Under the pieces are notes generated by a model. The model was not told the DNA's origin, did no database searches, and saw nothing but the letters and a program-made list of their open reading frames with translations. This document shows, piece after piece, positions 1-64,000 of a stretch of DNA of 64,000 nt (the first letter of the stretch is position 1; every line of letters begins with the position of its first letter). Position numbers and translations under genes: made by a program. Source of the stretch: Protonemura montana (taxonomy: Eukaryota; Arthropoda; Insecta; Plecoptera; Nemouridae); NCBI GenBank assembly GCA_947568835.1, contig OX387605.1:22696418-22760417 (forward strand), read 5' to 3'.

Positions 1-60
1 AATCAGAGTCAAAGCGACACTACGTCTGTTACCGACTTTCGGATGTTTATTACCTCCCCT

Positions 61-85
61 CCCCCCCCCCCCCCCCCCCCCCCCC
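61..85 (+). repeat. Poly(C) tract, 25 bp
   Basis: This is an uninterrupted run of 25 C. It is one of several long G/C homopolymers in the flanks of the window. Confidence 0.95.
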
Positions 86-1720
86 ACCAACCGTGGGATG
101 GAACGTGTCAACGAACCCTTGCGCAGATTAGCACAACCTCACAATTTAATCTATTTTAGAGCTTTTATGTAAAACAGACGCTCATCTGGGGAGAAAAGCC
201 GTCAAATATATTTACCGTCGAGCATTTACGGCCGCTCGGCGCAAAAGCAAGTCCGCCGTTCGTTTTCTTCCGCAACTTTTTGCCCCGTGACGTGAAACCG
301 AATCTTTTTCGTCGGCACTTTTGCAACTCTTCGCCGTCGTCGCCGTCCAGCGGTCAACACCGTCGTTTTTCACCCTCCATTGACTGCGAGCAGCGACCAC
401 TGCATGTCCATCGAAGTCACGGCTAATCGAGTCTGCAAGCGAGGACACCCATCCAAAAAACGCGAAACTTTGTGTTGTCGCGACCCTCCCCCGCCCTCGC
501 CGCCTCTACGGGTTCACGGGCATCCAGCGCCGCGCGCTCGGCATCGGCCGAACTTATCCGAGTTCAGGGCCGAGGAGATGTCGGCTTTCCCTTGCAGGGC
601 GCGCATCCTCCAGCCAGCCAGCCAGTCTTCTCCAGTCGCGTCAGCGCTGTTGACCGCGCTGGTCCACACCACAGCAGCCGAAACCAGTCCAATTAATCTG
701 TGCACCGTGACAACGATGTGAGCAGAGAGCAAGTGTCGTTTGCCCAACACTAGCGAGGCAAGATGTTCCAGTGTATCATTCAACAGCGTACGGGCTGGGC
801 ACGTGGGAGTCCCGAGCTCAAAGACGTCTTTCCAGGTAAACGCTGCTCCCATCTCGCGGTGCCCCCGCGCTGGGCGACACCACCAGCTCCGCTTTGATTA
901 CATGATTGCTTCCATAATGGCATTCATCTCAATTACGTCTCGAGTAGCGCTGGTTTGAATTGTTGGCGCGACCACACCCCGTTGAACAGGTCCGCGACGA
1001 TGTCGATTGTCCGGCGGCGTGTGGCGTGCATCCCCGATTGATCACATCTCGGCTGGCTCGGCGTTGGCGGCCACGGCTAGGGCATGAGAAAGTGCGGGGG
1101 CGAGGTGGCCCTCACGGCCCGACGACAACCCACTCGGTCGCCGGGTCACAGCTGACACCCCATACACACGTGCTAACGTCACGCTTGCATTTCCGTGTAC
1201 GCACATTCGCACGTGCGGGCTTGTGTCATACCCGCGGTTTGATGTGAGTGGCAGAGTGATGCAATTAATGTTGATAGCCGCGATGTACGCTTGCTATACA
1301 TGCGTGTCCTTTCATGCTTTATGTTGAGGGGTCGGCGCTACCCAACTGATTGAAAAGAATTTGCTTTCATAACGTGAGAAAAGATGCAAGGAGAGTTTCG
1401 TTGCCGCGTCAAAGGAACCCGGATAAATAATCACCAGCGATTATTATAATTCGTGGAGTTAATATTTGTCTCAAGGGGGAAGTGAACTGCGTTTTAAAAC
1501 GAGGCGAAATATCGGAAGAGAATCCTTCTATAAATAAACCGTGTCGGAATCGGATTCTCCTTCGCTTCTGCCTGCTAGCTCGCTGTGCTCCAAACAGGAA
1601 ATGTGTCTTTCGTCGACGGGGACCATTTCAGCTGCAAGAACTATATGTCGAGCTGGATTGCCGCGAGTTGTTGTGCTCCTCGGAGCCGAGGCTGAGCGAT
1701 GGCCGGCTTACATGCGACCT

Positions 1721-1736
1721 GCATGCATGCATGCAT
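1721..1736 (+). repeat. GCAT tetranucleotide repeat
   Basis: Four copies of GCAT in a row form a self-complementary run. Confidence 0.9.
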
Positions 1737-4700
1737 TGCGTTCACTCCAATCGAGGGAAAAGCTGCGAATATTCGCTCACTAACACGGAAGAGTAATTAT
1801 TCGTAATTACCCACCACGAAGTGGAGTTGGGCGGACCATTTTGTTTGCTCTAGGCATTCGGAGATGTGCACAACATCCAAGCGATGGCCTAGGAAACCAA
1901 CCACTATTTAATTTTTGTCCACTTCCAATAATAGCTATCTTCGAATAGGCTTGCACAATAATGGTCAACATGCGCACTTCCTATGATACTGGCGAACACT
2001 TTATCATACTCTACGCCCCGCATTGCCGATATAGAGAAGTAATCAAACCACTTCTTGTCAACTGTTCGTGTTCTGAAACCAATTTGAAATGCGGAAGTCA
2101 TGAGTCTGGTGATCAAAGAACCCAAACTCGTGACAATCCGAAACGTCGAGTTGGTTTCCCCCCGACACACTGCAGGGCTTCTCCATCGCGCGAAACGCAA
2201 GACGCGAGACCCTTTATTGAAATTTGCATGCACAATCGCTGGGAGTCGCTATCGACTAAAGGGCGCGACGACGGGGGAGGGATTATCAAACTAGGCACAC
2301 TCCACGCACAACAAAACACACGCACTATATATACCGCGTTTCGCGCCATCGACGCAGCGCGACGCCGGAATGGGGTGTGGCACACTTGCGTATACATATC
2401 GACGGGCGCCGCGTCTGCGAATTTGCATTTTGGCGAGCGTAGATTTGACAGGGTGATGTCCGCGAGGGCGACATATCTTCATTGATGCTGTGTGTGTGCG
2501 TGGCAGACGCTAGCAAGGGCAGACACATAGCATCGGCGAGGGAGATCAATACAAAGGGCCTGTCTGGGCCATGCGATGAATTGCATCGCTGGGACCACGA
2601 TAAGCCCTGTTGCACTCTCCACGGCGTAGCGCCGGGACCGGGACGTGCCGCTGCGATATGGGACGTCTTACTTGGGAATTGGAGGGTGCGGAAAGAAAGT
2701 AATTGCTTTCGGCATCGCAAGGATGATTGGGATGGATCGGGGGGCTTTAATGCGTGCTGCAATCTTGTGCTTGAGATGTGGAGACCTATTGTACGACGTC
2801 TTTTATCGGTTGGGGATTAATTCGCGGCGATTTGTCTGAGCTCATCGAGTTGCGTGCAACGCGTTATGCGTTCCGCGAGTCCATTGTGTTCAGGCCGCGA
2901 CGCTAAACGTGGTCGCAATTTGCCGGTCGAGGCGTCGACGGTACAACAAGGACTCGAACGGAACGCACCGATGATGCGCTAATTGGGTTTGATGAGTGAT
3001 CCTTCAAATTGGCGAGTTGGTTTGAGGAATCTTTGGTCACTTTAATGATAGCTTGTTAAATTGTGGGCATGCACGGGCAGCTCGATTTAACGGGGTTTTA
3101 TTCGACTTTGTGTTCTGACCTTTTCCTTGCAGAGCAAACAATTTTATAGCACAAGGCGTTACACACCCGTGGTCTGGGCCTAATTGGGGAGGCGCGTCTA
3201 TTGGTTTACAGATATCGGGTACACTACCATTATGTTTACAATTTTATGATGAGAATGAATTTATCGGCCCACTTCCTTGAATACCCTTTGTTTCCGCAAG
3301 CTGTTTTGCTCGCGTCTCATACCACTTCGAACATCAGACCCCGATCAGGTTAACGATACCGGCTTAGTGTATTTATGTTCGTCCCATCGGACGGCTCGCT
3401 ACGTACGTTGCAACTGCACTTTGCTAGGTGCAACGAAGTGCACTGCAAACGAGTTTAACTGTGCGTAGTCGGGTTGCGGCCGGCCTGCACTACGTTTCCG
3501 CTAAAGCATGTCTTCCGGGAATCTTGATCGTGATGTGCAAGATAGGCGTGATGGTCCGTCCCGTGGCTGTCCGCGTCGTGCAAACGTTTCGAATCCCGAT
3601 TCCCGTGCGTGTACCGGGCAGCCTCATCCGAGTGTTGCAACCAAATCGACGTCCGATTGCTGTGGAGGTAGCAATCTTTCAATCGAGCCAACAACGATTT
3701 CCATGTCGAGTTGTTGGTTATTAGAGTTGTTGATATGCGGCGAGGGGTCAAAGAACGTGGTAATAAGAGTACCATCAAATTGATCGTGCTTTATCTAAAT
3801 GTAGGTTATCACCGATTGCTTTGATCATAAAGATATGACTGGAGCTTACAGGACATTTTATTGTCTGGAATTACGTGTGGTCTAACATTGTATCGCGGGA
3901 TTCGACAGGAAGGAGATGTAAACAGATAATCGCACAAGAAAGTGTCATAAAACTTATTGATTGATCGCTCTTGTTATGAATTAACGGCCGCAATGAAAAC
4001 GAAATGACTTAGTTTTCTTTGTTCGTTTTAGTGTTTGCATCTATCTTCGAAGTCAACAGATGGATGCCCTATGAATGTTGTCAGCGATAAAGGGCTGAAA
4101 TATCTCGCTCCTAACATTTGAGAGAAAGGAGAACCTATATAATTATATGTCAGTCGCTTTTTTCGGCGACCTATCAGTGAACTTTTCTTATAGGTCAGCG
4201 TATATTATCTAAGATCACACTATAATTCTAAATCAAAACAGGAAATTCATGAAAAAATCTCTCGTAAACGCTTTCAATGAATGAACAATCATCTTCATTG
4301 AGCGATCTCGGTGAGTGATTACAGTTGACGGCCTGTTTTTAGCAGGAAAGCCCGTCTAATGTTTGGCTGACCCGCTGGGACACGTGTCAGCATCAGCTGT
4401 GGTCAGCGTGCAAGTAAGCCGTGACAGCTGTTGAAATTCGTATACACCCAAGAAGTCACGGGAAGCGCCAACAAAACGACTATTCATAATCGCTACGCTG
4501 CTACCATCTTGTCGGTATGGATCGGTACACGCGTATGACCTCGCCCCAATTGAGAAGATGTACACAATCTATGCATGTCGCTACCAGTGACAGATAAAGA
4601 TACGCTTCGCCCCCCGCCTAATGGTCCCGCATGGCTTTATTGGTATTGTGCGGGCTTTGTACATATCTAAAAATCTCTTACCAATTGCGTCAACTGCATT

Positions 4701-5920
4701 TACATTGATATTTACGTGCTGGTTGGGGTGCCCCTGTCGATAAAGAAGTTGGTAGGTATGACAAGTCACTTATGTCCGAAATCAGTCGGTGCGGTAATCA
4801 GATGTTGACTTAACGAAGCGCGAAAGGCTTGTTTGTTTTGAGTGCACGGTTCGGTGATAATGACAAAGATTTGTTTTTGTCTTAGGTCTAGAAAAAAGAA
4901 ATGTTATCTACAATGCATGCTACTCCAAAGATAAATGAGTGACAACAAATTCTCCGCATTACTCATGTAGTATTTCGGTCACTCAAAAATGCGAAAACAA
5001 AATAAAATATATAAATATTAAATAATGCTCCTAGCGCGTCAATGTTTTGTACGACAAGGTACCGAGGGCCATGCCCATCGCTGGTCCAATCATTACGCAA
5101 CCATCACTGTGCGACTAAACTTGAGTGAACGAGCACATCCTCCTTTGTGCTCGACCCGCGGGATGCTACATGCGTTACATCAATCATTGCTGTGCTGGTT
5201 GGTACATTCGGCCGAATCAACCGACAGTTTTGTTACGGTGTGGTGTGGGTCGCAATCCAAATCACTGCCGCGTCCAACAAGCATCCGACAGCCACGCTAT
5301 GGCGTCTGCCTCATGGTGGGCGACGGCGACACCAACACGGTTAAAAAGCAGTAAACCGAAATCAACCCCCCCGTTAAATTAACCCCATTAAATGAAAGGC
5401 AAACTAGATGTATTTATTGCTGTCGGATGTGGAGCTGTTGGGAATAAAACACTGGCATATTCTAGCTGTACATGCCTACCAGCCAGGTCTGAGGTCTACC
5501 AGTCAGGTCTTACGCAGATCAAGAATGTAGCAATGGTGCCCTCGGTGGCGTCGGCACAGCGCACTATAAATAGGCATAATTGATCGTAATTACGACCGAG
5601 TTGCTAGTCGATTGTTGTGTACGCGTTTAAATATGTGTAGCAGGGAAAAATGGACGAAAACAATTGATGTGAACTGTACTGCGATATGGCTGCTGTTCTA
5701 TATGGTTTCAAGAGACCGCCAACATGTTTGTTTGTTTGAGTGTGGGTTGTGTTGTTCTGACTCTCACGATGAGCTGCTATTTCAAACGCATTGACTAACC
5801 GTTCAGATTTCGCGATTAAAAATTCGAATTGATCGCGTTATTACATTCGTTGCGGCCGCGTCGTCTGTCGTGTCCGTGTACGCAAGCACCGAGAATGTCG
5901 GGTACCTCGGCAGGTACTTG

Positions 5921-5948
5921 GTCTAATTAGCATGCAATTAATTAGCGT
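5921..5948. promoter_or_regulatory. TAATTA cluster (homeodomain-type core)
   Basis: The cores TAATTAG and AATTAATTAG lie close together around a GCATGC. TAATTA is the core bound by many homeodomain proteins. A regulatory role is inference. Confidence 0.25.
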
Positions 5949-6555
5949 GTGCGCTCTGCGTGGACCGCCATATGTACTTCTATGTCACTCGGGTTGCCCG
6001 AGGGTCCTGCACGCGACGCTTGGTGCTGAGAGAACACACGTCAAGAGTTTTAGCGGAAAATTCTATAAATAATGCTATGCTAAACTGTATTTATGGTCCG
6101 TTCCTTTTTTTTTTGTCACGCCTAGGTGCATATGTCAACAATTAAAACTTGGTAGAATCCTTAAAATGGTCAGAAAACCAGAACCCCGTAGCCGCCATCG
6201 GGCAGCTCACCAAACCGTGGGATAGTAAAGGGTAGGTCAAACAAGATTTCTCACTGCAATTTAAAAAATGTCCTGTCAAAACAAAGCCTGGTGTAAACTG
6301 ACGTTGTTTACTCTACCTTATTGACAACAGCATACGGCTGTCCACCAATGTATCAGTTCATTTTCATACATGGCTTGGTATCTCCATATCTCTCCACAGA
6401 AGGCCAAGCGCCTGTACAAGCTATGATTTTCTTATCAAACCTCTGGCTAATCATCACCTCTTCGGTCAGCAAACTTATCTCTCTGGAACCTGGAATACAT
6501 GTAAAAATGTTATATGCTTGTGTAACCTCGTGACGAACTACCCTCCGAAGCACAT

Positions 6556-6587
6556 GCATTGCAATCCAATGCAATGCATTGCAATCC
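6556..6587. promoter_or_regulatory. Direct repeat of GCATTGCAATCC upstream of putative exon 1
   Basis: Two exact 12-bp copies start 20 bp apart (6556-6567, 6576-6587), with a related inverted copy between them. ATTGCAAT resembles C/EBP or POU-type half sites. The cluster is about 350 bp before the putative start codon. Confidence 0.3.
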
Positions 6588-6937
6588 GGTGATGACCCAC
6601 ACTAAGTTTGTATGACCGCATGATGCGTCGATCGAGGGGCCTCGTGAGTCCAGTGGCGTCGTCGACGGCGTGGTGGGAGCCGAAGCCGGGCAGCCGACGG
6701 AAGTGGCACTGCGGTCTCCCACTTCCCATGCGAGGCGCGCTGTATACCCAACGCTTGTCCTCGACCGTACAAACTGATAACTTCAGTCTCCTCGCGGACG
6801 CCGTCAACGCTCGAACGGTGCGGCCTCGTGGCACATCATCGCCCGCCCTCATCACCCCTCATCACATCATCCCTCACCGCGTGTTCGTGCCGCCCATGTT
6901 TGGTACCCTTGTAGTTTGATTGTGCGTTTGATACACG

Positions 6938-6995
6938 ATGCCAGCACAGACGTTCTCTTACGGCGACGACAAGCTGAGCAAGCTTTTTGGAAAAG
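6938..6995 (+). CDS. srGAP: srGAP putative exon 1 (start codon)
   Basis: An ATG opens 19 codons (MPAQTFSYGDDKLSKLFGK) plus one G before the donor GTACGG. Exon 2 begins in the complementary phase, and the junction G|AT makes Asp, giving K-D-I-R-V-Q-L. This matches the K-E-I-R-A-Q-L expected from vertebrate srGAPs. The residues before the junction do not resemble the vertebrate N-terminus, so this could be an alternative first exon or wrong. The 300 bp upstream are GC-rich, with no TATA box evident. Confidence 0.5.
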
Positions 6996-9900
6996 GTACG
7001 GTCTAAAAAATTGGTTTTAAAACATTTTCTACCTACGCCAAACTGGATTTCCTTGCGATTTGACTCAAATTTTCTCGGCGATTTTGGGCCGACTATGGTT
7101 TTCTACGACACAAACCGTAGAAAGACTGATAGATAATTAGCAATGTCCTTCAAAACCCGGCTTACGATATTGTTTGTACACAGACTATCAAGTTACCGTG
7201 TCTTGTGTCTTTATCGTCATGTGGTACGCTATACACAATTTCACACGAGTGTTAACGTGTTACCAATTCCAAACGCAAATGTTCGCGAAAGTAAAACTCC
7301 CGTACAAAAAGTCATTGCTTGTAGCCATCAATCATCGCTGTTTGCTCGCTCTTTGTTCTATTAATGTGGCCGCGACCGTGCGGAGCATTATTTGCCAATT
7401 GAAATGGACGTCAATTCGCCTCGTTTTTTTTTTGCGAGCGTACGACCGTCGCTTCCCGTGTGGCCCCTCGGGTTTCGCAAGTCCGTTTGCGACTCGGCCC
7501 CACTCGATTGGCACTAATATTGGCACGGGCAATAAATATCGTTCACACAGACATTTCGGTTGCCGCTGATGGTTGCATGTTCTACGCGTGGCTTTTCTAA
7601 ATCCTAGACGCCACTGTGAGACGAGATGGTGTTAAACGAAACCAGTCGAACTTCGTCAAAACTCAGTACACCGAGTATTTTACTGACATAAAGGTCCCAA
7701 AATTACTCTAACTTTTTTTAAAGATCAATTCAACGAGGATTACTTAAAAATGTCTCCCGTACCCTAACAACCAGCTAGCTTTTGCCACTTTTCCATCTTG
7801 TACCAAGTCCTGAGATATTTCCAAGGAGCTACAGGAAAGTCCCACTAGTTACCATGTACGCGAGTACGAAGCCCACACGTAAGTGGTACACGTGCAATTG
7901 GCAAGCCCACCGCGTAAACAAAGCGCAACAATATTATTTCTGGATTAGACACGACTGTAACACGGCAATGCATCACGCTCTCGCCTGCACCCGTACCGTG
8001 ATCGCTGCACACGCGACCTATTTTTAGCATAGCGCCAGCACGTGACTTCACCTCTGCACACCTCGGTACGGAAAGCGGGGACCGATTTTGACAAAGTTTT
8101 GTAATTAAAACTCTAGTGATTACGTAATGAACTATGCCCTTCGCCCCCTTCCCCCGTATTCACTCTCGTTCCATGAAACTACCAGTGTCCTCGACAGGCG
8201 AGAGCAGATCCGGCAATGCTTTCTAAATTAAAGTACAAAAGTAAAACATGACTGCATACAACCGAGATGTTGTATATTCTGTTTCCTGCACAATGCAGCA
8301 GAGTGCACTGCGCGGTGGACAGAGGCCGACCGCTTGCCGCAGATAGGGGAACATTGTATCGCGACTCTCGCCTATGTACCGAGCGATGATGGACGGCTCT
8401 CACAGATATGATGAACAAATTGATCGTCAATTCATGGAAGTGTGTTTCCTCTTCGGTATTTCAATGGGCATTCAATTGCATCCAGTCTGTGCTGTCTGGC
8501 TGCATCTGCAGCACATGGACCACAGCTTGCATGTGCAATGAATAGCGACGATAACGAACCCGTCGATCAGGTCCGCGGCGTCGATGTGCCGTCAATACTA
8601 ATCCTGTCCAGCGTCGAGTCCAGCACAGCGTCATGTCGCCTGCGTTCCTGGAAGTGAAGACTCGGCGGCCATCCGACGAGCGATGACCACGATGATCATT
8701 CGTTGGCCCTTGAGCCGGATCCGCGACCAATTATCCGTTTCATGCATTGTCTGCATGCGCTTTTTTTTTCGTCGCTTCCTAATGCGACAGGCCGTGGGTA
8801 CATTGCAATTTGCGACTATTCTTTGCGAGTTGACACATTTCATAATCCTCCCGTTATAGCGCGGACGTCACCTCTGCGCGGGGGCCGTGTGTTTTGTATG
8901 CAATGCATGCCTTGTGTTTCACCCTTTCATCCCCTGTTTGCTCGCTCTCTCGCTCTGCTCTGTAGTCATTATCTTACTTCCCACTCGTGCGGCCCCGGGC
9001 TAGCTTTCTTTCAATCGGCACCCCCTTGCTCACGTCTAGAGCGCTCTCTGGCTTTCATTAATATTCTGCTTGTTGAGATTCGCCGTCTCTCGTCTCAACC
9101 CACTCCTTGTTAGCCGAGGCATCGCAGTTCTAAACGCGTGTACGCAAGTGTTGTAAATTTGTATCAAAGCTAGCTCGACTTACATCACGAGTTTAATCAA
9201 TCGAGATGACCAAAAGGTTCCAATTCTCGGGATTTGAACGATGACACGACCGCGTTTCTCTAGTTTTACCGACGAAATCTCCCAACAGACTTCCACGTCA
9301 GCGCTGATCAAGTCAAGATGTTCTCTCGTGGGATTTCAGGCGAAGCTTTATTTTTATCTCCCCGTTAATCAGTCATCGTCTTGCACCAGCCTTCAGGGTG
9401 CTGCAAGGCATCTCGGCCGGCCGGCAAATCTCCCCCGAAACGCCCACGCACTAGTTAAGCACAAGGGCAGGCCGCAGACTGCCATCAGGAACACACCTGG
9501 ACGCCGCCGTAGCAGGAAATTAGAATAACAAACGATGCAACCTTCGTGCTGCAGCTTACCTCCCCGACCGTGCATGTTTTAGACCCCTTCGGAGGCACGA
9601 TTCGGTTTTATTATTCATGTCCCTGTCTTGCCAAAGGGACTCGAATCTGAGCTCGTAAACTTTGTCGAACTAGTGATGTTGTTACTGCATACAAGACATT
9701 AATTATCAGCTCCAATGATTGCTAATTGAATTCGTAGGAGGGAAAGTCTACGCCGTGGCTGTTGGTTGCAGCGGGGACGGGGTACCCGGTTATTAGCATG
9801 ATTAGGGACGGTTTTGGGCGGGGGGCGGAGGGAGCAATAGATATGCCGTCGCTCGTCGACTACATGCGCCGCCGCTTCGTTAAATTCAAAACAGGATCAA

Positions 9901-12900
9901 CCAGCCACTGGGACCCTTGATATATGTTCATGGTGAGATCGATTACGATTCGTAAAAAATAATAAAGTCAGCGGTCCGTGTTTACGGAAATGGATAATCC
10001 CAATAACGGTGGTCGAGGGGTGGCGTGTGAGGTGCCGAGGGCGTCGTAGGGTGCTGGGGGGGGGGGGGGGGGGGTCGTAATGCAATAAGTGACTCACCGG
10101 CGAGGACCTCCACCACCAGACCGGCGTCTGGTAGGAAAGGCAAGGCACCCTCGACGGTGCCACGTCATCAGCCAGCCCCACGCACCATGAGGTGATGCCC
10201 TTTATTGCTGGACGTGTTACATTTACGACGGCTACAAGCCACTGCCGACCTCACCAGTTCGCTCACGTGCGCGGACAGAATCTTAACAATCATCATTACC
10301 GTGTCCTCGTTGGCAATGATGCCTGTTGGCAGTGCAGCAGTAAAATCAATTGAAGCTTTGAATTCGTGCGAAAAATAACTGGTCTAATGAGTGTATACTG
10401 CTTAGAGTGCACTCGATCCGTGGTCAGATTTGACGTCCGCTCGATTGGACATGTCTTCCAGATGCATCATGCATTTATCGCGGTCCATTGCACCTTCGCT
10501 TTCACCTCCACCCCGCGTCCCGCGGCACGCATTCGGATGATTTGTGGCCGTCGTTGTAAAATAACTCGATTTCCATTTTTAGAAGCGGCGGCAAAAAAAC
10601 GACACTGGCTCTGCATGGTCGATGGCTAGCGCCGGTCTGGGCGCCTCGTTCGCCCGCCCTTGTTTCCAGCTAATGGCACGGCAGTAATAAAATCATTTTC
10701 TTGTTCCGTTCCGCGTTTTGACAATGCTTGGGGGAGTCTGCGACCGACTCCAGCAATTGGCTGTGTTTCAAAGCGGCCCACGTGTAGAGCGAGGCAGTGA
10801 CTTCGACCGTCAAGCCAGGCGTTTCCAGAGCAGGGCCAAGGCATGGGGCGAACGACGACCCGACCCGACCGTGTTACGACGGGGACGCCGCCAGTTTATG
10901 AAAATCCATAATCTGTGCACGAACCGCGCTCGACCCTCGACGCCGGCGACGTGAGTGTGGTCCAGGCGCCGGCTAACTGATTCAACACATCATCTTGCTA
11001 ACGCACCATTCGCTGCCAGGAGTGACCGGACCGGGCCTTACCCAACCACGAACGCACATGTGCAAGGAGCGGGAAGTTCGCTGATGGCTGGAACTATTTC
11101 GAGAGCATTATGTATGGCGTAGTCACGACTAATGACTTTACAGCACGAGAAGAGATCTACAAAAAGAGAGATGAAAGAAAAAAACATGTAGAATAGCAAA
11201 CAAAGAAAAATAATTTCTTCTCATATTTCACTTCGAGTCGTTGAAACCGGGCGTCTTTACATAAAGCAGACGAGCGATACAAAAAGGAGCTCCTGCGGGC
11301 AAACGCTCGGCGGAGGAGTCTGGGGTGCCTTCTTCAATTCAAGATTCTGTCTCAGTCGTGCCACGGAAACCAGAGCTCCGAAGCTGAGTTCTAAATAAGA
11401 CCGAACCACTATCTGTCGCGTGGAGAATCAAGTCGTCACATGGCGTGGTAGTTTCTTGTTACGAAGCGACATGCGAATGACGCGAGGTCGTTTCTCTGCA
11501 TGCGTAAGATTCGCGTGGAACCCGACGCGACACGCGACATTGGCCGATCTTTCTGCATGCACGCGCTGAAAGAAGGTTACAAAGTCTTTGCCTTTGAGTC
11601 TTGTTGCCTGCCGCGCCGACATCGCATATAGTCTCAGCGCAGATGATGAACTACTTCACGGAGCAACCTAATGGCCGTAATACTGGCAGAGTGCTGTCAT
11701 TTGTACAAAATAACGGTAATGCCGCATATCATCTTTCATGGATATTATGTTCCGCCCCTTCAAACACAGATTGTCGGCTCTTAAAAATCTCAAATACACG
11801 CTCAGCTCTAATGATATGCGAGCCTTTTCGAGCCTATAAATATCAACCCGCCATCTAATTCCTGTGTAGCCTGTTGTTAATTGCAGTGCTGGCACGTTTT
11901 ATTATTAGTGGGGGTGTTTTATAAGCAGAATTTCATAGACAGTGCGTTAAGGAGCTCGATTAAAGTCTTCTAACGCGTCTGAGAAAGTTCGGCCGGGGGG
12001 TGACTCATATTCTGTGTCTCATCGTCATTTCTCGAACTGTCTCTCCGTCCCCCAACCCCGATCTTTGCGTGCCCTTTCCCGTGAAAGTCTCGTGCCAAAT
12101 TGCTTCCATTAACGATTTCCCTAGCTCTCCATGCATTTCTTTGTTCCACCCTCTGTCGCCGAGTCCTCGCCGCGAACTGATAATGCAGTAATGACGTAGT
12201 CGATGTATGGCTGGCACTATTCGACATGACGTGCTTACTGCAGTGTCTTGGCTATCTCGAGGGGAAGGAAATCTTCGCCCCTTATAAAACTACGCCCTGT
12301 TTACTTGGTAACTGCCCTATCAATATTATCTCGGGATCGCGCGAGCTTCCGCAATATTTATTTGAAGGGGATGATCCGAAGATTAACCCAACGAGGTTAT
12401 CTGTCATAGCATCTTCGAAGGTGCCGAGGCGGTTATTGAAAGATTGCGTCACTTTGAAGACGAATATTGGGGTCCGATAATGCGTCGAGAGATTTCCTCG
12501 ACAGTTCGTGATCGAAAATGCCGACCGGCCGGCCGCGCCGATTAAACGCATTCCGTGGCGCACGCCCGTGGCCGTGTTGTGGCCGTGGATCGACCAACTG
12601 GCTCACAAATGCCACCGAGAGTATTGGTACTCTGATAGATACCCAGGCGAAGCGTACATCTACAAGCGCAGGTCTATTTGGCTTTATTTTACACTCGGCC
12701 TGCTAGAAATTCCATTAACAACTCACGTTTTTTTTGCTGTTTTTTTGGAAGCATTACACACGCGAGAGGTGCTAACACCCTCTGTGTGCGCGCGGTCACA
12801 CATGCGGACCCGAACGCAACGCAAATTTGCTTTTGATGGCAACAATAAGTTAATGATGCAATCACTTAAACTCTGTTTTAACGACACGAGTACTTTTTCT

Positions 12901-15900
12901 CAGTAAAAACTGAGAAAAAGTTGCAATTTGCAAACCGTTTACTCATGTCCGCAACGTTTACATCTTGTTAGCGCGCAGCGACGTGCAATTTACGTGCCTG
13001 TCTATGAATATCGCATCGGCCAATCATTTATAAGTTAAGATAAACGAAGCCTCGGCGGACGCTGACCATTCTTTCGCTGCGAGTGAACGCATCGCCGTCA
13101 TAGCTGCCATCGGTGTCGGTCCTTGGCGCGTCTTCGGCAGCCTCCACCCGAACTCTGAATACACAAACACGGGCACACGCCCGCCCTCGTGCCTGGCTCG
13201 GCCCGACCCTGTCCGGCACCGGCTACCTACGTACTTGTACGGGCACCGGGGCAGCGGGCCACGCGCGTTAACAACGCCGAACGGGCATCTGTGTTTCTTC
13301 CTGATTTTATGGATGTACTAAATCGACGGCTGCCCACGCCGCTAGCCCAGGCATCAACCACCAACCCACGCTGGCATACCGGCTTATTTTTCAATAAACG
13401 AATTCCCATTGTGTTTTCGTCCGCGTTGCCTCATGCTCGCGACGTTGCTTTCAGTCAACTTGACGTAGTTCTCCATCTGTTTCTTGTTGTCAACTTTTTT
13501 GTTTCTTATTGCGTTCACGCTTTCTCAATGCTTTCATGTTCCCTAAGAATCATTTTCGCCCTATTGTACTACTCTCCGCTACTCGGTCCAAGTTTCTTCG
13601 GAGCATTTTTCTTTTAGTGACGAGTAGCCTGGCTATCTCACCTCGACTACTTTTCATGATTATTTTACAGACTTTGTTCTTTAGGTCGGGTTTTGCCTTC
13701 TATCACGTAGACATCTCTATTCCGACATCTTCACACTATTTTCTTTCCCTTTTCATCCCTGACCTTCAGATTTATTCCTGCTCCAATAGTTTTCCTTAAA
13801 AATATCTGATCTCGCGTTGCCTAGTCCTAGACCTTGGTTTTGCCCACCAAACCTACGCACGTTATGCAATTTTTCCCCCCAAATTTGTGACCGTTTGTGC
13901 TTTGCTGCCCCACAGATATCCGTGTGCAGCTCGGTGAGCAGCTGAGATGCCTGGACGTGCGCATGGAGTCGCAGGTGGCGCTTGTCGCCGAGCTGCAGGA
14001 TTTCTTCCGACGCCGCGCCGAGGTCGAGCTCGACTACAGCAAGAACTTAGAAAAGCTGGCCAAAAGTCTGCAGCTCAGGCATAAGGAGCAGAAGCAAAAG
14101 TGAGTGTCTGCATATATGAAACACTGCTCTTGGGTACCTAACCCAGAAATGAAAATCTGGTTTTCCGGTCGGAAAGACTCATTGCGCCCGAATCTAGCGG
14201 TTGTCAACTTAACATGCGTTCTTCCCAAGTTACGATATTAAGTGTTAAGTGAACCCTAAAATTACAAAATCCAGTTCAACGGTTAAATCATATTCGTCGT
14301 CGTAGGTGTTCACCAAAATCCTTGTAGATTTTCTTGGCGGTTTTCAAGTATTTACACAGCGTTTCACGGAAATCTCTAATTATCAAAACCTATTTAGGTT
14401 TAGTGAGTAGTGAGTGACCCTTGAACTTTAAACTCCATCTCGGTGTTAATATGTACAAGTTGCTTTAAAAATCAGCACCCCCTCGGGGAGAGGCTATCCA
14501 CGAGACTACATGTGAGATTTGACGTCAACAAGAGGATCGATTGCCGAGGAGGAAAAGCGTAGGGCGAGCAACACAGTGCCGAGAAAAGTAAAGAACCACG
14601 ATCCAGGATTTCAGCCTGGAGCACGGCTGAAATCAGGGCGTACCACTAGCAAACCTCCAGATCCTACCAACCACACAGCGACTCGAGATTAACATTGCAG
14701 CCTGACTGTTGGGTAGCGATAAACCCCAATGTAAACTCGTACTTTAATCATCATCTTGTTCAAACGGCTTCCTCTATTGATGGCTTCTTTATTGCTTTTA
14801 TGTGTGTTGCTATAGGGTCGGGCTGGCGGACATGTAGTTAATTGTTTGACAACTCCCTGGAGATTGTAGCTTCTGCCTTGGCTGCTGCCGAGGCTGCGTT
14901 CGCGGTTCACTTTCCTTGTTGTGGCCATTATCTTGGTGGCCTACTGCCGTTCGATTCGCCGCTTCCTTTGCGGCGGAGCTCTCGAGTGCCTCAGATACGG
15001 TTTCGTTACGTGGACACGTCGTATCGCCGTGAATTCTAATTGGCCGCAAGCCTTTGACAATTCACGTGCAGCGTACGCTCTTTGTTGCCCGGTGTCGCGG
15101 TCGTTACGACACGAGTCGGGACAATGTCGAGTCGCCGTCACGTCAGGAAACGACAGAATGCCAGCAGGATTTCGTGTAAAATAAAAATTGTGTATGCGTT
15201 TTTATAAGCCCGGACGTCAACCACTGCAGTTCAAACCGATAACATCTCTCACAATTTCATTACGTGCTTAACTGTACTTTATGTAAATCGACACTTGATT
15301 TGCTTTGTTTAACATTTTTGAATATGATAATTGTAGGACATGTTGTTCAATCCAGCATGATCTAGTCCATCCTAAAACTTTGTTATTCCGAGCGGATCGT
15401 AACAAAACGACGAGTTGAAATAATATAAAGGATCGTTGTTTCTCATTGGTGCACCATGCAGATCCAATCTGCGTAACCCAGATGACCTCTTTCAGTGCAA
15501 GCAAGTACGAGCAAGAGGAAAGCAAGAGCACCACTGCTACTACTTCTACTAATAACTACTCCTGTATCGCGGTACGAAAGCACTATTGGCAAATACATAA
15601 CTGCGCCATTCGTAATTGGCCATCCGGATGGCTCTTTCCTTACTACCAAGCCATGAGAGAAAAACAATTCAATTGAAACATGTCCATTGTCCGGGGATTT
15701 TTATCAACGCCTATGAGACGTGAATGCCTTATTAAGCTATTAGGTTATAAATCGTGTTCTGCCTCGGAAATATTGCTGTCAGGCATAAATTATTAATCAC
15801 AGTCCCCCGTGTTCCTTTTGACAGAGGCATATTTATATCTGTCGCATTTCGGAAGCTGGAAAACGGGAAAACTTCTATGTACCTTGCACCTGTGCACCTG

Positions 15901-18900
15901 GTGCTCCCGACATCCGCGCACTGAAAACCGGCTGCGATTCTGTTTAAATATTAATCAGTCGATTACTCGAAGTTAGCGATTGACGATTCGACTCTTGAAA
16001 GCTGCCAACCACTTGTATCACCTGGTCAACGGGTAATTAGTTTGTGCTAAATATACTTTGTCGAAGTTTGATGAAGCGACAAAGATTTCCAGCGCATTTG
16101 CATAATGAGAATCCGCTTCACTGATCTAATCGTCAGATACACCGATGCCGTGGGTCTTTTGAGCTTCGACACAAATTCAAACCCTTATCTCGTGGGTTAC
16201 ATCCTATTTTCTTGAACCATGCCTTTGAGGGTCTGCTCTAGACTTCCTGTCCTGCCCGCACTGGTTATCGCAGAATGTCAATCACAGCAGCACCCTCCCG
16301 CTAGCAAGCTGCGGCCGAGGAAGAGATAAGCTACTAATTGAAATCTTTTGTGTTCGACTTGCTTGGGGGACGATTGACGATTACAACCACAAGATTCATT
16401 TCCATATCGGTCCACGCGGTCCACGAACATACGCTGCGGCCATTGGTGCGCGATTTTAGAAATTTACGCGTGATTGACGTCTACAAGTTATCTTGGCACT
16501 GTGTTTTCATAATGTTGAAGTCATAATATACCCATGTGATGCTGAATCCCCTTCTAGATTCATGGAAGGCTAGACATTCAATTAATATTCAATTCAATTA
16601 GTATTCATCGAACGCGACTATTGTTCAGGTGGGTTTAATTTAAGCAAGGTTATATCATCTCACAATAACCGATGATACTTTTAGCTACGAACACTTTATC
16701 ATAATTCATTGTATTTGACAGCAATTTGCCCTCCACACTGCCGATTACCTTACGGTTCCTTCCTCCTCGAGGAAAGTCGCGTCGGGAAGGAGGCACACTC
16801 ATTTTGCATGATCATTATTCATTCACAATGACTCTTGCATCATTGCTGCTTGCGGCTAGACGATGACAACAGCACATGTGTTATCAAGACGTTTTCAAAA
16901 TGATCTAAGTTTGTTGCGGTCAGATTTGCTTGGAAAAGGGCGCCCGTCACATTTCCCTTGTTCATATATATAGTCCTGGAGGTTCTGGAGCAAATAAATT
17001 CGTCGTGCTAGGGAGAGGGAATCTTGGCCTGTTGCCCATGTTCCCGTGGGTCTTGAGGCGAGCAAGCAATGCTCACGGGCCACAAAATAGCTCAAGCCGT
17101 TTGCCCACGCCTAGCTGCGTTGTCCCTACCGTCACATTTCCCTATGGCGTTATAAAGTAATGGTATAGCTGGCGGTGTCTCCAGAATTCGGAAAATCTCT
17201 TTGGATTTCTTGAAAACTGCCCAAACAAAACAAAAAAACGGGTTCGACTCTAGAATATAAGATCTCGATGCGAACCTCGGGCTACTTTAAAAATGGCCAC
17301 GAACAAGATGCACCTATTTGATAACGAGGACGTTTGCGAGCATCTTCGGCTTACTAGATTTGGAAGTTTAGTGGTATTCTGACAGCCTTGTTAACTATGG
17401 TGTGAGGATCCGCCCTTTATAGCTCTGCATACCATACCTCCCGTGTTCGCTTTCTTGGACGCCGCTAACCCACTCGGCGTCTTGCCCATGGTTGCAGACG
17501 CGAACAGTGGCCGCTGTTTTCGTCATACTCGTGTTGGCAGCAGCTTGTCTCACGCACCAAGACGCTCAGCAAGGACCATGCTGCGCTCAGCGAGGTCTAT
17601 TCGACGCATCTCGTCAGCCGGCTGGGTCAGGTCGCCGAGGATGTGCAGCGCATCTACAGAAGGGTGAGTCGCTGCACAACACGGTCAACTGTTTCGGGGT
17701 CCTCGGAGAGCCTCTCGGCAACTGAGAACCCCTTGCCTCGCGATAAGATGTCTGCAGGATTTTTCACTTTGCAAGAGAAATATTCAATTTCCTTAAACCA
17801 TGTTCAAGTGTCACTAAGTATACCATGTCAGTGGGCCCTTCAATTAATTTACCTCCAAAGAATTGGTCTGCCTTAGGATTCTTGCGGGTTTCCGGATATC
17901 TGGGAGTCACAGGAGATTTTCTGGTTTCCTATCCCTTGTTTTAACGCCGGGACGCTTCTTCTCATCTCAAGTTGGGGTGGGATCTCTAGGGATGGAAGAG
18001 AGAATTACTGACGACAACCTGTATACCTTTCATTAGAGCGAAACAGAGAGGTCATGCATTTGAAGCGGTATGCTTTTGATTAGTTGCAATTCCCCAATTG
18101 AATTATTTCTTTGAACCAAGGGAGGACTGGGCTACTTATCTCTGTCATCCTATCAGTATCTTTCTCTCTGGATTTCTGGATCTCTGGGCCTGGATTTCTG
18201 TACCAAATGGCAACGCAAATCCTTACCTACTCACCTAAACATGCACCCTGCATATGGCACTTTTGCACGTTGACCAACCTGTTACCAAGTGGTCTGTTTG
18301 CAGTGCCGTGAGATCGGCTACGAGACACACGAAGAGATCCTGCGGGTGCTGCACGAGTTGCACACCACCATGAAGACCTACCACAGCTACCAGGGCGAGT
18401 GTCGCCAAGCGGAGACCAAACTGCGACTCGCCGAAAATCAGCGGCTAAAGCTCGAGCAGAGTCTGCCGAAGGAGAAACTAGACAGATCCAAGAAATTCCG
18501 ACTCATTGAAAAAGAAGTCCAAAAGGTAAACGCTGAGCAAATTGTTGGTATACTTTTATGTTATACTTGTTTCGACCATTTACAATTCTTATTTTCAAGG
18601 GCGCATGTCAGTAGTATTACACGCTATAAGAGTAATCTTCTCCCAGCCCCTTCACTCATTGTCGTTGAAACAACAAGCATGTCATATCATATCAGATCGG
18701 TACATCTACACCATGAGAAGCAAATAAATTACAGTGTTCTCCTTTAATTGTCTAATTAGTGCACAGTGTTGTGCAATTAGACGGCTGGTAAACACAAGCG
18801 ACGCCAGTAGGCGAACCGACTAAAATACCCGCCTTGTGTCGGCCATTTTCTACAATACAAGGGCAAATTCATCAGCTGGCTGCACCCGATCACCGGCACC

Positions 18901-21900
18901 GGGGCGCCCAATCTAAAATGCAACTGTCCTATGAATAATAACTCTCACCAGGGCCGTCGCGCTCTGCTGATGGAATTGTCGTTGCGTAATGTCATCCTGT
19001 AGGAACACTCGCCATTTATCTAGCGAATTGTTCATAATTCGGGTCATCCTGCGCGAGGAAATGGCCAGTGGGATAAGAATTATCGTTCGCCCTTCCCGCT
19101 TATTAAAAATCTCGTCGGCTCTAATCGAAATTAGCGTCGCTGAAATATGCAGGCGGCTGAAATCCGAGCTGGCCGAGCGGCAATTTAACATTAGATGACG
19201 GTGTTAGGATCGAACATTTAGAAAACATAACGGGGCGCTCTTTTTGCGATCGCCACATGCGGGAAAAGTCGCCCGCGTAGCGACTTGATATGCTTGGAAA
19301 CAACTAGTTATAACAAGTTTTAGATAAAACTTGAGAAGACGCAGACTCTGGTGTAGCTGCATTCTCTGGGGCATTAGCAGCGCGGCCACTTGAAGCAGTA
19401 GTGACACACAGTTTTATCGTGTTTTTATTCGCCATTTAGCGAGCTCTGGCAATCATTTAATTTCGCGGGTTCGGTTTTATTGCTCGTGCGGGTCGACTTT
19501 TTAGCACCCAACCTTGGTGTCTTTTCAAGCGAACTTGTTGTCCCAGAGACAGGAAAAAAGAAACATTTATATATTGAAATTAATTTTCATGCCAGACCAT
19601 CTTAGAAAGTCAACTCATCTCGTTAAAAATAAACGACTAATGCAGAGTGTTTATCGCGTCGCAATAAACAAGTTCCGTTTGTTTTTGTTGGTTTTCTTCC
19701 ATGTCCCAGTATAATTGGTTGAGTGACTGGAGCTTAGTTGACAGCAAGGACCAGAGCAGGATTCTCTGGATGTCAAACGCCAACAGCCAGTATATAGACT
19801 GGTGTTTTGCAGTAGGATTAACGTCATTGAAACACAGCGGTGAAAATCAAAAGGCATAAAATAAAAGCTGCTGGTTTTAATGTGTGTTAGCAAATAAAAG
19901 ATTTCCAACTTCTAAATTTAGCCCAGTATGTGTTGCCCACACACACCTGTCTTCATCAGGTTCGCCATGCATTTGAACTTGAACCACTCCCCAAGGCCAA
20001 GAGTTTGAGCTTGTTGTCCATTCATGAATACCGTTTGAGAAAGAGTCTTGATTGGGAGGTTTTGAGTGTTAAGTGGGACCAGTATCTTAATTTGCCTTTT
20101 TCTGTTACCTAGGTAGGAAACATACTGAATTCTTACCTGTTCTTACAAGCTTATGCAATAATTACTCAGCTTTAAAGTACCCCTAATGGAGTGTTGATTT
20201 TTATTTGATATGCTGACATTGAAATGGAGATTTGGCTCTGGATTGGTGGAGTCTGGAGGCAAAAATAATTATCACAGATGCAATTTAAAAAAAAAAATGT
20301 TCTGCATTTGGCTTTAAAAAAGAATGAAAACATCTAAAGGACAAGAATTTGTGTTCTCTAAAACATGTTAATTACTGAAATGGCTTTATTAGCTGGTCTA
20401 AACTCCACCTGACTCGATTGTTCACCTGTGTTTTCAGCGCAAAAGCAAGCACAACGATGCGAGACTGAAAGCGCTGAAGGCGCGAAACGAGTACACCCTA
20501 TGCCTCGAGGCTTCCAACACAACGATACGCAAATACTTCACGGACGACCTCTCCGATCTCATCGACGTGAGTAGCCCCATCTCCCATTTGAACCAATCAG
20601 ATTGCTTAAAATTTGACTATACTAGTGAAGAGGAGTGTATCAAACGTGTCAAATACAGGCAGTTATTGAAAGGTCACAGTAAAAGATCAAGATCTTACCT
20701 GAAAAGAACTATTTGTAAACTGTGGAGTTGATCTGAAGCAAGCTGTGTGGCTCCATCTTACTTGTTGACTATATGATAAGGTGGAAGATGTCTGAAGGTT
20801 TTTTTAGTAGCACATCTTTTTAATTTATAATGACACAGTAGTGGCAAACTCAACGGAATCTATATCTATATGGAATCTATATATCTTTCCCTTTCTACCA
20901 CTGTTATATTTATAATTTTTTTATATTATAGTATATACAACTCTACCATTATTACTATTTTACCATCTTTATTTACTTTTTCATGTTATAAACGGTACAA
21001 TATTACCATGTTACCTACATATAAAAATCTATATTAGAATAGGCCCATACAACTAAAATGTATTTGTAAGCAGCCAATAAAAAAATATAAAATATCCTTG
21101 AGATACCAATATTTCTTCAGGTACAGTCCAGGGGTAGGCAAGATGTTGCTTGCTGTTGCTATGTTTGTGTTGTTTTGCTAATTGTTAATCTCTTTATTCC
21201 CCGATTGTGCAGTGCATGGACTTCGGGTTCCACAACTGCGTGAGTCGTGCCCTGCTAATGCACGTGTCGGCGGAGGAGGGTCGGCAGAGGTCGGCGCAGT
21301 GTGGCATTGACGCCATGAACAACAGCATCAACAGCCTTGACTCGCGCCTCGACAAGCAACGCTTCCTCGAATTCAACCACTCGGCCTTCATGATACCCAA
21401 GAAGTTTGAGTTCCAGGGACAACGCGAGGAGGTAAAATACCTGTCAAACTAGCTAGTGGCAGGTCCTTGTTTGCTCGGGAATCACAGGGTAACTGTGAAC
21501 CCTGTGGGTTTTTTGGCAACGGCTTTAAAGTATATCTTGCCTAGAATTCATTACAGATTGTAGACCCATACATGCTTTATTTCTGTTTCGATGCTATGCT
21601 GTCTGTGTATATGTTGGAGCAAGCTTTTTGGCAATGTAAACAAATAATAGTATCAAATTTATAGTGACGGAAAAGATGGGCATTTGAACTGACCAATGGA
21701 ATAATGAATATAACAAAGGAATTATTTACTAAACTTTGCTTATCAATTTGCTTTGTAATTGAAAGTGATTTTATCTGAAGTTGACAGAACCCAAAAATAG
21801 AAATTATCCCAGTCATTAAAGAAACTTTTAATAATCACACTTAACATAGTGCAAAAATAAATGTTTCTACAGGGTACCCATAACGCAGCCAAGGTGTCAC

Positions 21901-24900
21901 TTTGATCTCAAATGCACATAAAGGGTTTATTTTGGGGGTTAAAAATTTAGTAGAAACCAATTTGAGAAATAAAATCAAATCCCCCTGCTTACCCTATCTT
22001 TGCACCTATCGTTGCAGGGCTGTGAGCTGGAAGCGCAGAAGAGCCTGCGCGGCGACCTTGAGCTGCGACTGACGCAGTTGCGTTCTCGCGTGACGTCTCT
22101 GCGAACCGAGTCGGAGGAGGTGTGGAAGACGCTAGAAACAGCCGAGGTGACGCTGCTCGATATGCTCAACGCCAAGGACTACGACTGCGCGGCTTACTTC
22201 GGCGACTCTGCGGTCACGCCTGCCGCCAAGCCGCCAGAGACTGTCGCTATCAAGCTGCGTGCCGATCGACAGGAGACGGAAGAGTTCTACATGGCCGTGA
22301 GTGCTCTTTGTGTGGAAGTTTTTTCACAAGACCAGAACATCAATCATGTAACTATTTTCTAAGTCCTTCAATGCAATGGGATAAGGAAATCATTCATTCG
22401 TCCCATAATAATTCCACATTGACTCTCTCGTTCATCTACCTGGAGAAAAGCGACAGAGTTCGTCTAAAGGTCAAAGTGTTGGACTGTTTTGTTAAGCAGT
22501 TAGTTAGCACCTAAACTAAGTGTTCAGAAAGTTGCAAAAGTGCCAACAAGCTTAAAACTATCAGAGGAGGATAGGAGACAAGAGTCCCTACTTTGACAAG
22601 AGTCTTGTCAAAGTTTCATGGAGATGATGACAAGCCATCCGAACTCGACGTCCCTGAACTGTGTTTGCGCTTACAGAAGTTCCGTGAGTACCTGCTGGGC
22701 ACGAGTCGGATCGCGCGACTCGACACAAAACACGAGCACATCCGGCTGTCGCTGATCGCTTCAAGCTCCGACTCTCCGACGTCGCTCAAGGGGCTCAACA
22801 ACCGCACGGGCCAGATAAAGAAGCCACCGCGCCGGAAACGCATTGGCCGGCTGCAAATGAACGGACAGACCAAGCTGTTCGGCGGTAGCCTCGAGGAGTA
22901 CCTGGAGAGCACCAACGAGGAGATACCACTCATCATCAAGAGCTGCGTGCGGGTCATTAACCTGTATGGTGAGTGTTGCTCAAACCTCTGTCTGCTGATG
23001 GACTTCGATGAGTGATCGCTTCTCAAATTATTTTTGAATATGATGTCCCAATTTATCTGCAATTTCGTGGAAAGATAAGAAACAAATTTTATTTGGAAAT
23101 GGAGCTGGTGGTTTCAGCTCCCTTGTAGAATTACCAGAAGAACCAAAAACCCTACAACATTTTTATTTGTTGTTTGAGGTTAATGTTTCCACTTTCCGAG
23201 CCTTTGCTATAGCTAGATGAGTGTCAAGTTGGAACTCAACGGTAACCAAAATTTATCTGCAGCACACAATTGACCGTTTGGCATCAGCTCTGTGGTGCCA
23301 CCTACGTTTTGTCATCTTATGGTTCTTTGATGGAATTGTGCTGTGACAAATAAAAATATAGACATGTGACAAAACCATAATCAAACAGTATGACTTGGTA
23401 TGCTCCCAGTGGCCCAACCTCCCACCGTTCCCCCATTGGCTGACTTTGCCTTTCATCCGCAGGCCTGCACCACCAAGGCATCTTCCGTGTGTCCGGCTCG
23501 CAGCTGGAAATCAACAACTTTCGTGAGTCCTTCGAGCGCGGCGAAGACCCCCTGGCTGATGTCACCGACGCTTCTGATATTAATTCTGTTGCCGGTGTCC
23601 TCAAGCTCTATCTACGGGAACTGCGCGAACCGCTTTTCCCCATTATCTACTTCGAACACTTCATGGAGCTGGCACGTACGTTCCGCTCACATTCTAAACC
23701 TTATAATTGCAAGTTCAAACGTTGTCAATAGCACGTTATGAAATCAACTGCTTGTTCAGGCTATGAGATTTATTATAAAATAGGTTAAAAGTCTTTTCAT
23801 AACAGTTCTGACATTATAGAAATAATCATTGGTCATATCTGTCACATGCCTTTTTTCTACTCAATTTGCCCTCCAATACATTTACCTGCACTTCAGTACT
23901 CTAACCATGAATAAATCGTTATCAATTCTGGCTGGTTATAGTTCTGACAAAGTCCTAGCATGTAGAATGAAAATTGTCGAGTTAAGTTTGCGACGCTGCA
24001 GAGCTCTACATGACCACTAATTGCTGCTGAAATGTTTCAGAATTAGAATCCAAACAGGACTTCGTCATAAAGCTGAAGGATCTCATCCAAAGTCTTCCGC
24101 GGGCATTTGTTGTTGTACTCCGCTACCTGTTCGCCTTCCTCAATCAGTAAGTGCCAAATTTGTAAATGTTGCCTATGAGAACGATTTTGAGATCCTCTTA
24201 TTCTGCCTTTACTTGTTAAGCAAAATGCCTACCTGTTTTTTGGCTTATAATCAGCTTTAACGTATTTTATTCTATTCATTTACACATAATTGGATGTAAT
24301 ATTATTGAAAGTCCTAATAAAAAACACACAAATTTTAGCCAAACTGTTCCCTTAAATCAAATCCAAAGGGCTGGATTTCTATTTAAAATCTTTGTTTTTA
24401 CCTATGTAAAGTATTGTAACATATGTGTACAACACTATGTATGTAAAGTAATGTAACCTATTGTAATATCTATTGGTCTATGTAACGGATTAACCTCATG
24501 CTTAGATTTTGTTCAAAGTTTCCATAGCTAACTTCTAACACACTAACTTTGCGGTTTATGCCCGATTCATTGTGCCTGTGACTTATTGTTGACCTGCTCT
24601 GTCCAGCCTCTCGGAGTACAGCGACGAGAGCATGATGGACCCATACAACCTGGCAATCTGCTTCGGCCCCACCCTGGTTCCCGTCCCGGAGGACAAGGAC
24701 CAAGTGCAGTACCAGAACCAGGTGAACGAACTCATCAAGAACATCATCCTCTTCAACGAAGACATCTTCCCGCTGGACGGTGGACTGCTCTACGAGAAGT
24801 ACATCAGCAAGGAGCCAGACGAGAAGTAAGCGCCTATGGCAAGAGTCATCTATGCTTGGCTTCCTTTTTACAGACAAGGTTTAAGGGAAACCAGATTTTT

Positions 24901-27900
24901 AAAGAGCTTAGACTTGAAATTGTTGTGTAATCTTGATATGCATTTTTGCATTAAATTTTGTTTTTACTTTTAAAATGATTTGGACTCAACTATAAAAAAT
25001 ACAGTGTTCAGCTTGCGTACCATGGACTGAGCGCAATTGTTTCTCATTTTTTTCAGCGATGTCGGGGACTCACCTTCGGAGCACATACCAGATGACATCG
25101 ATTCAGAAGTCTACCCATCCGAAGACGGTTGGTTCCCCTAATAAGTAGTTTGCAAATTCATATTTTTGAACTGTAGCAATACCCATGTCCAGCGATCTGT
25201 CATTTTAAATAAATTGCAATAGTGTAGATCAATCTAGCTTTATTTTGAGACATGTTCTGTCGTGTGCTAGATTCAATTCAGTTATATGTTCATTTCATCG
25301 CACTGTACGGAAATGTGTACTCTCTCCAAATGAACAAGGTAGAGTCTACAGAAATTACACTTAAAAAGCACAGAAATATGTCAAAATATCGCGCAAAAAT
25401 AATAACATTACTGATATCTTTAAAATCTTCGAAACTCTCTTAAAATCCACTGATTCTGTGATTCTGATTCCACTGATCCACTGATTTCTGTTTTTTTGTA
25501 TCAACTTAGTAAATTCTACGTCAGTTCTCCCAAAATCGGTTTTCATACAATTTTACACAGTTTAACATTTGGTACTACATTTTTTCTAAAAAAATATAAT
25601 CTTTCTCATCCTGCGACGGCAATCAATCGATCCGTAGATCCTTCCATCCTACCACCCATTCATTTACAAACTTTCCATTGTTCTGAAACAATACTTTCGA
25701 TAACGTATGTAAAATCTAAAAAAAATAAAATAAAAAAAAATAAAAAATGCGGGGATAGTTGGGACCGAGCTATGATTTACAGTGACCCAACCCTCTGCTC
25801 TCCTTATACTCGTGTCCGATGTACTAATCCGATACATGTCTGCAGAGAGCGAGACCATGGAGGCGACTGTACAGTTTGACTTCCTGGCTCGATCCGAACG
25901 CGAACTCAGCCTGAAGAAGGGAGACAACGTAACGCTGTTCACGCAGGTCTCTAACGACTGGTGGCGGGGCAGCTCCAACGGGCAAGAAGGACTTATACCT
26001 GACAAGTACATCCTGCTCAAGATCAAGTGAGTTGCTACCTCCCATCTAACATCTAGCATCAATCTTCTCGACGATCTCGGGAAAGCTATTGGGGAAAACC
26101 GAATAAAATCTGTGCTATGCATTCAGGAATACATTTGCATTGCTAATTCGATCACTTCCTGTCATCACTGGAAACTCATGTTGTTACATTGTTAAGTTCT
26201 AGGCCCATTCTTGTTTTGCGCATGTTTTATTTTGTGATTAAAAAATCTAACAATTTTTGTCAGATAATAAAATTGAATAAAACAACTTTAATTTTTGTTT
26301 GTCTGCAATGCATGATTGTTGTGGTATGGTTTGTTTAGTGACTCCGTTCTTGATGGCACTTCTCTCTCGCCGACAATCAGCCGAGTGAAATGACGTAAAC
26401 AAAATTTAATTTACTGCAGAGGCTTGCTTTCAGCTGTGCTGTGCATATACTAGCATTACTTTTTGCTACTATGGGTTTGCAGAACCTAAAAGTCAATTGT
26501 CCGTTCATATGTTCGGTTTGCATTTAATACCAACTGTGACTCCTACTGGCTATTTTTGCTAATTTTTAATAATCTCTGGTCTGGTTTCTTACTCTGACTC
26601 TAAATTGAATTAGAAAACTCATTTAATTTGCTACTTTTAAAATTATTTTAGTTATGCAATAAGCCAATAAAAGTTAGTGCATACTGAACACTGAATGGGA
26701 CATTGGTTTCCCAGCAGCGAGATTAACTATGAAATCCTTGCTTTGTGCATCCCTACCGATAGCGTTTTTACTGCTCCCTTTATAACATCAACCTTACGCT
26801 GATCAACTGTGCTGATAAATTGAAAAATTCCAAACCCGGCCACCAACTAACACCTCGCTGTTCCCACAGAGACGAAGATCGGGACAAGATGGAGCTGCTT
26901 AAGTCGAGCTCGAGTGAGGAGTCAGTTCGACGGCGTGCATCGAGCTCCAACGACTCGGTGCTGTCGTCTGGCGGCTCGTCCACGCACCACTCCCCCCTGG
27001 GCGGCGCCGCCCCTGCGTGGCCCACCCCCAACACCCCCCTCGCGGCCCCCCTTGTCGTCGCCGCTCACGAGGTAGTACTGGAGACCACCGTTTGACCATC
27101 CCCGGCATGCTCCGCCCCTAGGGGCCGTAGTGAACGACGATGGCATGTGTCGGTGGTCAGAGCCGGTGGGCTGCGTTGGTGGGGGTCTGTGACAAGCCGG
27201 TTGTTGTTCTTTGGTGTTGCAAAAAGTTAAAAAGAACTTTTTAAATAGGTGTTGAACTGAAATTTGTCTTTGTCACTTTAGTTGTAAACTCTGAAAACAG
27301 AAATATATATTAGGCGTAAGCGATTCAATGGCAGATTCAACTTTTGGTAGCCCTGTAGATGCTGATATCACCTGTCAGAGCATTTTACTGTTGGTATATC
27401 ATTGATCGTAAATTTTCCTTGCATTTAGACGTGTGTTGTTTAATATTTAAACAAAATTTAAAGCAGCACACAAAACCTCTTTGGAGTAAAATTAGAAAAT
27501 AAATACAAATGCATTGAATTTGTACTATATAATCTGAGTAAAACCCAAAAGAATTAAAATACCTAACTACAATTTTTCCCAGATTTATTGCCACACTATT
27601 ACGGAACAGCAACTGTCCTTGACTTGGACCTCGACTGCTGTAGCCAGTCGTGCATAGACCTGTTTTTGTCTCGTGTTCTATTGACGTTTTATTTTCCCTG
27701 TTTTTGTGTACCTACCCACCTTTTGGTCTCTGAAAATGTCTTGCGAAGGTCGGCTCCTCTGTGTTGCTTGCCTGTATTGTCATGCGTATTGTAACTGTTT
27801 GTGTGAATGCCACCTATTTTATACTCACGATTTTACACTCTAACTTTGTAGTTTTTGTACATTGATATTGAAATGTAATTAACCGAATGTGTAGATTTTG

Positions 27901-30895
27901 AATGTTCTTGTTCGGGGGTCATGATCTTACTACGGAGGGTAATTGGTATAGTAATATTACAATGTAAGCATTCCAGCGATGTATCATAAAAAGTCGCAGC
28001 TGAGTGCATGAATTGCTCAGTCTTGACACGATCTTAGAAGTCAAAGGAACCAGTCCTCATTCGACATAAGTATTATTATCTAGTTGACCTATTTTATTCA
28101 ATCATCAAAAGGGAGATTATCAAGCCAGTAGAAGTAGAATTAGTTTGACTTATTGATCTGATTAAAAAAGCAATAAAACACATACAAAAGAAAATGATCT
28201 ATTCTGAACATATTCAAGTCCTATTTTATTTCAATAGCTAAAAGAGCTTTATCTGAAATGTTTCTATCTAGGAAAAGAACCATTTTGTTAAAGTTAACGT
28301 GGGCCTTTACAAATGTTGTTGAAAAGAGGCCAGTCAGTCATTTAATCTGGACAATATGATTGCCAATTTATATATATATGATATAATATATTTATATCTA
28401 TATATATGATTTCACAATATGATTGTACATAATTTTGCACACTATGAAGTTTCGCATGGCGCATTTCACGAGCCAAACCGTATCAAAACGCAGACTTGTG
28501 ATAGCTACGTGATATAAAAGCAGAGAATTATACTTACCTACCTTCATTCTGTCTAAGAAAGCAATTAAACGATTTATGCTACGCAACTAACTTCTGTTAT
28601 TTTCTTCACCGAGCATTTTGTTGGTTCATTGCGACCAAATTGCAAGTCGTTTCACCCTCTATTTGTTGCATTTCAATATTAACTGACCAACTCAAACTGT
28701 CCTCTATATTTGTATCTAACTGCTTGACCGTTAACACCACCATAGCGTCACTAGCAAACTTTTATTGTTTATTTTTAAGATATTTGAATATCTCACTCTC
28801 GCCAAGTTCAAAGCACAGACCAATTGCTTTTACGGTCATGTAATATTGTGCATTACAGTTTCAGTTCAGAAGAAAGAGTTGAGATTTACAGAGCTATCCT
28901 TTGCTTTGACATAAGCTAAATTACACAAGATCCTTTTGTTCATGATTGTCTGCACTTTTGCAAGTTTCAACCCTTGAACATTTTCGTTATCTAGTTTTCT
29001 GTTGAAATGCTTGCAAATTGAGTGTCTTGCCGTTCCCCAGTTCATTTGCTAGCCGTCTTGAGAGGATGTGTCGGCTCTCGAACAATGCGGCGACTTGCAA
29101 TCGCAAGGTACGTTGACATGACCTGTTACGGCATGCGTTGCATCGTGCAATAACATAGACACTAGCAGCGCGAGCAAAGCCCACAAGAGAAGCCGAGTTA
29201 CCATCAATTCGATCAAGATTAATATAAATCTATGTTTTGATTGTTTAATAATTATTGACTGATTGTTAATTAATTCTTGCACTTGAGATGTAAAATGTCA
29301 ATGTGCTATGAAGAAATAATTAAGTATCATTCAATATAGAAGGAAATTAAATAACCCACTATAGAAATAAATAAGCACCTTGGCTGCTAAATAGACTTTG
29401 GTATTTTGGTATCTCCCTTTTGACTGTTGAGTAAACTGTTCTGGTTTCCCATCGAACTGTTCTGACAGGCTTTACTCTTGCCAACGGGCCAAATCGCGCA
29501 CTAACAACGTAACACTAAGCTCCCACTAACCATAACCGAATCCTAAACATTACGACGATCCCAAAGTTGAAAGTTAAACCAAGGGTAGAAACACCACAAG
29601 GTGCTAGAAGACATTTCCTTACAAATTGTGTCGTATTCCAAATTTCAATCACCGCATGCATATTCATGGTTCAAAATTTAAAACGTAAATCTTAAATGCA
29701 AAACATGAAGCTGACAATGTTGTTTTCTACACCCAACAGGGATGTACGTACCGATACTAAATTCTGGAAGTGGATAATGAGAATGACAGGAATATAATCA
29801 ATCACTACCAAACTGGATCCTGTGAGTGCTGGCCGTACCATGGATAATTATTTTCCTCCCCACCTAAGCCCACAGCCCCAATACTGCATCTCAAACGACT
29901 TTCACGTGTGATTCCAGACAGCCTCGTCGTCCCCCCGCCTCAAGAAGTCATCCCAAAGCACGGAGTCGGCTGACTTCTGCAGCCAGCGCGTGAGCCTAGG
30001 TGTGGTAGAGACGGCGCTCTCGACAGCGCAACTCCTCGCGACCGCGGCGCTCCAGGCCGAGGCTACTGGCCGCGACTCTGACCGAGACAGCCTCTCCGAC
30101 TTCCTTGACTCGCTGCCTAGCGACGATCCCAAACGCTCGGGCACGCCTACCAGCACGTCCAGCGGAGATGAGCCTGAACGCACGTCCTGGAAGAGTCTTT
30201 CCGTCGGCGAGCCGCCTGCTGAAGACCTGAGCTTCAGCCAGAACCGCGAGCTGTGGAAGCTGCGTGCTTCACAGAGCCAACTCGAGGCAGAGAGAAAGGA
30301 GCGCAAGGCTTCCCGGTCTAATCGCGACCTGTTCGATCGACAGAAACACACGCCTGACCTAGTGATGGACTTGCCGGTTCTGACGTCAACCAGCCCAAAG
30401 GACGGGACCGAGTCATCACTGTCGTCGTCATCCTCATCGTCAGACGAGAGCTCAGCTTCGGAAGGAGCTGTCAGCCCCACGGGGCCCGAGAGCCCTGACA
30501 TGACGACAGCGGCAGAGCGGTTCGCCAAACAGAACCAGTGCACGCTAAAGAAGAACACGAAGACAACAGCCGCTGTATCCAACGCACAGACGCAGACTAA
30601 GAAGGGCGTCGTGAAGCAGAGGTCCAAGTATGAGGCCGGGCCAGGCGACGGGGGGCCTGGAGAAGTGGCAGAGATCGTTTCGTTGGCAGTTGATACGCAG
30701 GCCCAGGTTGCCAGCCCGGGAACGCAGCGCACGACCAAGTTTTCCGGCAAGTTGGCACACGGCGCAAGCGCCACCAAGCCCCAGGTGAAGGCCAAGCCGG
30801 CCATCTTGCGCAAGCCGACTTTGCCTCCACTTTCGTTATCGTCGCAGGCCTCACCCGAGCCAGTGCGGAAAGAGCCACTCGAGAGTGCAGAATGA
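6938..30895 (+). CDS. srGAP: SLIT-ROBO Rho GTPase-activating protein (srGAP), 15 coding exons
   Basis: Fifteen exons can be joined with GT-AG introns and matching phases: 6938-6995, 13916-14099, 17498-17663, 18304-18525, 20438-20566, 21213-21431, 22018-22296, 22677-22968, 23463-23675, 24041-24146, 24607-24825, 25057-25127, 25846-26026, 26870-27071, 29918-30895. The total is 3519 nt, 1172 residues plus stop; human srGAPs are about 1085-1100. Residues about 20-410 are the F-BAR domain with coiled-coil extension, about 487-675 the RhoGAP domain (arginine finger R525 in GIFRVSG), and about 726-778 the SH3 domain (NDWW). Residues 848-1172 form a Ser-rich tail containing AERFAKQNQCTLKKN. In the known family, srGAP binds Robo through SH3, shapes membrane through F-BAR and inactivates Rho/Rac/Cdc42. 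The family call is firm; the first exon is the least certain part. Confidence 0.95.
10056..10074 (+). repeat. Poly(G) tract, 19 bp
   Basis: This is an uninterrupted run of 19 G inside intron 1. Confidence 0.95.
12892..12921. repeat. Perfect hairpin, 13-bp arms, AAAA loop
   Basis: The arms ACTTTTTCTCAGT and ACTGAGAAAAAGT are exact reverse complements separated by AAAA. No surrounding element is apparent. Confidence 0.9.
13916..14099 (+). CDS. srGAP: srGAP exon 2 (start of F-BAR)
   Basis: The acceptor CCCCACAG precedes the exon and GTGAGT follows it. It encodes IRVQLGEQLRCLDVRMES through LEKLAKSLQLRHKEQKQ and includes DFFRRRAEVELDYSKNLEKL, the characteristic first helix of the srGAP F-BAR domain. 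Entry and exit phases (after 1 nt and after 2 nt) match exons 1 and 3. Confidence 0.95.
14100..17497 (+). other. srGAP intron 2
   Basis: This 3.4 kb intron has mixed composition and still contains CpG in places. It holds a perfect 10-bp hairpin at 14607-14634. No gene or mobile element was recognised. Confidence 0.6.
14607..14634. repeat. Perfect hairpin, 10-bp arms
   Basis: The arms GATTTCAGCC and GGCTGAAATC flank an 8-nt loop (TGGAGCAC) in intron 2. Confidence 0.9.
17498..17663 (+). CDS. srGAP: srGAP exon 3 (F-BAR)
   Basis: The exon encodes REQWPLFSSYSCWQQLVSRT and then TKTLSKDHAALSEVYSTHLV up to QRIYRR, followed by GTGAGT. It matches the family segment around 'CWNLLLNQVKRESRDHTTLSDIYLNNI'. 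The first base completes a Lys codon from exon 2. Two longer open frames overlap this exon, but only this frame matches the family. Confidence 0.94.
17664..18303 (+). other. srGAP intron 3
   Basis: This 640-bp intron is AT-rich and has a pyrimidine-rich region before the acceptor TTTGCAG. Nothing else is recognised in it. Confidence 0.7.
18304..18525 (+). CDS. srGAP: srGAP exon 4 (F-BAR)
   Basis: This phase-0 exon lies between TTTGCAG and GTAAAC. It encodes CREIGYETHEEILRVLHELH, then TTMKTYHSYQ and a Lys/Glu-rich helix ending IEKEVQK. The MKTYH block is strongly conserved in srGAP F-BAR domains, corresponding to 'VMKTYHMYN' in vertebrates. Confidence 0.95.
18526..20437 (+). other. srGAP intron 4
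   Basis: This 1.9 kb intron holds a CpG-retaining block (about 18,780-19,505) surrounded by CpG-poor DNA. The 300 bp from 20,101 to 20,400 contain no CpG at all by direct reading. Confidence 0.7.
18780..19505. promoter_or_regulatory. CpG-retaining island inside intron 4
   Basis: Single 60-bp stretches here hold about six to eight CpG (for example 18781-18840 and 19081-19140), like the outer flanks and unlike neighbouring introns. This fits an unmethylated internal enhancer or promoter. No exon is recognised in it. Confidence 0.4.
20438..20566 (+). CDS. srGAP: srGAP exon 5 (F-BAR)
   Basis: This phase-0 exon of 43 codons lies between TTTTCAG and GTGAGT. It encodes RKSKHNDARLKALKARNEYT, then LCLEASNTTIRKYFTDDLSD and LID. 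It matches the vertebrate block 'KLKAIKARNEYLLALEATNA' and 'HDLSDLID'. Its open frame is too short to stand out on its own. Confidence 0.95.
20567..21212 (+). other. srGAP intron 5
   Basis: This 646-bp intron is AT-rich, with TATATCTATA-type runs around 20,860-20,940. Nothing else is recognised. Confidence 0.7.
21213..21431 (+). CDS. srGAP: srGAP exon 6 (F-BAR)
   Basis: This phase-0 exon of 73 codons follows TTGTGCAG and ends before GTAAAA. It encodes CMDFGFHNCVSRALLMHVSA, passes through LDKQRFLEFNHSAFMIPKKF, and ends EFQGQREE. It corresponds to the end of the core F-BAR domain ('CCDLGYHASLNRALRTFLSA' and 'MKFEFQ'). Confidence 0.95.
21432..22017 (+). other. srGAP intron 6
   Basis: This 586-bp intron is AT-rich and CpG-poor, with no recognisable element. 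Confidence 0.7.
22018..22296 (+). CDS. srGAP: srGAP exon 7 (F-BAR extension, coiled coil)
   Basis: This phase-0 exon of 93 codons follows GTTGCAG and ends before GTGAGT. It encodes GCELEAQKSLRGDLELRLTQ, further heptad-like helix, and ends DRQETEEFYMA. Vertebrate srGAPs have the same coiled-coil extension ending in 'RQQETEQFYFTK'. Confidence 0.93.
22297..22676 (+). other. srGAP intron 7
   Basis: This 380-bp intron contains a near-perfect 25-bp palindrome at 22590-22614, shortly before the acceptor. Confidence 0.7.
22590..22614. repeat. Palindrome, 12-bp arms around one base
   Basis: ACTTTGACAAGA, G, TCTTGTCAAAGT is a perfect inverted repeat with a single central base. It lies 62 bp before exon 8 and could fold in the pre-mRNA. 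Confidence 0.9.
22677..22968 (+). CDS. srGAP: srGAP exon 8 (linker and start of RhoGAP)
   Basis: The exon follows CTTACAG and encodes KFREYLLGTSRIARLDTKHE, a basic linker (KKPPRRKRIGRL), then LFGGSLEEYLESTNEEIPLI and IKSCVRVINLY. The last part is the first helix region of the RhoGAP domain. It ends after one base of a Gly codon before GTGAGT. Confidence 0.94.
22969..23462 (+). other. srGAP intron 8
   Basis: This 494-bp intron is AT-rich in its middle. Nothing is recognised in it. Confidence 0.7.
23463..23675 (+). CDS. srGAP: srGAP exon 9 (RhoGAP catalytic part)
   Basis: The exon encodes LHHQGIFRVSGSQLEINNFR, then ESFERGEDPLADVTD and SVAGVLKLYLRELREPLFP. GIFRVSG holds the arginine finger that stabilises GTP hydrolysis, and the KLYLRELREPLFP helix is diagnostic of RhoGAP. 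The arginine is intact, so an active GAP is expected. The donor is GTACGT after one base of a Gln codon. Confidence 0.97.
23676..24040 (+). other. srGAP intron 9
   Basis: This 365-bp intron runs from donor GTACGT to acceptor TGTTTCAG. Nothing else is recognised. Confidence 0.7.
24041..24146 (+). CDS. srGAP: srGAP exon 10 (RhoGAP)
   Basis: The exon follows TGTTTCAG and encodes LESKQDFVIKLKDLIQSLPR, then AFVVVLRYLFAFLN, ending with two bases before GTAAGT. The L-x-x-L-P-x-x-x-x-x-x-L-R-Y-L-F-x-F-L pattern is a conserved RhoGAP helix. Confidence 0.95.
24147..24606 (+). other. srGAP intron 10
   Basis: This 460-bp intron has an irregular repeat of GTAAAGTA/TGTAAC-like words around 24,405-24,490. 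Nothing else is recognised. Confidence 0.65.
24607..24825 (+). CDS. srGAP: srGAP exon 11 (end of RhoGAP)
   Basis: The first base completes a His codon. The exon encodes LSEYSDESMMDPYNLAICFG, PTLVPVPEDKDQVQYQNQVN, then ELIKNIILFNEDIFPLDGG. NLAICFGPTL and the ELIKNII helix match RhoGAP and srGAP closely ('MMDPYNLAICFGPSLM'). The donor is GTAAGC. Confidence 0.97.
25057..25127 (+). CDS. srGAP: srGAP exon 12 (acidic linker before SH3)
   Basis: This 71-nt exon lies between TTTTCAG and the weak donor GTTGGT. It encodes an acidic linker (DVGDSPSEHIPDDIDSEVYP, then SED). Its exit phase matches exon 13, making SEDESETMEATVQFDF, which aligns with the vertebrate 'DDECEPIEAIAKFDY'. If the weak donor were skipped, translation would stop within a few codons and SH3 would be lost. 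Confidence 0.88.
25128..25845 (+). other. srGAP intron 12
   Basis: This 718-bp intron has an A-rich tract at about 25,718-25,747 and short repeats of CTGATTCTG/CCACTGAT around 25,447-25,490. The donor GTTGGT is weak. Confidence 0.65.
25846..26026 (+). CDS. srGAP: srGAP exon 13 (SH3 domain)
   Basis: The exon encodes ATVQFDFLARSERELSLKKG, DNVTLFTQVSNDWWRGSSNG, then QEGLIPDKYILLKI. The tandem Trp (NDWW), the ELSLKKGD RT-loop pattern and the GLIPDKYI strand are SH3 hallmarks. In known srGAPs this domain binds the proline-rich CC3 tail of Robo. The exon ends after two bases before GTGAGT. Confidence 0.97.
26027..26869 (+). other. srGAP intron 13
   Basis: This 843-bp intron is AT-rich and CpG-poor, with no recognisable element. 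Confidence 0.7.
26870..27071 (+). CDS. srGAP: srGAP exon 14 (Ser-rich tail; alternative terminal exon)
   Basis: The exon follows TTCCCACAG and encodes DEDRDKMELLKSSSSEESVR, then RRASSSNDSVLSSGGSSTHH and a Pro/Ala-rich stretch. RRRASS is a basophilic kinase-like site. A donor GTAGTA at 27072 joins in phase 0 to exon 15. Without splicing the frame runs seven more codons to a TGA at 27093-27095, ending ETTV. Confidence 0.88.
27072..27095 (+). CDS. srGAP: Alternative short C-terminus of srGAP (VVLETTV, stop)
   Basis: Read-through of the exon-14 donor adds V-V-L-E-T-T-V and a TGA, for a 854-residue form that keeps F-BAR, RhoGAP and SH3 but lacks the 325-residue tail. The last four residues fit a class I PDZ ligand (S/T-x-hydrophobic). 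An AATAAA at 27498-27503 could end such a transcript. Whether this form is made is inference. Confidence 0.45.
   Translation, partial: VVLETTV
27498..27503 (+). terminator. Candidate poly(A) signal of the short srGAP form
   Basis: An AATAAA lies 403 bp after the alternative stop at 27095, inside intron 14. It would serve the ETTV-ending transcript if that exists. Confidence 0.3.
28364..28410. repeat. TA-rich microsatellite
   Basis: Runs of TATATATA interrupted by single bases form a self-complementary stretch. Confidence 0.8.
29918..30895 (+). CDS. srGAP: srGAP exon 15 (long C-terminal tail, stop)
   Basis: The open frame covers 325 codons after the acceptor GATTCCAG and ends in TGA at 30893-30895. 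It is Ser/Thr/Glu-rich, with a run SSLSSSSSSSDESSASEGA, and is likely disordered. MTTAAERFAKQNQCTLKKN is the only block that looks conserved. The entry phase matches exon 14. A 357-codon open frame runs antisense here but looks like a by-product of codon use. Confidence 0.88.
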   Translation, partial: TASSSPRLKKSSQSTESADFCSQRVSLGVVETALSTAQLLATAALQAEATGRDSDRDSLSDFLDSLPSDDPKRSGTPTSTSSGDEPERTSWKSLSVGEPPAEDLSFSQNRELWKLRASQSQLEAERKERKASRSNRDLFDRQKHTPDLVMDLPVLTSTSPKDGTESSLSSSSSSSDESSASEGAVSPTGPESPDMTTAAERFAKQNQCTLKKNTKTTAAVSNAQTQTKKGVVKQRSKYEAGPGDGGPGEVAEIVSLAVDTQAQVASPGTQRTTKFSGKLAHGASATKPQVKAKPAILRKPTLPPLSLSSQASPEPVRKEPLESAE

Positions 30896-31878
30896 TTTAC
30901 TGACGGGCATCGAGACGGATTTGTTTCGAGCTTTGAGAGCCATGTGCCGGGAGCACCACATATGAATATTTTCATTATTATTGTAAAGTCAAGACTGATT
31001 TTTTAACTCCGTTTTAGAAATTTCTAAGCTTGTATATTACGGTTTGCATCAATCGGGAAATTCATGTGCTGATTGATTTAGTTTGGTAGGTACTCGAATG
31101 GTAAACAATTAGTTTAAAGTTAGGCAACTTTATTTCAATTAATTAGTGTTTCACAAATATCTAGTAAGAAGTTGTCTGAAATGAGGAACGGAGTCCTGTA
31201 TCAGGTGGATATTTAATTTTGGCATTTGCTATCAAACTATTTACAGTCCTATCTAATACGATTAGTTATTACCTGCTTTGTAAACCGTTGGTAAGTTTTT
31301 TTTGTAAGTATTTTTTAATGTTTACAATTTCGTTTTTTAAATGCAAATGAAGTGGGTGCTGAGATGGGGCCTTTGTTTTCATATTTGGCTTAGAAATTTT
31401 TTTGTTTTAAAAACTTTCATTACCTTTTAATTACTGTGTGGCCAACTTTTTTCGGTGTAATTAAATTCTTTGCATAATGTTTCAGACGATAAGAGCCATA
31501 ACCAAATTTTGGTAGATATGTATCTATTTTACAAAAGTATTATTTTTGACTTTTCTCACTACTTACTTTATATGTACCGATTTATTGATGTACTCGGATG
31601 TTCCGAAACATATTTACGAATGACCAGTGCTAGAATTCTTGGATGACTACAGGGATATGAATCGTTGCCTAAAAAGTCGTTATTTTGATAAATTATCGAA
31701 GATTTTGCTAAACATTCTAGAAAATGTGGTAGTTGCCAGAAGCTTGGCACATGTTATCTTCAAGGCATATTGATAAAAAAATGTGTCTAAAATGTAAATA
31801 ATATTTGGAAATTTTAGGAAGTGTAATCAGCTCTCTTTGGAATGCGTGTACAGACATCTCTGGATATTTTTTAGGGTT

Positions 31879-31916
31879 GCACCTTCACAACCAAACTGCA
31901 TCTTCACAACCAAACT
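31879..31916 (+). repeat. 19-bp tandem duplication
   Basis: GCACCTTCACAACCAAACT is followed directly by GCATCTTCACAACCAAACT, with one mismatch. Confidence 0.85.
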
Positions 31917-32116
31917 TCTGACTGAGAGCATGCAATTGTGTTTGTGATATCGACCAAATCAAAAGCACAATTGTTTGCTGGAAAAAGTTGTATGATAGCA
32001 AAAGACCACCATGACCATAGTTTTGATTAAACCAGGTTATCATCAGTGCACTTTTCAATCGATACAGAAATGTTGATGTTGATTATTACCAAACTATAGT
32101 TATAATTGCTCTTAAT

Positions 32117-32122
32117 AATAAA
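32117..32122 (+). terminator. Candidate poly(A) signal of the long srGAP transcript
   Basis: An AATAAA lies 1.2 kb after the stop codon, and a second lies at 32161-32166. ATTAAA variants occur nearer. The choice between them cannot be made from sequence. Confidence 0.35.
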
Positions 32123-33279
32123 GTTTACAAATTCTGCTTCAAGATAGAAGTGTGTAGTGAAATAAATGATTGGATGACAGGCGAGACTATTTGACCAATT
32201 AGATTATCCTAGGGGTTATTCTAGGGGCTCCATTTGTACAATATAAGTTAAAAATTAAATTAACCACTTTTGTATTGTGCTATTATGTACTTTAAACAAA
32301 TTCAGAGCTTTGGAATCGTCAATTTCTAAAATGTGATTCCGAAACATCTAAAGCCCATTTTTTCATCGAAAATTCATTGAACCCGTAATGCCAAAAGAAG
32401 CATGCAAAATACCCTTTCCCAAAAGAAAATGAAGGATTAAAGGACAAAATAAACTACGCTCATCTACAACCCGAAGCACTAGTTTAAGGCTTGGATGAGT
32501 TACAGTTGACTGACAAGGATGCTACCGTTAAAGATAATCTTTACCTTAGTCTGGTGTTTTGTGAGGAAAGGATGTCTGGTAAAGGATTCATCAGTAATGT
32601 TCACTCCCTTGCCAAGTCAGCCACTTAAATTTGTAAGTAATGGCACCATTTCACCTGTATGATAAAATGATAATAAACTCAAGCGTATATCAATGACTTA
32701 TTTTGATTTTCTAAACAGTTGTTTAGGACCTTTAGTTCTGTAGGTGGGACTGGTAAATTATAGGGTCTGGAAAAATGACTGATGATCGTAGCAAAATCTT
32801 TAATTTCACATACCCCAGAAAAAAAATAATTTCGTGATTTTTTTTGTGTCTGTTCTTGCCCTAACGGCCAAACGTCTGCTCTGATTTGAACAAAATTTGC
32901 AGAGCACATTTATTTGTAATTAGTACCTGCGTTATTTGAGAAATATTGTGAAACCATTCAAAATGTACGATAAATATCATGCTTGATTTATTAACGTCTT
33001 GGAGTGTATAGAGTAAAGACACGTCGTTGTTGAAATTAGCTGAAATAGTTTTCATTACAAGAACAATGTTCAGCTTTGTACATTTTTTTGGTAGTTCTAT
33101 AGCAATGGTTTTACAAAATTACGCTGGGTACCCCTTCCCAAGGAAATATATAGAACTAGTATTGCCACTCAGATTCGCTACGATTGTGAAATTAGTATAA
33201 CAACTAATGGAAAGATGAACAATTTAGCATAAATATATCAAATTATCTGACACACAAAATGTTTTCATTTGCAACTATG

Positions 33280-33450
33280 CAGGGGCTAGTTGTTTTTTCG
33301 CGGCGCTGTTACTGAAATTTTCTAATCGCTTGATGGTAATCAGATATTTGATACCTAATGAGATATCAGGTATTACAAAGAAGAAAAAAAATTACATACG
33401 ACGGCGGAACATATGAAGAAAAGAAGCATGTTGGTAACTTGGGGCGAGAA
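33280..33450 (+). repeat. Diverged left partial unit
   Basis: The start matches the unit start loosely (GGGGCTAGT, then TGCTTGATGG-like words). It then jumps to the AAGAAGCATGTTGGTAACTT segment and lacks module A between them. It ends where unit 1 begins. Confidence 0.75.
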
Positions 33451-35208
33451 AGGGACTAGTAATTTTCTCTCGGCTCTGTTTCTGTTTTTATCCAATTGCT
33501 TGATGGCGCTCAGACATTTGGCGTTACTTCTTACTACAAAGAAGAAAAAAAAAAGAGAACACAGCGGGAATCGAACGCGGGGCAAACTTTCCGCATTCGG
33601 ATACTTTAACCGCTCGACCACGAGAGCAGATGGACATTGCAGAAGTTTTTATGTAAATATAAATTGCTAGTCTATGAAAAAGAGAAGCATGTTGGTAACT
33701 TGCGGCGAGAAAATATCGTCAGCTGTTTAGTTGGTTTATTTCCCGAACGAATTGCCAGTGCAGCGTAGCTAAGTGGTCAGCGATGTGCTTCACGTCGTGG
33801 AGGTAATGCGTTCGGTTCCCGTCGTAGCAGCATTTTTGTTTCTTGCCTTCGAATTAGATATCACTTGACCAAGTATGAAAAATTATTATAAGTCCAGAGT
33901 GTAGTACCTATTTCTGCCAACAGGTGGCTCTGGTGCTAGTTTTGTACTTAACTCTAGTTCCCATGTTCCTATATACTTGATGCTAGACGTAGGAGCTGCA
34001 CACGGGGTATAGGTGGGGTTTGGGGTCGTGGGAACGGCCCGCAAAATTGGCGGGCGCGACTGGCGCGAAGCGCCAGGAGGGCCCGGCGATTTTGCTACTG
34101 TCTAAACCATACGCCCCAAAAAAAAAAAACAGCAAAATTATGCCACTGCGTCGTAGTACACTGTGTGATTCGATCCCAGAATGTCGACAATCCTATGATC
34201 AATTGAACGAGGAATTCGATGCCTTAAACCGCACGACCAAGCGGACTTAAGGTTCCTTCTGAATTTTTTAAATCATGTATGTTACTCCCAGCTACCACTG
34301 GTATACATTGGATGTCCTATTCCAACAGTAAAAAGGTTCCTACGGCGAGTGGATTCGATCCAGGTTAGCGAATGTCTTTGACGTGACCGATACAGCGACG
34401 TTACCATCGTGCCACGAAGACGGCTATACAATGTGGAGAAAAATGAACCTATTTGAATTTCATGTTTGAGATCCCGGCCTAAGTAATAGGTAGGTAAATG
34501 ACATCAAGCGAACATTTTGTTTAGATCTGTTAAGAACAGCATTGCCATTAGCACTCCGGGATCGTATCCCTTAAAATTATTAACATATCACGGACGACTT
34601 TTATTCTTCCTCGCAAGGACGTCCCAACTAGCAGTGCAGAATCCGGTGGCAACTCCAACATAAGGACTTTCACCATTTGCCGCGATTGATCCTGTATGTG
34701 CAAGCATCATAACCGGACTGGTACAACGCCAGTCGAAGCCCGTTGATCAATGGCAGGGCCCCCTTAACTCTTATTTGTAAAGTTTCACCGAACACGCAGC
34801 CGTGTTAAGGGCAGTGCCCCCCCCCCCAGCGCAATCTGGTGGATATAAAATGTACCACGATATTTTCTGAGTTTCATATTTTTGTTGACTCGTGGTAAAT
34901 AATTAATTTAAAATACTCATATCCAAAATAATATCCATTAATATCATTATATCCAATATATCCTAGATAATTTCCAACAGATTGCGCTGGGGGTTACGGT
35001 GCGACTTAACACGATTGCGTGTTCGGTGAAACCATTCAAATGAATGAAGCTGTAGGTTCTGTGATCAGGCATCGCAGTTCGACTGGTGTTCTTCTAGTCG
35101 GGCTGTAATGCTTGCATTATCGCGCTAGATCTTGCTAAATGGTGAAAGCCCATATTGGTGGAGTAGCTCAGCACTGCTGCACCGCCTGAGAGTTGAGGAG
35201 GGGGGGTA
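33451..35208 (+). repeat. Array unit 1
   Basis: This is the first complete unit and the most diverged at its start (GGCTCTGTTT, module A with GCATTCGG). It has a longer A-run before module C and a longer C-run in the foldback. All four tRNA-like modules are present. Confidence 0.93.
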
Positions 35209-35302
35209 AGGGACTAGTAATTTTCTCTCGGCTCAGTTTCTGTTTTAATCCAATTGCTTGATGGCGCTCAGACATTTGGCGTTACTTCTTACTACAAAGA
35301 AG

Positions 35303-35387
35303 AAAAAAAAAAGAGAACACAGCGGGAATCGAACGCGGGGCAAACTTTCCGCATTTGGATACTTTAACCGCTCGACCACGAGAGCAG
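35303..35387 (-). repeat. tRNA-like module A in unit 2, with T-run
   Basis: The minus strand reads TGGTCGAGCGG (A-box-like, 35378-35368), then CGTTCGATTCC (B-box-like, 35335-35325), and then a run of ten T (35312-35303). Head layout resembles Leu/Ser-type tRNA. The T-stem pairs poorly, so a working tRNA is unlikely. The same module recurs in every complete unit and in the right partial copy. Confidence 0.7.
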
Positions 35388-35517
35388 ATGGACATTGCAG
35401 AAGTTTTTATGTAAATATAAATTTCTAGTCTATGAAAAAGAGAAGCATGTTGGTAACTTGGGGCGAGAAAATATCGTCAGCTGTTTAGTTGGTTTATTTC
35501 CCGCGCGATTTGCCAGT

Positions 35518-35595
35518 GCAGCGTAGCTAAGTGGTCAGCGATGTGCTTCACGTCGTGGAGGTAATGCGTTCGGTTCCCGTCGTAGCAGCATTTTT
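35518..35595 (+). repeat. tRNA-like module B in unit 2, with T-run
   Basis: The plus strand reads TAGCTAAGTGG (A-box-like, 35524-35534), then GTTCGGTTCCC (B-box-like, 35568-35578), followed by TTTTT at 35591-35595. A complete cloverleaf could not be drawn with confidence. Confidence 0.65.
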
Positions 35596-35794
35596 GTTTC
35601 TTGCCTTCGAATTAGATATCACTTGACCAAATATGAAAAATTATTATAAGTCCAGAGTGTAGTACCTATTTCTGCCAACAGGTGGCTCTGGTGCTAGTTT
35701 TGTACTTAACTCTAGTTCCCATGTTCCTATATACTTGATGCTAGACGTAGGAGCTGCACACGGGGTATAGGTGGGGTTTGGGGTCGTGGGAACG

Positions 35795-35834
35795 GCCCGC
35801 AAAATTGGCGGGCGCGACTGGCGCGAAGCGCCAG
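35795..35834. repeat. Pair of GC-rich hairpins in unit 2
   Basis: GCCCGC and GCGGGC flank seven bases (35795-35813). Next comes CTGGCGCGAAGCGCCAG (35818-35834), a perfect 7-bp stem with a GAA loop. Both are kept in all complete units. Confidence 0.85.
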
Positions 35835-35874
35835 GAGGGCCCGGCAATTTTGCTACTGTCTAAACCATACGCCC

Positions 35875-36005
35875 AAAAAAAAAAACAGCAAAATTATGCC
35901 ACTGCGTCGTAGTACACTGTCTGATTCGAACCCAGAATGTCGACAATCCTATGATCATTTGAACAAGGAATTCGATGCCTTAAACCGCACGACCAAGCGG
36001 ACTTA
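35875..36005 (-). repeat. tRNA-like module C in unit 2, with T-runs
   Basis: The minus strand reads TGGTCGTGCGG (35995-35985) and GGGTTCGAATC (35933-35923). The distance between them would fit a tRNA with a long variable arm. TCTGG and TCAGA can pair around GTTCGAA as a T-arm. TTTT (35893-35890) and a run of eleven T (35885-35875) follow. Confidence 0.65.
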
Positions 36006-36084
36006 AGGTTTTTACTAAATTTTTTCAATCATGATTGTTACTCCAGCTACCACTGGTATACATTGGATGTCCTATTCCAACAGT

Positions 36085-36179
36085 AAAAAGGTTCCTACGG
36101 CGAGTGGATTCGATCCAGGTTAGCGAATGTCTTTGACGTGACCGATACAGCGACGTTACCATCGTGCCACGAAGACGGC
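36085..36179 (-). repeat. tRNA-like module D in unit 2, with T-run
   Basis: The minus strand reads TGGCACGATGG (36169-36159), then GGATCGAATCC (36116-36106, one base from the B-box consensus GGTTCGANNCC), then TTTTT (36089-36085). The acceptor ends do not pair. Confidence 0.65.
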
Positions 36180-36384
36180 TATACAATGTGGAGAAAAATG
36201 AACCTATTTGAATTTCATGTTTGAAATCCCGGCCTAAGTAATGGGTAGGTAAATGACATCAAGCGAACATTTTGTTTAGATCTGTTAAGAACAGCATTGC
36301 CATTAGCACTCCGGGATCGTATCCTTTAAAATTATTAACATATCACGGACGACTTTTATTCTTCCTCGCAAGCACGGCCCAACT

Positions 36385-36945
36385 AGCAGTGCAGAATCCG
36401 GTGGCAACTCCAACATAAGGACTTTCACCATTTGCCGCGATTGATCCTGTATGTGCAAGCATCATAACCGGACTGGTACAACGCCAGTCGAAGCCCGTTG
36501 ATCAATGGCAGGGCCCCCTTAACTCTTATTTGTAAAGTTTCACCGAACACGCAGCCGTGTTAAGGGCAGTGCCCCCCCCAGCGCAATCTGGTGGATATAA
36601 AATGTACCACGATATTTTCTGAGTTTCATATTTTTGTTGACTCGTGGTAAATAATTAATTTAAAATACTCATATCCACAATAATATCCATTAATATCATT
36701 ATATCCAATATATCCTAGATAATTTCCAACAGATTGCGCTGGGGGTTACGGTGCGACTTAACACGATTGCGTGTTCGGTGAAACCATTCAAATGAATGAA
36801 GCTGTAGGTTCTGTGATCAGGCATCGCAGTTCGACTGGTGTTCTTCTAGTCGGGCTGTAATGCTTGCATTATCGCGCTAGATCTTGCTAAATGGTGAAAG
36901 CCCATATTGGTGGAGTAGCTCAGCACTGCTGCACCGCCTGAGAGT
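36385..36945. mobile_element. Foldback / MITE-like element in unit 2
   Basis: The core (36537-36784) starts GTTTCACCGAACACGC and ends GCGTGTTCGGTGAAAC; inner arms match over about 50 bp (to CAGCGCAATCTG / CAGATTGCGCTG). Outside the core, a second inverted zone of lower identity extends each arm to roughly 36,385 and 36,945 (GGACTTTCACCATTT against AAATGGTGAAAGCCC). The middle is AT-rich. No transposase is encoded. Copies recur in each unit, for example core 34782-35032 in unit 1. Clear target-site duplications were not seen. Confidence 0.7.
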
Positions 36946-36960
36946 TGAGGAGGGGGGGTA

Positions 36961-38712
36961 AGGGACTAGTAATTTTCTCTCGGCTCAGTTTCTGTTTTAA
37001 TCCAATTGCTTGATGGCGCTCAGACATTTGGCGTTACTTCTTACTACAAAGAAGAAAAAAAAAAGAGAACACAGCGGGAATCGAACGCGGGGCAAACTTT
37101 CCGCATTTGGATACTTTAACCGCTCGACCACGAGAGCAGATGGACATTGCAGAAGTTTTTATGTAAATATAAATTTCTAGTCTATGAAAAAGAGAAGCAT
37201 GTTGGTAACTTGGGGCGAGAAAATATCGTCAGCTGTTTAGTTGGTTTATTTCCCGCGCGATTTGCCAGTGCAGCGTAGCTAAGTGGTCAGCGATGTGCTT
37301 CACGTCGTGGAGGTAATGCGTTCGGTTCCCGTCGTAGCAGCATTTTTGTTTCTTGCCTTCGAATTAGATATCACTTGACCAAATATGAAAAATTATTATA
37401 AGTCCAGAGTGTAGTACCTATTTCTGCCAACAGGTGGCTCTGGTGCTAGTTTTGTACTTAACTCTAGTTCCCATGTTCCTATATACTTGATGCTAGACGT
37501 AGGAGCTGCACACGGGGTATAGGTGGGGTTTGGGGTCGTGGGAACGGCCCGCAAAATTGGCGGGCGCGACTGGCGCGAAGCGCCAGGAGGGCCCGGCAAT
37601 TTTGCTACTGTCTAAACCATACGCCCAAAAAAAAAAACAGCAAAATTATGCCACTGCGTCGTAGTACACTGTCTGATTCGAACCCAGAATGTCGACAATC
37701 CTATGATCATTTGAACAAGGAATTCGATGCCTTAAACCGCACGACCAAGCGGACTTAAGGTTCCTACTAAATTTTTTCAATCATGATTGTTACTCCAGCT
37801 ACCACTGGTATACATTGGATGTCCTATTCCAACAGTAAAAAGGTTCCTACGGCGAGTGGATTCGATCCAGGTTAGCGAATGTCTTTGACGTGACCGATAC
37901 AGCGACGTTACCATCTTGCCACGAAGACGGCTATACAATGCGGAGAAAAATGAAACTATTTGAATTTTATGTTTGAAATCCCGGCCTAAGTAATGGGTAG
38001 GTAAATGACATCGAGCGAACATTTTGTTTAGATCTGTTAAGAACAGCATTGCCATTAGCACTCCGGGATCGTATCCTTTAAAATTATTAACATATCACGG
38101 ACGACTTGTATTCTTCCTCGCAAGCACGTCCCAACTAGCAGTGCAGAATCCGGTGGCAACTCCAACATAAGGACTTTCACCATTTGCCGCGATTGATCCT
38201 GTATGTGCAAGCATCATAACCGGACTGGTACAACGCCAGTCGAAGCCCGTTGATCAATGGCAGGGCCCCCTTAACTCTTATTTGTAAAGTTTCACCGAAC
38301 ACGCAGCCGTGTTAAGGGCAGTGCCCCCCCCAGCGCAATCTGGTGGATATAAAATGTACCACGATATTTTCTGAGTTTCATATTTTTGTTGACTCGTGGT
38401 AAATAATTAATTTAAAATACTCATATCCACAATAATATCCATTAATATCATTATATCCAATATATCCTAGATAATTTCCAACAGATTGCGCTGGGGGTTA
38501 CGGTGCGACTTAACACGATTGCGTGTTCGGTGAAACCATTCAAATGAATGAAGCTGTAGGTTCTGTGATCAGGCATCGCAGTTCGACTGGTGTTCTTCTA
38601 GTCGGGCTGTAATGCTTGCATTATCGCGCTAGATCTTGCTAAATGGTGAAAGCCCATATTGGTGGAGTAGCTCAGCACTGCTGCACCGCCTGAGAGTTGA
38701 GGAGGGGGGGTA
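36961..38712 (+). repeat. Array unit 3
   Basis: A 1752-bp unit with module D variants CTTGCCAC and ATGCGG, shared with units 6 and 7. Its later CTTGTATTC is shared with unit 4, so it is a mosaic. Confidence 0.95.
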
Positions 38713-40464
38713 AGGGACTAGTAATTTTCTCTCGGCTCAGTTTCTGTTTTAATCCAATTGCTTGATGGCGCTCAGACATTTGGCGTTACTTCTTACTACA
38801 AAGAAGAAAAAAAAAAGAGAACACAGCGGGAATCGAACGCGGGGCAAACTTTCCGCATTTGGATACTTTAACCGCTCGACCACGAGAGCAGATGGACATT
38901 GCAGAAGTTTTTATGTAAATATAAATTTCTAGTCTATGAAAAAGAGAAGCATGTTGGTAACTTGGGGCGAGAAAATATCGTCAGCTGTTTAGTTGGTTTA
39001 TTTCCCGCGCGATTTGCCAGTGCAGCGTAGCTAAGTGGTCAGCGATGTGCTTCACGTCGTGGAGGTAATGCGTTCGGTTCCCGTCGTAGCAGCATTTTTG
39101 TTTCTTGCCTTCGAATTAGATATCACTTGACCAAATATGAAAAATTATTATAAGTCCAGAGTGTAGTACCTATTTCTGCCAACAGGTGGCTCTGGTGCTA
39201 GTTTTGTACTTAACTCTAGTTCCCATGTTCCTATATACTTGATGCTAGACGTAGGAGCTGCACACGGGGTATAGGTGGGGTTTGGGGTCGTGGGAACGGC
39301 CCGCAAAATTGGCGGGCGCGACTGGCGCGAAGCGCCAGGAGGGCCCGGCAATTTTGCTACTGTCTAAACCATACGCCCAAAAAAAAAAACAGCAAAATTA
39401 TGCCACTGCGTCGTAGTACACTGTCTGATTCGAACCCAGAATGTCGACAATCCTATGATCATTTGAACAAGGAATTCGATGCCTTAAACCGCACGACCAA
39501 GCGGACTTACGGTTTTTACTAAATTTTTTCAATCATGATTGTTACTCCAGCTACCACTGGTATACATTGGATGTCCTATTCCAACAGTAAAAAGGTTCCT
39601 ACAGCGAGTGGATTCGATCCAGGTTAGCGAATGTCTTTGACGTGACCGATACAGCGACGTTACCATCGTGCCACGAAGACGGCTATACAATGTGGAGAAA
39701 AATGAACCTATTTGAATTTCATGTTTGAAATCCCGGCCTAAGTAATGGGTAGGTAAATGACATCAAGCGAACATTTTGTTTAGATCTGTTAAGAACAGCA
39801 TTGCCATTAGCACTCCGGGATCGTATCCTTTAAAATTATTAACATATCACGGACGACTTGTATTCTTCCTCGCAAGCACGTCCCAACTAGCAGTGCAGAA
39901 TCCGGTGGCAACTCCAACATAAGGACTTTCACCATTTGCCGCGATTGATCCTGTATGTGCAAGCATCATAACCGGACTGGTACAACGCCAGTCGAAGCCC
40001 GTTGATCAATGGCAGGGCCCCCTTAACTCTTATTTGTAAAGTTTCACCGAACACGCAGCCGTGTTAAGGGCAGTGCCCCCCCCAGCGCAATCTGGTGGAT
40101 ATAAAATGTACCACGATATTTTCTGAGTTTCATATTTTTGTTGACTCGTGGTAAATAATTAATTTAAAATACTCATATCCACAATAATATCCATTAATAT
40201 CATTATATCCAATATATCCTAGATAATTTCCAACAGATTGCGCTGGGGGTTACGGTGCGACTTAACACGATTGCGTGTTCGGTGAAACCATTCAAATGAA
40301 TGAAGCTGTAGGTTCTGTGATCAGGCATCGCAGTTCGACTGGTGTTCTTCTAGTCGGGCTGTAATGCTTGCATTATCGCGCTAGATCTTGCTAAATGGTG
40401 AAAGCCCATATTGGTGGAGTAGCTCAGCACTGCTGCACCGCCTGAGAGTTGAGGAGGGGGGGTA
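38713..40464 (+). repeat. Array unit 4
   Basis: A 1752-bp unit with CTACAGCGAG (shared with unit 5), CTTGTATTC (shared with unit 3) and a private CTTACGG. Confidence 0.95.
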
Positions 40465-42216
40465 AGGGACTAGTAATTTTCTCTCGGCTCAGTTTCTGTT
40501 TTAATCCAATTGCTTGATGGCGCTCAGACATTTGGCGTTACTTCTTACTACAAAGAAGAAAAAAAAAAGAGAACACAGCGGGAATCGAACGCGGGGCAAA
40601 CTTTCCGCATTTGGATACTTTAACCGCTCGACCACGAGAGCAGATGGACATTGCAGAAGTTTTTATGTAAATATAAATTTCTAGTCTATGAAAAAGAGAA
40701 GCATGTTGGTAACTTGGGGCGAGAAAATATCGTCAGCTGTTTAGTTGGTTTATTTCCCGCGCGATTTGCCAGTGCAGCGTAGCTAAGTGGTCAGCGATGT
40801 GCTTCACGTCGTGGAGGTAATGCGTTCGGTTCCCGTCGTAGCAGCATTTTTGTTTCTTGCCTTCGAATTAGATATCACTTGACCAAATATGAAAAATTAT
40901 TATAAGTCCAGAGTGTAGTACCTATTTCTGCCAACAGGTGGCTCTGGTGCTAGTTTTGTACTTAACTCTAGTTCCCATGTTCCTATATACTTGATGCTAG
41001 ACGTAGGAGCTGCACACGGGGTATAGGTGGGGTTTGGGGTCGTGGGAACGGCCCGCAAAATTGGCGGGCGCGACTGGCGCGAAGCGCCAGGAGGGCCCGG
41101 CAATTTTGCTACTGTCTAAACCATACGCCCAAAAAAAAAAACAGCAAAATTATGCCACTGCGTCGTAGTACACTGTCTGATTCGAACCCAGAATGTCGAC
41201 AATCCTATGATCATTTGAACAAGGAATTCGATGCCTTAAACCGCACGACCAAGCGGACTTAAGGTTTTTACTAAATTTTTTCAATCATGATTGTTACTCC
41301 AGCTACCACTGGTATACATTGGATGTCCTATTCCAACAGTAAAAAGGTTCCTACAGCGAGTGGATTCGATCCAGGTTAGCGAATGTCTTTGACGTGACCG
41401 ATACAGCGACGTTACCATCGTGCCACGAAGACGGCTATACAATGTGGAGAAAAATGAACCTATTTGAATTTCATGTTTGAAATCCCGGCCTAAGTAATGG
41501 GTAGGTAAATGACATCAAGCGAACATTTTGTTTAGATCTGTTAAGAACAGCATTGCCATTAGCACTCCGGGATCGTATCCTTTAAAATTATTAACATATC
41601 ACGGACGACTTTTATTCTTCCTCGCAAGCACGTCCCAACTAGCAGTGCAGAATCCGGTGGCAACTCCAACATAAGGACTTTCACCATTTGCCGCGATTGA
41701 TCCTGTATGTGCAAGCATCATAACCGGACTGGTACAACGCCAGTCGAAGCCCGTTGATCAATGGCAGGGCCCCCTTAACTCTTATTTGTAAAGTTTCACC
41801 GAACACGCAGCCGTGTTAAGGGCAGTGCCCCCCCCAGCGCAATCTGGTGGATATAAAATGTACCACGATATTTTCTGAGTTTCATATTTTTGTTGACTCG
41901 TGGTAAATAATTAATTTAAAATACTCATATCCACAATAATATCCATTAATATCATTATATCCAATATATCCTAGATAATTTCCAACAGATTGCGCTGGGG
42001 GTTACGGTGCGACTTAACACGACTGCGTGTTCGGTGAAACCATTCAAATGAATGAAGCTGTAGGTTCTGTGATCAGGCATCGCAGTTCGACTGGTGTTCT
42101 TCTAGTCGGGCTGTAATGCTTGCATTATCGAGCTGGATCTTGCTAAATGGTGAAAGCCCATATTGGTGGAGTAGCTCAGCACTGCTGCACCGCCTGAGAG
42201 TTGAGGAGGGGGGGTA
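40465..42216 (+). repeat. Array unit 5
   Basis: A 1752-bp unit with CTACAGCGAG (shared with unit 4), CTTTTATTC, and private changes in the foldback right arm (CGACTGCGTG, CGAGCTGGAT). Confidence 0.95.
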
Positions 42217-43965
42217 AGGGACTAGTAATTTTCTCTCGGCTCAGTTTCTGTTTTAATCCAATTGCTTGATGGCGCTCAGACATTTGGCGTTACTTCTTAC
42301 TACAAAGAAGAAAAAAAAAAGAGAACACAGCGGGAATCGAACGCGGGGCAAACTTTCCGCATTTGGATACTTTAACCGCTCGACCACGAGAGCAGATGGA
42401 CATTGCAGAAGTTTTTATGTAAATATAAATTTCTAGTCTATGAAAAAGAGAAGCATGTTGGTAACTTGGGGCGAGAAAATATCGTCAGCTGTTTAGTTGG
42501 TTTATTTCCCGCGCGATTTGCCAGTGCAGCGTAGCTAAGTGGTCAGCGATGTGCTTCACGTCGTGGAGGTAATGCGTTCGGTTCCCGTCGTAGCAGCATT
42601 TTTGTTTCTTGCCTTCGAATTAGATATCACTTGACCAAATATGAAAAATTATTATAAGTCCAGAGTGTAGTACCTATTTCTGCCAACAGGTGGCTCTGGT
42701 GCTAGTTTTGTACTTAACTCTAGTTCCCATGTTCCTATATACTTGATGCTAGACGTAGGAGCTGCACACGGGGTATAGGTGGGGTTTGGGGTCGTGGGAA
42801 CGGCCCGCAAAATTGGCGGGCGCGACTGGCGCGAAGCGCCAGGAGGGCCCGGCAATTTTGCTACTGTCTAAACCATACGCCCAAAAAAAAAACAGCAAAA
42901 TTATGCCACTGCGTCGTAGTACACTGTCTGATTCGAACCCAGAATGTCGACAATCCTATGATCATTTGAACAAGGAATTCGATGCCTTAAACCGCACGAC
43001 CAAGCGGACTTAAGGTTCCTACTAAATTTTTTCAATCATGATTGTTACTCCAGCTACCACTGGTATACATTGGATGTCCTATTCCAACAGTAAAAAGGTT
43101 CCTACGGCGAGTGGATTCGATCCAGGTTAGCGAATGTCTTTGACGTGACCGATACAGCGACGTTACCATCTTGCCACGAAGACGGCTATACAATGCGGAG
43201 AAAAATGAAACTATTTGAATTTTATGTTTGAAATCCCGGCCTAAGTAATGGGTAGGTAAATGACATCGAGCGAACATTTTGTTTAGATCTGTTAAGAACA
43301 GCATTGCCATTAGCACTCCGGGATCGTATCCTTTAAAATTATTAACATATAACGGACGACTTTTATTCTTCCTCGCAAGCACGTCCCAACTAGCAGTGCA
43401 GAATCCGGCGGCAACTCCAACATAAGGACTTTCACCATTTGCCGCGATTGATCCTGTATGTGCAAGCATCATAACCGGACTAGTACAACGCCAGTCGAAG
43501 CCCGTTGATCAATGGCAGGGCCCCCTTAACTCTTATTTGTAAAGTTTCACCGAACACGCAGCCGTGTTAAGTGCAGTGACCCCCAGCGCAATCTGGTGGA
43601 TATAAAATGTACCACGATATTTTCCGAGTTTCATATTTTTGTTGACTCGTGGTAAATAATTAATTTAAAATACTCATATCCACAATAATATCCATTAATA
43701 TCATTATATCCAATATATCCTAGATAATTTCCAACAGATTGCGCTGGGGGTTACGGTGCGACTTAACACGATTGCGTGTTCGGTGAAACCATTCAAATGA
43801 ATGAAGCTGTAGGTTCTGTGATCAGGCATCGCAGTTCGACTGGTGTTCTTCTAGTCGGGCTGTAATGCTTGCATTATCGCGCTAGATCTTGCTAAATGGT
43901 GAAAGCCCATATTGGTGGAGTAGCTCAGCACTGCTGCACCGCCTGAGAGTTGAGGAGGGGGGGTA
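42217..43965 (+). repeat. Array unit 6
   Basis: A 1749-bp unit. It shares a long variant block with unit 7: ATATAACGG, GGCGGCAACT, GGACTAGTAC and GTGACCCCCAGCG. The last of these fits the opposite foldback arm better than other units do. Confidence 0.95.
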
Positions 43966-45729
43966 AGGGACTAGTAATTTTCTCTCGGCTCAGTTTCTGT
44001 TTTAATCCAATTGCTTGATGGCGCTCAGACATTTGGCGTTACTTCTTACTACAAAGAAGAAAAAAAAAAGAGAACACAGCGGGAATCGAACGCGGGGCAA
44101 ACTTTCCGCATGTGGATACTTTAACCGCTCGACCACGAGAGCAGATGGACATTGCAGAAGTTTTTATGTAAATATAAATTTCTAGTCTATGAAAAAGAGA
44201 AGCATGTTGGTAACTTGGGGCGAGAAAATATCGTCAGCTGTTTAGTTGGTTTATTTCCCGCGCGATTTGCCAGTGCAGCGTAGCTAAGTGGTCAGCGATG
44301 TGCTTCACGTCGTGGAGGTAATGCGTTCGGTTCCCGTCGTAGCAGCATTTTTGTTTCTTGCCTTCGAATTAGATATCACTTGACCAAATATGAAAAATTA
44401 TTATAAGTCCAGAGTGTAGTACCTATTTCTGCCAACAGGTGGCTCTGGTGCTAGTTTTGTACTTAACTCTAGTTCCCATGTTCCTATATACTTGATGCTA
44501 GACGTAGGAGCTGCACACGGGGTATAGGTGGGGTTTGGGGTCGTGGGAACGGCCCGCAAAATTGGCGGGCGCGACTGGCGCGAAGCGCCAGGAGGGCCCG
44601 GCAATTTTGCTACTGTCTAAACCATACGCCCAAAAAAAAAACAGCAAAATTATGCCACTGCGTCGTAGTACACTGTCTGATTCGAACCCAGAATGTCGAC
44701 AATCCTATGATCATTTGAACAAGGAATTCGATGCCTTAAACCGCACGACCAAGCGGACTTAAGGTTCCTACTAAATTTTTTCAATCATGATTGTTACTCC
44801 AGCTACCACTGGTATACATTGGATGTCCTATTCCAACAGTAAAAAGGTTCCTACGGCGAGTGGATTCGATCCAGGTTAGCGAATGTCTTTGACGTGACCG
44901 ATACAGCGACGTTACCATCTTGCCACGAAGACGGCTATACAATGCGGAGAAAAATGAAACTATTTGAATTTTATGTTTGAAATCCCGGCCTAAGTAATGG
45001 GTAGGTAAATGACATCGAGCGAACATTTTGTTTAGATCTGTTAAGAACAGCATTGCCATTAGCACTCCGGGATCGTATCCTTTAAAATTATTAACATATA
45101 ACGGACGACTTTTATTCTTCCTCGCAAGCACGTCCCAACTAGCAGTGCAGAATCCGGCGGCAACTCCAACATAAGGACTTTCACCATTTGCCGCGATTGA
45201 TCCTGTATGTGCAAGCATCATAACCGGACTAGTACAACGCCAGTCGAAGCCCGTTGATCAATGGCAGGGCCCCCTTAACTCTTATTTGTAAAGTTTCACC
45301 GAACACGCAGCCGTGTTAAGTGCAGTGACCCCCAGCGCAATCTGGTGGATATAAAATGTACCACGATATTTTCCGAGTTTCATATTTTTGTTGACTCGTG
45401 GTAAATAATTAATTTAAAATACTCATATCCAATATAATATCCATTCATATCATAATATCCGATATATCCTAGAAAATATCCAACAGATTGCGCTGGGGGT
45501 TACGGTGCGACTTAACACGATTGCGTGTTCGGTGAAACATTTCAAATGAATGAAGCTGTAGGCTCTGTGATCAGGCATCGCAGTTCGACTGGTTTTGTTC
45601 TAGTCGGGCTGTAATGCTTGCATTATCGCGCTAGATCTTTCTAAATGGTGAAAGCCCATATTCGTGGAGTAGCTCAGCGCCGCTGCACCGCCTGAGTGCA
45701 TCATTTGGGCCATCATTTGCAACTATGCA
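43966..45729 (+). repeat. Array unit 7
   Basis: Nearly identical to unit 6 up to about 45,425, then changes abruptly to a diverged sequence through the foldback right arm. The edge of the homogenised block therefore lies inside this unit. Confidence 0.93.
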
Positions 45730-46292
45730 AGGCCTAGTAATTTTTTCTCGGCTCTGTTACTGTAATTTTCCAATTGCTTGATGGCGCTCAGACATTTGAC
45801 CTTACGTTCTCACTACAAAGAAGAAAAAAAAAGAAAAGGCAGCGGGATTCGAACGCGGGGCATAACTTTCTGCATTCGGATACTTTAACCGCTCGACCAC
45901 GAGAGCAGATGCATATTGGCGAAGTATTTATGTAAACATAAATTGCTAACCTATGAGGAAGAAAAGCATGTTGGTGACTTCGGGCGAGAAAATATCGTCA
46001 GCTGTTTAGTTGGTATATTTCCTTCAATTTTTACCAGTGCAGCGTGGCTATATGGTATAGCTATATGGTCAGCGGTATGCGTCATGTAGCGGAGGTTAAG
46101 CGTTCGGTTCCTGTCATAGTAGCATTTATGTTTCTTGCCATCGAATTAGATATCACTTGACCAAATATGAAAAAATATTATAAGTCCAGAAAGTAGTACC
46201 TATTTCTATTAACAGGTGGCTCTGGTGTTAGTTTTGTACTCAACTCTATTTCCCATTCTTAAAGCTTGATACTTAACGTAGGAGCTTATCTT
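45730..46292 (+). repeat. Diverged right partial unit
   Basis: Matches the first third of the unit at lower identity. Modules A (about 45842-45912) and B (about 46033-46112) are present; B contains a short internal duplication (GGCTATATGGTATAGCTATA). Similarity ends near GTAGGAGCT. Confidence 0.85.
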
Positions 46293-46956
46293 GAATGAGG
46301 TGACAAGAGATCCCTTTCTTAATTATTTTACCAATACGAGGCAATTTTTTAAGAAACTTTGCTAAAAAACATTATCAAACTGAATGGTTGTGAAGAGCTA
46401 AACGTGCTTCAAATAATATTTTATTTGCGAACATCTCGATGACGGAACCAGAAACTCACAGCCTTTCAAATACTTTGAATGCTATTCTATGTGTTGCGAT
46501 GCACTGTGGAGGCATATATAAACGTACTTCCGTTTACAAAAGGGGGATATTCGAAGAGTCACGACGTTTACAAGCATTTGATAAGTAACCAAAAGTTTAG
46601 TTGATTTTACTTGAAAAAATGGCTTTTGAGCAGAATAAAGTCACACATGGACGAACCTAATAATTTTCTGTGGAAACAATTATCACAATAATCAATCTGT
46701 GGTAAGTGATTAACACCACTAAGAAATTGAAGTAATTTATTAGCAAAAATAAATATGACAAAATTTATAAATCCTAGCCTCTGGGTGGCTTTAAAAAAAC
46801 ATTTACTATTAATGCAAATGATTCGATACAACATTAAAAAATGAAATCCTAGTGTTTTTATTTTGAACGTTGAAATTACAGGTTTAGTTTCAATAATATT
46901 TGTATCTGTTGCACGACCAAGGACACCACGTACAGATGCCCTGCACGCACCTATAT
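46293..46956 (-). other. Spacer between array and kinase stop codon
   Basis: This AT-rich DNA includes the probable short 3' UTR of the kinase gene and its poly(A) signals. No other element is recognised. Confidence 0.6.
46857..46862 (-). terminator. Candidate poly(A) signal of the kinase gene
   Basis: The minus strand reads AATAAA 95 bp after the stop codon. Another lies at 46736-46741. Either would give a short 3' UTR ending before the tandem array. Confidence 0.45.
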
Positions 46957-50389
<3,433 letters not shown>

Positions 50390-51260
50390 CTGCAAGAACA
50401 AACAAGCCCTCGTGAGACTGGTTTTGAGTCCCTAAGGGCCATTAACGCATGGGGCCCATTCGCTCTTTGCTATTAGTACTAGAGGTAGGCACCCCAGCTG
50501 AATGAGTACAACATCGATGAGGCTCACACACGTTTTTATATTTCTGCATCTTGTGATAGCATCTTGTTGCGCTGGATTGACTACGATAATTTCTTAGGAC
50601 ATGACTACCATTTCAAAAAACACATTTAAACACGAGATTCTGAATTGATCCATGAGCCTTATTGTGCCAAGTCACCAATTATGGGCAGCAACTGCATTTT
50701 ATTGTCTATAGGAGCCATTATCTTGTAAAAATAAATATTATGTAATTAACTAGTTGAGAAGCCCAAGACCCGCTATTAAAAATGAGTGGGGGGCTGGCAT
50801 ACAGTATGTAATAGGCATCTGATTGAGTTATACCGGCTTAAAAAAGAAAGGTGAAAGGTGGCAATAAATTATTATTCCACTTCTAGTTTGATCCAGGCTG
50901 AGGATTGAAATACGGCCCGGTGCGGGTTCCGATGTCTCATTGCCGAGAACCTGACCCGTCCGTTCAGCGGTCAAATGCAATATGCAGTAATTTATTGGCG
51001 AGGCCCTCGAAGCTCGGCGTTGGCCAACGCGGCCAGCGCAATTTGTCCCCCGCTCATTTGACAACGTCCTGCCGGCTGCCGGCCGGGGCGCTGCAATCGT
51101 CGACGCCGACGCCGCGCTGATTTATGTCGCACGGCCACGACGCTCTCTTTATTTATTACTCATTTCTTTATTTACACTCGCGACATTATTTAATTAAAAC
51201 GTGCCGGCGGGCGAGTTACCATGTGTTCGAGAGCACGTGCGGCCTGCGCACGGAAAGACT

Positions 51261-51286
51261 GGGGGGGGGGGGGGGGGGGGGGGGGG
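51261..51286 (+). repeat. Poly(G) tract, 26 bp
   Basis: This is an uninterrupted run of 26 G, the longest homopolymer in the window. Confidence 0.95.
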
Positions 51287-52394
51287 CGAACATGACACCC
51301 AATTGTTTTCACGCGTACACGGCGGATAAATCATGCGTGGGATGTGCGTGCCACGCAGCGGATCATCGAATCACTTTTGAATTTTGTAATTGATGGATTT
51401 TTGCGGTTTAGACGTTAAAGCTGCAGAGAATTGCGACACATGCCAGCGGACGTTTTGTTTATTGGTCGGATGTGTTTTGACAAGCAGCTGGGAGTTGAAT
51501 TTCACTCTTTGAGAAGGAGAATGGTGGAGAACAAAACGAAGAAAATAGCGAAGGGCAGAAAGATAGACAGAAAGAAGGGCACAGTGAAGGACGGAGCAGA
51601 GTACGGTGCAAATGAAACCGAAATGGTATTCATGACGCTTGTTAACGGCGACGGCAGCAGTCGAGCATCCCGCGTCATCTTCAATTGTTTTCCCAATCCG
51701 CGTCGAGCCAGGCAACGCCCGGATATTCAAATCAAGGGAGAACACGTTTTCGAAAGAGATGGGCACACGATGGATGAATAATTATTGAAGTGGAGAAAAG
51801 GCGTCCGAAATTTCCATATAAGAGCGAAAAATCGCTTCGTTTGTGTCGACGTCGGCGTCGCGACAACACCAGCGGGGGGAGGGGGGCGTCGTGCCACCTC
51901 GACAAGCGGCGCTGATTAAATTAGACGAGGCGATTAAAATGAAGTGTGAAGCGCCAGGAAACGTTCAGCACAAGCAGAGTTTGTTTCTAATTTTGTTCCA
52001 GAGGTCATTTCATTTCACCACACACGTTCAAGCAAAGTTGTTACAAAAAACAAGGTAAAATTTGTCTTGCACATAATGATGAGTGAGCTCATATTTTGGT
52101 CAGCTGCCACAAATCCACAAACACACGCTCGTTGTGCGTTATTTTAAAGCGTAAACTTTCCGCTGACGCATTATTAAAAAAAGAAGAGCGAACACGCCTC
52201 AGAGATGGCACTCAGAGAGCTTATTTAGAAACAATTAGGGTGCAAGTTGGTCATGAGATGAGTTCTCATGAGACAGGCCGAAGGGCTGCCAATTTAGAGC
52301 CTTGGACTAATCAATCATAATGTATGGCATAACTTTAACGAAGAGTCGCATCACCTCACGCTAGCGTAGAAGAGGATGGTAAAAGGGTTGGGGA

Positions 52395-52408
52395 GGGGGG
52401 GGGGGGGG
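52395..52408 (+). repeat. Poly(G) tract, 14 bp
   Basis: An uninterrupted run of 14 G. Confidence 0.95.
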
Positions 52409-53025
52409 TGGCAAGGGTCAAACGCACTCTACGCATTTACACATAAAAGTGAAACCACGTGAAACGTATTTGAATTTTTAATTGAATTGTCATAAATTTC
52501 CTATAGAGCTGGACGGCAGCCGGCGGCTTGAAGGTCCCACAACTCCTCACGCACGGAGTCAAGCCATGAAAAGGACAGGCGTGGTATGCACCTGGGCTTG
52601 TGTACGATGCTTGCATAAAACATTGACAGCACGCAGACGATCGATCACTTCCCTGGATGCCCCTGTCTTGTGAAGTTTGACTCTGTCAACTGTTATGACT
52701 CCTAGATTTATGGGCTCCAAAAATCGTGTTAATATCCTATACCGTAAAACCACGAACGATGATGTAAAACTCCCCTTCGCTACGACGTGTAGGTGCTCTT
52801 TTCACAGTGGTATAAGCCGCCTGGGCCGACTCTGAGCTAATGAATATGAGATGAGTTCGAGATTAGTTTTATTATAATATGATACTGTTCCTACAGCGTG
52901 TGGAGTCGTGTATGAGCTTTTGGTCGAGCCAGGCTCGCATTTATTCTTCTCGAGTCGCAGGAATTGATTGTGAGCAGTGGACACACGCGAAGTTTGTTTG
53001 AATGACAATTGTCAAGAAAAACAGA

Positions 53026-53060
53026 AGAAGAATCGACCCTTTTTCTGGGTCAATTCTTCT
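53026..53060. repeat. Hairpin, 14-bp arms with one mismatch
   Basis: AGAAGAATCGACCC and GGGTCAATTCTTCT flank a 7-nt loop (TTTTTCT). Pairing can extend a few bases further with another mismatch. No gene call is made. Confidence 0.8.
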
Positions 53061-54925
53061 TGTGAAAATAAATAAAGAAACCTTTTCTTATGTAGAATTG
53101 AGGTGATGCGACTGGGAGGAATTAATTAAGTTCTTCGACAAATAGAAACCCTGAAGTTAAAAGACCCGATGTTTTGAAATAATTCGCTTTGGCACTTTTA
53201 AGGTGTAATGCTGCGTGTAAGGTTCAATCAATAAATTAAGAAAGCTCGGGGTTGAATAGTGATGAACCAAAATGATGTGAAAAATGAAAATGATGAAAAT
53301 GATTTGAATGATGAAAATGGTGTGATCGCTTTTATTGTCCTGGTATCCGGCGAACCGAAGCACACAGGTAACTGGACCGAAGTCGACTGCCCATCTTCCC
53401 TCACCTTTGTCCCTCACGGTTACAGAGGGTCGCAGCCCTCTCATTTGATAGGCCTACCCGGCTGGTGACGGGACAGGTAGCCTTGACAGTAACGTCACAA
53501 GCGAAAGGCTGCATATTTTTCTAACATATCAACTTAAAAACGAATCCAAATTTTGTCCACCCTGCAACCTTTATATTTTTCAACAGGTAGGTACATACAT
53601 TTGTGATACTAAACATCCCTGAGTGAGTATTTTCACGCACATACTCTCAAACTGATGGTTTATGGTTCGTATTTCTGACTGTCCTCCCGGTAATTTCAGA
53701 CATACGACACAAAACCAGGAAGCGACACGGGGAAACAAAGATATATCCGCACGTGTTGTCAGGTTCAGGGGAGCGGGGAACCGAGCCTGCTGTTCTACAC
53801 TATTCAAGAAAGGAGAAACATCTCGACTGGTTCGAACGACTGGTTCGGCCAAAGGGGAAGGATCGGGGGAGGTGGGAAAGGGATAAGCCAAGTCTCCCGC
53901 ATTGCCCTCGAATGCTTTTAGTTTGTTGCCACTGCAGAACACGTTATTTCCAACTCCTTCCCAGCGTATTGACGAGTGAGTCTATCAATGTCGGCTAGGG
54001 TTAGCTGGAGAGCGTACCCGACGAGACCGAACTCTCGCAAGATCACGCACAATGGGACGCATCTCTGTAGCACTGGCCTACAGTCCAACGCACTGTGGGA
54101 AGGAGGTAGCCAGTCTCAACAATGTTCCTTATTTCGTCCCTAGGTACCACTGGTCTGCCATCGTGGGTAAGCGATATTGCACACTAGGGCGCGATCCATC
54201 CCTTTCCTCGCGTATTTCCGGGTGAAGAATGGAGGCACACTGATAAACACTTCGGGCGTAGGAGAGGAATAGGATAACGTAGATCTAAAGCGGGAAATTT
54301 TAGCAGTGACAAATCTATTAAAATTTAGTACGCTAGGGTTTCCTTTAGAGTTCACGCGAGTGCGTAAGACGCGGGAAATTTAGGAAATGCTTTGTGATAG
54401 GGCGTTTATCACGTACACATGGTGTTTTTCATGACCTCATGTCCGACCGATCACGATCAAATCGAGCAGGAAATTTCTCCTTTAATGAATGTGTGAAAGT
54501 CAGCTGCAGTTAAACTGCAAAGAACAAGACGTGCTTGGGTCCTATCAAGCAATTCCCTTTGCGTGGCAAGGAACTCGGCAAACTTTTCGTCCTGGCGCCT
54601 CGACAATCTATCAAACTTGTCGTGAGCCGTTCGTCTCCCATACACGAGCTGATATAAAACGCTAGTTCGACGGCGCCTTCATGCTGACGCCGACACCGAC
54701 GCTGACGTCGATGACATCAGTGGTAAAAAATATCAATTTACTCATTTGAATGTTGAACGCCGTACAAATCGAGTCTCTCGAATCCACTGGGAGTGAAAAC
54801 ACGAGCCGGCTGCAAACAGGAAAAGTCGGGAAATCCTCACGCCATCTATTAGCCAGTATCAGCTCCCCTCGACACGTGTCACTTGGAAACCTTGAGTCGA
54901 ACATTTGCAAACGACATCCCGATTC

Positions 54926-54941
54926 GGGGGGGGGGGGGGGG
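54926..54941 (+). repeat. Poly(G) tract, 16 bp
   Basis: An uninterrupted run of 16 G, followed closely by further G-runs, so a G-quadruplex is possible. Confidence 0.95.
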
Positions 54942-55871
54942 CGGTCTGGGGCGGGGGGTGAAGAGACGGCACCCGACCACGTTCATAAATTGACTGTCGC
55001 TAGCCTCGGTTCGGTCGACCTCGCTGGTGCCTCGACTGAAGCCTACAACAGACCCACGTGAAACACGATGTCGAAACTTGACTGTCACAGCTTATTTCTT
55101 TGAGTTCACCCGCGCCCCAAGAGCGGAAGCTTTAAGGTTGCCTCGACGTCGAGCCTTCACTTCGGTGTCTTGCGGGCGACGCGAGCTGTAACTTCTAATC
55201 CTCATAGACTAGCAAGGGAGGTAATTCTCAATTAATTGCCAAAGTTTTTTGAAACACTGTCAAAACTGGGAACTTGATTACTTTCCGGGCTTTTATCAGA
55301 AGGCTGGCTCCTTTAAAACTCATCACATTGATGAGTTGCACGAGGCACGGGAGTTGTTATCCACAGAACCTAGCGAGCTAACGAGGCTTTGTCTGCGTGG
55401 AATCAATCAGAAAGAATTTGAACACCATCATTTAACGGTTGAAACGAACGGCATTTTTAAACACAATCAAAAGGAGATAAGTATCATCACAGAGTTTCGA
55501 ACGAACGTTAGTGACAATGGAAGCCCGTGGACGGAAAACGCTCGCTGCCGGTGGGAACTGGAAATGGAACCCCAAATTGCCAACAAAAAGCAAATACAAT
55601 TTTTAATTCGCCAGCGCACCAATTGAAAGCGACGCCGCTCGGCGACACACATTGTCGCTCGACGCCGCAGCTTCCGGCGCCCTGCGACGCTTTCGCCGCC
55701 CTGGCACTCGCGGGGGAAAATCCGTAAAAGCAAAGAAACAAACTTTCTCTTACCACACATAAAAAGTTTCATTTTCAACATTTTCCCCTCTTCTAACGGA
55801 TCTGGTCTCAGTATCACTTCTCTTCAACTAAACTGCTCGATCTTCGTAACGTGCGAGCTGCCAAGCTCTAT

Positions 55872-55950
55872 GGGACAACACCAGGGTAGACCCAGGACCA
55901 GCCCAGACCCAGGACCAGTGAGACAACACCAGGGCAGACCCAGGACCTGT
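55872..55950 (+). repeat. Two-copy imperfect repeat, about 49-bp period
   Basis: GACAACACCAGGG, one variable base, then AGACCCAGGACC occurs at about 55873 and again at about 55922. Confidence 0.8.
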
Positions 55951-56327
55951 GGGACCTGGATATCCAGCTTTAGGTGCAAGCTTTGCCACCGGGGGCGTTT
56001 TAGCATGTCTTCAACTGGTAGCAGGTGTAATGGAAGCCTGTCAATCAGACCACGAGCAACATAACACGACACGGAAAGCAATATAAAAGGAGGACACCTT
56101 TATTGATACAGTTGAATAATACTTTTATGTGGAGTAAATAAGACTTTAGTACCCACCTTTGAAATAAGAACAGTGTTTGGCAAAGCTCTGACAATATGTG
56201 TTTAGAGGAAAGGTGCAGAGTGCATAAATGTTATTCGCTGGTTAATTTAGCACCGTCAAGATGAGTAGCCAGCTTAAACTAACTTACACACAGCGAGATT
56301 AATGTCTTAAATTATCTGTGGCCCGGT

Positions 56328-57590
56328 GACTACAAGGGTCTATACGGAATGTGTCTCTACGATCGTACGGCCAGGTGACTACAAGGGTGTATACGGCTAT
56401 GCGTCTCTACGATCGTACGGCCAGGTGACTACAGTATACGGCTATGCGTCTCTACGATCGTACGGCCAGGTGACTACAGTATACGGCTATGTGTCTCTAC
56501 GATCAAACGGCCAGGTGGCTACAGTATACGGCTATGTGTCTCTACGATCGCACGGCCAGGTGACTACAAGGGTGTATACGGCTATGCGTCTCTACGATCG
56601 TACGGCCAGGTGACTACAGTATACGGCTATGCGTCTCTACGATCGTACGGCCAGGTGACTACAGTATACGGCTATGTGTCTCTACGATCAAACGGCCAGG
56701 TGACTACAGTATACGGCTATGTGTCTCTACGATCAAACGGCCAGGTGGCTACAGTATACGGCTATGTGTCTCTACGATCAAACGGCCAGGTGGCTACAGT
56801 ATACGGCTATGCGTCTCTACGATCGTACGGCCAGGTGGCTACAGTATACGGCTATGTGTCTCTACGATCGCACGGCCAGGTGACTACAAGGGTGTATACG
56901 GCTATGACTCTCTACGATCGTACGGCCCGGTGACTACAAGGGTCTATACGGCTATGACTCTCTACGATCGTACGGCCCGGTGACTACAGTATACGGCTAT
57001 GTGTCTCTACGATCGTACGGCCAGGTGGCTACAAGGGTGTATACGGCTATGTGTCTCAACGATCGTACGGCCAGGTGACTACAGTATACGGCTATGTGTC
57101 TCTACGATCGTACGGCCAGGTGGCTACAAGGGTCTATACGGCTATGTGTCTCAACGATCGTACGGCCAGGTGGCTACAAGGGTGTATACGGCTATGTGTC
57201 TCTACGATCGTACGGCCAGGTGACTACAAGGGTGTATACGGCTATGTGTCTCTACGATCGTACGGCCAGGTGGCTACAGTATACGGCTATGTGTCTCTAC
57301 GATCGTACGGCCAGGTGACTACAAGGGTCTAAACGGCTATGTGTCTCTTAGATCGTACGGCCACGTGATTACAAGGGTCTATACGGCTATGTGTTTCTAC
57401 GATCGTACGGCCAGGTGGCTACAAGGGTGTATACGGCTATGTGTCTCAACGATCGTACGGCCAGGTGGCTACAAGGCTATATACGGCTATGTGTTTCTAC
57501 GATCGTACGGCAAGGTGGCTTCAAGGGTGCATACGGCTATGTGTCTCTACGATCGTACGGCCAGGTGGTTACCAGGCTGCATACGGCTAT
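56328..57590 (+). repeat. Minisatellite with 45-bp and 50-bp monomers, about 26 copies
   Basis: The short monomer begins GGTGACTACAGTATACGGCT and ends with a CTACGATCGTACGGCCA block. The long form has AAGGGT(G/C)T in place of GT, adding 5 bp. Both forms are mixed along the array. Variant sites (GATCAAACGG, GATCGCACGG, CTCAACG, GACTCTC) cluster in neighbours, as expected from unequal exchange. The 45-bp form keeps an open frame (VTTVYGYASLRSYGQ) while the 50-bp form shifts it. Each monomer contains the palindromes ACGATCGT and GTATAC. Confidence 0.95.
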
Positions 57591-58901
57591 GCGTATTGCG
57601 TATATCGAATCAAGTAATCAGCGGGTTGTTCTAGCGTAGAATCGTACACCGTTCACGACTTTCATTCTTGAATCTTGCAGTTGATTTTTCCGCTGTATCC
57701 TCACTTCTTCGTTTGCACCAGACAAACGCTACGTCGAGCGGGAAATGATATCACAGCACACGTACCACAGTGAGCTACCGGGACCCGGCCAGGGGCAACG
57801 CCCAGACTGCTTCCTATCTCCAGTTTTTCTTTTTATTTAAGATATCGAGAAAGTGAAAAGAGGTTCATTACAAGATTCTATGAAAAAACGTTGCATGATG
57901 GGCACCCCAAGCGAAAATACTGCGAGGAGCAATCTAACGAGAATCAAAAATCAACATCATTAATTTAAAATGACTCGGCTCGCGGCGCACAAGTCATTAA
58001 AACGCCGGTTGGTTGTACCTCTACGGAGCAAAGGGTACGGGGCAGGGGACATACGTTGTCTGCTGACACCGAGTCAGCGGCCCTAGAGCTCATTTACTCG
58101 CTCACTATCTCAAGACTTGCCTGAAGAAACCGGCTCTGGGTACCGACAAATTCACGGGTTCAACTGTAATATACATTCCACCAATTACTCGGCCCCCCCT
58201 GCGCTCAGAAAACGTATCGACGCTGCTTTCATAAATTTAGCCCAAAGACGCTCTCACCCTATTATTAGATGTTTCTAATATCGGTGACGCACGGCTATTG
58301 ATAAATGTCAAGGCTAGTTCGTAGCGACCCTCTCACTCTATCGCGGTGCGTGTGTGCGAGCTTCTCGGAAAATTGCTGACTGGGAAATGGGAACACCCCC
58401 TCTCCAACCCCTCCGCCTGCTCGGGCAGGGTAGCGATGTTACGGTCCACTGGCAGACAGGCGCTATAAAGGGCGGAATATGCACTTACTTGGCTCTAAGG
58501 CCGCTGTCTGGATGTTATTGCGTCCTAGGTTGGTCGAGTGCGTCTAGCGTGGAAGCTGGGAAAGACAAGAGAGCCGAGATGGGTTCGACGCCCGCCTGCG
58601 GCCCACAGCCACCGACGATTCCGATATCTCTTTCATTAGCACGCGGTTATTTCCTCGTAATAATACTCGAACGAGGGAGAGTAACTTTGCCGGAATTAAT
58701 GGCGGCTGGGCCACGGGTTCGGCTTTTTTTTTTTCCCCGCAGGACGAAACGAGCCGAATTTGAGAAATGAAGCGCGTGAATTTGGCAATCGCACTAAAAC
58801 CCACGCCTCCGAGAAGCCTATTGAATTCGCCGAGTAATTTGTCGATAAAATGTTTATAACGAGAGGGTCGGTGGTGCTGTGATGGTGGTGTTCAAGGGGG
58901 A

Positions 58902-58912
58902 GGGGGGGGGGG
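58902..58912 (+). repeat. Poly(G) tract, 11 bp
   Basis: A run of 11 G preceded by GGGGGA. Confidence 0.9.
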
Positions 58913-59918
58913 ACAGAACGCAAGAGAGATAGCAGTGAAAACTTTCCTGAATGGAGCTTGTAACAGGTGTTCATTAGCTCTCTATTAAAAAGCCATTTCA
59001 TCGAGTTCATTATATTCGAGCCCAATTGCTGGTGCCGTTGTTTGCGTGGCCGTGTGCAGACTACCGAGCTTCGAGCCGTAGTCTCGTCAAACGCGCTCAT
59101 CGCAGAGTCGACACGTGTTCACAACTTCACGTCCATTCGCATCAAACCGGATTAATGCTAATTATTCTTCCCAGAAAAGCATGGGCCCCGCGCCCTGACA
59201 TGGCCCCCACGATGCGCTCGTTCCTTTTAACCCAGGTGGATTAGGCAGCGACCAATTGAAAATAAACGTCGCATTTCTAATTAACACTTAGACGCCTCCC
59301 TCGTGGTTTCATGGAAGACACGACTTCAGCTCAGTTGGGGTCGCCGTCGTACTCGCTCGTAGTCGTCGACGTCGACGTATTAAATTTTACATTGCGGTTT
59401 TGGGCCGGGCCCGAAACCACGCGTCACGGCTTTGGAAGTTTCGAAACAAACGCATTTCGTTGCGGGGACCCTCGCTGTGCGTTGGCGACGGCGCCGAGAG
59501 CGAGGGAGCGAGGCATCGCGACGCTGTGTGCGAACGATAGAGAGCGAAGCGTCGCAATTTGCCGCGAACGGCTTCATTTTAATCTGGATGCTGGACTGCC
59601 GGGCTCAACTTCATCACAGTCCGTCCCAGATTTTACTCCTCCAGCTGTGGTCCACCGCGAACGACTGCTGCATATTCTTCTGTTAATATTTGCGCTAAAG
59701 TTAACTTATTAGTAATTTAGTACTCTCCGAGAGTGAAATCGAAAGAAGCCATTTCCATATAAATTCCAGTTACAAGGGGAACTAGATTTTACCCGTTGCA
59801 GTGGTGTGCGTTAACGTTGGCTTGTTGTATGTAAATGTATATCAACGTTTATTTGCTCTCATCAATAATGAACTTTGCATCCACATGTGCCCCGGGCAGC
59901 CGCACATACGAGCCCCAC

Positions 59919-60008
59919 CCCTGAACGCAGCCCGCAGAACAATACGATCCGGCACCTCCACCCCCTGAACGCAGCCCGCAGAACAATATGACCCGGCACC
60001 TCTACCTC
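59919..60008 (+). repeat. Two-copy tandem repeat, about 45-bp period
   Basis: CCCTGAACGCAGCCCGCAGA followed by ACAATA and a CCGGCACCTC block occurs twice in succession with a few substitutions. Confidence 0.85.
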
Positions 60009-62231
60009 GTGCCTCTGAAGGCAGGCCACAGAGCAACTGAAATAAAACAACTTCAACCCGGTCCACCGAGTGCCTAGTTACACGCACGTCGCCGCCCAGA
60101 ACACGCATGTCACGTCAAGTGGACTGACAATAGAACTAAATTACTAGCTTAATTGCAAAATGTCACATCTAAATTTCCTTTGCAGCCCGAAATTAATGAA
60201 TGAAAAGTGAATAAAATGGTCTCTTCCAAACAAGCTCTTGCAGGTTCCTGCAGGGGAGTAGATACCCTGGTATGCCTTTGAGCTCTTATTGCCGCTAGGT
60301 GCCCACTGCTTGAATCAAAGTCCCAAGTTTGTTCGGCAACATTTATTGCGCGGCGCTTGCTTCAATCAAAACGCGCAGCGGGTGGGCGAGCGAGCGAGCA
60401 ACTTCGCAGGAATTCTGGAACCAATGCCGCTAATTAGCCAAGTTCGGGGACCGAAGCACGCGCTTTCTCAAACTCATTTCGCCGTATTTGTGCGCGCGAT
60501 CGGCGATCCATCCAAGTCTAAATCACTCGTTCCGAGTACCCATCCGCTCAAGAGGTCAGCCTCTGTAGCAAACAGCAATACAGAGCGAGCCACTCGCAGG
60601 TATTCATTGTTACTTGATTCGCCGAGTGCATGTGTCCGACTTCACTAATCCCTCTTGAAGCGTATGCTTCGTCGGAACCTCCCATTGTATCAGAGCGATA
60701 CAATGTAACGAGAGCCTTCTGCGCCCAGCGCCGAGCCCCACATCGCTCGAGTGAGCCAAGTAATAACTTGCGGCGAGTGCACGTTGTAGTCGAGCTGGGG
60801 ACCGCACAGGGGTCTCGCTCAAGTCTCCAATTAGCATTTAAAACGTTGCCACGAGATGTGTACCCTCCACCCTCCTACTACGACGGGCACCCTCGCTACG
60901 CTACGCACCGATATTGACCGTTTAGGCGGGGATTTGCGCTCGGAGGAGGTCGGCGTCGTGACGCACTTTGAGAGGATCTAGTGCCCGTTAATGATGATGA
61001 TGTCTCTGCCTGCCTGCCAGCCAGGCCACCCCATCGCCTGTTCTGTCGGTTCGCTAATTTCCATTCAAAGAGTTACGTGCAGATTACCGTAATTCAGCCC
61101 AGCCCGTCGTAATTCGCAGTGTCGAATATAAACCCACATGTGCTCTGCGCGAATCAATTAAATATCCAATAAACATTTACGAAGTAATTCCGCGGCGCAA
61201 TGGCGTCGTACGGCAGCGGGAGCTATTTTGGGCCACCGAACGTGGTCGAGTCGCATGCAAATGATTATTGTCACGCTGCGCAGCGCGGCGAGCAAATCCA
61301 ATTGAAATGGGCGCGTCGAATGGCTTCGACGTGGACATTGGGAGATACCCGAGGATTTCCCTGCGACTAATTCATGTATTTTCGCCCAAACAACACGACG
61401 GCGACATCGGCGGGCAACGGCGTCGACATCGGTCTTTGAACAGCACATAGTCGGTTGCCAATCGAGCTAATGCACTTTGTAATGCAGAGTTATTACGCCC
61501 GGAGTCCACATGATGCGCACGCGAGAATATACGAGCAATTCATAAACCTATCGCCATCCCTTGATTTGTATAAAAACCTGGAGCTCGTTTCAACAAAGTT
61601 TTAGTGTTTGCAATTAAGGGTAGCTGGCTCCCTATTCAACGCCATATTGCGCTGCCCTTCCGTTTACGACCCCTCGCTCTCGGATTTTGGTTTATGATTA
61701 CGGTCAAGACTCCCCCTGTTTGGTGCTTGCGGTCATCAGAGTGACCTACTCGATGGGGGCGCCTCATGCGGACGGCGATCGCGGTTTGCTGACCACGGCC
61801 TGGGCAGCGCCAAGGTCACCTCGGGCGTGGTGCCACCCCCTGTCCCTGCCCCCCACCCCCCTCCCACCAGTACCCCTACTGACGTGCCGGAGTCCGTGTA
61901 ATTAAAAACCTCTCAATGCGGAGGCTGACAGCGCTGAAGAGCTTCCGAAAGACATCATGATGATGGTGTTCCATCTCCATGGCAGTATTTGGAGCCTTCT
62001 TTCCACTCGAAGAATTCATATTTCTTAGTCCTCGAAAAAACGCGCGCAAGTTTTTGTGTTCACCAAGACGCGCATCCAATCCCCAGAATTTCAAAGAATA
62101 TTTGAAGTATTTTTTTTCTTTACTTTTGAAAAGATCTTATACAAACTTTTTGTTATCTTGAGGAGCTGAAGTACAAACAGAATCTCAATTAGAAGCTGCG
62201 TATAGAAGTTTTGAACAGGTAGAGATTTCAG

Positions 62232-62248
62232 CCCCCCCCCCCCCCCCC
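62232..62248 (+). repeat. Poly(C) tract, 17 bp
   Basis: An uninterrupted run of 17 C. Confidence 0.95.
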
Positions 62249-63228
62249 TTCTCACCAACCGGCCAGGATCTTGATATTAAAACATCATCTCGCGATCTCA
62301 GTCTGACGACGTCAACGACGCGACGTTGAGCTGCGAATGCATATTGATAAAACGACGCCCGCTTGTCTTGAAAAAACTCGGTGTCGCTCGGCGTCGTGGC
62401 GCCGCTGAATAGGCGCGGGACAATACCTCTAATCCTGCGGCCTGCGGTGGCTTCTCCGACTGCATCGCGGATTACGGGAAATATTCATAAAAAAAAAAAA
62501 TGTGTTTGTCGTCGCGAAAACACGCGGTAAACTGGGACGGTGGTGGAGTGGGAGGTGGGTGGGAGGCAGTGCGTATCGATCATGGGCACATCATTACATA
62601 CAAGCCGTGCGGAGTGTGGGGTCTACCCACCCAACCACCGAGCCCAAGTTGGGAAATAACTTAATGCATATTTATGGGGGGAATCTTTCAACCATTCTAA
62701 GTATATCTTTAGTATACGCTTCTCAAGGAGATGCAAATGATTGTGGAAGCATGCAACTTAAATACAAGTTTCCTTTAAGTAAAATATTTTGCAAGGTGGA
62801 TTTCGTTTAATAATGCACCATTTTCGTCAGCGAAGAATCTGTTCGCTTACGTATCCACTTGAAACTACGTCTCTAAGCTGTTGTACAATAGGGAAATGTC
62901 AGTTTCAGATAGAGCAGACTTCTTCAGCGCGCGGAGACTGCGAGCTGAGAACTAAGCTTTCAAGAGATTGAGTCTGTTTGCATGAGTCTGGAGTCCCCTC
63001 CTTCCCGCCCCCCTCTACCAACACCCCGCAACGGCCAGGACGGCTTTCAACTAGCACCTTCATGTAACTACTTCAATACTAGGCCTCGTTCATCGATCCA
63101 TTACAACACCAACAGCTTACGATGCTAGTTACGGGTACACACCGGGCGCCGCTTGCCCTTCGGCACCTTTCATGTCGTCGTTGGTTAGCCGGTGATAGTA
63201 TTATTAACATGGGCCGGTCCCAGAGGAA

Positions 63229-63243
63229 CCCCCCCCCCCCCCC
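63229..63243 (+). repeat. Poly(C) tract, 15 bp
   Basis: An uninterrupted run of 15 C. Confidence 0.95.
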
Positions 63244-63664
63244 ACCCTCTCCCCCCTCTACGGCCCTGCAGCACTGAGAGCCGACTCGCTCATTAGATTA
63301 ACCTAACCCCGAGCGCACATCTCGGTGCGATTTTTCCACCTCCTCCTCGTGCCGGACGCCGTTGGTCGGAACTCAGAAGGCAGGAGGGCGAGGGTGTAGC
63401 ATGCCAGCGGGTGCCGCGCTATGCCGGGCAACGCCTCGCTAAACCGCTGCCAAATCGTGGCCCCAAATTTCTGCCGAACCAGCAAAAATGCCGGGGTATT
63501 GAAATTCTCTTGGCACATCGATTCAACGAGCCAGGGGAGAGTCTGTATTATCTGATTCTGAATGTTTGACTAAATGGCTTCGAGAAGTTGAACTTCCCTT
63601 TGCACACTGCATTCCTGGTTCACTGGCCGAATAGCTTCCTGCAGGATTGAACGTTAATCTAACT

Positions 63665-63700
63665 CGCTGCTCCTGCTCCGGCTCCTGCTCCTGCTCCCAC
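63665..63700 (+). repeat. GCTCCT hexanucleotide repeat
   Basis: About five imperfect copies of GCTCCT/GCTCCG lie in a row. Confidence 0.85.
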
Positions 63701-64000
63701 ATACAGGAGGGATATGAATACGCCGCGGGAGAGGGAGAAGAAAACGAGCGTTGGCGAGCGCCATTCGTAGAGAGATCCTAGTTTATGTACTAAAGGACAA
63801 AAGTTCAGCGGAAACTGAGGGCAAAAGGCATGCCTGCTCTCGTAACTCTGCCCGACCGAGGAGAAAAGTGCGTGGATGTGTGAGAGATTGAGGGTCAGTA
63901 CAGTGGAGATGAAAGACTGCATCTTTCTTGTAACTAAAGCCCCGCGAAGATCCCTGTAGATCCGGGAGCTCATCCACTGAACTAACTGGCCCCGCACCGA

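Follow-up and report, generated by a model that had tools for sequence, protein, structure and literature searches.

The 64-kb stretch of DNA analysed here (the window) carries a RhoGAP exon on the plus strand and a protein-kinase exon on the minus strand, and between these flanks lies an array in which a unit of 1,752 bp is repeated seven times in tandem, with diverged partial copies at both edges. The array is probably intergenic, with a RhoGAP-domain gene on one side and a protein-kinase gene on the other. A tandem unit of about 1.75 kb had been claimed in an earlier note on this DNA, which placed the array at 33280-46292; the unit was found as described, and the coordinates were borne out to within about 15 bp. 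The parts of the array are as follows, with the four tRNA-like modules (A to D) of the unit described below.

about 33265-33451, no strand assigned: left edge copy, partial, diverged and internally deleted, with most of module A gone (self-BLAST, alignment and sequence)
33452-45694, no strand assigned: seven full tandem units (self-BLAST, anchors and pairwise identity)
about 45695-46292, no strand assigned: right edge copy, partial and diverged, with modules A and B only (alignment to the consensus)

The full units, anchored at 33452, 35210, 36962, 38714, 40466, 42218 and 43967, measure 1728-1758 bp and share 95.4-99.8% pairwise identity, which rises to 99.3-99.8% among units 2-5 and is lower for units 1 and 7. 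Homology of the right partial copy to the unit consensus ends near consensus position 546, about 8 bp before a GC-rich hairpin. With its homogenised head-to-tail units and its more diverged edges, the array has the form of a satellite or long tandem repeat.

Box pairs and T-runs of the unit

A weight-matrix scan for A-boxes and B-boxes, with weights based on general tRNA knowledge, detected four A-box/B-box pairs in the unit consensus at the thresholds used, three on the minus strand and one on the plus strand, in agreement with the number and orientation given in the earlier note. Counted at a score of at least 14, the whole array holds 30 pairs, of which the full units contribute 28 and the right partial copy 2, matching the note's figure of about 30 modules in 13 kb. 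The features of unit 2 are listed here, spacing being that between the two boxes in nt and acceptor values being pairs kept.

35314-35385, minus strand: module A, spacing 43; closest to the reference tRNAs Ser and Gly; T10 beginning 1 nt past position 73
35517-35588, plus strand: module B, spacing 43; closest to the reference tRNAs Ile and Ala; acceptor 6/7; without A58; T5 2 nt past position 73
35755-35895, no strand assigned: GC-rich hairpin region of MITE-like size; MFE -66.9 kcal/mol, z -6.5
35911-36002, minus strand: module C, spacing 63; closest to the reference tRNAs Leu and Ser; acceptor 6/7; without A14; T4 17 nt past position 73, then T11
36095-36176, minus strand: module D, the weakest, spacing 53; acceptor 3/7; without A14 and T54; T5 5 nt past position 73
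36385-36930, no strand assigned: imperfect palindrome with arms at about 36385-36595 and about 36725-36930 and an AT-rich centre

All four box pairs and their T-runs are retained in every full unit, and module A recurs in the other six full units as well as in the right partial copy. A T-run lies within 40 nt behind 29 of the 30 pairs, the exception being module B of the right partial copy. In the consensus the T-runs behind modules A, B, C and D are 10, 5, 4 and 5 nt long and begin 1, 2, 17 and 5 nt beyond tRNA position 73, respectively, TTTT having a frequency of 0.039 in a random 8-nt stretch; behind module C of unit 2 there is a second run of eleven T (A11 on the plus strand at 35875-35885), and the lengths of 10, 5, 4 plus 11, and 5 that had been noticed in that unit stand. 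None of the four consensus module bodies contains an internal TTTT, which is likewise absent from about 50-60% of unit windows of the same length.

When the unit was shuffled 2,000 times with dinucleotides preserved, the mean was 0.82 pairs; at least four pairs arose in 25 shuffles, and at least four pairs with T-runs in none (0/2,000), so that the enrichment over shuffled sequence, whose absence the earlier note would have taken as a refutation, was indeed found. Outside the array the window (50,972 bp) holds 15 box pairs, or 0.52 per 1,752 bp. A stray pair at 17161-17251 scores 26.2 and is about as strong as those of the array, with no T-run behind it; a lone box pair is therefore not decisive.

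tRNA-like geometry and shared decay of the modules

Comparison was made with 21 reference tRNAs, taken from general tRNA knowledge rather than from a database, in which the boxes are 42-45 nt apart in 19 and 53 nt apart in Leu and Ser. The spacings of modules A (43), B (43) and D (53) fall inside this range, and that of C (63) is longer than any. Acceptor stems keep 19 of their 28 pairs (P = 0.0017 against random 7-mer pairs), and when the outer T-stem pairs are counted with them P falls to 0.0007. For every module, boxes included, the best isotype alignment beat all 200 mononucleotide shuffles. Over the four modules the geometry is mostly tRNA-like, the exceptions being the long spacing of C and the weak acceptor pairing of A (4/7) and D (3/7). 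Cloverleaf pairing, which the earlier note had implied to be gone, is lost in part and survives in part in the acceptor stems.

With filters off, a tRNA covariance model spanned module B from end to end, scoring 20.7 bits in all seven full units (E roughly 4e-4 in 64 kb), and gave module A 10.9-13.4 bits, again in 7/7, the best score outside the array being 9.2. Six of the seven copies of module C reached 7.7 bits, below three non-array matches (9.2, 8.2 and 7.8); no match was listed in the window scan for module D, nor for the right-partial copies of A and B. On spacing, T-run placement, acceptor pairing and the fit of module B, the modules look tRNA-derived beyond their boxes. This ancestry rests on pattern, and the source was, we infer, probably true tRNA genes and not some other family of tRNA-like sequences.

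These are not working tRNA genes. ARAGORN at default settings reported none in the 64-kb window, Rfam had no match there at gathering thresholds, and a low-threshold Rfam search of 33200-37300 and 35300-36200 (E up to 10) listed no tRNA; of the low-score covariance checks suggested in the earlier note, the one with Rfam was blank for tRNA and the one with the unfiltered tRNA model recovered module B. Near-invariant bases tell a similar story, A58 being lost in 8/8 copies of module B, A14 in 7/7 of C, and both A14 and T54 in 7/7 of D. A functional tRNA gene cluster was accordingly rejected, since the standard finders are blank and every copy of B, C and D has lost near-invariant bases. Module A, on the other hand, keeps all nine near-invariant positions checked in 8/8 copies. 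ARAGORN run on the consensus with -ps70 picked out B, C and D (not A) plus three other spots, and with -ps60 many more; having no shuffle control, these runs were not used as evidence.

Among the seven units, variable columns number 8/331 in the modules, 28/846 in the spacer and 24/560 in the palindrome (counted without the final twenty or so columns of the alignment and without columns that differ by indels alone), and modules do not differ significantly from spacer (P = 0.57). The right partial copy differs from the consensus by 53 substitutions at 399 aligned positions outside the modules; its module A (6/74, P = 0.25) and its module B (13/73 plus 13 inserted bases, P = 0.36) are not significantly different from this. 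The extra 13 nt of that module B lie in its A-box region. On the A-box side of module A there are 0/24 differences from the right partial copy. No test in this analysis showed constraint on the modules.

Palindrome, hairpin and other sequence of the unit

Each unit also carries the palindrome of about 550 bp and the GC-rich hairpin, both absent from the earlier note. The palindrome arms are about 200 bp long and in the consensus agree at 147 of 201 aligned bases, and as RNA the segment 36380-36935 folds far better than shuffles (z -11.9). Mismatches that would pair as G-U number 14 on plus-strand RNA and 10 on minus-strand RNA, no excess on either strand (binomial P = 0.54), and compensating partner changes were found at 0 of the 24 variable palindrome sites across the seven units. 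Because the palindrome has neither a strand-specific G-U excess nor compensating changes, a functional hairpin-RNA locus was rejected and an inverted duplication at the DNA level is preferred. Rfam matches at low threshold to MIR7533, snoR66 and TB9Cs3H1, the first and last of them on the hairpins, score far below gathering thresholds and were likewise set aside.

Of the stop-to-stop frames listed for the array, the longest, 158 aa on the minus strand, is open in two of the seven units and reaches 105 aa in a third; a Pfam search with its copy at 44784-45257 (E up to 0.1) gave no match, and the frame was rejected as an encoded protein. Inspection by eye found no consistent Helitron-type TC...CTRR borders or clear target-site duplications, and searches for exact patterns in viral and in bacterial/archaeal collections, which do not include animal genomes, returned 0 matches. 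Among rows of at least 60 bp at E up to 1e-5, self-BLAST revealed no extra single copy of a module in the 64-kb window, and loose BLAST with the four modules of unit 2 gave, outside the array within this window, only three matches of 11-12 bases.

Origin of the array and its relatives

The best reading, to which we assign a probability of about 0.6, is that a cluster of tRNA genes or pseudogenes in mixed orientation decayed and was then duplicated in tandem and homogenised. Of the three options offered in the earlier note, a decayed tRNA cluster is the best fit, as judged from spacing, T-run placement, acceptor pairing and the covariance match. As regards its option of a source of small Pol III RNAs, near-invariant tRNA/box bases are missing from three of the four modules, and module variability is not significantly below that of the remaining unit. 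The process would have started with four such genes beside a foldback/MITE-like inverted repeat, all lying between the RhoGAP-domain gene and the protein-kinase gene. Cloverleaf pairing and some of the near-invariant bases would first have disappeared from the tRNA-like genes, after which the segment would have been duplicated in tandem; unequal crossing-over or gene conversion may then have homogenised the inner units, while the edges kept older, diverged copies. Both the order, decay before amplification, and recombination of this kind are inferred. Most likely the array has no maintained function, though some copies, module A foremost, could weakly recruit TFIIIC/Pol III. Module A is unexpected under pure decay, because its near-invariant positions checked are all kept and its A-box side shows 0/24 differences, although taken as a whole it has not diverged significantly less (6/74, P = 0.25).

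Should the block of some 30 tRNA-derived TFIIIC/Pol III promoters be maintained after all, either for dosage-amplified new small RNAs or as an insulator between the flanking genes, which is unlikely, two forms come into question. As a functional Pol III small-RNA array, the modules would have dropped the cloverleaf, kept type 2 promoters and terminators, and been multiplied for dosage. Four box pairs with T-runs in every full unit, T-runs at the tRNA 3' end with no internal TTTT in the consensus modules, and the intact near-invariant positions of module A in 8/8 copies are all consistent with this, and rodents are described as having hundreds of 4.5SH genes, each in a tandem repeat of 4-5 kb (PMC10137851). 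Yet the variability of the modules is not significantly below that of the spacer (P = 0.57), near-invariant bases are missing in B, C and D, and module B of the right partial copy, has 13 extra nt, 13/73 substitutions and no T-run, all of which renders such an array quite improbable.

A boundary bound by TFIIIC, by analogy, would dispense with transcription, its B-boxes beside inverted repeats insulating the two genes. In favour of it, 30 B-box-like sites are spread over 13 kb lying between the RhoGAP exon (plus) and the kinase exon (minus), and a large palindrome adjoins the modules. What makes it highly doubtful is that the modules are not significantly more conserved than the spacer among units, and that A58 is missing from the box of module B and T54 from that of D; initiator tRNA, however, likewise has A at position 54. 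A precedent is reported for S. pombe IR-L, with five B-boxes (PMC4502379).

The chance that the array is a satellite built of tRNA-derived SINE heads, another option of the earlier note, appears slight. The modules do resemble different tRNAs, and SINE heads typically show box pairs lacking a good cloverleaf. The fit is nevertheless poor, because T-runs standing 1, 2, 17 and 5 nt past the tRNA 3' end come too soon for a SINE body to fit in ahead of the terminator; neither a head, body and tail arrangement nor any further module copy in the 64-kb window was found. Equally slight is the chance that the units are tandem copies of a foldback/MITE or Helitron-like transposable element with the tRNA-like modules as passengers. 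A palindrome with arms of about 200 bp, together with the additional GC-rich hairpin that every unit carries, would suit such an element; against it speak the longest listed frame of 158 aa, at full length in 2/7 units and devoid of a Pfam match, the want of clear target-site duplications and TC...CTRR borders by eye, and the blank exact-pattern scans, although these covered viral and bacterial/archaeal collections and not animal genomes.

As decayed tRNA-like genes with full boxes and terminators in every unit, the array offers a test case for whether Pol III promoters outlive their tRNA, and it poses the further question of whether TFIIIC sites alone can maintain or spread such repeats. None of the open-access titles and abstract beginnings among the matches listed described a satellite whose units each hold several degenerate tRNA modules, which is weak evidence of absence; homogeneous tandem repeats of tRNA genes are said to be uncommon outside Entamoeba (PMC4041453). 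The tDNA repeat at human chromosome 1q23.3 is similar to the present array in having several tRNA genes on both strands of a tandem unit in a gene region (PMC4041453). Its GC-rich, CTCF-bound unit of 7.3 kb is described as holding five tRNA genes, two sense and three antisense, in 9-43 copies, and short poly-A-minus reads align to them, possibly from identical genes elsewhere (PMC4041453). Recognised tRNAs in 7.3 kb thus stand there against degenerate tRNA-like genes in 1.75 kb and about seven copies here. Entamoeba arrays too are built of tandem units, with up to five tRNA genes each and, in E. histolytica, short tandem repeats separating the genes; nearly all tRNA genes of the genome are reported to be arrayed there, in contrast to the single array found here, which lies in a gene region and has decayed modules (PMC2652664). 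With rodent 4.5SH repeats the array shares internal Pol III A and B boxes in multi-kb tandem units, but 4.5SH RNA is given as 7SL RNA-derived, expressed and present in hundreds of copies, whereas each unit here has four tRNA-derived modules (PMC10137851). Several B-boxes together with inverted repeats recall the IR boundary elements of fission yeast and its boundary tRNA genes; deletion of the five TFIIIC-recruiting B-boxes of IR-L is reported to weaken boundary activity, and boundary function is established there, while the likeness here is one of sequence (PMC4502379). Overall, the array has the look of clustered tRNA relics that were amplified, and not of an ordinary satellite.

Structure of the array and its locus

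Self-comparison of the window gives the tandem array a period of 1,752 bp, and each of its seven full units spans 1728-1758 bp. Identity between full units is 95.4-99.8%; it reaches 99.3-99.8% among units 2-5, and unit 7 is the most divergent.

Repeat features of the array (window positions)
33265-33451: left-edge partial copy, short and internally deleted
33452, 35210, 36962, 38714, 40466, 42218, 43967: starts of the seven full units
35755-35895: GC-rich hairpin of unit 2 (z -6.5), of MITE-like size, at the corresponding place in the other units
36385-36930: palindrome of unit 2, at the equivalent place in the other units
45695-46292: right-edge partial copy, diverged

The right partial carries 53 substitutions at 399 consensus positions, modules A and B (see below) excluded. 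To judge from the sequence, the middle of the array appears homogenised and its edges older, as is usual for such arrays. Homology of the right partial ends at consensus position 546, some 8 bp before the GC-rich hairpin, a possible breakpoint of the duplication.

The imperfect palindrome, unmentioned in the earlier note, takes up about 550 bp of each unit, with an AT-rich centre and arms identical at 147 of 201 aligned consensus bases; the RNA fold of the copy in unit 2 has an energy of -228 kcal/mol (z -11.9). A selected hairpin RNA is argued against by mismatches lacking strand bias (14 vs 10, P 0.54) and by a compensating partner change at none of the 24 variable palindrome sites, and for these reasons we regard the palindrome as an ageing inverted duplication.

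The array sits between a RhoGAP-domain stretch (PF00620, + strand, 23444-23728, E 2.9e-20 in the window), which we take to be part of an srGAP-like gene, and a protein-kinase stretch (PF00069, - strand, 49398-49700, E 1.8e-8 in the window). Both look like split exons, and the array is probably intergenic, between a RhoGAP-domain and a protein-kinase gene. The window also holds a separate tandem array at 56320-57591 (50-bp unit, about 27 copies), in which more than one frame is open over long stretches, a C run at 56-85 (30 bases, 93% match) and a G run at 51261-51286 (26 bases).

Box pairs, terminators and tRNA likeness

A and B boxes were scored by a weight matrix built on general tRNA features, the array-wide cut-off being a score of at least 14. 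The consensus scan recovered the four A/B pairs per unit previously read by eye, three minus and one plus.

Modules in the unit consensus, with copies in the array; distances to the T-run, a putative Pol III stop signal, are from tRNA position 73
A: minus strand, score 27.5, A/B spacing 43 nt, T-run of 10 after 1 nt, acceptor pairs 4/7, closest reference tRNA Ser, 8 copies
B: plus strand, score 22.3, spacing 43 nt, T-run of 5 after 2 nt, acceptor pairs 6/7, closest Ile, 8 copies
C: minus strand, score 20.9, spacing 63 nt, T-run of 4 after 17 nt, acceptor pairs 6/7, closest Leu, 7 copies
D: minus strand, score 17.0, spacing 53 nt, T-run of 5 after 5 nt, acceptor pairs 3/7, closest Ser, 7 copies

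The estimate of about 30 modules likewise held, with 30 pairs reaching the cut-off, and a T-run, reported for each pair of unit 2, was seen after 29 of them. Among 2,000 dinucleotide-shuffled units, the comparison that the earlier note had proposed, at least four pairs arose in 25 and at least four pairs with T-runs in none. The rest of the window (50,972 bp) contains 15 A/B pairs, one of which, a stray pair at 17161-17251 without a T-run, scores 26.2, nearly equal to the array's best; single pairs are thus weak proof, and it is the fourfold, terminator-linked pattern that carries weight.

Since the boxes predict where the acceptor stem and 3' end should lie, stem and terminator tests are independent of module selection. 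Acceptor pairing totals 19/28 (P 0.0017, 20,000 random draws) and, combined with the outer T-stem pairs (7/12), reaches P 0.0007. TTTT has a frequency of 0.039 in a random 8-nt stretch of the unit; it is absent from all four module bodies, as from about half of equal-length windows.

A reference set of 21 tRNAs served for spacing, covariance model and alignments. Spacing is 42-45 in 19 of them and 53 in Leu and Ser, which modules A, B and D match and module C lies outside. With the covariance model, roughly calibrated and run over the whole window with filters off, module B aligned end to end in 7/7 full units, scoring 20.7 bits (E 4e-4, rough), and module A scored 10.9-13.4 bits in 7/7, the top score outside the array being 9.2 bits. 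Module C (7.7 bits in six units, 10.3 in one) is inseparable from background; the matches listed include neither module D nor the A and B copies of the right partial. The best global alignments beat 200/200 mononucleotide shuffles for every module, the boxes contributing to the score.

Origin and possible function

The tests applied speak against working tRNA genes. ARAGORN found no tRNA gene and Rfam at gathering score no match in the window, and the low-score search suggested earlier, run with Rfam at E up to 10, returned no tRNA in 33200-37300 or 35300-36200. Moreover, A58 is absent from module B (8/8 copies), A14 from module C (7/7), and both A14 and T54 from module D (7/7). Such identical losses in every unit imply either that decay preceded amplification or that homogenisation spread the losses. 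Of the origins previously entertained, tRNA-derived SINE heads fit poorly, because the terminator directly adjoins the tRNA 3' end; most likely, the array is a decayed cluster of tRNA genes or pseudogenes. A small cluster of this kind would have decayed and then been duplicated and homogenised into a low-copy long satellite.

Less probably, the array is an active source of small RNAs or a TFIIIC boundary. Module A speaks for this, with nine of nine checked positions kept in 8/8 copies and 0/24 differences from the right partial on its A-box side; overall, however, it differs at 6/74 positions, not significantly below the part outside the modules (P 0.25), and module B (13/73) is, if anything, more diverged than that part. 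Nor do variable columns among the seven units differ significantly between modules (8/331) and spacer (28/846; P 0.57).

If the array acts like any known system at all, the analogy would be with the following: the human 1q23.3 repeat, whose 7.3-kb unit, present in 9-43 copies, holds five tRNA genes on both strands (PMC4041453); the 25 array units of Entamoeba histolytica, each with up to five tRNA genes (PMC2652664); the rodent 4.5SH Pol III genes, present in hundreds, one per 4-5 kb tandem repeat (PMC10137851); and fission-yeast IR-L, where full boundary activity needs five TFIIIC-recruiting B-boxes (PMC4502379).
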